Assembly: GCA_016874755.1 (NCBI GenBank)
Contig: VGTH01000053.1
Location: 1 to 35,953 of the forward strand
Reading direction: 5' to 3'
Source: Deltaproteobacteria bacterium
Lineage (GTDB): Bacteria > Desulfobacterota > Binatia > UBA9968
DNA length: 35,953 nucleotides
Position 1 is the stretch's first letter; each line of letters starts with the position of its first letter. Below the pieces are notes generated by a model. The model saw only the letters and a program-made list of their open reading frames with translations. It was not told where the DNA came from and did no database searches. The translations under genes and the position numbers were made by a program. Of this stretch, positions 1 to 35,953 are shown piece after piece.

Positions 1-223
1 AAACTCTTCCGGAGCGAAGGCAACAGATATCCGCTTCGACGCCGCCTCGTAGGGGCGACCGGCGGTCGCCCTGCTCTGCGAATCGCAGTGGAAAGGTCGA
101 AGAAATGCCCAGCATCGGCGAATTAAACCGAACGATTTGCGCTGATGCCTGCGCTCCTCCAGAGTTCCACTTCGATCGACACAGTGTCATGGGTTTTCCC
201 CGTCGCATGAATAATTCGGGCTA
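1..223. mobile_element. MITE-like 261-bp repeat, copy 1 (cut by window edge)
   Basis: This stretch is nearly identical to the full 261-bp copies at 31722-31982 and 35287-35547. The first 38 bp lie outside the window. It ends in the terminal inverted repeat AATTCGGGC followed by TA. The centre holds a palindrome, GGGCGACC-GGC-GGTCGCCC. There is no transposase, so it would have to move in trans. The call rests on direct comparison of the three copies. Confidence 0.8.
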
Positions 224-227
224 GGGC

Positions 228-253
228 GTTGGGTTACGCTGCGCTAACCCAAC
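228..253. repeat. Palindromic intergenic repeat (GTTGGGTTA / TAACCCAAC)
   Basis: Nine-base arms at 228-236 and 245-253 are perfectly complementary around an 8-base loop. The wording resembles a palindrome widely scattered between genes of many bacteria (GTTGGGTTACGC...TAACCCAACCTAC). It directly abuts the end of MITE copy 1. It could form a hairpin in DNA or RNA, and there is no T-run to make it a terminator. Confidence 0.65.
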
Positions 254-264
254 CTACAATTCTG

Positions 265-298
265 ACTCGCGCCTCAAGCCTCGTGCCTCACGCCTTCC
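265..298. repeat. Dispersed GC-rich repeat with CTCACGCCTT and GCCTCAAGCCTCG words
   Basis: The words CGCGCCTCAAGCCTCG and CTCACGCCTT recur, in inverted arrangement, at 4564-4676. This marks a second short intergenic repeat family in the window. No coding sense is apparent here. Confidence 0.45.
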
Positions 299-342
299 TA
301 GTTCCGCTTGCCGTTTTCCGCGTTTCACGATTTCTGCCCGCC

Positions 343-371
343 TTGACACTTTCGCCAACCGAGGGATAAGC
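343..371 (+). promoter_or_regulatory. Candidate sigma-70 promoter for the dienelactone hydrolase gene
   Basis: A perfect -35 hexamer TTGACA (343-348) is followed after 16 bases by GATAAG (365-370), a partial match to TATAAT. It lies 33 bp before the start codon at 404. A GGAG ribosome-binding site at 392-395 has good spacing. The call is based on motif matching only. Confidence 0.5.
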
Positions 372-403
372 TTAGTGCCAATAAATTCACTGGAGATGAA
401 CTA

Positions 404-1228
404 ATGGCGGCAAAGAAATCGGGCGGCATCGTTCCAACCATGATCAAATACGGCGGCGGCATCAGCGCGGTGCGGGCGCTGCCCAAAGCCAAGGGCAAGC
501 GGCCGGCGGTGATCATTCTGCACGAGCGCTACGGCATCGATCAGCACACAAAAGACCTGACGGCGAAGTTGGCGCAAGCGGGTTTCGTCGGGCTCGCGCC
601 GGATTTGTTTCATCGCTTTACGGGTGATCGAAAGCTGGTGCTCAAAGGCGAGCAGCGGGTGGATCTCACCGATGACGGCGCGTTGTCGGACCTGAATGCT
701 GCTGTGGAATATTTGAAAAAACTGAAAGAAGCGGACGCTTCGAAGATCGGTATTATCGGTGTCTGCCAAAGCGGCCGCCAGCCCGTCTTGTTGGCAGCGA
801 AGCGCGGCGACATCGCCGGCGCGGTGGTTCTCTACGGCGCCATCGGTGGCAGAGAGTGGCAAGGCAGCGAGCTGCGGCCGACGCCAATCGAAGAACTGGT
901 CTCGCAGGTAAACTGCCCAGTGCTCGGTGTGTTCGGCGAGGCCGACCACATTATTCCCGTCGACGACGTAGCCCGCTTCCGCAACTGCTTCGAGAAATAC
1001 AAAAAGAGCTGCCACATTCGCATTTACCGCGATGCCCCGCACGGCTGGCTGAATGACACCATGCCGGGCCGTTATCGCAAAGAAGCGGCAAACGATGCCT
1101 GGAAGTTGATGATGGCATTTTTGAAAAAATGCTTCGCCGGCGGTTGGGACAAGAACCGGATTTTCTGCACTTACGAGAGCGACTATTCGACCACGTACGA
1201 TTTCAAAAAGAACGTGCGCATGGAGTAG
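404..1228 (+). CDS. Dienelactone hydrolase family protein
   Basis: This is a 274-residue alpha/beta hydrolase of the dienelactone hydrolase (carboxymethylenebutenolidase) family. These cytoplasmic enzymes open lactone or ester bonds in aromatic breakdown. The residues expected of the family are visible: Glu41 in HERYG, the nucleophile Cys121 in GVCQSG, Asp181 in GEADH and His213 in APHGW. The Cys nucleophile fits the dienelactone group better than Ser esterases. About 30 residues follow the usual fold end (from GGWDKNRIF), a tail of unknown role. The ATG at 404 has GGAG 8 bases upstream and a promoter-like sequence ahead. It appears monocistronic. The fold is certain; the substrate is not. 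Confidence 0.9.
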   Translation: MAAKKSGGIVPTMIKYGGGISAVRALPKAKGKRPAVIILHERYGIDQHTKDLTAKLAQAGFVGLAPDLFHRFTGDRKLVLKGEQRVDLTDDGALSDLNAAVEYLKKLKEADASKIGIIGVCQSGRQPVLLAAKRGDIAGAVVLYGAIGGREWQGSELRPTPIEELVSQVNCPVLGVFGEADHIIPVDDVARFRNCFEKYKKSCHIRIYRDAPHGWLNDTMPGRYRKEAANDAWKLMMAFLKKCFAGGWDKNRIFCTYESDYSTTYDFKKNVRME

Positions 1229-1268
1229 AACTCAGAACGGAGCCATAGACGAATATCGTGTGTCTTGA

Positions 1269-1297
1269 TCCGTTCGTCTTGAGCTTGTCGAAGGACT
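1269..1297. repeat. Dispersed repeat encoding spurious VLSLSKD / FDKL peptides
   Basis: The sequence CGTTCGTCTTGAGCTTGTCG with the following AAGGACT matches a repeat common in environmental bacterial genomes. When translated it gives VLSLSKD on one strand and FDKLKTNG on the other. Here it sits just upstream of the binding-protein gene and would create a false N-terminal extension starting at GTG 1258. The identification comes from memory of the motif, and no second copy was seen in this window. Confidence 0.6.
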
Positions 1298-1317
1298 CCG
1301 AGGAGACTCTACGGAAA

Positions 1318-2271
1318 ATGAAATTCAGAAAGTTTTTAGCGAAAATTACATTTACCCTGTGTCTCGTTAGCCTTATTCCGGGCGCGCAGTCCGCGCACGC
1401 CGAACGCGTCTCCATTGCGACGCCGAGCCGGGGCCTGTTTGAATTCCCAGTAGTCGTCGCCATGAGAAAGGGCTTTTACAAAGCCGAAGGCATCGACGTC
1501 GACAAAGTGCAGATGCAACCAGCGTTAGGCGTCAAAGCGCTGATTTCCGGCGACGTCGACTACCTGCTCGCCTGGGGGTCCGCGCTGCGCGCTGCCGTCA
1601 CCGGTGTGCCAATCAAAAATGTCGTCGGCATCGCCGGCCGGCCGTTGCATGTATTGATTGCCCGCCCCGGCGTTAACACGCCCCAAGACCTGCGCAATCG
1701 AGTCATCGGCGTCGACTCCGTCGCCGGCACCGTCGATTACTTGTCCCGCGTCGCTGTGCGCCACTTCGGCATGGAACCGGAAAAAGATGTGAAAATTATC
1801 GTCACGGGCGAAAGCCCCACGCGTCTAGCCGCGCTGCGTTCGGGTGCCATCGACGCCACGCCGATCGACGTCGCCTTCGCCGTCAAAGCCGAAGATGAAG
1901 GCTTCCGCCGCATGGTTTATCTGGGCGATTTGATCGAGCTGCCGCTCTCCGGCATGGCTGTCACCGACGAAAAGCTAAAAAACCAGCGCGACCAGGTCCG
2001 CCGCATGGTGCGCGCCACCGTCCGCGGCACGCGCTACTTCAAACAAAACCGCAATGAAACAGTGCAAATGCTCGCCGACTATTTAAAGATCACTCCAACA
2101 CAGGCCGCCAAAGCCTACGACACGTCTCTAAACTCTTTTTCCGACGACGGCATGATCTCCGACCGAGGAGTCCAGCTCGACGTGCAGCTCACCAAAGAGC
2201 GCTTGAAGATGACCAAAGACATTCCGCTCAGCCAATTGGTGGATTGGAGTTTGGTTAAGGAGATTAAATAG
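1318..2271 (+). CDS. ABC transporter substrate-binding protein, NMT1/SsuA-like
   Basis: This is a periplasmic solute-binding protein of about 317 residues in the NMT1/THI5/SsuA class. An in-frame GTG exists at 1258, but that extension is repeat-derived. From ATG 1318 the protein starts MKFRKFLAKITF, a basic then hydrophobic signal peptide ending near SAHA-ER, with GAGGAG about 12 bases upstream. The mature part has the family pattern of two lobes: the segment VVVAMRKGFYKAEGIDV, the LISGDVDYLL pocket region, and LRSGAIDATPID. No permease or ATPase gene is adjacent, so the rest of its transporter must be elsewhere or it works as an orphan binding protein. The ligand is unknown. Its 3' end is overlapped antisense by the doubtful lipoprotein frame. 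Confidence 0.88.
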   Translation: MKFRKFLAKITFTLCLVSLIPGAQSAHAERVSIATPSRGLFEFPVVVAMRKGFYKAEGIDVDKVQMQPALGVKALISGDVDYLLAWGSALRAAVTGVPIKNVVGIAGRPLHVLIARPGVNTPQDLRNRVIGVDSVAGTVDYLSRVAVRHFGMEPEKDVKIIVTGESPTRLAALRSGAIDATPIDVAFAVKAEDEGFRRMVYLGDLIELPLSGMAVTDEKLKNQRDQVRRMVRATVRGTRYFKQNRNETVQMLADYLKITPTQAAKAYDTSLNSFSDDGMISDRGVQLDVQLTKERLKMTKDIPLSQLVDWSLVKEIK

Positions 2272-2697
2272 CGTCTGAGCCAAGCGGCGGTGGGCCATGC
2301 AATGGCGTGCGGATGCCACGCTCTGGCCAGCACGAACCACATGTCTCAACGAGGACGTGTTCCTTGTTGAGACATGTGGCTGGTTTAAACAGCCTCGTGA
2401 ACTACCCATTGGATTCGAAACGATCTTTCGAATCACACCCGGCCACGACTTTGACACTGTACGCATCATCGAATGTTCATGTGGCGCGACTGTTCGGCTG
2501 TCAGAATTGGATAGCTCCCATAGCTTTTTGTGAAAGTTTTCGACGTCGTCGACGGTCGGTTCTTGGCCGGGGTTAAGATATCCATACCAGGTAGACTCAA
2601 AATCGTTGGGCTCGGCCGATGTAGATCCACTGTGAGTGCGGCAACCCGTCGCCAGTAGCAAACTCAACATTAGTATCGCGGTTTTTCGCTGACGCAT
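2128..2697 (-). CDS. Lipoprotein with native start and doubtful C-terminal half
   Basis: The start is convincing. AAAGGAGG lies six bases before ATG 2697, and the protein opens MRQRKTAILMLSLLLATGC, a lipoprotein signal with Cys19 as the lipidation site. The first 75 or so residues (to about NSDSRTVAPHEHS) look like a real secreted domain of unknown family. After that the frame crosses a 43-base hairpin at 2337-2379, then runs antisense through the last 144 bp of the binding-protein gene. That C-terminal half has no protein-like character. The likeliest reading is a lipoprotein gene whose 3' end was replaced by an inserted or rearranged sequence, so the true functional end is unclear. No function can be named. 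Confidence 0.4.
   Translation of the reverse strand: MRQRKTAILMLSLLLATGCRTHSGSTSAEPNDFESTWYGYLNPGQEPTVDDVENFHKKLWELSNSDSRTVAPHEHSMMRTVSKSWPGVIRKIVSNPMGSSRGCLNQPHVSTRNTSSLRHVVRAGQSVASARHCMAHRRLAQTLFNLLNQTPIHQLAERNVFGHLQALFGELHVELDSSVGDHAVVGKRV
2337..2379. repeat. Long near-perfect hairpin, 19-bp stem with 5-base loop
   Basis: The arm CCACATGTCTCAAC (2337-2350) is the exact complement of GTTGAGACATGTGG (2366-2379). The inner bases GAGGA/TCCTT extend the stem by five more pairs (one G-T), leaving the loop CGTGT. There is no T-run on either strand, so it is not an ordinary terminator. It lies inside the suspect part of the lipoprotein frame. It could be the end of a small mobile repeat or an RNA hairpin. 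Confidence 0.75.
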
Positions 2698-2868
2698 GGC
2701 AATGCCTCCTTTTCAAACCTGTTCCCGATTGTACGTTTGAAGTTCCGATAACTTTCTCAGTCTCTCTCCTTTGTTTAATCGCGGTGCACCACGTTAACTC
2801 TGTGGAGCAAGTCGCATGCCGCGTTATTCCGGCGTCAAACGGGAGATGCCCTGCTGATTTTTCGCGGG

Positions 2869-2889
2869 AAGTTCCGAGGTTGGGAACTT
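2869..2889. other. Short inverted repeat upstream of ridA
   Basis: AAGTTCC (2869-2875) and GGAACTT (2883-2889) are perfect 7-base arms around a 7-base spacer. They lie about 100 bp before the RidA start, in the 290-bp gap 2698-2987 between divergent genes. It could be an operator or a chance palindrome. The rest of this gap shows only the two start regions. Confidence 0.3.
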
Positions 2890-2987
2890 TGTTGACCCCA
2901 TGCTCGAATCGGTGGTAACAAAGCGTGTTCGATGTTTACACGGGGAACTCTGCAGCAAATTGTCACTTCAAGGAGGGGAATCAAGCT

Positions 2988-3380
2988 ATGGCCAAGACGA
3001 CGCTCAATCCTGAGGGACTGCCGGTACCGAGAGGAAGTTACAATCTCGTCAATATCGCCCAGCCTGGGCGAATGGTTTTTATCGCCGGCCAGACGGCGTC
3101 CGATCATGACGGCAAAGTTGTCGGTGTTGGCGACCCTCGGGAGCAAACTCGCTTCATATTGGGCAAGGTCCGGCGGGCGGTGGAAGCTGCCGGCGGCACG
3201 ATGAAGGATGTCGTCGCACTGAACGTCTTTTCCACCGATGTGCGTTACCACCGCGACATCAACGAGACGCGGCGGGAAGTGCTTGGCGACAACTTTCCGA
3301 CCAGCACCATGGTGCAAGTGGTGGCGTTGGCGCGGCCGGAGTTGTTGCTGGAGATCAATGCGATTGCGGTGATAGCGTAA
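2988..3380 (+). CDS. RidA family enamine/imine deaminase-like protein
   Basis: This is a 130-residue protein of the RidA/YjgF/YER057c family. Members form small trimers that hydrolyse reactive enamine and imine intermediates from amino acid metabolism. Supporting features are the N-terminal strand NLVNIAQPGRMVFIAGQ, the helix REQTRFILGKVRRAVEAAGG, NVFSTDV, the late Arg in ALARPELLLEI (the carboxylate-binding Arg in deaminating members) and the closing Glu of LEINAIAVI. ATG 2988 is preferred over the longer frame from 2925 because AAGGAGGGG sits about 10 bases upstream and the family begins here. It stands alone between a lipoprotein frame and a membrane protein. Which imine it acts on cannot be told. 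Confidence 0.88.
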   Translation: MAKTTLNPEGLPVPRGSYNLVNIAQPGRMVFIAGQTASDHDGKVVGVGDPREQTRFILGKVRRAVEAAGGTMKDVVALNVFSTDVRYHRDINETRREVLGDNFPTSTMVQVVALARPELLLEINAIAVIA

Positions 3381-3461
3381 ATCGGCTTGAGACCGCAGGG
3401 GGAATGGGAATGTCACGACGCAGAGCCCAGCGCGGCAGCCGCAACCGAATCGGATAAGAGA

Positions 3462-3597
3462 TTTGACCGCAAAAAGCGCAAAAGACGCAAAACTCGGAGA
3501 GGAAATTTTCACCACGAAGGCCACGAAGATCGCGAAGCTAAGAGATGAAGTAAACGTTTTTCCGAACTTCGTGTTCCTTCGCGATCTTCGTGGTCAA
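3462..3597. repeat. Intergenic palindromic repeat (CCACGAAGATCGCGAAG family)
   Basis: The 17-base arm at 3521-3537 is the perfect complement of 3577-3593, with a 39-base loop. Upstream (3462-3490) the sequence runs AAAAAGCGCAAAAGACGCAA, the same style of tandem words seen at 27218-27298. The right arm reads TTCGCGATCTTCGTGG, like the TTCGTGTCCTTCGTG repeat at 11629-11661. It occupies most of the 300-bp gap between ridA and the DUF4870 gene. It could end transcription or be a remnant mobile repeat. Confidence 0.7.
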
Positions 3598-3680
3598 TAA
3601 CAAACGAGCGCATCTCAACAATGAACACGCTACACTAGTGTGGCCATAGCAATGGGCCGCGATCTTATGTAGACAGGATT

Positions 3681-4088
3681 ATGGCAACCACTATCGAAAT
3701 TCCCGCGATTGTGCCGCCGCCGAACCTGGTTAGCGTCACACATATCGTCTACGGCTTGCACGCGTTGAGCTTGCTAATCGGCGTGATGACGGCTGCGACG
3801 ATTGTCGGGGCATTTGTTTTTGGCGTGCCGTCGATCCTCGCCGTGATCGTCAGTTACATTAAAAGAGGCGATGCCCGAGAGACCTATCTGGAATCTCACT
3901 TTCGCTGGCAAATTCGCACGTTTTGGGCAGTATTGGTGTGGTGTGTGGTGGGCGGCATTTTCTTTATCACGCTGATCGGCATTCCCGTGGCGCTGGGAAT
4001 TTTCTTCGCGGCCGGCATCTGGGCGATTTACCGCATCGCGCGCGGCTGGTTGGCGTTGAAAGAGGGCAAGGCGATGTACGCGGGCTGA
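3681..4088 (+). CDS. DUF4870-type small membrane protein
   Basis: This 135-residue integral membrane protein has about three hydrophobic segments, near residues 28-62, 80-97 and 97-118. The pattern YLESHFRWQIRTFW in the loop before the second segment, followed by a glycine-rich membrane stretch and RIARGWLAL, is typical of the DUF4870 (Tic20-like) family. Its role is not established. The start ATG at 3681 is preceded by a weak ACAGG site. It is followed by a convergent PPOX gene 12 bp away, and no operon partner is evident. Confidence 0.75.
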   Translation: MATTIEIPAIVPPPNLVSVTHIVYGLHALSLLIGVMTAATIVGAFVFGVPSILAVIVSYIKRGDARETYLESHFRWQIRTFWAVLVWCVVGGIFFITLIGIPVALGIFFAAGIWAIYRIARGWLALKEGKAMYAG

Positions 4089-4100
4089 ATCGCGCGCCTC

Positions 4101-4646
4101 TCAGGACCTTTCAATACTGCCGGGTTTCAAAGACCGGCGAGTCCTTTTCATGAAGGCCCAAAACCTTTGTGGCTCAGCACTCCAGCAAACCAGCTGTTTC
4201 GGCGCAATCACAATCATCGGCCGTTCATCGATCGCCATCGTGCGGTATTGACGGTACTTGGCCCGCAGCAGCTTGACCGCGGCACGATGTCGTTCGCCGC
4301 TGCGCAGGACCCGCGCTTTGCCGTGCACTAGAACGTAGGCCAGCTTGCACCAGTCCTCGTCATAGCGGTCGATGACCAGAGCCACGGTGGGATTTTCCGC
4401 AATGTTCTTCAATCGTTTGAGCTGGGTGGTGCGCTTGGGTTTTTCGTCGATGGGGGAGCAGAAACTCTTGCCGTCGAAGACGAAACAAATAGGGATAACG
4501 TGGGGCACGCCAGATTTGTCGGCGGTGGCGAGGTGGGCGGTGCAAGCGGAATAAATTAGTTTCGAGGCTTGAGGCGTGAGTTGCGCAGTGGATCGGAAAA
4601 GGCGTGAGACAGGAGGCGCGAGAGTTGAGTTCGGATTCTTACTCAC
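4101..4646 (-). CDS. PPOX-class flavin/F420-dependent oxidoreductase (Rv0121-like)
   Basis: This is a 181-residue split-barrel protein of the pyridoxamine-phosphate-oxidase superfamily. The segments AHLATADKSGVPHVIPICF, the DEKPKRTTQLKRLKNI helix, NPTVALVIDRYDEDW and a C-terminal WSAEP are those of the Rv0121-type group thought to use F420 or flavin. Cofactor and substrate cannot be settled from sequence. The first 25-30 residues (from GTG 4646) are encoded by a dispersed GC-rich repeat that also occurs at 265-298. No alternative start follows before the conserved fold, so the repeat may have been captured as coding sequence. The gene ends 12 bp from the convergent DUF4870 gene. Confidence 0.82.
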   Translation of the reverse strand: MSKNPNSTLAPPVSRLFRSTAQLTPQASKLIYSACTAHLATADKSGVPHVIPICFVFDGKSFCSPIDEKPKRTTQLKRLKNIAENPTVALVIDRYDEDWCKLAYVLVHGKARVLRSGERHRAAVKLLRAKYRQYRTMAIDERPMIVIAPKQLVCWSAEPQRFWAFMKRTRRSLKPGSIERS

Positions 4647-4676
4647 CCCTGTTGCCTCACGCCTCGTGCTTATTCA
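4564..4676. repeat. GC-rich dispersed repeat overlapping the PPOX gene start
   Basis: GAGGCTTGAGGCGTGAG (4564-4580) is an imperfect inverted match to GCCTCACGCCTCGTGC (4661-4676). The same words occur at 265-298. The repeat covers the N-terminal codons and start region of the PPOX gene and reaches the stop region of the neighbouring gene at 4674. Confidence 0.5.
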
Positions 4677-5666
4677 GATTTTAAACTCGCCCACCACGTT
4701 GGGCGCAAAGATTTCTTCCACTGTCGGCTTGCGCGCAAGCAGGCCCTGTTCACCCATGTAGCGGATCAAGTGTTCCAGCACGTGGCGATTGGCTTCGACG
4801 CCGTAGGGCCACCAGTCGGGGCCAAAGATTTCACGTAGTTGCTCTCGCTCCCACGGCAGCCAGGGCAGGGTGCAGGCCATGGTGTTCGAGATGTGCATGT
4901 TCTTGATCGCGACGTCTTTGGCTTCGCAGAAAGCTTTGTAGAGACTGCGGGCGATCCAGGGATTTTTTTCGTAAACTTCGCGCTTGATCACCAGCACATG
5001 CATGATCGGAAAGATCTTGGTGCGCTTGTAGTAGTCGATTTCTACGTCTTTGTAGTTGGGGAACAAACGTTTGATCTTCGGGTTCCCCTTCATGAACGAC
5101 GACGGCGCGCGGGCGGAGATCAGCACGTCGATTTCGCCGCTCTCCAACATGCCGTTCAACGTCTTGCCATCGGCGATCGGGTCGAGCTTGATCTCCGGCG
5201 GCAGAGTAAGCTTGACGCGCTCCTTGCGGCCGGCTTCTTCCTGGCCGCCGGTGAACCAATGCATGTCGGATGCTTTGACACCGTAGTCGTCGTTCAAGAA
5301 GCCGCGAACCCACACCGCGGCGGTAATCGAATATTCCGGCGCACCGACTTTCTTGCCTTTAAAGTCGGCGGCGGTCTTGATGCCGGAGTCGGTGTTGATG
5401 AACACGCAAGAATGGCGGAAGTAGCGCGACGGAAACACCGGTATCGCGACGAACGGCGAGTTGCCGCGGCTGATCATGGTCACATGATTGGACAACGACA
5501 TTTCGGAAACATCGAATTCTTGATGATGGCCCATGCGCCAGAAAATCTCTTCGGCTTCGAGCGGCACATAGTTGATGCGAATGCCTTCGGCTTGAACCTC
5601 GCCGGTGCGCAGCGCGAACGTGCGATCGTAAGCGCCGCAGCCGACGGTTAAAAATAATTTCTCCAC
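4674..5666 (-). CDS. Substrate-binding-like protein, 4,5-dihydroxyphthalate decarboxylase (Pht5) homologue
   Basis: This 330-residue protein resembles the Pht5/4,5-dihydroxyphthalate decarboxylase family, which shares the two-lobed fold of periplasmic binding proteins. Visible family segments are LRTGEVQAEGIRINYVPLE, MSLSNHVTMISRGNSPFVAIPVF, ADFKGKKVGAPEYSITAAVW and ESGEIDVLISARAPSSF. There is no signal peptide (it starts MEKLFLTVGCGAYD), which fits an enzyme or cytoplasmic protein rather than an exported one. GGAGAAG lies ahead of ATG 5666. It follows the permease gene by 92 bp on the same strand, so it may share that operon. Many relatives are annotated simply as ABC substrate-binding proteins, so decarboxylase activity is not proven. 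Confidence 0.75.
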   Translation of the reverse strand: MEKLFLTVGCGAYDRTFALRTGEVQAEGIRINYVPLEAEEIFWRMGHHQEFDVSEMSLSNHVTMISRGNSPFVAIPVFPSRYFRHSCVFINTDSGIKTAADFKGKKVGAPEYSITAAVWVRGFLNDDYGVKASDMHWFTGGQEEAGRKERVKLTLPPEIKLDPIADGKTLNGMLESGEIDVLISARAPSSFMKGNPKIKRLFPNYKDVEIDYYKRTKIFPIMHVLVIKREVYEKNPWIARSLYKAFCEAKDVAIKNMHISNTMACTLPWLPWEREQLREIFGPDWWPYGVEANRHVLEHLIRYMGEQGLLARKPTVEEIFAPNVVGEFKI

Positions 5667-5758
5667 GTAAACTTCTCCTTGTTAGTTATTGTTCTGAGAG
5701 TGAAGGATAGGAAACGGGTGATTGATGTGACCCGAAATTCTCAATTATCCATTTTCAA

Positions 5759-7516
5759 TTACTTCGTATCCCATCTCGAGTAGCGCTGTGCGATGGCGAT
5801 CAGGACCACGGAGATGACCGAAATCACCAAGCCGATTGCGGCGACGCGGCCGCGCATGCCATCGAGATAGAGAAAATAGAGCAGCGGCCCGAGGGGTTCT
5901 GAGCCAGGGCTGTAAAGAAAAAGCGTGGCGCTGAATTCGCGCAAGAAGATCGTCATTAGAATGATCCAGCCCGCCATGACGCCGGGCCGCATCATCGGAA
6001 TCAAAATGCGCCGGAAGGTCGCCATGAAACCGGCGCCGCAGACGATCGACGCTTCTTCCAGTTCTTTGTGGACTTGAATGATCGTGCTGGTGACGGCGCG
6101 CAGCCCATAGGGAAGAAACCGGGTAATGTAGGCAATGAGAATGATCCAGATCGTCGCGTAAACCGGAATCGGAAAATCGACGTAAGCCCACAACAGTCCG
6201 AGCGCCATGGCTGTGCCGGGAAACGCCCAGGGAATGAATACTAAACCTTCGATGATGCCGCGCCCGGCGAGTTTGGTTCGTACTGTGATATACGAAGCCA
6301 AGGAAGCGAGAATCATGCAGGCCGTGGCGCTGATGAAGGCCAGCAGTAAGCTGTTCAAGAAAGCTTTGTGCACCCGCGGTGTGGCCCAGACATATTCAAA
6401 ATGCGACATCGTCAGGTTCTGCCAGGTCTGCCAGGTCGGCACGTGATAGTAAGGGAGAATGGCGACCAGTGCCAAGACGAGAATCGGCAGGACCACGAGC
6501 AGTATCAACAACAGCGAAGCGACGCCGGCGGCGGCGTAGCGCCACGGTCCGAGCTCGATCTGATGCGGCCGGAAGCCCTTGCCGGTTACCGTGGAAAAAC
6601 TTTCGACCTGCGACGTGAAGCGGCGATAGAGATAAACGAAAATCAGCGCGATGAAAAGAATGCCGACACCGTAGGTGGCGGCGAGATTGTGATTGGTCGG
6701 AAACGACCCTAAGGCTTCGCGCCAGATCTTGGTCGTGAACACTTCGATGCGCGCCGGCAGGGCGATGATCGCCGGCGTGTCGAAGCTTTCGACGGCGCGA
6801 ACGAAGTTCAGCGTCGCGGCAGCGAGAATCGCCGGGCGCAGGAGCGGAAACGTTATGCGGCGCATGACGCCGAACTCATTGGACCCGAGGGTTTTCGCCG
6901 ATTCTTCCAGCGAGGGGTCCATGCTCTTCATGGCCGCGGCGATGATCAAGAAAGCCAGCGGAGTCAGGATCAGCGCTTCGACGTAGATCAAGCCGGTCAT
7001 CGAATAAATATTGAACGGCCCTTTTTCCATGCCGAAGAGTTTGACGAAAACGCCGTTGATCAGGCCGTTGCTCGGGTTGCAGAGCATGACCCAGGAAATC
7101 GACACGAGCATAGGCGGGAGAATGTTGGGAATAATCGCCGTCAGCTCGAACAAGCGGCGAAACGGTGCGTCGGTGCGGATGGTGATCCACGCCAGCGCCA
7201 GCGCAAAGATCACCGACAAGCCGGCGCTGCCGATGCCAAAGATGAACGAGTTCAACATCAGCGAGTAGGCTTCCGGGTCGCTGTAGGCGCGCACATAATT
7301 TTGCAGCGTGAAATTCCCCGGCACACCGAGCGGAGCGTCGGTCAAGCTGCCGTAGAAGAGAAAAAAGGTCGGGTAGAGGCTCAGGAAAGCGATGATGCTG
7401 CTGACGATGACAAAGACCCAACTCACCGGTTGGCTCAGGAAGGCGCCGAGGCGTGAGCGGCGCCATGCCGAGGTGTTGACGCGTTCGGCCGGCAGCGTGG
7501 CTTCGTTGATGGACAC
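5759..7516 (-). CDS. FbpB/iron(III)-type ABC transporter permease, fused two-domain
   Basis: This 585-residue inner-membrane permease contains two homologous BPD transporter domains with about twelve membrane segments. Each half carries an EAA-type cytoplasmic loop that contacts the ATPase: EESAKTLGSNEFGVMRRI near residue 205 and EEASIVCGAGFMATFRRI near residue 490. The duplicated layout is that of FbpB/ThiP-like permeases for ferric ions, thiamine or similar solutes. It starts 16 bp after the binding-protein gene at 7533 and should be co-transcribed with it. No ATPase gene (FbpC/ThiQ type) is present nearby, so an ATPase encoded elsewhere would have to serve it. The substrate cannot be assigned. 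Confidence 0.9.
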   Translation of the reverse strand: MSINEATLPAERVNTSAWRRSRLGAFLSQPVSWVFVIVSSIIAFLSLYPTFFLFYGSLTDAPLGVPGNFTLQNYVRAYSDPEAYSLMLNSFIFGIGSAGLSVIFALALAWITIRTDAPFRRLFELTAIIPNILPPMLVSISWVMLCNPSNGLINGVFVKLFGMEKGPFNIYSMTGLIYVEALILTPLAFLIIAAAMKSMDPSLEESAKTLGSNEFGVMRRITFPLLRPAILAAATLNFVRAVESFDTPAIIALPARIEVFTTKIWREALGSFPTNHNLAATYGVGILFIALIFVYLYRRFTSQVESFSTVTGKGFRPHQIELGPWRYAAAGVASLLLILLVVLPILVLALVAILPYYHVPTWQTWQNLTMSHFEYVWATPRVHKAFLNSLLLAFISATACMILASLASYITVRTKLAGRGIIEGLVFIPWAFPGTAMALGLLWAYVDFPIPVYATIWIILIAYITRFLPYGLRAVTSTIIQVHKELEEASIVCGAGFMATFRRILIPMMRPGVMAGWIILMTIFLREFSATLFLYSPGSEPLGPLLYFLYLDGMRGRVAAIGLVISVISVVLIAIAQRYSRWDTK

Positions 7517-7532
7517 GATCAGGCTCCCTTAA

Positions 7533-8540
7533 CTAACGCAGGAATATCTGCGTGTATTCTTTTTTCTTGTCGGCGAAGTCTTTGGTGCTCAGATCATCCA
7601 TCTCGACAAAGCCGATCTTGTCGGCGCCAGGCAGCGGCGGCAGCACCCCTTTGCGGTTCACGAACTCGCCCAGCTTCGCCATCGTGTTCATGCTTTCGTC
7701 GTCGAGAAAATAGTCGACGAATGCTTTGCCGGCGTTGACCCGCGGCGCCTTGGCTGCGAGCGCGATGTAGCTCGCGTCGCCGATCAGTTTGGGTTCTCGA
7801 ACGTAGTCGACAGGGGCGCCCTTTTTGCCGTGAATATAGGCGTACTTTACATAGGTGATGGCGACCGGTGTTTCACCGCTGGCTACTCGCTCGGCGGAAG
7901 GCAGCAGCGACTCGACCCAAATCGGCTTGTTGGCCGCGAGGTCACGCATAAACTTTTCCGATTTTTCCTTGCCCATGATTTTGTACAAGCTCGCCAGCCA
8001 TTGGGTGGTCGTGGTGTGTTGGGTCGGGTCGGGCATGACGATCTTGCCCTTGTACATCGGCTTGCCCAGATCATCGAGGGACTTGGGATACTCCGAGGCT
8101 TTCAAGCCGTTTTTGTTATAGACGATACCGACGACAACGTTGCGATAACGCGGGCCGAGATTCGGGTCGATGACTTCTTTGGGGTAGTCAGCGTTGGTGG
8201 GCGAATCGTATTTTTGAAAATAGCCCTCTTTTTGCATCAGGCGCATGACGTTATCGGCGGCTATGATGGCGTCGGCGATCGGCTTGCCGGCGCGAAACTC
8301 GCTCATGGCGCGGTCCATCACTTTGGTCGCGGAAGCGCGCCAGTACTCGGCCTCGATACCGGTCTTTTTCTTGAAGCTTTGGATGATGGCGTCAACGGTG
8401 TCGCCTTCTAGGGAGCCATAGATGATGACTTTGCCGTCCTTTTTCGCCGCTTCGATCAACTGCGGCGTTTGCCCGAGGGAAGTGCTGCCGGCGAGCGCAA
8501 AGCTGAGCGTCAAAACAACCCATTGGGTGAGTTTAAGCAT
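7533..8540 (-). CDS. FbpA-like extracellular substrate-binding protein
   Basis: This is a 335-residue periplasmic binding protein of the FbpA/AfuA (bacterial extracellular solute-binding family 1/6) type. ATG 8540 is chosen over the upstream in-frame start because AAGGAGAA lies just before it and a signal peptide follows (MLKLTQWVVLTLSFALAG, cleavage near STSLG-QT). Features include AKKDGKVIIYGSLEGDTVDAII near the N-terminus, the hinge region YNKNGLKASEYPKSLDDL, GKIVMPDPTQHTTTTQW and a C-terminal LGEFVNRKGVLPPLPG. It is the first gene of the minus-strand transporter operon. The paired tyrosines of classical ferric-binding FbpA were not confirmed, so the ligand may be another anion or organic molecule. 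Confidence 0.88.
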   Translation of the reverse strand: MLKLTQWVVLTLSFALAGSTSLGQTPQLIEAAKKDGKVIIYGSLEGDTVDAIIQSFKKKTGIEAEYWRASATKVMDRAMSEFRAGKPIADAIIAADNVMRLMQKEGYFQKYDSPTNADYPKEVIDPNLGPRYRNVVVGIVYNKNGLKASEYPKSLDDLGKPMYKGKIVMPDPTQHTTTTQWLASLYKIMGKEKSEKFMRDLAANKPIWVESLLPSAERVASGETPVAITYVKYAYIHGKKGAPVDYVREPKLIGDASYIALAAKAPRVNAGKAFVDYFLDDESMNTMAKLGEFVNRKGVLPPLPGADKIGFVEMDDLSTKDFADKKKEYTQIFLR

Positions 8541-8713
8541 GGCTTCTCCTTGGTAAAGTCGCCGCCTGAGCGGAGACGATAGTTTCAAATTTTACCTAGT
8601 GAGTCAAGCCGATTTCGCCCTCGAAGCCAGTCCGGTCGCCGGCCGCATTGACTCCGCTAATTGCCGATCATATAAAAGGTTTTCCACACAACGAAAGGGA
8701 GAAAATTCGATCG

Positions 8714-10099
8714 ATGGCTAATTTGGATTTGCTGGTAAAAAACGGCGAGGTCTGGACCCCGGGCGGCTTTGTCGAGGCCGATGTCGCGGTCAATGGCGGC
8801 AAGGTGATAGCGCTGGGAAAGCCGCCGGTGCTGCCGGATGCGGCGACGACGGTGATCGATGCCAAAGGCAAGAAAGTCATTCCTGGTTTGATCGATACGC
8901 ACACGCATCATCGCGATCCGGGTTTTACCTATAAAGAAGATATCACGACGGCGACCATGGCCGCGGCGGCGGGCGGTGTGACCTTGTCTATCGGCATGCC
9001 CAACGTGAACCCGCCAACCACGAACGTTGAGATCTACCGTAAGTTGGTGGAGCACCACAGTAAGAACGCGATTGTCGATTTCAATCACAATCCCTCCGGC
9101 ACGGTACCGGAGAATGTCGCAGCGATGGCCAAAGAAGGGCCGTTGGCATTCAAAATCTTCATGGTCAAAGACACCGGCCGTGACTATCCGCACATGCCCG
9201 GCATTGGGATCAACAACAACGGCGAGCTGTTCAAATGCTTCGAAGCGGTCGGCCAGACCGGTTTGCCGCTGATGGTTCATCCGCACGATCAGGATCTGAT
9301 GGACGAGATCGAAGGGCGCTACTGGAAGAAAGAAGACCGCAGCCCGCAGGCCTACGCCAAAGCGTATCGCGATTACGACGGCATCATTTGGGACACGGCC
9401 ATGGCGACGCTGTTTCGCATGCAAAAAGCGCTGGGCGCGCAATTGCACATTCTGCACATGAGCACACCGGAAGGTTTGGACATGCTGCGGCGTGCCAAAG
9501 ACGAAGGACGGCCGGTGAGCTGCGAGGTCAATCCCTGGGCGATGTTCTTGGGCACGTGGGAAAACGTCGAGAAGATGGGGCCCTATTGTCTCGGCTTCTG
9601 GGTGCCGCCCGATCACGTCAACGCGCTTTGGAAAGGCATCAACGACGGCACGGTCGACATCATCGGCACCGACCACGCGCCGCACACGATTGAAGAGAAA
9701 GAGCGTGGCTGGAAAGACATGTGGAGCTGCCCCGGGGGCGAGCCGCAGATCCAAGATTATCTGCGCTTGTTCCTAGACGCCGTGAACCAGGGCAAATTGA
9801 CGCTCGATCGGTTGGTTAGAATTTCCTCTTATAACCCAGCGAAGCTCTTCAACGTCTACCCTAAGAAAGGCGTGATCCAACCGGGCTCCGACGCCGACAT
9901 GGTGATTGTCGATATGAATAAAGAAGAGGTGATCAAGAACGAGACGACCTACACGAAGGTCGGCTGGACGCCTTACAACAATCGCAAAGTGAAGGGCGTG
10001 CCGATCCGCACCATCCTGCGCGGCAAGACCGTGATGGACGACGGCAAGATCGTCGGTAAACCGGGTGACGGGCAGTTGTGCAAGCCGATGGCGAAGTAA
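8714..10099 (+). CDS. Dihydropyrimidinase/hydantoinase-type cyclic amidohydrolase
   Basis: This 461-residue enzyme belongs to the dihydroorotase/hydantoinase branch of the amidohydrolase superfamily, which opens cyclic amide rings using a two-zinc centre. All expected ligands are present: His63 and His65 in DTHTHH, the carbamylated Lys147 in LAFKIFMVK, His189 in MVHPHD, His248 in ILHMS and Asp320 in GTDHAPH. The start ATG 8714 follows AAAGGGAG, and the longer frame from 8648 lacks a ribosome site. It is transcribed away from the FbpA-like operon, with a 173-bp gap holding both promoters, and ends at a strong terminator. Allantoinase, hydantoinase or dihydropyrimidinase activity cannot be separated here, though a role in nitrogen-ring catabolism is likely. 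Confidence 0.9.
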   Translation: MANLDLLVKNGEVWTPGGFVEADVAVNGGKVIALGKPPVLPDAATTVIDAKGKKVIPGLIDTHTHHRDPGFTYKEDITTATMAAAAGGVTLSIGMPNVNPPTTNVEIYRKLVEHHSKNAIVDFNHNPSGTVPENVAAMAKEGPLAFKIFMVKDTGRDYPHMPGIGINNNGELFKCFEAVGQTGLPLMVHPHDQDLMDEIEGRYWKKEDRSPQAYAKAYRDYDGIIWDTAMATLFRMQKALGAQLHILHMSTPEGLDMLRRAKDEGRPVSCEVNPWAMFLGTWENVEKMGPYCLGFWVPPDHVNALWKGINDGTVDIIGTDHAPHTIEEKERGWKDMWSCPGGEPQIQDYLRLFLDAVNQGKLTLDRLVRISSYNPAKLFNVYPKKGVIQPGSDADMVIVDMNKEEVIKNETTYTKVGWTPYNNRKVKGVPIRTILRGKTVMDDGKIVGKPGDGQLCKPMAK

Positions 10100-10125
10100 A
10101 AGAATCCCAAGAAAACCGGCTGTTC

Positions 10126-10164
10126 AAAAAGGCGGAGAGTTCGAAAGAACCTCCGCCTTTTTTT
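10126..10164. terminator. Bidirectional rho-independent terminator
   Basis: AAAAAGGCGGAG (10126-10136 region) pairs with CTCCGCCTTTTTTT (10151-10164), leaving a 14-base loop. The plus strand gives a GC stem followed by a T-run, and the A-run on the other side allows use from the minus strand too. It separates the convergent hydantoinase and DUF1015 genes. Confidence 0.85.
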
Positions 10165-10175
10165 GCTCGTCGCGG

Positions 10176-11498
10176 CTACGCAGAAATCTGCTCGTCCAAT
10201 TCGATCTTGTTGACGATCAGTCCCGACAACAGCTTAGGATAAAAATAGGTCGACTTCTGCGGCATGGTTGCGCCGGCGTTGGCGATGCTTTGGATCTCTT
10301 CCGCCTTGGTCGCGTTTAGAATAAACGCGGCTTGAAAGTCTTCTTTCTCCAGGGTTTGCAGCGCGAGCTCTTCGTCCTGAGTGTACTTGATGGTGTCGCC
10401 GCTCTCTTGTTGCTGGCGCTTCATGCCGAGAATTGTTTCTAGCACCAACAAGTGCAGGATGCTGACATCGAGCTCCTGCAGTGCCGGACACAAATCCTTT
10501 GCTAATTTTTGCATGACCCGCTTGTTTTTCAGCCGCAGTATCACGTAGCGCGGATCGCGCTTGAAGCTGACGCCGATGACCTTGTGTTTTTTTGCGGCCG
10601 TCTTAAGCGCCTTGAGAAACGAGCTTTTGCCATCCGGAGTTTTCGGGTGCTGTTCGACGTAAAAATGGCTCTGCAGCTTTTCTTCGAGCTGCAAAAACGG
10701 CTGCGGCGCGTAGCCGCGCACAAGCCGGTGGGTCGGCAGGATCACCACGTTGTCATCGTTCATGTTGGCGAAGTAGGCCATGATGTAGTTGTAGGCCTCA
10801 TGGCCCGTGCCGTCGCCGCGCTCGCCGCGTAGCTGTTTGCGATAGTTCATCGTCGCATCATAGCGGTGATGGCCGTCGGCGATGAGCAAGGTCTGCTCTT
10901 CCATAGCTTTCTGAACTTTTTGAATCACATTGGCATCGGTGATGCGCCAGAGCTTGCACTCGTCGCCGTTGTCCACTTCCACTTCGGCGAACGGCGTGGT
11001 GCCTTCGACGACGACGCTGAGCATTCGGTTGATGATCTGCTTGGGCTCGGCGTAGAGCGCGAAGATCGGGCTGAGCTGCGCGTTGCAGGCGAGCATGAGC
11101 TTCAGTCGATCTTCTTTAGGCGCGTCATGGGTTTTTTCATGGGGCCGAATATTGCCGGTGGGAAAGTCTTGTAGCTCGGTGAGCGCGAAAAAGCCCTGGC
11201 GCAGTTTTTTAGCGCCATCTTTTAGAGTGAAGCGATGGCTTAGAAAGTAAATCGCCGGCTCGGCGTCACGTTCGAGCACTCCGGTGGTCAGCCATTCGTT
11301 GAGCAGTCGAGCGACGCTGGTGTAGGAATCGGGCTCGGAACTCAAGTCGAGCCTGACAAAGTTGTGCGGCGATTTCTTGTAAAGCTTTTCTTGCTCTTCT
11401 TTCGAGATGACGTCATAGGGCGGAGCGATGACTTTAGCCAAGTCCTTAAACTTTTTTTGATTATAGAAGACTCCGCGAAACGGCGCGATTCGTACCAT
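10176..11498 (-). CDS. DUF1015 family protein
   Basis: This 440-residue cytoplasmic protein matches the widespread DUF1015 family. Characteristic stretches are IAPFRGVFYNQKKF then VIAPPYDVIS near the N-terminus, NFVRLDL, IRPHEKTHDAPKEDRL near residue 120, LLIADGHHRYDATMNYR near residue 210 and the YIMAYFANMNDDNVVILPTHRLV strand. The HEKT and ADGHHRY motifs suggest an enzyme active site, but no reaction can be assigned from sequence. ATG 11498 has AAGGA about ten bases upstream. It is monocistronic, with an intergenic repeat upstream and a shared terminator downstream. Confidence 0.88.
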   Translation of the reverse strand: MVRIAPFRGVFYNQKKFKDLAKVIAPPYDVISKEEQEKLYKKSPHNFVRLDLSSEPDSYTSVARLLNEWLTTGVLERDAEPAIYFLSHRFTLKDGAKKLRQGFFALTELQDFPTGNIRPHEKTHDAPKEDRLKLMLACNAQLSPIFALYAEPKQIINRMLSVVVEGTTPFAEVEVDNGDECKLWRITDANVIQKVQKAMEEQTLLIADGHHRYDATMNYRKQLRGERGDGTGHEAYNYIMAYFANMNDDNVVILPTHRLVRGYAPQPFLQLEEKLQSHFYVEQHPKTPDGKSSFLKALKTAAKKHKVIGVSFKRDPRYVILRLKNKRVMQKLAKDLCPALQELDVSILHLLVLETILGMKRQQQESGDTIKYTQDEELALQTLEKEDFQAAFILNATKAEEIQSIANAGATMPQKSTYFYPKLLSGLIVNKIELDEQISA

Positions 11499-11628
11499 GT
11501 TTTTAGTCGTCCTTGGGTACCGGAATCCGAAGTGCTACCACTAAAACAAAAAGATTACAGGATCAGAAAATAAAAATGGATAGTGGAAAATTGAAAACGT
11601 TTCGGACCTGATCCGTAAATTGCTTTTT

Positions 11629-11661
11629 CCGAACTTCGTGTCCTTCGTGCCTTCGTGGTGA
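11629..11661. repeat. Dispersed TTCGTGTCCTTCGTG repeat
   Basis: The string CCGAACTTCGTGTCCTTCGT, continuing with GCCTTCGTGG, matches the right part of the repeat at 3565-3597 (CCGAACTTCGTGTTCCTTCG). It lies in the 175-bp gap between two minus-strand genes, right after the FAH-family stop codon. No partner arm is evident here. Confidence 0.6.
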
Positions 11662-11673
11662 GTCATTCTGAGA

Positions 11674-12546
11674 TCACGCTTCTTTCGCGACGCCTTGGTT
11701 CATGGCGCCGATGCCTTCGATTTCCGATCTCAGAACGTCGCCAGGCTTGAGTTTGGCTTGGAACTCCGGCGAATCGGGATTGCCGGTGGTGAGGAGGTCA
11801 CCGGGGTAGAGCGTTGTCACCGAGGAGAGAAAGCTGATCTGCGTGGGAATATCGTTGATCATCGCATCGGTCTTGGCCGACTGGGCGAGCTCGCCGTTGA
11901 TCCACAGCTTCATCGAGAGATTATGCGGGTCGCGGATTTCATCCGCCGTGGTGATCCATGGGCCGATGGGGGCAAAGGTTTCAAAGCCTTTGCGCACGCT
12001 GCGGGTGCCGCCCAGGTTCTTGCTCTTGCCGAAGCCGCGCGCGGTGACATCTTGCATAATGGTATAGCCAAAAACCGCGGTCATCGCTTGCGACTTGTCC
12101 AGGTGGCGAGTTTTTTTGCCAATGACGACACAGAGTTCGAGCTCAGGAAAAATCGAGTCGGCGCTTTTGGGAATGATGATGTTGTCTTCTGGTCCGGCGA
12201 TCGCCGAGGGGGGTTTTAAGAAAATGTTTTCCAGCAACTCATCCGGCGAGACGGTGGACGCGCTGCCGCGGCCAACTCCAGCATCGAGGCCGCCGGTGCC
12301 GCGCTTGTAATTGCCGGCGGCGGCATAGATTTTCGATGGCCGTTCCACTGGCGGCTTGAGCTCTTTCGCGTCGAGTTTGACACCGCCCCCTTTGGCGGCC
12401 AGCTCCGCGAGCTTACCTTTTATTTGATCGTACTGTTCGATCAAATCGATCATCGACGCGCCGCTCGGCAGGATGCCTTGGATCGGAATCAGCGTGTCGT
12501 TTTGCACGATGGCCAGGCCATGGGATTTGGTCGTCGCAAGTTTCAT
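11674..12546 (-). CDS. Fumarylacetoacetate hydrolase family protein
   Basis: This is a 290-residue FAH-superfamily enzyme, typically a metal-dependent hydrolase, isomerase or decarboxylase of 1,3-diketo or hydroxymuconate-type acids from aromatic breakdown. Metal ligands are visible as Glu135 and Glu137 in FPELELCVVIGKK and Asp166 in MQDVTARG. The family's GNY near residue 79 and LTTGNPDSPEF near the C-terminus are also present. The start ATG 12546 follows AGGGAG. It diverges from prmA across a 106-bp gap. It could act in the same catabolism as the Lig-like genes at 33869-35009, but no direct operon link exists. Confidence 0.9.
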   Translation of the reverse strand: MKLATTKSHGLAIVQNDTLIPIQGILPSGASMIDLIEQYDQIKGKLAELAAKGGGVKLDAKELKPPVERPSKIYAAAGNYKRGTGGLDAGVGRGSASTVSPDELLENIFLKPPSAIAGPEDNIIIPKSADSIFPELELCVVIGKKTRHLDKSQAMTAVFGYTIMQDVTARGFGKSKNLGGTRSVRKGFETFAPIGPWITTADEIRDPHNLSMKLWINGELAQSAKTDAMINDIPTQISFLSSVTTLYPGDLLTTGNPDSPEFQAKLKPGDVLRSEIEGIGAMNQGVAKEA

Positions 12547-12652
12547 CCGCAGCTCCCTTTATCTAACCCATTTTCAATATCTGGTAGCGGCGCTTTTCAC
12601 AAGACGATGGTTGCTCAATTGATCGTTCCCGGGGCCTATGTCATAAAACAGC

Positions 12653-13522
12653 GTGTCTCAGACTTGGCTACAGCTCGCCGTGATCGCGGCGCCGGAAAGC
12701 TTCGATGCGATCGCGAATTTCTTAATCGAGCGCGGCTCGCCCGGCGTGGCGCTCAGAAAACAAGAAGTGCGCGGTTATTTTGCCGAGCCTTTCGATATCG
12801 CGGTGATGCGCCGTGATGTGCAGAAATTTCTGACGGCGATCGAGCGCTACTATCCGAACCGGACCAAGCCACGAATCGCCTGGCGTGTCATCCGCGGCGA
12901 GGATTGGAACAAGCGCTGGCGCAAGTTCATCAAACCTCAAAGAGTCGGGGGAAAATTTTGGCTTACGCCGCCGTGGATACCGGTGCCGAAGATGCGCGGG
13001 CGGCACGTAATCACTATTGAGCCGGGCATGGCCTTTGGCACCGGCAGCCATGCGACGACGCGCGGCTGTTTAGAGTTGATCGAACGAGTGGCGCGGCGAT
13101 TTAAAAAAAATCCGTGGACTGCCCTCGATGTGGGCACCGGGTCGGGGATATTGTCGATTGCATTGGTTAAACTTGGCGCGGCGCGAGTGTGGGCGGTCGA
13201 CAACGATCCGATCGCGATCCAAGTCGCGCAGGAAAATCTGCAGATCAACGGAGCGGCGAAAAAAGTTCGCCTGTCGGGAAGCGATCTGGCCAAGATTCGC
13301 CGCGTGTTTCCTCTCGTGGTCGCTAACATCACCGCCGAAACGATTGTCGAGCTCAGCGCGGCGCTGGCAAAAAAAGTTGCGCCGAGAGGTTACGTGATCC
13401 TGTCGGGCATTCTCAATGCCCGAGCCCAACGGGTGATCGATGTCATGGCCGCCGCAGGCGCGGTTTTGCTCGAACGCAAACGCGAGGGGCAATGGACATC
13501 GCTATTGCTGCGCCGCCAGTGA
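12653..13522 (+). CDS. prmA: Ribosomal protein L11 methyltransferase
   Basis: This 289-residue SAM-dependent enzyme trimethylates lysines of ribosomal protein L11 (cytoplasmic translation factor modification). The layout is complete: a small N-terminal recognition domain, the linker EDWNKRWRKFIKP (residues 83-95), EPGMAFGTGSHATTRGC (123-139), motif I DVGTGSGILSIAL (159-171), motif II AVDNDPIAI, and the post-I VVANITAET with the key Asn. The start is GTG at 12653, as the product begins SQTWLQLAV where PrmA proteins begin. It is followed three bases later by rsmE, an arrangement common in many bacteria. Confidence 0.93.
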   Translation: MSQTWLQLAVIAAPESFDAIANFLIERGSPGVALRKQEVRGYFAEPFDIAVMRRDVQKFLTAIERYYPNRTKPRIAWRVIRGEDWNKRWRKFIKPQRVGGKFWLTPPWIPVPKMRGRHVITIEPGMAFGTGSHATTRGCLELIERVARRFKKNPWTALDVGTGSGILSIALVKLGAARVWAVDNDPIAIQVAQENLQINGAAKKVRLSGSDLAKIRRVFPLVVANITAETIVELSAALAKKVAPRGYVILSGILNARAQRVIDVMAAAGAVLLERKREGQWTSLLLRRQ

Positions 13523-13525
13523 TTT

Positions 13526-14269
13526 ATGCCGCGGTTCTTCTTGCTACGAGCAAACATCGACGGGCGCCGTGGAATCATTTCCGGCGCGGAGCTTGATCAT
13601 CTGTCGAAAGTTTCGCGGCTGCGCCCGGGCGATAGCATTACCGTCTTTGACGATGAAGGTTGGGAACATCGCGCGGTGGTTCGAGTGCTGACGTCCGAAC
13701 TGGGTGAGATCGAGATTCAAGATTCCTATCGCGCAGCGCGCGAATCGCCGCTGCCGATCACGCTTGCCCTCGGCTTGACCAAGGGTGACAAAATGGACTT
13801 CGTCGTTGAGAAGGCGACCGAGTTGGGCGTGCACACCATTGTCCCGTTCACGTCGGAATTTACCGTGCCCAAGCTCGACGCGCGAAAGATTGCCCAGCGC
13901 ACCGAGCGCTGGCGCAAAATCGCCTTGAGCGCCGCCAAACAGTGTGGGCGCACGCGAGTGCCGAACATTGAACCGCTCACACCGTATGCCGTTCTGCTGA
14001 GTGGCGCGCCAGTGCAAGGAGAGTTGCGGTTGTTGTTTTGGGAGAAGGAAAATGCTCGGACGCTCGATCGTGTCCACGCCGAGCAAAAGCAAGTCAGTGC
14101 CATGACCGTCGTCGTCGGAGCTGAAGGCGGTTTTAGCGCTAAAGAGGTTGATCAAGCGGTTCAACAGGGTATTTTAGCCGTGGGTTTAGGCCCGCGCATT
14201 CTGCGCGCTGAGACGGCGGCAGTGACCGTGCTGGCGCTGGTTCAGTTTCTCTGGGGCGATTTGAGTTGA
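13526..14269 (+). CDS. rsmE: 16S rRNA (uracil-1498-N3)-methyltransferase
   Basis: This 247-residue SPOUT-class methyltransferase modifies U1498 of 16S rRNA. The N-terminal PUA-like region (FFLLRAN, SGAELDHLSKVSRLRPGDSI) precedes the knot domain with LGLTKGDKMDFVVEKATELGV (near residue 85), VVGAEGGFSAKE near 195 and the signature GPRILRAETAA near 223, which forms the SAM-binding knot. ATG 13526 lies three bases after the prmA stop, so the pair is translationally coupled. Full length with no oddity. Confidence 0.95.
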   Translation: MPRFFLLRANIDGRRGIISGAELDHLSKVSRLRPGDSITVFDDEGWEHRAVVRVLTSELGEIEIQDSYRAARESPLPITLALGLTKGDKMDFVVEKATELGVHTIVPFTSEFTVPKLDARKIAQRTERWRKIALSAAKQCGRTRVPNIEPLTPYAVLLSGAPVQGELRLLFWEKENARTLDRVHAEQKQVSAMTVVVGAEGGFSAKEVDQAVQQGILAVGLGPRILRAETAAVTVLALVQFLWGDLS

Positions 14270-14345
14270 CTCCGACATTCTTGCGGCGCAAGCTTTTTCG
14301 CAGCGGTTGCGCTAGATTGCAGGCATCACCCCATAGCGTTTAACG

Positions 14346-15041
14346 ATGGAATGCCCTAAGTGTCATAGCCCAACTTTGTCGCACTTGGTTCACTGCAAAC
14401 ATTGCGGCACTTTGCTGCCCGGGCATGCCGAGCGTGCGCCTGAAACGATCGATGATGGAGAGCTCAAGATGAGTCGACCCGAGCGCAAAGAAGATTTCGA
14501 GTTGGGCGCGCTGCCGGAAGATGACAACCGGGAATTCTCCCGTGAAGAAGGCTGGGTGCCCACGCCGCGCATGACCGGCGAAGTGCCGGCGCGCGCGCTT
14601 GAAGAAATTCGCTGGGGCGGCTTTTTCCGTCGTTGTGGCGCATTCCTCATCGACCTGATCGCAGTTGCGGCGCTGGCCGGGATTATGGCAGGGATGGCCT
14701 ACGTGGGATACAAAGTGGGTCTCGCGGCGCATGGGCGCCGACCTGGGCTAGACAATACGCTGCCGCTGGTGCTCGGTTTGAGCTGGGCTGTGGTGCTTTT
14801 GGCCACCGGCTATTTTGTCATGTTGCACACGCTGTGCGGTCAAACACTCGGCAAAGCCATTTTCAAATTGCGCGTTGTCGGTGCGGATCACGAAACCATC
14901 GGCTATGGACGGGCGCTCTGGCGTTGGATCGGCACCGTCGCGACCGCGCCGCTCCTCTTGGGACTGCTGTGGATCGTGTGGAGCAGCGAGAAGCGATCGT
15001 GGCATGACATGTTGGCCGGAACCTGGGTGATGCGCGAATAG
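14346..15041 (+). CDS. RDD family membrane protein with N-terminal zinc ribbon
   Basis: This is a 231-residue protein. Cys3-x2-Cys6 and Cys17-x2-Cys20 at the start form a four-cysteine zinc ribbon. A charged linker (about residues 27-90) follows, then an RDD domain (95-229) with membrane segments around 97-120, 138-160 and 195-215. The RDD Arg is in FFRRCGAFLIDLI, and the conserved GQTLGKAIFKLRVV and SWHDMLAGTWVM are present. RDD proteins are poorly characterised; some act in ion transport. It sits between rsmE and gshB on the same strand, 76 and 26 bp away, so it may be co-transcribed. Confidence 0.85.
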   Translation: MECPKCHSPTLSHLVHCKHCGTLLPGHAERAPETIDDGELKMSRPERKEDFELGALPEDDNREFSREEGWVPTPRMTGEVPARALEEIRWGGFFRRCGAFLIDLIAVAALAGIMAGMAYVGYKVGLAAHGRRPGLDNTLPLVLGLSWAVVLLATGYFVMLHTLCGQTLGKAIFKLRVVGADHETIGYGRALWRWIGTVATAPLLLGLLWIVWSSEKRSWHDMLAGTWVMRE

Positions 15042-15067
15042 ATAGTTTCGGCTAGGAACCCTGGCTT

Positions 15068-16030
15068 ATGAAAGTGCTTAGAATCGGGGTCGTCATGGAC
15101 CCCGTCGACAAAATCAACATCGATAAAGACACCACGTTTGTGCTGATGCTCGAAGCGCAGCGGCGCGGCCATGAGATCTACTTCATGGAAGTCGACGATC
15201 TATTCGTACGCGCCGGCACGCCCTACGGACGTTTTCGCCGCCTCGACCTGGCGCGCGCCACGCCGCACTATCAGCTTGGCACGCCGGCGACGAGCCCCTT
15301 GCACGACTTCGACAGCGTCTGGATGCGCAAGGACCCGCCCTTTGACATGAAGTTTTTTTTCGCGACTCATCTGCTGAGCTTGATCGATCAGAACCAGTGC
15401 TTTGTCATGAACAATCCCAAAGGCCTGCGCGAAGCCAACGAAAAGCTTTACGCGCTGCGTTTTCCTGAACAGATTCCGCAAACCATGGTAAGCAGCGACA
15501 TGGAGCGCTTGAAAACCTTCATGATCGAGTTGGGCGGCGAAATGATCGTCAAGCCGCTCGACGGCTGCGGTGGCAGCGGGGTTTTCTATTTGAACGAACA
15601 GGACCGCAATACCAATTCGATTCTCGAAGCGGCGACGGACAACGGCCGGCGCTTGGTCATGGGGCAGCGCTATCTCCCAGAGATACGCCAAGGCGACAAA
15701 CGGATTATCGTGTTAAACGGCGAACCGATCGGCGCCGTCCTGCGCGTGCCGCTCGAGTCGGAAACCCGCGGCAACATCCACGTCGGCGGGCAAGTGGTGA
15801 AAACTGAAGTAACCGCGCGCGACAAAGAAATCTGCGCCGCATTGGCGCCGCTGTTGCGCGCCGATGGATTGTATTTTGTCGGACTGGATGTGATCGGCAG
15901 CTTTCTAACCGAGGTAAACGTTACGAGCCCCACCGGCATCCAGGAAATTGACGCGCTGAACAACGCGCGCATCGAGACCGACGTAATCGATTTCGTCGAG
16001 CGGCAGGTCGAAAAACTTGCTGGTCGTTGA
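15068..16030 (+). CDS. gshB: Glutathione synthase
   Basis: This 320-residue ATP-grasp enzyme joins gamma-glutamylcysteine to glycine to make glutathione. Family signatures are the N-terminal GVVMDPVDKINIDKDTTF, the SVWMRKDPPFDMKF loop, MNNPKGLREANEKLY, the ATP-grasp segment IVKPLDGCGGSGVF (about 160-173), RYLPEIRQGDKRIIVL and the C-terminal TEVNVTSPTGIQEID that supplies the metal ligands. Length is normal. Presence of gshB suggests a glutathione-making, hence proteobacteria-like, organism. No gshA is visible in the window. The tRNA-Phe gene follows 138 bp downstream with its own promoter candidate. Confidence 0.95.
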   Translation: MKVLRIGVVMDPVDKINIDKDTTFVLMLEAQRRGHEIYFMEVDDLFVRAGTPYGRFRRLDLARATPHYQLGTPATSPLHDFDSVWMRKDPPFDMKFFFATHLLSLIDQNQCFVMNNPKGLREANEKLYALRFPEQIPQTMVSSDMERLKTFMIELGGEMIVKPLDGCGGSGVFYLNEQDRNTNSILEAATDNGRRLVMGQRYLPEIRQGDKRIIVLNGEPIGAVLRVPLESETRGNIHVGGQVVKTEVTARDKEICAALAPLLRADGLYFVGLDVIGSFLTEVNVTSPTGIQEIDALNNARIETDVIDFVERQVEKLAGR

Positions 16031-16122
16031 GTGCACAATTCGATTTCTGAGACTCGGCAGGACTGGCGGCTTGGCCAACTGGAACGGTGGGGACTGTTTG
16101 AGCGAGCTTTGGCGTTGTTAGC

Positions 16123-16150
16123 TTGACTCCCCAGTGCTTTTAAGCAATAT
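16123..16150 (+). promoter_or_regulatory. Candidate promoter of tRNA-Phe
   Basis: TTGACT (16123-16128) is separated by 16 bases from CAATAT (16145-16150), ending 18 bases before the mature tRNA. This is a plausible sigma-70 site by motif only. Confidence 0.45.
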
Positions 16151-16168
16151 TCCAGGTTCACTTCATCT

Positions 16169-16241
<73 letters not shown>

Positions 16242-16334
16242 CATTTTCCCCATCAGCCAAGTAATTGATTCTACACAGATTTCAGCCGTCCGACAGACTC
16301 TCAGCTCTCGGTTCTGCATGCTATTAGCCGAACG

Positions 16335-17852
16335 GTGGATATCGGGCCGCCGACCACAACCGACAATGCGCCCGCGGGTTGGGTCGGTTCCGACAGCACG
16401 GTAACGCTGATGCCGAGTGATGGAAGTGGTTCCGCTGTCGCCATTACGCAGTACTGCACGGATACGACCAACACCTGTGCACCGTTAACGACCGGGACAT
16501 CAGTTCTAGTCTCTTGTCCGACAGGATCAACCTGTCAGACCTATGTGCGCTATCGCTCGGTGGATAATGTGGGCAACTCAGAGGCCGTGAAAAGCGCGCT
16601 GGTGAGAATCGATAAGGCCGCAGCACCCACGGGTATTACTTTAACCTACAACGGCAAGCTGCGCGACAAGGTGGGGCAGAGAGATAGGGCGCGGGATGCC
16701 GACGGCACCATCGACGGCGTGTTCACCGTGGCCCTGAGTCCCGGCAGCGCTAATCGCAGCGTGACCCGGTTGGAACTCAGAAACACCGCCATTCCAGGCG
16801 GCATCTGGAACACACAAGTGGATGATTCATGGACCTTGGGAGCCGCGGCAGGATTGGATAGCCCGCTGCTCAATGCGGGCGATGACTCGGTGAACTTTGT
16901 CGTCAGCGACGGCGGCAATTTTAAGATATTTGCGGCGGACTATGAAGGAAGAATGTTTGGTAATGGGGTCAAGTTTACTTTGACGGTCGAGTTCGGCGAC
17001 GGAACTTCGGCCTCGGATAGCGTGAGACTGCCGTTTTTCGATTTCGACGGCGACGGCAAGAGCGATATCGGAATCTATCGCGATGGGACTTGGATAATAA
17101 AGCCATCCGGGGGTGGGGCGAACATTGTGGAAAGCTTGGGCGCAGCGAGCGATATTCCGGTGCCGGCCGATTACGACGGCGACGGCAAAACTGACATAGC
17201 GATTTACCGAACCAACGGGGAATGGGAGATCAAACGCAGCTCGGACCGGCAAGTGATGAAAGTTGGATTTGGGGGGCCGGCGTTCATTCCGGTTCCCGGC
17301 GATTACGACGGGGATGGCAAAGCGGATATCGCGGTCTATTTGGACGGCGGCGTGTGGTCGATCCTGAGGTCATCGGATGGCGGGAACACCGTGGTGGCGC
17401 ACGGGGGAGTGGGCTGGGATGCGGTGGCAGCCGATTACGACGGCGACGGCAAGACGGACATCGCCGTGCATTTCGGCGGTGCCTGGTCGATCTTGTACAG
17501 TTCGGATAGCCGCAATCCAAAAGTCCCGTTTGTATTGGGTCATGGCGGTCCTGCGTGGAGCCCGATTCCCGCCGACTACGACGGCGACGGTAGGGCGGAC
17601 GTGGCGGTGTATCATCCTGTCGGCGCTTGGTCGGTGGTGCAATCGGTCAACAATACCAATGTGGTGTATGGTCATGGCGGCTCGACTGCCGAACCTGTGC
17701 CGGCCGACTATGACGGCGACGGCAAAGCAGATATTGCTGTGTATTTTCCTGATGGAGCCAGCGCCGGAGCATGGTCAATCAAGCGGTCGTCGGATAACGG
17801 AATTACTAGCGTGGCACATGGCGGTGCGTCCCAGGATCTTCCGCTAAACTGA
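16335..17852 (+). CDS. FG-GAP/VCBS repeat protein, 5'-truncated
   Basis: This 505-residue product (as drawn from GTG 16335) belongs to secreted calcium-binding repeat proteins. Residues 1-95 resemble a bacterial Ig-like/chitobiase-type domain (PPTTTDNAPAGW, TYVRYRSVDNVGN). A linker domain follows, then six copies of D-[FY]-D-G-D-G-[KR]-x-D about 45 residues apart (roughly residues 235-465), a beta-propeller built on calcium loops. The C-terminus (SQDLPLN) looks natural. The front does not: no signal peptide, no ribosome-binding site, and the same frame stays open back to a stop at 16266 without a start. The real 5' part is probably lost, next to the tRNA-Phe gene. Expression is doubtful. Confidence 0.7.
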   Translation: MDIGPPTTTDNAPAGWVGSDSTVTLMPSDGSGSAVAITQYCTDTTNTCAPLTTGTSVLVSCPTGSTCQTYVRYRSVDNVGNSEAVKSALVRIDKAAAPTGITLTYNGKLRDKVGQRDRARDADGTIDGVFTVALSPGSANRSVTRLELRNTAIPGGIWNTQVDDSWTLGAAAGLDSPLLNAGDDSVNFVVSDGGNFKIFAADYEGRMFGNGVKFTLTVEFGDGTSASDSVRLPFFDFDGDGKSDIGIYRDGTWIIKPSGGGANIVESLGAASDIPVPADYDGDGKTDIAIYRTNGEWEIKRSSDRQVMKVGFGGPAFIPVPGDYDGDGKADIAVYLDGGVWSILRSSDGGNTVVAHGGVGWDAVAADYDGDGKTDIAVHFGGAWSILYSSDSRNPKVPFVLGHGGPAWSPIPADYDGDGRADVAVYHPVGAWSVVQSVNNTNVVYGHGGSTAEPVPADYDGDGKADIAVYFPDGASAGAWSIKRSSDNGITSVAHGGASQDLPLN

Positions 17853-17897
17853 GGTATCTTCACTAGGTTCAGCGATTCGATTTCACTTGCGGTGAAA

Positions 17898-18046
17898 TTA
17901 CTCTGCTCGGGAAACCTTCGACTTTGGCAAAACTTTGGCAATTCCCAAATGGTCCCGCTCGAGAGCCGCGAGCTTCGCTGCGGCTTCTTTTAGCGAAATT
18001 TCGTCGCTAAGATCATGCTCTGCACGTAAACCCCATCAACTTTCAT
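17898..18046 (-). pseudogene. Possible frameshifted small gene downstream of the PIN toxin
   Basis: Reading the minus strand, 18020 to 17898 gives a protein-like run EHDLSDEISLKEAAAKLAAL, continuing with ERDHLGIAKVLPKSKV and a stop. It has no start codon of its own. An ATG at 18046 opens MKVDG in another frame, and one extra G in the GGGG run at 18031-18034 would join both into a 49-residue protein. No good ribosome site is seen. It is either a decayed gene, a sequencing error in a homopolymer, or chance. Confidence 0.25.
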
Positions 18047-18095
18047 CGTGTTAAGGAGAACGGCAAGTGATATCTTAGTTAGTAGTCCGCGCTCG

Positions 18096-18509
18096 TCAAT
18101 TTGCCAGTAACGCGGCGAATTTTCTTGCGGTTAGGATTTGCGTAGATTTGTGGCGCTCTAATGAGAGCAAGCCACTTTTGTCACCCGTCACCAGATAGTC
18201 GGCATTGCCTGCTTCGGACAAAGCAAGCAGAAAATCATCGTTCGGGTCGGGCGAGCGTTTTACCCGCGGTAATCGACTAATCTCCTCCGCGAGTTCCTTG
18301 ACTTGATTTACAAGGCGGCCTGCTCGATGGGGTTTGATGAGTTTTGCGATGCGCGGTTTTTGCAGTGTGGCGCGTAACTCGGCGAGATGCTCAGTGCAGA
18401 TCAACAGCGTAAATTTACCGTCTTGCCAAGCATCGTATATGGTGGCGGGATGACCGGCAGGAGAAATCAACGAGGACACCAAAATATTGGTGTCGAGCAC
18501 CACACGCAT
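18096..18509 (-). CDS. PIN-domain toxin of a type II toxin-antitoxin pair
   Basis: This 137-residue PIN-domain protein is a metal-dependent RNase-like toxin of the 'putative toxin, PIN family' type. The acidic active-site residues are present: Asp6 in LDTNIL, Glu44 in HLAEL, Asp91/Asp92 in DPNDDFLLAL and Asp110 in VTGDKSGLL. Its ATG overlaps the stop of the upstream antitoxin gene by one base (TGATG), so the two are translated together, antitoxin first. RNA target unknown. Confidence 0.88.
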   Translation of the reverse strand: MRVVLDTNILVSSLISPAGHPATIYDAWQDGKFTLLICTEHLAELRATLQKPRIAKLIKPHRAGRLVNQVKELAEEISRLPRVKRSPDPNDDFLLALSEAGNADYLVTGDKSGLLSLERHKSTQILTARKFAALLAN

Positions 18510-18781
18510 CAGGGTTTAGCAGACTTCTTTCGACCGCGTCGTTCGGAGCGAACCTCGTCGACGGCATCGTCAACCAGCCGTTGCAATTTCTCCGGGTCGA
18601 GATCAGCATTGCGCATTCTGATATCCTGGACCGTTCGATGAAAGACGCGCCAGCGCACTGCCTCTTCAATAAACTTGGAGAGGTCGCCCTTCTTCATTCC
18701 CTGGGCACCTAAGAAAGTGCGCAGCGCGAGGTCGGTATCCCTCGAGACTTTGATATTCCAGCGAACCGATTCATCTTCCAT
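18509..18781 (-). CDS. Ribbon-helix-helix-type antitoxin
   Basis: This 90-residue protein lies immediately upstream of the PIN toxin and is translationally coupled to it. The N-terminal strand RWNIKVSRDTDLALRTFL, followed by KKGDLSKFIEEAVRWRVF, matches the beta-helix-helix arrangement of CopG/Arc-type DNA binders. The basic tail (RSERRGRKKSAKP) may contact toxin or DNA. GAGG lies six bases before ATG 18781. The upstream AT-rich stretch contains TATAAG on the minus strand, a possible -10 under autoregulation. Family assignment rests on pattern and context. Confidence 0.78.
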   Translation of the reverse strand: MEDESVRWNIKVSRDTDLALRTFLGAQGMKKGDLSKFIEEAVRWRVFHRTVQDIRMRNADLDPEKLQRLVDDAVDEVRSERRGRKKSAKP

Positions 18782-18969
18782 TGGGAACCTCGTATGCAGA
18801 TAAACACTTATACACCTATCTTACGTTGGTTCCATGCAAGCGGCAAGACAGCACCGGTTGCAGGTAGATCTATTAGTGGTCATCGGATTTTTGCACGTTT
18901 GAGCAGCCGAGCGGCGAGTGACGCAGGGAGATTCAGGAGTCAACCCAGTTTGGCACGAGTCCTTTCATC

Positions 18970-19146
18970 TTGATAGACTTATGGGCTAGAGGTGAAAGTT
19001 ATGGGAAACAGACTTTGGATCAGCTTACGGTTGCCTTCAAAGCAGTAGAAAGCGAGCTGTCCGGACGGGTTTTTGAGAACCGTTGGAGAGTTCTTGAGTT
19101 TGCAGCGATCCAACGCTGCTTCTTAATGTTCTACACGGCACTCTAA
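18970..19146 (+). pseudogene. Possible coding remnant in the gene-poor gap 18782-19512
   Basis: A frame open from 18922 to the stop at 19144-19146 reads protein-like: DLWARGESYGKQTLDQLTVA, then FKAVESELSGRVFENRWRVL. Only a TTG at 18970 could start it, with no ribosome site. It gives 58 residues. It does not resemble a family I recognise. Outside this, the 730-bp gap holds only the inverted repeats and DnaA-box-like words listed separately. Confidence 0.25.
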
Positions 19147-19286
19147 GCACGTAAAGGTACGTAAGGGTTCCTACGAGGGTGCGTATGTTGGTTAAGTACT
19201 CGACTTCCAAGAGAAAACTATGACCGCAATTTAGCCAATTCGCTGAGAAGGCTTACTAGAGCTGTTCTCAGACCTGGGGATGGGAC

Positions 19287-19381
19287 TTATCGACAACTTA
19301 TCAACAAGTTGTCAACGCTCACTGTGGAATAGCGAGAGCGGCGCGCGCTACGCCGGCGGCAGATTTATTTGATTATCAACC
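19287..19381 (+). other. Cluster of DnaA-box-like sequences with a palindrome
   Basis: TTATCGACA (19287-19295) and TTATCAACA (19298-19306) each differ by one base from TTATCCACA; TTATCAACC (19373-19381) differs by two. The first two overlap an 8-bp inverted repeat GACAACTT/AAGTTGTC (19292-19313). No dnaA, dnaN or rep gene is nearby, so an origin is not claimed. It could be a plasmid or element remnant, or chance. Confidence 0.2.
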
Positions 19382-19398
19382 CGCCGAATCAGGTGCGC

Positions 19399-19439
19399 AA
19401 AATTCCAATCCAGAAACCTAGATCACAAATTGGAATTTT
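19399..19439. other. Inverted repeat AAAATTCCAAT / ATTGGAATTTT
   Basis: Perfect 11-base arms at 19399-19409 and 19429-19439 enclose 19 bases. The stem is AT-rich and ends in TTTT, like a weak terminator or an operator. It lies 73 bp before the amidohydrolase start and could regulate that operon. Confidence 0.4.
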
Positions 19440-19512
19440 CTAAGCAATAAAGACTGGACAACGGCTAATGGTTTCAATAGGTTCGGCGTAGTAGTCATTG
19501 AGTCGAGCCTAG

Positions 19513-20958
19513 ATGATACTCTGTCACAATGCACGCCTGTTGACCTTAGACAAACTGCGGCCGGTTTTAGAAAGACAGCAGATCCTAGTCGATAACGGCG
19601 TGATTGCCGCCGTTGGCAAAGACCTCAAGATCGCTGGCTTGCCCATCCGCCAGCGCATCGACTGCACGGGCAAGATCGTCATGCCCGGCCTCATCAATAC
19701 CCATTCGCATCTGACCGAGATATTACAGCGCAGCTTTCGCGACAATCTGCGCATGGAAGTTTGGCGTGGCTATCGCGCGCGTACCGAAGAATTGGCCAAT
19801 CCCACGGCGGCGGAGATCGGTGCAGCGGCCGCGCTCGCTTGCGCCGAGATGCTGAAGAACGGAGTGACGGCGGTGGTCGATCATTTCTCGACCCGACCGG
19901 GACTTTCCGAGCCGAAAATGATGGCGATCGTTAGGGCGTTCGAGCAGACCGGCATTCGCGGTGTGTTAACACCGTCGCTGCTCGATCGGGATTTTGTCGA
20001 GATCGTCGCGGCTAAACGAGCTGCGCGGGCACAGGCTAAAAAACCGAAGGTTCCCTGGCAAGAACAAGTTCTACCGATGCTATCGCATCTAAAACAATCC
20101 GCCGCAACTGTGTCGTTAATGTTGGGTCCTTCGTCGCCGTTTAGCTGCAGCGACGAGTTGGTGCGGGAAGTGGTTGAGATGGCGGAGCAGCATGATTTAG
20201 GCATTCACACCCACTTACTTGAAACCAAGCTGCAGCGTTGGGGCGGCCGCCAGCTTTATCCCGAAGGCTTGGGCAAGCGCATGCAGCGGCTCGGCTTGTT
20301 TTCGCAACGGCTGTCGGCGGCGCACTGTGTGTGGGTCAACGAGAGAGAGATGGATGCGATGGCCGCGGCGGGGGTTAACGCGGTGCACAATCCGGCGAGC
20401 AATCTCAAACTGGGCAGCGGCATCGCACCGGTGGTGGCGATGAAAAAACGCGGCATTAACGTGTCGCTCGGCACCGACGGCGGCGATACCAGCGATAGCT
20501 ACACGATATTCGAACAGATTCGCCTGGCGGCGCTGCTGTCACGGGTGAATACCGAAAATTCCGATGAATGGGTGACAGCGCTCGACGCTTTGCGCATGGG
20601 AACGATCAACGGCGCGCAGGCGGTGCCGGCGTGGCGCGGCAAAATCGGCAAGATTGCGAAGGGCTACCGCGCCGATCTCGTCATTCTGCGACCGAACCTG
20701 CGGCTGACGCCAGCGGCGGACGTTGTCAATCAACTGGTTTTCTGTGAGAGCGGTCAGTCGGTGGATACCGTGATGGTGGACGGCAAAATTGTCGTCAAGG
20801 ACGGCCGCCTGCTCTCCATGCGTGAAGAAGAAGTTATGCGCAAGGTGCTGCCGATCAGCAGGAGAATGCAGCGCCATTACCGCGCGCTGGTCCACCAAGA
20901 GCCGCCGCAGAGCGAATCGACCGTGCGGCAACTTTATCGAAAGGCGTTTGATGTATAG
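19513..20958 (+). CDS. Amidohydrolase (Trz/Atz, guanine/SAH deaminase-like)
   Basis: This 481-residue enzyme belongs to the mononuclear-zinc amidohydrolase group that includes TrzN/AtzA chlorohydrolases, MtaD and 8-oxoguanine or guanine deaminases. These enzymes remove amino or chloro groups from nitrogen heterocycles. Metal and active-site residues are visible: His64 and His66 in NTHSH, His232/His234 in HTHLLE with Glu237, His271 in AAHCVW, His292 in VHNPASNLKLGSG and Asp322 in GTDGG. The C-terminus adds a basic tail. ATG 19513 has only a weak ribosome site. It is the first gene of the plus-strand operon leading to HyuA/HyuB, 39 bp before a binding protein. The exact substrate is not predictable. 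Confidence 0.88.
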   Translation: MILCHNARLLTLDKLRPVLERQQILVDNGVIAAVGKDLKIAGLPIRQRIDCTGKIVMPGLINTHSHLTEILQRSFRDNLRMEVWRGYRARTEELANPTAAEIGAAAALACAEMLKNGVTAVVDHFSTRPGLSEPKMMAIVRAFEQTGIRGVLTPSLLDRDFVEIVAAKRAARAQAKKPKVPWQEQVLPMLSHLKQSAATVSLMLGPSSPFSCSDELVREVVEMAEQHDLGIHTHLLETKLQRWGGRQLYPEGLGKRMQRLGLFSQRLSAAHCVWVNEREMDAMAAAGVNAVHNPASNLKLGSGIAPVVAMKKRGINVSLGTDGGDTSDSYTIFEQIRLAALLSRVNTENSDEWVTALDALRMGTINGAQAVPAWRGKIGKIAKGYRADLVILRPNLRLTPAADVVNQLVFCESGQSVDTVMVDGKIVVKDGRLLSMREEEVMRKVLPISRRMQRHYRALVHQEPPQSESTVRQLYRKAFDV

Positions 20959-20997
20959 TCGCGATCGCTAGAAACAAAAGAAGAGAAGGAGACGCCC

Positions 20998-21951
20998 ATG
21001 TTTCGTTACGGCAAATGGATCGTTCTGTTGGCGCTGCTCGCGTCGGCGCCCGCCCACGCGCAGAACGCGCGCACCAGCTACGGCGGCACGTCGGGATTCA
21101 ACGTGCCGATCTGGGTTGGCCAGGAAGCGGGTTTCTTCAAGAAACATGGCGTCAATTCAGAACTTGTATTGATCAGCGGGGATGCCGCGGCGTTTCAAGT
21201 AATGTTGGCCGGCGATCTGCAGTTTGCCAACGCTGCCGGCACCGCGGCGATTCAGGCCAATGTTCAGGGCGCCGACTTCGTGATCATCGCGTCGTCCTAC
21301 AACTTCATGCCCTACAGTTTTGTCGTGCGGCCGGAGATTCGTGCCGCGAGCGATCTCAAAGGCAAGGTCATGTCGGTGGCGCGGTTGGGCGGCATCAACG
21401 AATACGCTGCCTATTTTACGTTTGAGAAACTCGGGTTGGGGCCTAAGGATATGACCTTTGTGCAATCGGGTCCTGACGGCCAGCGCATCGCCGCGCTCCA
21501 GTCGGGCGCGGTGGCGGCCACGGTGTTAGCGCCGCCCGGGCTTTATGCGGCAACTTCGCTCGGCTTGAAAGTTTTGGCCGATCTCGGCGAATTGGGTATC
21601 AAATATCCGACCGGCACCATCGTCACACGCAAATCTTTTTTGGCCAGCAATCGAGCGTTGGCGAAGCGCTATTTGATGGGCTTTATCGAAGGGCTCAATC
21701 TTTACGCGCGCGACAAGGACTATACGCTGAAGGTCATGCAGAAATACGCGCGCTTGAGAGACAAAGACGCGATGGCGAAATCGCACGACTATTTCGTCAA
21801 GAATACTTCGGTGGTGCCAATGACCGATGTTGCCGCGATCAAGAACGCGCTGGTCGACAAAGCGGCGGGACGTAACCCGGAAGAGTTCTACGATAATTCG
21901 TTGATTCAGGAGTTGGTCAAGGAAGGGTTTGTCGATAAGTTGCCTAAATAG
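20998..21951 (+). CDS. ABC transporter substrate-binding protein, NMT1-like
   Basis: This 317-residue periplasmic binding protein has a clear signal peptide (MFRYGKWIVLLALLASAPAHA, cut before QNAR). The family layout is seen in GGTSGFNVPIWVGQEAGFFKKHG, LISGDAAAFQVMLAGDLQFANA, IRAASDLKGKVMSVARLGG and AALQSGAVAATVLAPP. AGAAGGAG lies ahead of ATG 20998. It is embedded in the amidohydrolase-M20-HyuAB operon and so probably delivers that pathway's substrate, yet no permease or ATPase is in the operon. It is related in family to the product of 1318-2271 but not a close copy. Confidence 0.9.
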   Translation: MFRYGKWIVLLALLASAPAHAQNARTSYGGTSGFNVPIWVGQEAGFFKKHGVNSELVLISGDAAAFQVMLAGDLQFANAAGTAAIQANVQGADFVIIASSYNFMPYSFVVRPEIRAASDLKGKVMSVARLGGINEYAAYFTFEKLGLGPKDMTFVQSGPDGQRIAALQSGAVAATVLAPPGLYAATSLGLKVLADLGELGIKYPTGTIVTRKSFLASNRALAKRYLMGFIEGLNLYARDKDYTLKVMQKYARLRDKDAMAKSHDYFVKNTSVVPMTDVAAIKNALVDKAAGRNPEEFYDNSLIQELVKEGFVDKLPK

Positions 21952-21976
21952 TAATTGGGACTGGGGGAAAATCTTC

Positions 21977-23242
21977 ATGGCGTTGAGCGCGCAAGAGCAG
22001 CGAGTACTTGAACTAATCGACGAGAAGGAACTGATCGATCTGGCCGTAGCCATGGGCAACATCACGGCACCGTCGGGCTACGAGCAGCCGATGGCGGACT
22101 TTGTGCTGCGCTGGCTGAACGACAACGGTTTCGAGCGATCGTTTCAGCAGCCGATCTGCGAGGGCCGCTCGAACACGATCGCGATTCTCAACGGCCAAGG
22201 CGGCGGGCATAATTTGATTTTCAACAGCCACATGGATTCCGAGCAGGGCATGCCGATGCGCTTGGACGAAGCGCCGCCGCCGGGGCCGACGGCGCGGGTC
22301 GATTACAATAAGCGGCGCATCTTCGGCCTGGCGGTGCAGAACGATCGCGGCCCGATGGCAGCTTTCATGATCGCCACCAAAGCGATCAAGCAAAGCGGCG
22401 TGAAACTGAACGGCGACATTATCATGACCATGGTCGTCGGCGAGATTGGCATGGGACCGGTGGACGAATTTCGCGGCGCGCGGTTTATCGGCAAGGGTTT
22501 CGGCAGCCGCCACGCGGTGACGCATGGCGTGAACGGCGATTTCGCCTTAATTGCCGAGACCACCGATTTCGGCGTGACGTGGATCGAGGCGGGTGCGGCC
22601 TATTTCAAAATCACCCTCGAAGGGCGCGGGTTCTACACCCCGCGCATCCCGCCGCGCGGCGCCGTCAAAGAGAATCCTAACGCGCTGATCAAAATGATAC
22701 CGGTCATTGAAGCGATCGAAAAATGGGCGGTGGAGTATGAGCACAAATATACAATCGATTACCCGGTCGGGAAAATGGTGCCGAAGGTGAGCATCGGCGC
22801 GATTCGCGCCGGCGCTCCCTATAAGCCGAGCACGACGCCGCGCAGCTGCAGCATCTACGTCGACGTGCGCGTGCCGCCGCCGATTTCTTTTTCTCAGGTG
22901 GAGAAGGAGTTGAAGCAGGTCGTCGCCGCCGTCGGACTCGGCGGCACCGTCGAGTGTTTCATGGCGCGCAAAGGCTACGAAGGGAAGAACGTCGAGCCGC
23001 TGGTCGACGCGATCCGTGCCGCCCATGCGGCGGTGCGCGGCAGCCAGCCGCCGCCGGTGGATACGCCGGAGACGAGCATGTGGCGCGACATTAATATATT
23101 TAACGAAGTCGGTATTCCCGCCGCGACCTTTGGGATGTCGCGCAAAAGCGCACCGGATGCAGCCGAGCGGTTCGTCGAGATTCAAGACATCGTCGACGCC
23201 GCAAAGATGTACGCACTGGTGGCGCTTAAGATTTGTGGCTGA
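21977..23242 (+). CDS. M20-family metallohydrolase (ArgE/DapE-like)
   Basis: This 421-residue protein is in the M20 peptidase/deacylase family, zinc enzymes that cleave peptide or amide bonds of N-acyl or N-carbamoyl amino acids. The first metal His-x-Asp is in FNSHMDSEQG (near residue 85). AVQNDRGPMAAF carries the bridging Asp region, and VVGEIGMGPVDE gives the catalytic Glu. A dimerisation-type insert (about 205-330) precedes the final SRKSAPDAAERF. ATG 21977 is preferred to a longer frame that would overlap the previous gene, and GGGGGA lies upstream. It is 25 bp after the binding-protein gene and 15 bp before hyuA. A hydrolytic step on the ring-opened product is a reasonable inference. 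Confidence 0.83.
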   Translation: MALSAQEQRVLELIDEKELIDLAVAMGNITAPSGYEQPMADFVLRWLNDNGFERSFQQPICEGRSNTIAILNGQGGGHNLIFNSHMDSEQGMPMRLDEAPPPGPTARVDYNKRRIFGLAVQNDRGPMAAFMIATKAIKQSGVKLNGDIIMTMVVGEIGMGPVDEFRGARFIGKGFGSRHAVTHGVNGDFALIAETTDFGVTWIEAGAAYFKITLEGRGFYTPRIPPRGAVKENPNALIKMIPVIEAIEKWAVEYEHKYTIDYPVGKMVPKVSIGAIRAGAPYKPSTTPRSCSIYVDVRVPPPISFSQVEKELKQVVAAVGLGGTVECFMARKGYEGKNVEPLVDAIRAAHAAVRGSQPPPVDTPETSMWRDINIFNEVGIPAATFGMSRKSAPDAAERFVEIQDIVDAAKMYALVALKICG

Positions 23243-23257
23243 CGAGCAGACCAACCT

Positions 23258-25363
23258 ATGAACTACGTGGTGGGTGTCGACATCGGCGGGACGTTTACCG
23301 ATTGTGTGGTGGTCGACGAAGCCGGCCAGATCACCATCGGTAAATCGCTTTCGACGCCCGATGATTTTTCCCGAGGCGCGTTGAACTCGGTGGCCGATGC
23401 GGCGCAGAACTTGGGCATCGATAACGTCGACACGCTGTTCCGCTCAACCCGCTTGTTTTTTCACGCATGCACCATCGGTGACAACACGTTGATCACCCGT
23501 GCCGGTGCCAAGACTGGGCTTCTGCTGACGCGCGGCTTTGGCGATACGCTGCACATGATGCGCGGCAAGGTCGCCGAAGGATTGACCGAGAACGAAACCG
23601 CGCATCGCTCTGCGCTGGTCAAGCCCGAGCCGTTCGTGCCGCGCCGCTCTGTCGAAGAGATCACCGAGCGCATCGACTACAAGGGCAAAGAGTTGATCCC
23701 GCTCGATGCCGAGGCCGCAGAGCAGGCGATCGATCGATTGGTTGCGCGCGGCGTCGAATCCTTCGCCATCTGTTTACTATGGTCGATCGTCAACGACGGC
23801 CACGAGCGGCAGCTCGCGGCGATTCTCAAAAACAAATACCCGCAGCTGTTTTTCTCATTGTCGAGCGAGGTGGCGCCCTATCTTGGCGAATACGAACGAT
23901 GCGCGACGACGGTTTTCAATGCCTACATCGGGCCGAAGATTTCTAGCTACTTGCAGAACTTGCAAAGGACCTTGAAATCTAAGGGGCTGGCTCGCGACCC
24001 GTTGATCATGCAGGCGTACGGCGGTGTCCTGGGCATCGAAGCGACCTGCAAGAACGCCGTGGGAGTTATCGAATCCGGCCCTGCCGCGGGCATCGTCGGC
24101 ACACGTTTTCTCGGCGAACACATCGGCGAGAAGAACATTCTCGCCACCGACATGGGCGGCACGACATTCAAAGTTAGCCTGGTGCGCGATGGTGTCATCG
24201 AGCGCGACTACAAGCCGGTAATTCTGCGCTACAATATTTTGTCGACCAAGATCTGGGTCGAGTCGATCGGCGCCGGCGGTGGTAGTATCGCCTGGATCGA
24301 CGGTGAAACCGGCTTGCTCAAAGTCGGGCCACAGGGCGCCGGCGCGGCGCCTGGGCCGGTCTGCTACGACGTTGGCGGCAGCGAGCCGACGGTTTCCGAC
24401 GCCGATCTAGTTCTCGGCTACTTGAACGAGAACTATTTTCTCGGCGGCCGTATGAAGCTCAATAAAGCCAAAGCGCTGGCGGCGCTGCGGCAGAAGATTG
24501 CCGGGCCGCTCAAAATGACCGAAGTTGAGGCCGCCAGCGGCATCTACCGTATCGCCAATTCCCACATGAGCGATCTGATCCGTAAAGCGACGGTGGAAAA
24601 GGGCCACGATCCGCGCAACTTCGTGTTGTTCGCCTTTGGCGGCGCGGCGCCGGTGCACGGCAGCCGCTACGCCGCGGAGCTTGGCGTGCGCCAGGTGGTG
24701 ATTCCTTTGACCGCGTCGGTGCACAGCGCCACCGGGCTGATCAGCTCCGATGTCGTGTATGAGTATGGCAAGTCGGATCACGTCGTGCTGCCGGTCGACT
24801 TGAGACGCGTCAACGATAATTTTTCCGAGCTCCTGCAGCGCGGCGTCAAAGAGCTTGGCGCCGCCGGCTTTGCGCCGAGCGACATTCAAGTGCGGCGCAG
24901 CGTCGACATGCGCTATCGCTATCAGATCCATGAACTGAACGTGCCGTTCGCCCCGGGCGCCGAAGCGATCACCGACGCTCACATGACCGAGCTGGCGGCG
25001 CATTTCGACGCAATGTACGAGCAGGCTTTCGGCCACGGCTCGGGGTATCGCGAGGCGGGTAAGGAGATTCTTACGTTCCGGCTCACGGTGGTCGGCATGC
25101 TTAACAAACCGGACATCAAAGCCGAAGCGCTGAGGAAATCCGACGGCAGCGCGGCGCGCAAAGGCGAGCGCGAGGTATACTTCGAGGAAAACCGCAAGTT
25201 CGCGCCAACGCGCGTGTACGACTTTGAGAAAATGCATCCCGGCACGGAGTTCGTCGGGCCGGCGGTGATCGAAACGCCGGTGACCACGGTGATTGTCAAT
25301 CCACGCGACCGCGTCGCAATGGATGGTTATCGTAATATTAGAATCTACGTCGGAGGAGCCTAA
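23258..25363 (+). CDS. hyuA: Hydantoinase/oxoprolinase family subunit A
   Basis: This 701-residue protein is the ATP-binding subunit of the N-methylhydantoinase/5-oxoprolinase/acetone-carboxylase family. These pairs use ATP to open lactams, hydantoins or imides, or to carboxylate small ketones. It has the actin-like nucleotide fold: phosphate-1 loop VGVDIGGTFTDCVVVDE (residues 5-21), phosphate-2 LATDMGGTTFKVSL near 296, and the family signature GAGAAPGPVCYDVGGSEPT near 365. Its stop overlaps the start of hyuB by one base (TAATG), giving 1:1 coupled synthesis. Full length for the family. Substrate specificity cannot be read from sequence, though the neighbouring amidohydrolase and M20 gene favour a nitrogen heterocycle. 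Confidence 0.92.
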   Translation: MNYVVGVDIGGTFTDCVVVDEAGQITIGKSLSTPDDFSRGALNSVADAAQNLGIDNVDTLFRSTRLFFHACTIGDNTLITRAGAKTGLLLTRGFGDTLHMMRGKVAEGLTENETAHRSALVKPEPFVPRRSVEEITERIDYKGKELIPLDAEAAEQAIDRLVARGVESFAICLLWSIVNDGHERQLAAILKNKYPQLFFSLSSEVAPYLGEYERCATTVFNAYIGPKISSYLQNLQRTLKSKGLARDPLIMQAYGGVLGIEATCKNAVGVIESGPAAGIVGTRFLGEHIGEKNILATDMGGTTFKVSLVRDGVIERDYKPVILRYNILSTKIWVESIGAGGGSIAWIDGETGLLKVGPQGAGAAPGPVCYDVGGSEPTVSDADLVLGYLNENYFLGGRMKLNKAKALAALRQKIAGPLKMTEVEAASGIYRIANSHMSDLIRKATVEKGHDPRNFVLFAFGGAAPVHGSRYAAELGVRQVVIPLTASVHSATGLISSDVVYEYGKSDHVVLPVDLRRVNDNFSELLQRGVKELGAAGFAPSDIQVRRSVDMRYRYQIHELNVPFAPGAEAITDAHMTELAAHFDAMYEQAFGHGSGYREAGKEILTFRLTVVGMLNKPDIKAEALRKSDGSAARKGEREVYFEENRKFAPTRVYDFEKMHPGTEFVGPAVIETPVTTVIVNPRDRVAMDGYRNIRIYVGGA

Positions 25364-27204
25364 TGGAGGCGGTTGTCAGCAGCGTCGATCCGGTTACTTT
25401 CGAGATCTTGTCGCATCGCGTCTACCAGATCGCCATGGAAATGGGCACGACGCTGGAACGCGTCGGCGGCACAGTGAACACGACACAGATGCACGACTAC
25501 ATGGCGGCGCTCTATCTCGCCAACGGCGACGTCCTGTGCGCCGGCGATGCCATGGGCTGGCATGTCGCCTGTGCCGGCGTCGCGGTCAAGCGCATCATTG
25601 AGCGCTTCGAGAAGCATGGCGGTATCTACCCCGACGATATCTTTTTGCTCAACGATCCGTACGTTGCGGCAATCCATCAGTCGGATGTTTACGTCGTGTC
25701 GCCGATCCACTTCAAAGGCAAACTGATGGGTTGGAGCGCGACGTTCGTTCACGTCATGGACATCGGCGCGCTGTCGCCTGGCGGCAACTCGCCGGAAGCT
25801 ACGGAGATTTGCCACGAAGGCATTCGCATCCCCGGCATCAAGCTGGTCGAGCGCGGCGAGCTGCGCCAAGATTTATTCGATGCGTTCATCAATATGACGC
25901 GCCAGCCGGTGATGGTTGGACTCGATCTCAAATGTGAGATCGCCGCCAACAACGTCGCCAAGTCGCGCATGCAGGACCTCTACGAACAGTTCGGTCCCGA
26001 GCTGGTGGCGGCGGTGTCGCAGGAGATGCTGCACTATTCGGAATCGATCCTGCGCAAGCGGCTGGAAGAAATTCCTGATGGCCTTTGGCGCGACAGTGGC
26101 AGCATCGAGGCAGGCGATACTTGGACGGTCGAAGTAGCGCTCAAAAAACAGGGGAGCCGTTTGCTGTTCGACTTCAGCGGCAGCAGCCCGCAGGCGAAAA
26201 AGGGCATCAACATGCCGTACCATGCAACCTTCGGCGCCTGCTACGAGGCGATACTCTGCACGCTGGCCTACGATTTGCCGAAAAATCACGGTGCGCTCAA
26301 CCCCATCGAAGTCATCGCCCCCGCGGGCACGGTGGTCAATTGCACAGCGCCGGCGCCGGTGTCGCTCAACACCACCTCCGGTGGCGCGACGGTAAAATAT
26401 GTCGCCAACTCGGTGATCATGCAGATGCTCGCCACCAGCGCGAAGTGGAATGGCGAAGTGATGGCGCTCAACGCCGGCCACCGCTTGGCACGCCATGCCG
26501 GCGTCAATCAGCACGGCAACTTTTATGTGTCGACGCTATCGGAAGGCGCGCTTGACGGCGTTGGCGCCGGCTCGTACAAAGACGGCGAAGACACCGGCAC
26601 CGGGCTGAGCTGTCACAACATCGAATGGCTCGAAGCCAACTTTCCCTTGCTCTATCTCTTCCGGCGCCACACGCCCGGTGGCGCGGGGGCGGGAAAGTAT
26701 CGCGGCGGCACAGGCAGCGAGTCGGCGCTGACGACCTACGACGCACCCAAGGGGAAAATCCGCGGCGTCGCCCTCGGCGTCGCCGGCTTGCGCAATTCCG
26801 GCCAGGGCATCTTTGGCGGTTATCCCGGCGCGCCGAGCTTGCTGTCGCTCGTTCAGGGCGCTCGCGTTACCGAGAAGATCGCCAGCAAAGAATCGCCCGA
26901 TCGCCTCGAAGAGCTTGGTGGCGAAAGCCAGCTTTTGCCTTATTGCGAATTCGATCTTGCGCCGGACGACATTCTCTACATGCGCATGTCGAGCGGCGGC
27001 GGCTACGGCGACCCGCTCGAACGCGAACCAGACAGGGTGCTGCGCGACGTCGCAGACGGCATCGTCTCGCGCCAGGACGCGCGCGCGATTTACGGTGTGG
27101 TGATCGATGGCGATGAGCCGGTGTTGGATCGCGTCGCGACGGATAAGCTGCGGGCGGAGTTGTTCAAACAGCGGTTGGAACAGTTCAAGTCCAACGGGAC
27201 GTAG
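25363..27204 (+). CDS. hyuB: Hydantoinase/oxoprolinase family subunit B
   Basis: This 613-residue partner subunit of HyuA belongs to the hydantoinase B/HyuB family. Supporting segments are DPVTFEILSHRVYQIAMEMG at the start, NDPYVAAIHQSDVYVVSPI near 100, FDFSGSSPQAKKGINMPYHA near 280, SGGATVKYVANSVIM near 345 and the C-terminal MSSGGGYGDPLEREP, a glycine-rich signature of the family. It overlaps hyuA by one base and ends the operon. Downstream, a long hairpin (27218-27298) separates it from the convergent amidase gene. Together with HyuA it should form a cytoplasmic ATP-dependent complex. Confidence 0.92.
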   Translation: MEAVVSSVDPVTFEILSHRVYQIAMEMGTTLERVGGTVNTTQMHDYMAALYLANGDVLCAGDAMGWHVACAGVAVKRIIERFEKHGGIYPDDIFLLNDPYVAAIHQSDVYVVSPIHFKGKLMGWSATFVHVMDIGALSPGGNSPEATEICHEGIRIPGIKLVERGELRQDLFDAFINMTRQPVMVGLDLKCEIAANNVAKSRMQDLYEQFGPELVAAVSQEMLHYSESILRKRLEEIPDGLWRDSGSIEAGDTWTVEVALKKQGSRLLFDFSGSSPQAKKGINMPYHATFGACYEAILCTLAYDLPKNHGALNPIEVIAPAGTVVNCTAPAPVSLNTTSGGATVKYVANSVIMQMLATSAKWNGEVMALNAGHRLARHAGVNQHGNFYVSTLSEGALDGVGAGSYKDGEDTGTGLSCHNIEWLEANFPLLYLFRRHTPGGAGAGKYRGGTGSESALTTYDAPKGKIRGVALGVAGLRNSGQGIFGGYPGAPSLLSLVQGARVTEKIASKESPDRLEELGGESQLLPYCEFDLAPDDILYMRMSSGGGYGDPLEREPDRVLRDVADGIVSRQDARAIYGVVIDGDEPVLDRVATDKLRAELFKQRLEQFKSNGT

Positions 27205-27217
27205 AGTTCGAATTATT

Positions 27218-27298
27218 CTCTCGCCAAGGCGCAGAGGCGCAAAGTTCGGAAATAAAAATCTAGACTCCGAACTTTGCGTCTTGGCGCCTTGGCGAGAG
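27218..27298. terminator. Long inverted repeat between convergent hyuB and amidase genes
   Basis: The 33-base arms at 27218-27250 and 27266-27298 match at 28 positions: CTCTCGCCAAGGCGC, then five mismatched bases, then CGCAAAGTTCGGA. The loop is AATAAAAATCTAGAC. The word GGCGCAAAG belongs to a repeat style also present at 3462-3490. Position between two converging stops suggests a bidirectional terminator, though there is no T-run. Confidence 0.65.
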
Positions 27299-27313
27299 AG
27301 ATTTCTGAACCGT

Positions 27314-28753
27314 TCACAGCGGCGGATTTCGCTTATGCCACGCGGTGCTGCGCTCGTAGGCATCAGCGACTTGAAACACGATATCTTCGCGGAACGGCGG
27401 CGCGACGATCTGCATACCGATCGGCAGTCCTTTCGATGAGTAGCCGCAGCAAACGCTCATGTCCGGGAGCCCAGTGACATTGAACGGAATCGTGTAGCGA
27501 GTTAGGAAATTCCCCGCGCGATCTTGCAGATTAATGTTTTTGCCATCGGCTTCGATGTAGCCGCGGTTACAATCGTCGATGCTCGGCGCCGGCGCGAAGA
27601 TGGTCGGCGCAACAATTAACTGGACTGATTTAAAAGCTTCATCGAACTCTTGGCAGATCAGCCGGCGCACGCGCTGGGCATGGACGTACACCGGCGCAGG
27701 GGTCAAGAGACCGGCGATCAAGTTGTACAGCAGCCCCGGACTATAGTCTCTCGGCCGGGTGCGCAAATAATGATCGTGATCGGAGTTGGCCTCGGGCCGC
27801 GTGCTCGCCGCTTGCGCCGCGGGGATCAGATCGATGTGCGGAATCTCAATCTCCTGGGTTTTCATGCCGAGCGATTTGAGAGTTCTCAAAGCTTCGTCGA
27901 ACGCTTGGCGCACTTCGCTAACCGTCGCCTGATCGAAATAATTTTTGATTAGTCCGATTTTCATGCCCTTGACCGGAGCACCGAGGGTTTTCGTATAGTT
28001 CATGATCGGCGCATCGGAGCTGATCGGATCTTTCGGATCGTAGCCCGCTGTGTCATTGAGGACGAGCGCGCAATCTCTGACGCTGCGCGTGAAAATCCCG
28101 AAATGATTTACGGTGTAGCCGCCGGTGCCGGCGACGCCGCCGTAGGAGCTGATCCTACCGAAGGTCGGCTTCAAGCCGACGGTGCCGCAGAGCGACGCCG
28201 GATTGCGCACCGAGCCGGCGCTATCGGTGCCGATGGAGCCCATGCACATACCGGCTGCCACGGCGACCGCTGAGCCGCTGCTCGACCCGCCGGGTATGCA
28301 GCTTGTGTCCCAAGGGTTGTATGGTGTGCCGTAAAACGGGTTGATGCTGTTACTGCCCTTGGCCCACTCGTGCATGTTGGTCTTGCCGAGAATGATCGTT
28401 CCCGCGGCGCGCAGCCGCTCGACCACCGTCGCGTCGTGATTGGGCACCCAGTCGGCGAGGATCTTTGAGCCGGCGGTGGTGACCACGCCTTTGGTGCAAA
28501 TATTGTCTTTGATGGAAAACGGAATACCGTGGAGCGGCCCGCGATAGTTGCCCTGGCGAATCTCGCGCTCGGCTTTTTTGGCTGCGGCTAAAGCTTCATC
28601 TTCGCACATGGCGAGATAGGCGTTGAGTTTCGGATTAAGCTTCCCGATCCGATCGAGATAGTTCTTGGCGAGTTCCAGCGGTGAGACTTGTTTTTTCTTG
28701 ATCAGCGGCGCGACTTCGCTGATCGTCAGCCCTGCGAGATCGAGGTCCTTCAT
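27314..28753 (-). CDS. Amidase signature family hydrolase (GatA/AtzE-like)
   Basis: This 479-residue amidase-signature enzyme cleaves amide C-N bonds. The Ser-Ser-Lys triad is in place: Lys82 in PFSIKDNI, a cis-Ser in PGGSSSGSA (155-161) and the nucleophile Ser181 in TDSAGSVRNPA. GLKPTFGRIS and other family signatures follow. Overall length is near GatA, but the organism would need a separate GatA/GatB pair, and no gatB is here. Its ATG overlaps the stop of a GatC-like small gene by four bases (ATGA), a pairing also known for AtzE with AtzG. It converges on the hyuAB operon. Substrate unknown, but a role in the neighbouring nitrogen-compound pathway is plausible. Confidence 0.9.
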   Translation of the reverse strand: MKDLDLAGLTISEVAPLIKKKQVSPLELAKNYLDRIGKLNPKLNAYLAMCEDEALAAAKKAEREIRQGNYRGPLHGIPFSIKDNICTKGVVTTAGSKILADWVPNHDATVVERLRAAGTIILGKTNMHEWAKGSNSINPFYGTPYNPWDTSCIPGGSSSGSAVAVAAGMCMGSIGTDSAGSVRNPASLCGTVGLKPTFGRISSYGGVAGTGGYTVNHFGIFTRSVRDCALVLNDTAGYDPKDPISSDAPIMNYTKTLGAPVKGMKIGLIKNYFDQATVSEVRQAFDEALRTLKSLGMKTQEIEIPHIDLIPAAQAASTRPEANSDHDHYLRTRPRDYSPGLLYNLIAGLLTPAPVYVHAQRVRRLICQEFDEAFKSVQLIVAPTIFAPAPSIDDCNRGYIEADGKNINLQDRAGNFLTRYTIPFNVTGLPDMSVCCGYSSKGLPIGMQIVAPPFREDIVFQVADAYERSTAWHKRNPPL

Positions 28754-28953
28754 TTTTTCTTTCCCTTCTGCGCAGGCGTTGCGATGACCCGCTTGTCGAC
28801 TTTCGTGAGCGGCGTGATGTCATCGACGTCGACTTCGAAGAGTGGCCGAAACAGCAGCGCGGCCTCCTCGGCCTGCTGTGCCACGATGTCGATTTCCTTG
28901 TCGGTGAGCTTGAAACCGTATTCGTCATTCAACCTGCGCACGGCGTCCTTCAT
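28750..28953 (-). CDS. GatC/AtzG-like small amidase partner
   Basis: This 67-residue protein is encoded immediately upstream of the amidase with a four-base ATGA overlap. The helical N-terminus (LTDKEIDIVAQQAEEAALLF) followed by LFEVDVDDITPL resembles the GatC pattern of two helices and a VD-x-x-x-P strand, as in GatC or the AtzG/DUF4089 subunits that stabilise amidases. The lysine-rich tail (QKGKKK) is unusual. GGGAGAGAG lies upstream of ATG 28953. No member of this exact size is certain to me, so partner function is inferred from context and pattern. Confidence 0.7.
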   Translation of the reverse strand: MKDAVRRLNDEYGFKLTDKEIDIVAQQAEEAALLFRPLFEVDVDDITPLTKVDKRVIATPAQKGKKK

Positions 28954-29269
28954 AAATTTTCTCTCTCCCGATTTTGTCTAGATGAAATTTTTCTATAAGT
29001 TGCCCGGCCATGCTGTCAACACGGATTGACGACGCGCGGATGAGCGGTGGCCTCAAAGCTAGCAGAAGCTACCGGCATACAGTGCTGTCGTGAAATCCTT
29101 CATAGAACCAGCGGTAAGGTTGTACCACGTCATATTGTTTGTCACTATTTGTCTATGGTTTGCCCGACTTACTCTCTCGTTGTGACCTTTCGTTGCCTTG
29201 CCCCAGTGGCATAGGTTTGGCTAAAACCAGCTCGGAGGCCGTCATGGCTTCAAGAGGGTGTCGGCCCTG

Positions 29270-29300
29270 TCTCTGTGTTCTTGATGCGCGAACACAGAGA
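29270..29300. other. Perfect 11-bp hairpin in the gap 28954-29384
   Basis: TCTCTGTGTTC (29270-29280) and GAACACAGAGA (29290-29300) are exact complements around a 9-base loop. It has no T-run. It lies 85 bp before the coiled-coil gene and could be an operator or RNA hairpin. The remaining 430-bp gap shows the amidase operon start region and no convincing gene. Confidence 0.45.
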
Positions 29301-29384
29301 AGAGCTCGTGAAAGTGCAACGTTGTTGACGAACATCCGGGTTGGCAACTTGAGCGGGGAATTCGCTCTATAGAATGGGAGACAT

Positions 29385-30242
29385 TTGTTTAATCTCCTGG
29401 TATGGCTCATCACTGTAGCGTGCTTTGCCGTGGCGCTGCGCGCAACCTATCTGATTGCTTTCGAACGGGCGTTGACAGGTTCAAAGAGCAAAAAGGACCC
29501 GTTCGATTTTCCTCTCGCCGACGCAAATCCCGTCGCTCTGCCCGCCAGTGATGGAGATAAACCCGACGCAGCTGCCGAACTGGACGAAGCACGGCAGAGA
29601 AATCGCGATCTAGTGCGTGAAGTTGCGACCCTCAAAGAAGAACTGCACACGAGCCAATCGACAGCCCAATCGCTGCAAGATCGCTTAGATGCCATGGCGC
29701 GGCGCCAAGGTGAATTGAGCAACGAAGAACGCGCGCGCTCGGCCGAGTTCGAGCTCGCGCAGATCCGCAGCATTTATCAAAATGGCGCTCAGCATGGCGA
29801 TTTAAGCGAGCGGCGTGAAGAAGCATTACGGCAGATCAGTGAGATTGAGGGAGAAATGGCCGGCCTTTTTTCCAATCGTCCTGCGCGGGGCGGCGATGAA
29901 TGTAACGAGCCGGCGCCACAGCAGACTGACGGAGATGCTGTTGAACGTGAGGAGCTTCGCCGCCAGCTTGCCGAACGAGTCCGAGTCCATTCGGAGATCA
30001 GCGACGAAAACCTGCGTTTGCGGGGGGAAATCGGCGCGCTGGAACACCAGCTCCGTGACCAGGCCGCTGAACAACAGCAGGTGCGCAGAGCCCAACAATC
30101 TCTAAGTGAGATCGTCGCCAAACTGCAAGCGCTCACCAACACAACCGTGGAGTTGCAGCGTTCTCTAGAAGCCAACCTTGGAGAACCCACGTCGGACCGC
30201 GCCAACTCGGTGGAGAGCGGCACGATTCAAGTGGAGAGATAG
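29385..30242 (+). CDS. Membrane-anchored coiled-coil protein
   Basis: This 285-residue protein is read from TTG 29385 with GGGAG about 6-10 bases upstream. Residues 3-26 (LLVWLITVACFAVALRATYLI) form one membrane anchor. A Pro/Asp-rich linker follows, then long heptad-rich helices around 66-160 and 185-270, dense in Glu, Arg, Gln and Leu. It resembles no named family I can recognise; such proteins often act in envelope organisation or protein scaffolding. It is followed 24 bp later by the convergent lipoprotein gene, and there is no operon partner. An ATG is absent at the 5' end, so the TTG start is the main uncertainty. Confidence 0.65.
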   Translation: MFNLLVWLITVACFAVALRATYLIAFERALTGSKSKKDPFDFPLADANPVALPASDGDKPDAAAELDEARQRNRDLVREVATLKEELHTSQSTAQSLQDRLDAMARRQGELSNEERARSAEFELAQIRSIYQNGAQHGDLSERREEALRQISEIEGEMAGLFSNRPARGGDECNEPAPQQTDGDAVEREELRRQLAERVRVHSEISDENLRLRGEIGALEHQLRDQAAEQQQVRRAQQSLSEIVAKLQALTNTTVELQRSLEANLGEPTSDRANSVESGTIQVER

Positions 30243-30266
30243 GGTTCCGGCGCCGTTCGAGCCAAG

Positions 30267-31058
30267 CTACTTTGGCGCGGCGGCAAATTCAAAATTCAAC
30301 TCAGTTTTTCCCCCGGCTGACACTTCGACCTTCTTAGTCTGGGTGCCGAGCTTTTCATGCCAAACTTCCACTGTGTAACTCCCCGGTGGGACGTCCTTGA
30401 GCGAGAATGCGCCGCTGTCATCGGTTACACCAAAATAAGGATGCTCGGCGACGAACAACCAGCCGCTCATCCAATCGTGCACGTCGCAGCGCACCGGCAC
30501 GATCTCCGGTTTGTCGAGCTGCACGGTTAACGAAGTCTTGAACTTTGGCTGGGCGAGGTTGAACGGCGAATTAACTTTACTCAGTGTGCGCACGTTGTGG
30601 AGGATGCCGTCGGGGTTGAGCACTTCAACGGTGGAACCGGCAATCAGGCCAAGCACGTGCGGCTTGTACTCGCAGCCTTTTTGATCGAGCACGACCTTTT
30701 GCGGCGCGTACTTTTTGCCGGTCTTCAGGTCGGTGATGTGCACGACGGCGTTGCGCAGCTCGCCGGCTCCCGAGACCGAAAGGCTCGGATCGGTTTTGCT
30801 CGTGCCGCAGGCTTGGGTATCTTTGCCAACTTTGAGCGTGCGCGGCTTGTGCTCGCCTTTATACCGGACCTTGCCGCTCACCAGGCCGCCTTGGCCTTCG
30901 GCGGCAGGTTTACTTTCGGCGCCAGGGCTCGGAGCGGTCGCCGCCGGCTGGGCCGGCGCCTGCGGTGCCGGGGTGCTGGCTGGCTTATCGCCGCCGCAGC
31001 TCCAAATTAGACACACGCCGCTCAGAACCAAGCCGTTGAGCTTCATCTTGTTGCTCAT
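30267..31058 (-). CDS. Cupredoxin-like lipoprotein with carboxypeptidase-regulatory-like domain
   Basis: This 263-residue lipoprotein has the lipobox IWSC at Cys21, with GAGGAGGAG directly upstream of ATG 31058. After an Ala/Pro-rich linker (25-57) come a beta-domain (GLVSGKVRYKGEHKPRTL) and a cupredoxin-like region. His154 (ILHNV), Cys191, His194 (CDVHDWM) and possibly Met197 would bind a type-1 copper. The C-terminus (FGVTDDSGAFSLKDVPPGSY) is the carboxypeptidase-regulatory-like beta-sandwich. This arrangement is found in methylamine-utilisation and respiratory accessory proteins. A role as a periplasmic electron carrier is inferred. No partner oxidase is in the window. Confidence 0.8.
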   Translation of the reverse strand: MSNKMKLNGLVLSGVCLIWSCGGDKPASTPAPQAPAQPAATAPSPGAESKPAAEGQGGLVSGKVRYKGEHKPRTLKVGKDTQACGTSKTDPSLSVSGAGELRNAVVHITDLKTGKKYAPQKVVLDQKGCEYKPHVLGLIAGSTVEVLNPDGILHNVRTLSKVNSPFNLAQPKFKTSLTVQLDKPEIVPVRCDVHDWMSGWLFVAEHPYFGVTDDSGAFSLKDVPPGSYTVEVWHEKLGTQTKKVEVSAGGKTELNFEFAAAPK

Positions 31059-31215
31059 TTCTCCTCCTCTGTTGGTGGCGCCAGCGAATCGGGTTTACAG
31101 ATTCATTCTTGCGAAGACATAGCCGACCGGGAAAGTCTGGCACAACATATCATATCGTCCGCGACCGGCGATCGGTCGAGGATAATGTAACAGCAACCGA
31201 GCGGCGGTGCAGCAG

Positions 31216-31626
31216 TCACGCGGCGTAGTGCAAGCGCCGGCGAGTTCTTTTGATTGCCAGCGTGGTAGAGCTCTGCGCGTTTTCAGTGCTTGTGCTTTCC
31301 TTCCATTTCAGCAGCATGCGCCGCAGATAACCCGGACTCAGGCCGAGCACTGCGCAAACATGCTCAAAACTGAAGACATCGTCCCGTTGTTTGTCCCAGA
31401 ACCATTGTTCCACTTCGATGAAGCGCCGCTTCCCTCGCCCCCTTTGGGCGGCGAAGTATTTCTGGAAGCATTTGACGGCGTCGTCGAGCAGCGCCAACAT
31501 CAGGCGTTTCTCGGGCTGCAAGTGCACACTGCGCTTCATCGTGTCGTAGAATTCGATGACCGTTACCGGATCTGAATAAAATTTCGTAGACCAGTCTTCT
31601 TCGCGGCTGTGAAAGCTTCGGGACAT
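31216..31626 (-). CDS. Conserved hypothetical protein with helix-turn-helix-like C-terminus
   Basis: This 136-residue soluble protein has GAGGAGG seven bases before ATG 31626, a strong start. The pattern VIEFYDTMKRSVHLQPEKRL, followed by LDDAVKCFQKY, recurs in hypothetical proteins of uncultured Proteobacteria-like lineages as I remember them. The segment FSFEHVCAVLGLSPGYLRRML (about 90-110) looks like a DNA-binding helix-turn-helix. A basic tail ends the protein. Function unknown. A MITE copy lies about 95 bp upstream and may carry or disturb its promoter. Confidence 0.7.
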   Translation of the reverse strand: MSRSFHSREEDWSTKFYSDPVTVIEFYDTMKRSVHLQPEKRLMLALLDDAVKCFQKYFAAQRGRGKRRFIEVEQWFWDKQRDDVFSFEHVCAVLGLSPGYLRRMLLKWKESTSTENAQSSTTLAIKRTRRRLHYAA

Positions 31627-31721
31627 TTTCTATCCTCCTCTCATGCACAGGGTTGTCGGTGCCGGTGTCGGCACGGAACACTTTGCATTCCAGAACCGAA
31701 ACGTTGCCGAAGTGACAACCC

Positions 31722-31982
31722 CAACCCGGATTATTCATGGCTGCGGCGCGATCGAAGTGAAACTCTTCCGGAGCGAAGGCAACAGATATCCGCTTCGACG
31801 CCGCCTTGCAGGGGCGACCGGCGGTCGCCCTGCTCTGCGAATCGCAGTGGAAAGGTCGAAGAGATGCCCAGCATCGGCGCATTAAACCGAACGATTTGCG
31901 CTGATGCCTTCGCTCCTCCAGAGTTCCACTTCGATCGACACAGTGTGATGGGTTTACCCGCTCGCATGAATAATTCGGGCTA
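31722..31982. mobile_element. MITE-like 261-bp repeat, copy 2
   Basis: The full-length copy is about 91% identical to copy 3 (23 substitutions counted by eye, no gaps). It has a nested inverted repeat: outer CCCGGATTATTCATG versus the complement of the end CATGAATAATTCGGG, and an inner 31-base pair starting ATCGAAGTG. The left TA border is degraded to CA. It lies upstream of the gene at 31216-31626. Confidence 0.85.
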
Positions 31983-32104
31983 AGGATGTCTAAGGCAAAC
32001 TTGGTTTGTCTCCGCCAATAAATTCGTCACACAACGCTTGTGCCGGACCGCGTGTTGGGCGGTGGCCGGCGCGAAGATCGTTGAAGGTACTTTTTCGATT
32101 GCTC

Positions 32105-32437
32105 TTAGAGAGTGATGCGGAGCGGCGGAGATCGTTGGAAGCGGTTGGATAATACCGGCCAAGTCGAAAGGTTTTGTTTGAGATCAAAACGCAGCGAAGC
32201 GGCGCTGAGAGTGACACCGGAAATGCCGGCGATCTTGCTCAGGCCAAACCAGGGCCGCACGGTGTCGCACTGGCGGGAGCGTGCAAGGCAGTGCGCATGG
32301 GGTTTGCCGATGGAGGCATCGAACTTGACCATCCGTCCGTCGTAATAAAATGCCGGCATCACCGCAGCCCAAGAGATCTGAGCGATGAGGGCGAGCGCGA
32401 TGGCAACTAGCACGTTCTTGTTAGGGCGAAAACGCAT
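32105..32437 (-). CDS. Secreted hypothetical protein
   Basis: This 110-residue product is read from ATG 32437, which is preferred over the start at 32506 because a signal peptide begins there (MRFRPNKNVLVAIALALIAQ, probably cut after SWA). The mature part contains two cysteines (HAHCLARSRQC) that might form a disulfide. It resembles no family I recognise. The ribosome site is weak. It lies alone between a MITE copy and the terminator of the Lig-like operon. The export signal is the main support that it is real. Confidence 0.4.
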   Translation of the reverse strand: MRFRPNKNVLVAIALALIAQISWAAVMPAFYYDGRMVKFDASIGKPHAHCLARSRQCDTVRPWFGLSKIAGISGVTLSAASLRFDLKQNLSTWPVLSNRFQRSPPLRITL

Positions 32438-32605
32438 CGTCAAGATTCTTTCAAAATATTTTTCCAAGTCAATCGTTGCGCACCAGTCCGAGCGAAAAAA
32501 TGTCACGCTAAGGGAGCAACTCCGAGGGAAAAATATGATTGCCGGATCGTTATGCCCGACTTTTCGTCAAGGGAGTCTGAGATGGACGAAGCCGAGTGCC
32601 GAGCG

Positions 32606-32631
32606 AAAAAAAAGAGCGGCCGGAGCCGCCC
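32606..32631 (-). terminator. Rho-independent terminator of the Lig/SDR operon
   Basis: Read on the minus strand, GCGGC-TCCG-GCCGC forms a short GC stem directly followed by eight T residues. It lies about 35 bp after the stop of the last gene (32666). Confidence 0.8.
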
Positions 32632-32665
32632 CTAAGGGGTCATTCGTGCGGTAATCCCGGAGAGG

Positions 32666-32989
32666 TTACGGCTTCATCGCCTCGGGAAAATATTTCGATG
32701 GTGCCCAGACGTTAACCGCGAAGTTGCGGCAACCCAAGATGCGCAGTTCGCGCATGATGCGGATGTAGTCCTGGGAATCGATGAAGTCGCGCCAGTGCTC
32801 CATATTTTCAAAGTCGATGGTGATCGCGACATGGGGCGAGACTTCGAGCGGGTTGCGATAGTTGCGAATCTCGATGACGCCTTTGTGGGCAAGCGTCGCC
32901 GGCAGCCAATCGTTGCGCGCCTTGTTAGCGTAAACTTGCAGGTTGGCTTTTTGGTCCGGCAAGTCCCACTGGATGACGAAGTGCACCAT
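32666..32989 (-). CDS. Small dimeric alpha/beta-barrel-like protein (EthD/NIPSNAP-like)
   Basis: This 107-residue protein has AGGAGG about 11 bases before ATG 32989. The pattern of a strand (MVHFVIQWDL), a helix (NLQVYANKARNDWLP), strand VIEIRNYRNPLE, strand HVAITIDFENMEHW and helix RDFIDSQDYIRIMREL fits the ferredoxin-like dimeric barrel fold seen in EthD, NIPSNAP and monooxygenase-like proteins. It is the last gene of the operon, 14 bp after the SDR gene. Its role is unknown; accessory functions in aromatic degradation are common for this fold. Confidence 0.65.
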   Translation of the reverse strand: MVHFVIQWDLPDQKANLQVYANKARNDWLPATLAHKGVIEIRNYRNPLEVSPHVAITIDFENMEHWRDFIDSQDYIRIMRELRILGCRNFAVNVWAPSKYFPEAMKP

Positions 32990-33003
32990 GACGAAAATGC
33001 CTC

Positions 33004-33795
33004 CTACTGGGTGGCGCGCACAAGGCCGCCGTCAATCGCGATGGTCGTGCCAGTGATGTAGCTCGCGCGGTCGGAACCCAAGAAGACGATCAAATCCCCG
33101 GCTTCATCTGCGGTGCCGTAGCGACCAAGCGGCACTTCGGCGGCCATTTCTTTGTCGATCTCTGCCACTGGCCGGCCGAGTCTTTCGGCGCGCGCTTTGT
33201 TTAGCTTCTTGGCCCGATCGGTGTCGATGCGGCCCGGGCAAACGTTGTTAAAAAGTATGTTGTCACGCGCCAGTTCGCGTGAAAGCGTTTTCGCCCAGCC
33301 AATGACTGCGCTGCGCACGGCATTCGATAGCACCAAACCGGCGATCGGCTCTTTGACCGAATAGGAGGTGATGTTGACGACCTTGCCGCCGCCGACTTTC
33401 TTCATGTGCGGCACCGCCTCGCGGGTCATGCGCATGGTGCTCATGAAGCTCAAATTAAACGCGTTCTGCCAGTCTTCGTCGGTGAACTTCATGAATTCAC
33501 CGGGAGGCGGACCGCCGGCGTTGTTGACGATGACGTCGATGCGGCCGAAGTGTTTGGCGCTGTCGTCGACGAATTTCTTGATATCATCCGCCTTCGACAT
33601 GTCCGCGGCGATGGCGAGCACGTCGCCGCCGGTGGCTTTGCGAATCTCGTCCGCGGTGGCTTTCAGCGCCGCTTCGCCGCGCGCGCAGATGGCCACTTTG
33701 GCCCCTTCCCGGGCAAAACCCATCGCTGCTGCCTTGCCCATGCCTTGGCTCGCACCTGCGACCAAGGCCACTTTACCCTTAAATCCAAGATCCAT
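33004..33795 (-). CDS. Short-chain dehydrogenase/reductase lacking the usual YxxxK
   Basis: This 263-residue SDR has GASQGMGKAAA (Rossmann dinucleotide motif, residues 14-24), NNAGG near 91 and PGRIDTDRAKKL near 190, with a C-terminal TTIAIDGGLV. It should bind NAD(P). The catalytic site is not standard. Ser in NITSYSVKEPIAG is present, but the canonical Tyr-x3-Lys is replaced by LVLSNAVRSAVIGWAK. The LSN-x-x-R wording defines a known subgroup of reductase-like SDRs. It lies between LigA-like and barrel-protein genes in the same minus operon. It may reduce or oxidise an aromatic-pathway intermediate, but the altered site makes this uncertain. Confidence 0.85.
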   Translation of the reverse strand: MDLGFKGKVALVAGASQGMGKAAAMGFAREGAKVAICARGEAALKATADEIRKATGGDVLAIAADMSKADDIKKFVDDSAKHFGRIDVIVNNAGGPPPGEFMKFTDEDWQNAFNLSFMSTMRMTREAVPHMKKVGGGKVVNITSYSVKEPIAGLVLSNAVRSAVIGWAKTLSRELARDNILFNNVCPGRIDTDRAKKLNKARAERLGRPVAEIDKEMAAEVPLGRYGTADEAGDLIVFLGSDRASYITGTTIAIDGGLVRATQ

Positions 33796-33868
33796 TGGCT
33801 AATCCTTCCCGAGCGTTGATGTGATTGACGTGACTGTGCCAGATACTAGCAAACCGATTTTCCCGGCG

Positions 33869-34114
33869 CTACTTCTGCTGCCAATAAATGTTGTCGCGAA
33901 ACTTCGGTTCGAGCCGTTTCAAGTAAAGACAGAGCATGCCATGCACGCCGAGCTGGCGCAGCCGGCGCGGATCGCCGGAGCGCAGCGCATCTTTTTCTTC
34001 GCTGGAAAGCTCGTAGTTGCCCATCACCGATGCAAAATCGGTCAATGCCCTTTGGTATACCGTCTCGTTCATCTTCAAATCAAACATTAAACGGCTGAGT
34101 TCGTAGCAGCTCAT
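33869..34114 (-). CDS. LigA-like extradiol dioxygenase small (alpha) subunit
   Basis: This 81-residue protein is read from ATG 34114 with GGAGAAAG upstream; the longer frame is rejected because it runs through the adjacent LigB-like gene. The helical segments MSCYELSRLMFDLKMNETVY, LSSEEKDALRSGDPRRLRQL and GVHGMLCLYLKRLEP are those of the protocatechuate 4,5-dioxygenase alpha subunit (LigA), which covers the active site of LigB. It starts 28 bp after the LigB-like stop, an expected subunit pairing. Confidence 0.82.
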   Translation of the reverse strand: MSCYELSRLMFDLKMNETVYQRALTDFASVMGNYELSSEEKDALRSGDPRRLRQLGVHGMLCLYLKRLEPKFRDNIYWQQK

Positions 34115-34142
34115 GGGTCTTTCTCCATCGAAGCGTATATGC

Positions 34143-35009
34143 TTAAACCTGGCTCCAGCTGACAAAACCCCAGCCGGTGGCGACGAAATCGGGCATGTAG
34201 CCCGTGTAGCTCGCCTTGGCTTTACCGACGGCACCGAGTACCACCATCCAATTGAGAAACTCCGTGTCGCCCGCTTGCAGTAGGTCTTGCACCGAATAAT
34301 CGCAGAGCGTTTGTCCCTTGCCCTCGCGCATCACTTGTAAAAGCTGGTGATCGAATTTTTCGTCGATCTCACCGATGCGCGGCGAGCCGGGGAAGTGCGA
34401 CAGACCGCCGGTGGCGAGGATGGCGATGCGCTCTTTGGAGCTGTCCGCCACGGCGCGGATCAACTCGCCCACTTGATAGCAGCGGCGCGGTGACGGCGCC
34501 GGATCCACCCAAGTATTGACGTAGATCGGCAAGATCGGCATCTGCGCTTCCTTGGCGAGAAAATAGAGCGGCACGGTCTGGGTGTGCTGCAGCTCGACGT
34601 ATTCGCCGTAGGAGAAATCGATGCCTTTGTCATAGCCGGCACGGACAATCGCTTTGCCCAATTCTCTATGGTTCTTGTAGTGAAACTTGTGGCGCGTGAA
34701 CTGTCCTTTGACTTCGTCGCCGATGGTGACGAAGAAGCTCGGAATGTTGTTCCAAAAAAAGTTGACGAACTGATCGTTGGCGACAACGATCAGGACATCG
34801 GGTATGGCTTGGTCCAAATCTTTCTTGAGGGCCGCGAAGGCGGCTTCCGCGTCGCGGCGCAATTGCAGCTGCTGTTCGAAGGTGGGCCGTTTGGCGTCTC
34901 CCTGCGGCGCCATGCTGTAATGCAAATCCATGAAGTCTTCCCATTCGCGCCCCGGTTCTAAGAGAATATTGGGCGCGTGGCTAGCGGCGAGGGCGGATAC
35001 AAGTGGCAT
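34143..35009 (-). CDS. LigB-like extradiol dioxygenase large (beta) subunit, Gln at a metal site
   Basis: This 288-residue LigB-superfamily protein would form the catalytic subunit with the LigA-like product. ATG 35009 has AGGAG upstream. Known LigAB iron ligands are His12, His61 and Glu242 with catalytic His195. Here the equivalents are His11 (ASHAPN), Gln80 (ANDQFVNFF, where His is usual), Glu250 (DTEFLNW) and His205 (GGLSHFPGSP). Gln80 in place of His suggests altered metal binding or a different reaction, though relatives with a DQ motif are known to me from annotated genomes. It is the second gene of the operon after a 48-residue membrane protein. Confidence 0.85.
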   Translation of the reverse strand: MPLVSALAASHAPNILLEPGREWEDFMDLHYSMAPQGDAKRPTFEQQLQLRRDAEAAFAALKKDLDQAIPDVLIVVANDQFVNFFWNNIPSFFVTIGDEVKGQFTRHKFHYKNHRELGKAIVRAGYDKGIDFSYGEYVELQHTQTVPLYFLAKEAQMPILPIYVNTWVDPAPSPRRCYQVGELIRAVADSSKERIAILATGGLSHFPGSPRIGEIDEKFDHQLLQVMREGKGQTLCDYSVQDLLQAGDTEFLNWMVVLGAVGKAKASYTGYMPDFVATGWGFVSWSQV

Positions 35010-35102
35010 AGGGACTCCTGGTCTTATTGGCGCGGCTGGGTCCATTTAATGGAGCGCTGAACAAAAAAGCAACGAGATTCGCGGCTCGATTCCTGCCGGC
35101 TT

Positions 35103-35249
35103 TCAGAGAATGCGATAGCCGCGCATCGACCAAAAAACTAGAGCAACGATCACGGCGACGGAGATGATCGGGTGATCGATAACCCAGTTTACCGAAGGTT
35201 CGAGCAGATGATCCAACGTGAAATCGACCAGCTTTGAAAGTCTATCCAT
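35103..35249 (-). CDS. Small single-pass membrane protein, 48 residues
   Basis: ATG 35249 is preceded by GGAG eight bases upstream. The product opens MDRLSKLVDFTLDHLLEPSV and closes with a hydrophobic helix from HPIISVAVIVALVFW, followed by a basic end (SMRGYRIL). This is a clean cytoplasm-membrane small protein layout. It lies 93 bp upstream of the LigB-like gene on the same strand, so may be the operon's first gene. Family unknown. Confidence 0.55.
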   Translation of the reverse strand: MDRLSKLVDFTLDHLLEPSVNWVIDHPIISVAVIVALVFWSMRGYRIL

Positions 35250-35286
35250 CGTTTTCTCCAGCGCTGAGCCTAAGCAGTAACACCTC

Positions 35287-35547
35287 TAGCCCGGATTATT
35301 CATCGCTGCAACGCGATCGAAGTGAAACTCTTCCGGAGCGAAGGCAACAGATATCCGCTTCGATGCCGGCCTGTAGGGGCGGCCGGCGGTCGCCCTGCTC
35401 TGCGAATGGCAGTGAAAAGGTCGAAGAGATGCCAAGCATCGGCGAATCAAACCGAACGATCTGCGCTGATGCCTTCGCTCCTCCAGAGTTCCACTTCGAT
35501 TGACACAGTGTCATGGGTTTTCCTCGTCGCATGAAGAATTCGGGCTA
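35287..35547. mobile_element. MITE-like 261-bp repeat, copy 3
   Basis: The full-length copy is flanked by TA on both sides (TAGCCCGG... and ...CGGGCTA). Outer inverted repeat GCCCG[GA]ATT[AC]TTCAT and inner 31-base repeat are intact with few mismatches. TA flanks are typical of elements moved by IS630/Tc1-mariner transposases, which is inference. It lies between the small membrane protein and the transposase end. Confidence 0.88.
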
Positions 35548-35557
35548 GGTCATGGGT

Positions 35558-35576
35558 GCCACCGATTTTCGGTGGC
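35558..35576. other. Hairpin GCCACCG / CGGTGGC
   Basis: Perfect 7-base arms around ATTTT lie eleven bases after MITE copy 3. No T-run follows, so a terminator role is uncertain. The 35577-35829 stretch holds no gene I can support. Confidence 0.4.
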
Positions 35577-35857
35577 GGCTTGACTACTTTACACGTCCGA
35601 ACACGCTCCTAGCAATCTTTGGTAACCCGACCCTACCTGCGAGCAATTATCTGTACAAAACTGCTCAACGAAGGACAACAATTGTTTGAAAAAGGTGCTT
35701 TGGGCGCTCGCAATGGACCTGGCTGGAAGCAGTTCAGCCTCTATAAATAGCTGAAATAAAGGGGAAAAAATGCGCCATGAGGTTGGTGGCATTGGCCTTG
35801 CTCATAGGCCGGACAACAAATTGTTCGAGCCGTTGTCAATAGGTGTGTAAAAAGATA

Positions 35858-35953
35858 CTAGGCGGCGACCCTCATCTCTTTGCCATTGTCATACTTCGTC
35901 CCGCGCGCTACTTTTCCGACAAGCTGTGGTGCGTTCAGTTTGCGGAAGCTCTT
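35858..35953 (-). CDS. C-terminal end of a transposase, IS256-type suspected (partial)
   Basis: The minus strand from the window edge reads 31 residues (KSFRKLNAPQLVGKVARGTK, then YDNGKEMRVAA) to a TAG at 35858. The ending style resembles IS256-family transposases. Just beyond the stop (35832-35857, minus strand) comes TTTTTACACACCTATTGACA, like the terminal inverted repeats of that family. The element's other end is outside the window. Family call is tentative. Confidence 0.45.
   Translation of the reverse strand, partial: KSFRKLNAPQLVGKVARGTKYDNGKEMRVAA

Follow-up and report, generated by a model that had tools for sequence, protein, structure and literature searches.

A candidate modular gene cluster for the catabolism of a cyclic nitrogen compound in a Binatia bacterium

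Do the seven genes between positions 19513 and 28953 of the window (the whole 35,953-nucleotide stretch of contig VGTH01000053.1 that we analysed) work together on a ring-shaped nitrogen compound? The original prediction treated them as one catabolic set for N-heterocycles, and the gene positions, strands and gaps that it gave are borne out by the ORF coordinates. Five plus-strand genes form a tight run, separated by 39, 25, 15 and -1 bp: AH, a COG0402-type metal aminohydrolase (19513..20958, 481 aa; Pfam Amidohydro_1, 4.9e-54); SBP, an NMT1/THI5-like periplasmic binding protein (20998..21951, 317 aa; PF09084 (NMT1), 5.1e-17); M20, an M20-fold enzyme (21977..23242, 421 aa; Peptidase_M20, 1.7e-9); HyuA, the ATP-binding (ASKHA) subunit (23258..25363, 701 aa; Pfam Hydantoinase_A, 1.7e-82); and HyuB, the metal-binding subunit (25363..27204, 613 aa; Pfam Hydantoinase_B, 1.7e-115). 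This run converges on a minus-strand pair, made up of the GatA/AtzE-like amidase-signature enzyme AMD (27314..28753, 479 aa; PF01425 (Amidase), 3.2e-119) and its GatC-like partner (28750..28953, 67 aa). AMD and the partner overlap by 4 bp, and 109 bp lie between HyuB and AMD. M20 starts with ATG, and a second in-frame start, TTG, lies at 21929. Among the run's genes we recognised no regulator; the run also holds no ABC permease or ATPase to accompany SBP, and a scan for promoters and terminators gave fewer sites than shuffled sequences did. Thus, the gene cluster is real, based on its ORFs, its Pfam families and the linkage counts above chance given below; Pfam agrees with the predicted family labels for AH, the binding protein, HyuA/HyuB and the amidase, but the label M20 needs correction to an NaaA-type member.

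The clustering of these genes is not due to chance. Relatives of HyuA and AMD lie within 10 kb of each other in at least 11 of 53 HyuA places, compared to ~1 expected; similarly, an M20 relative is near AMD in at least 7 of 14 cases (0.25 expected) and AH is near AMD in at least 7 of 32 (0.46 expected). These counts are lower bounds, because only part of the candidates was scored in many genomes, and the expected values come from placing genes uniformly at random in 4.5-5 Mb, which is lenient as a null where catabolic genes are concerned. For HyuA-AMD, 148 genomes of the class were searched; we used 53 of 61 HyuA matches (the 8 at ≤47% were dropped) and 51 AMD matches at ≥54%, and took in all 40 matches of one further search. 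The M20-AMD count used 74 of 75 M20 matches (a second fragment at G002:C261 was omitted) with 14 same-family AMD matches at ≥54%, and the AH-AMD count used 53 of 54 AH matches (a second fragment at G008:C42 was omitted) with 32 same-family AMD matches. Vertical copies are included, in that 6 of the 11 HyuA-AMD places come from one genus, and 4 of the 7 AH-AMD places are paralogous convergent pairs, with the copy in the host's own genome beside a phosphoribosyltransferase. Apart from the window's own gene, the M20 genes near AMD are relatives that match at 31-36% along most of the protein, and the aligned ones have motifs that differ; given this distance and difference, they need not share the job of M20.

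The same genes do not always travel together. An AH orthologue with HyuAB, AMD and the partner was seen in only two other genomes, at G002:C261 (L040; identities of 62, 63, 59, 72 and 71% for AH, HyuA, HyuB, AMD and the partner) and at G008:C42 (L043; 66, 83, 78, 75 and 61%), where the AH and AMD frames are interrupted. Five other genomes carry AH orthologues of ≥60%: these two, a further two (G015 and G007, 60%) with no HyuAB or AMD within the 20-kb stretches read, and G012, in which the contig of 3.8 kb is too short to show neighbours. M20 orthologues (64-81%) are apart from AH, HyuAB and AMD in all four longer stretches (the fifth is only 3.3 kb), and those of 79-81%, in three genomes, have none of these genes nearby. 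In G006, in G009 and in one genus represented by six genomes, HyuAB and AMD occur together without an AH orthologue. Two of the six have AH relatives of 36-37% nearby; such relatives immediately precede HyuA in L237 and L238 and are close to HyuAB in L232 and L235. A 56% relative of SBP is found ~2.4 kb from HyuA in G015:C276 (L255). The exact gene set is therefore rejected as a conserved unit, since AH and M20 orthologues also occur without the other members, and the system is modular rather than a fixed pathway. The cluster looks real but loosely assembled, because its parts are found grouped again in relatives, in combinations that vary. Of the original idea of one set, a genuine catabolic-type cluster, linked elsewhere (L040, L043), stands, and a fixed gene set does not; the prediction had named homologous loci without the amidohydrolase or without the amidase pair as evidence against itself, and this evidence is there in part (in G015, G007, G006, G009 and the six genomes of one genus, and around the M20 orthologues of 79-81%).

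This variability might mean that unrelated hydrolases have been co-located by local shuffling, and that HyuA-HyuB and AMD-partner are the only true functional pairs. Such a mosaic would fit the 15 HyuB genes and the several AH, M20 and AMD paralogues in the genome, the M20 (79-81%) and AH (60%; G015, G007) orthologues without partners or HyuAB nearby, and the separate occurrence of HyuA (C60) and HyuB-gamma (C24). However, three different gene pairs are linked above random placement, in at least three arrangements, even if the null is lenient, and we consider a mosaic unlikely, though a serious contender.

The sequence of AH places it among the COG0402 aminohydrolases, and its closest PDB match is the MTA/SAH deaminase 4f0r (5e-54). 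The active-site residues of that group (HxH, H, E, H and D) are all present. Residues H64, H66, H234, E237, H271 and D322 are invariant in an alignment of five sequences, and we take them to be the metal ligands and the catalytic Glu/His/Asp set. The best NCBIfam models (PRK06038, 5'-deoxyadenosine deaminase and 8-oxoguanine deaminase) all score far under their cut-offs; no specific family was assigned, as the best 25 of the 60 models matched all stay under their thresholds, the top one with 286 bits where 609 are required.

M20 is closest to the 5-nitroanthranilate aminohydrolase NaaA (PDB 5k8m/5k8p; E ~3e-100), in a nearly full-length match, while the next M20 structure in the PDB reaches only E 5e-5. 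Its residues H85, D87, N122, E156 and E194 align with identical NaaA residues, which form an atypical M20 motif set. With NaaA as by far the nearest solved relative, a role for M20 as deacylase of an N-carbamoyl product is weakened. The position of NaaA Arg289, the residue by which the PDB sequences 5k8m and 5k8p differ, is Thr286 in M20, and is also non-Arg in the five closest aligned homologues. Because of this replacement, 5-nitroanthranilate itself is, judging from the alignment, unlikely to be the substrate.

HyuA and HyuB belong to a family in which ATP drives the opening of cyclic amides and which also includes carboxylases, as set out in PMC5214803. The claim that every enzyme of the locus acts on C-N bonds was therefore too strong. 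The HyuA translation contains DIGGTFTD, DMGGT and GAAPGP motifs, and the HyuB metal tetrad D45, H105, D108 and H130 aligns to D41, H99, D102 and H124 of CapB. HyuA-HyuB order with a 1-bp overlap and without a gamma gene is the two-subunit hydantoinase/lactamase arrangement. The ATP motifs and the Asp-His-Asp-His site do not discriminate, because hydrolases and carboxylases share them. HyuAB might instead be an ATP-dependent carboxylase like those for acetone or acetophenone, in which case a ketone or aromatic would be carboxylated and then degraded, with the amide enzymes acting elsewhere on the molecule. The top PDB scores of both subunits are to acetophenone carboxylase (for HyuA, ApcC 388.5 bits and caprolactamase CapA 385.3), and the best family model for HyuB is ApcD (209 bits versus 200 for caprolactamase beta); for HyuA, however, it is caprolactamase alpha (571 bits versus 437 for ApcC), and neither caprolactamase model reaches its cut-off of 1000. 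Based on PDB chain lengths, with which the alpha/beta names in PMC5214803 do not match, the sizes of HyuA and HyuB (701/613 aa) come closer to those of caprolactamase (696/581) than to those of acetophenone carboxylase (732/684) or of the acetone carboxylase chains (717-727 and 776).

The gamma subunit bears on the same choice. The nearest HyuAB relatives, including the two closest to HyuB, have a four-cysteine mini gamma subunit of 83-90 aa downstream, as in acetone carboxylase, and in some other loci it is fused to HyuB (separate in 7 and fused in 5 of 12 relatives' loci picked for having gamma); arylmalonate-decarboxylase-type and UbiD proteins are among the neighbours in relatives. The window itself, however, has no gamma-like frame after HyuB. 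Because gamma is present in the nearest relatives but not in the window, we keep both lactam hydrolase and carboxylase in view, and regard the carboxylase as a rather doubtful alternative. The site at which close relatives place the mini gamma gene, between the convergent HyuB and AMD genes, is occupied in the window by a palindromic intergenic repeat (27210..27306, assigned to neither strand), with at least 54 matches in the genome when palindrome strands are counted separately and 40 of 94 candidates are scored.

In AMD, residues K82, S157, S158 and S181 are invariant in an alignment of 12 sequences and presumably form the Lys-Ser-Ser triad of the amidase-signature fold (K82, S157/S158 and S181). 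AMD is under the cut-offs of its NCBIfam models, with 361 of 481 bits for gatA and 341.1 of 461 and 338.5 of 425.75 for the AtzE models. The likeness of the partner to GatC is weak, because the window member is sub-threshold for Pfam GatC (E 0.033; 14.8 of 23 bits) and its Foldseek matches are non-significant: the protein, predicted alone as a two-helix model (mean pLDDT 75), matched small chains of GatC-containing complexes in 5 of 6 cases, all at E ≥0.9. GatC is nevertheless the commonest match among partner homologues (7 of 9, best 1e-4), and tblastn places the partner next to AMD in 10 of the 16 AMD loci that were read in relatives, the exceptions being L231-L236. A second tRNA amidotransferase (GatCA) outside catabolism, suggested by gatA as best model and by the GatC-like partner, is highly improbable and is rejected, as the gatA score is below cut-off, a full-scoring GatC lies elsewhere in the genome at C15, so that the AMD pair is extra, and AMD-type genes reach five copies per genome, some with HyuAB or M20.

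We return to the catabolic reading, in which a modular cluster serves the breakdown of a small cyclic nitrogen compound taken up from outside. We hold this reading with even confidence; a soil or groundwater bacterium would probably use the cluster to take such a ring apart. It is favoured by the tight spacing, the coupled pair, the recurrence in L040 and L043 and the linkage above expectation, by the expected active-site residues in AH, HyuB, M20 and AMD, and by the ATP-dependent opening of cyclic amides in the HyuAB family together with the extra AMD pair. It is weakened by the unfixed gene set, the vertical copies in the counts, the distant M20 relatives, the interrupted frames of G008, the possible carboxylase, the lack of a recognised regulator and the missing Arg289. 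We infer that the substrate is an N-heterocycle, that all genes serve one pathway and that its steps follow this order. The NMT1-like protein would deliver the compound, AH would hydrolyse an exocyclic substituent (an amino or similar leaving group) to yield a ring carbonyl, HyuA would phosphorylate that carbonyl with ATP, and the HyuB metal site would open the cyclic amide. The AMD/GatC-like complex might then hydrolyse the open-chain amide or ureide, and the NaaA-like protein, an accessory swapped among relatives, might remove another C-N bond, most likely of an arylamine-type or amide nitrogen.

If so, an uncultured lineage gains a testable route for drawing carbon or nitrogen from ring nitrogen compounds, and an NaaA-type aminohydrolase and a GatCA-derived amidase are placed beside an ATP-dependent ring-opening enzyme. 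The enzyme families are already known, but neither the gene combination nor the gamma variant was met in limited searches of open-licence literature. At strict cut-offs, almost nothing was found outside the class in phylum-wide samples of 297 genomes (HyuA in 3, AMD in 1 and AH in 1, own genome included each time), and a gamma alignment matched 4 of 395 genomes of a phylum sample, own included. Plasmid records held only relatives under 60% identity and, for gamma, no match. The HyuB-gamma fusions offer a direct handle on the role of the four-cysteine subunit, a question that spans one family, with hydrolases lacking gamma and carboxylases having it. More speculatively, and with much lower confidence, the locus could represent an undescribed pathway type for dismantling N-heteroaromatics, combining a COG0402 aminohydrolase, HyuA and HyuB with mini gamma, a GatCA-derived amidase and interchangeable NaaA/M20-type aminohydrolases, its ring opener being a new three-part branch, with gamma sometimes fused to HyuB, that bridges hydantoinases and ketone carboxylases.

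AH shares sequence family, metal ligands and catalytic residues with MTA/SAH deaminase, 8-oxoguanine deaminase and the TrzN/AtzA group, but is below the cut-offs of all the best 25 of the 60 models matched. M20 shares the atypical motifs of NaaA (5k8m) over nearly its full length, but has Thr286 in place of Arg289. AMD, like AtzE-AtzG, the 1-carboxybiuret amidohydrolase of cyanuric acid catabolism in Pseudomonas sp. ADP (as described in PMC6219798), adjoins a small GatC-like protein within a setting of nitrogen-compound catabolism; this much of the predicted likeness holds, but AMD is below the AtzE cut-off, its neighbours are HyuAB and an NaaA-type protein, and AtzD and AtzH (DUF3225) have no Pfam match among the 30 window ORFs scanned. 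HyuAB has the ATP motifs and metal tetrad of CapAB, N-methylhydantoinase and the acetophenone and acetone carboxylases, although its scores fall between hydrolases and carboxylases. Acetone carboxylase (Acx) has a four-cysteine gamma gene downstream of acxB, which is lacking after HyuB, and the genes for acetophenone carboxylase (Apc) number four or five (apcABCD(E)) and include one for a second ATP subunit, whereas the window run has a single HyuA. Finally, hydantoinases are given as lacking gamma in section 7 of PMC5214803, whereas relatives of HyuAB have a mini gamma subunit or a HyuB-gamma fusion.

All seven genes of the original prediction, with their coordinates and spacing, were confirmed by an ORF check of the window. 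On the plus strand, a COG0402 aminohydrolase (AH, 19513-20958), an NMT1-like binding protein (20998-21951), an M20 protein (21977-23242), HyuA (23258-25363) and HyuB (25363-27204) converge on a minus-strand pair, an amidase-signature enzyme (AMD, 27314-28753) and its 67-aa GatC-like partner (28750-28953). Family-model scans uphold the names given to the run genes with two amendments, to M20 and HyuAB, and every protein of the cluster is a member of a known family. The window makes up contig C53 of the 5.56-Mb genome G000, which is 99.55% complete and assembled in 101 contigs. Elsewhere in the window we noted a second, distant amidohydrolase (8648-10099, plus strand) oriented divergently to genes for a binding protein and an ABC permease-type product (4674-8588, minus), a gene of the dienelactone hydrolase type with a further NMT1-like binding protein downstream (404-2271, plus), and a PIN-domain protein of the toxin-antitoxin kind (18096-18781, minus) with a 90-aa ORF just upstream.

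The search for the same neighbourhood across 148 genomes of the class found linkage beyond random placement (counts are lower bounds), but not a fixed set. AMD lies within 10 kb of HyuA at 11 of 53 HyuA places, against ∼1 expected, and in 11 of the 18 genomes having such a HyuA. The independent events are fewer than 11, because six of these places come from a single genus in a different family of the same order, and the other five from three genera of the window's family. Of 14 same-family AMD places, 7 have an M20 relative no more than 10 kb away, where 0.25 would be expected; the window's own excepted, these relatives share 31-36% identity (41% over one fragment), and the four aligned differ in motifs from the window protein. 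AH is near AMD at 7 of 32 places (0.46 expected), four of which are paralogous convergent AH/AMD pairs (AH 33-37%, AMD 40-43%); in the own-genome copy, a phosphoribosyltransferase adjoins AH.

Gene maps of the relatives and the window show at least three arrangements. First, AH-HyuA-HyuB-(gamma) converges on AMD-partner, in the window and locus L040, with a variant in L043 in which AH lies on the far side of AMD-partner. Second, partner-AMD-M20 adjoins HyuAB (L229, L230, L239). Third, one genus has AMD-HyuA-HyuB-gamma (L231-L236, two of which stop inside HyuB). AH relatives (35-37%) are immediately upstream of HyuA in L237 and L238 and close to HyuAB in L232 and L235. Frames are interrupted in AMD and AH of the 67%-complete genome G008 (L043, 3695-5117 and 7769-8603) and in HyuA of G003 (L237, 3391-5410), which may reflect assembly error or decay. 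Homologous neighbourhoods lacking the amidase pair or the amidohydrolase had been named as evidence against the island, and such neighbourhoods exist: within the 20 kb read around AH orthologues (60%) at G015:C106 and G007:C15, HyuAB and AMD are absent, and the company is binding proteins and other amidohydrolases. Likewise, AH, HyuAB and AMD are all missing from the surroundings of M20 orthologues (79-81%) in G022, G011 and G015; the six genes scanned around the G011 copy encode two transporters and beta-propeller, Amidohydro_2, AbiEii-type and GT87 proteins.

The M20 label holds for the fold family, but by its sequence the protein is more exactly of the NaaA (5-nitroanthranilate aminohydrolase) kind. 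Its closest solved structures are NaaA (PDB 5k8m and 5k8p, E ∼3e-100, residues 9-420), and the next M20 structure reaches only 5e-5. The window protein shares the atypical motifs of NaaA, with Asn122 and Gly-Glu-Ile in place of the bridging Asp and the Glu pair of ordinary M20 enzymes. However, NaaA Arg289, which differs between the 5k8m and 5k8p sequences, corresponds to Thr286 in the window protein, and the five closest homologues in the alignment likewise have a residue other than Arg at this position; 5-nitroanthranilate is therefore an unlikely substrate. NaaA hydrolyses an amino group off an aromatic ring (PMC10306065).

HyuAB had been taken for a C-N enzyme. HyuA retains its ATP motifs and HyuB its metal tetrad (D45, H105, D108, H130). 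The family, as described in PMC5214803 and PMC8453981, comprises both two-subunit ATP-dependent cyclic-amide hydrolases and ketone carboxylases, the latter with a small gamma subunit bearing four conserved cysteines. Window HyuA matches acetophenone carboxylase (388.5 bits) and caprolactamase (385.3 bits) at a level; caprolactamase is nearer to the pair in subunit size. In both nearest neighbourhoods, a small zinc-ribbon protein follows HyuB, scoring 23.3 (L040) and, just under the cut-off of 21, 19.0 (L043) against Pfam acetone carboxylase gamma. Gamma was detected in 21 of 148 genomes and within 10 kb of HyuA at 26 of 53 places, and all 14 aligned copies have two CxxC pairs. In 12 relatives' loci picked as gamma-bearing, gamma is a separate gene in seven and fused to the HyuB C-terminus in five (L230, L232, L233, L235 and L236, four from one genus); because such fusions exist, we argue that gamma is part of the same enzyme as HyuB.

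No gamma reading frame was found downstream of window HyuB. Its expected place, between HyuB and AMD, holds a palindromic repeat (27210-27306) with at least 54 matches in G000 (counting each strand; 40 of the 94 candidates were scored), which looks like a REP-type element. Window HyuB clusters with two HyuBs that carry gamma (support 0.845 and 1.0), and loss of gamma from this copy is the simplest reading, although copies with and without gamma are intermingled in the tree. G000 has 15 HyuB genes, a large expansion of the family. It also carries a HyuA without HyuB (C60:20434-22530, L241; 79% to window HyuA) and a HyuB-gamma without HyuA (C24:6775-8855, L249; 81% to window HyuB), possibly one enzyme split between contigs; HyuB-gamma also stands alone at G015:C99 (L250).

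Binding proteins of the NMT1 type, together with a COG0402 enzyme, suggest a heterocycle as substrate. Most likely, the binding protein would act first, followed by AH, then HyuAB and finally AMD-partner, while the NaaA-type protein would be an additional C-N hydrolase that can be exchanged; we infer both this order and the common substrate.

The invariant amidase-signature residues are present across 12 aligned AMD sequences, and of the 16 AMD loci (54% or more identity) read in relatives, 10 have partner next to AMD; tblastn found none in the one-genus group L231-L236. Singly, partner resembles GatC weakly (E 0.033); its homologue family does so more clearly (7 of 9, best 1e-4). In Foldseek, five of six matches to the predicted model were small chains of GatC-containing complexes, none significant. 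A full-scoring GatC is encoded on C15 of G000. A paralogous amidase on C25 (L044, 12453-14047; 39% to AMD) has a 63-aa ORF upstream that is partner-like by eye. The likeness to AtzE-AtzG stands in part: on score and on neighbours the pair falls outside that system, but AtzE-AtzG, whose GatC-derived non-catalytic partner is required for solubility (PMC6219798), is its closest functional analogue. The chemistry of each enzyme class is already known; in the limited literature searched, we met no described counterpart of the gene combination or of the gamma-bearing or gamma-fused HyuB.
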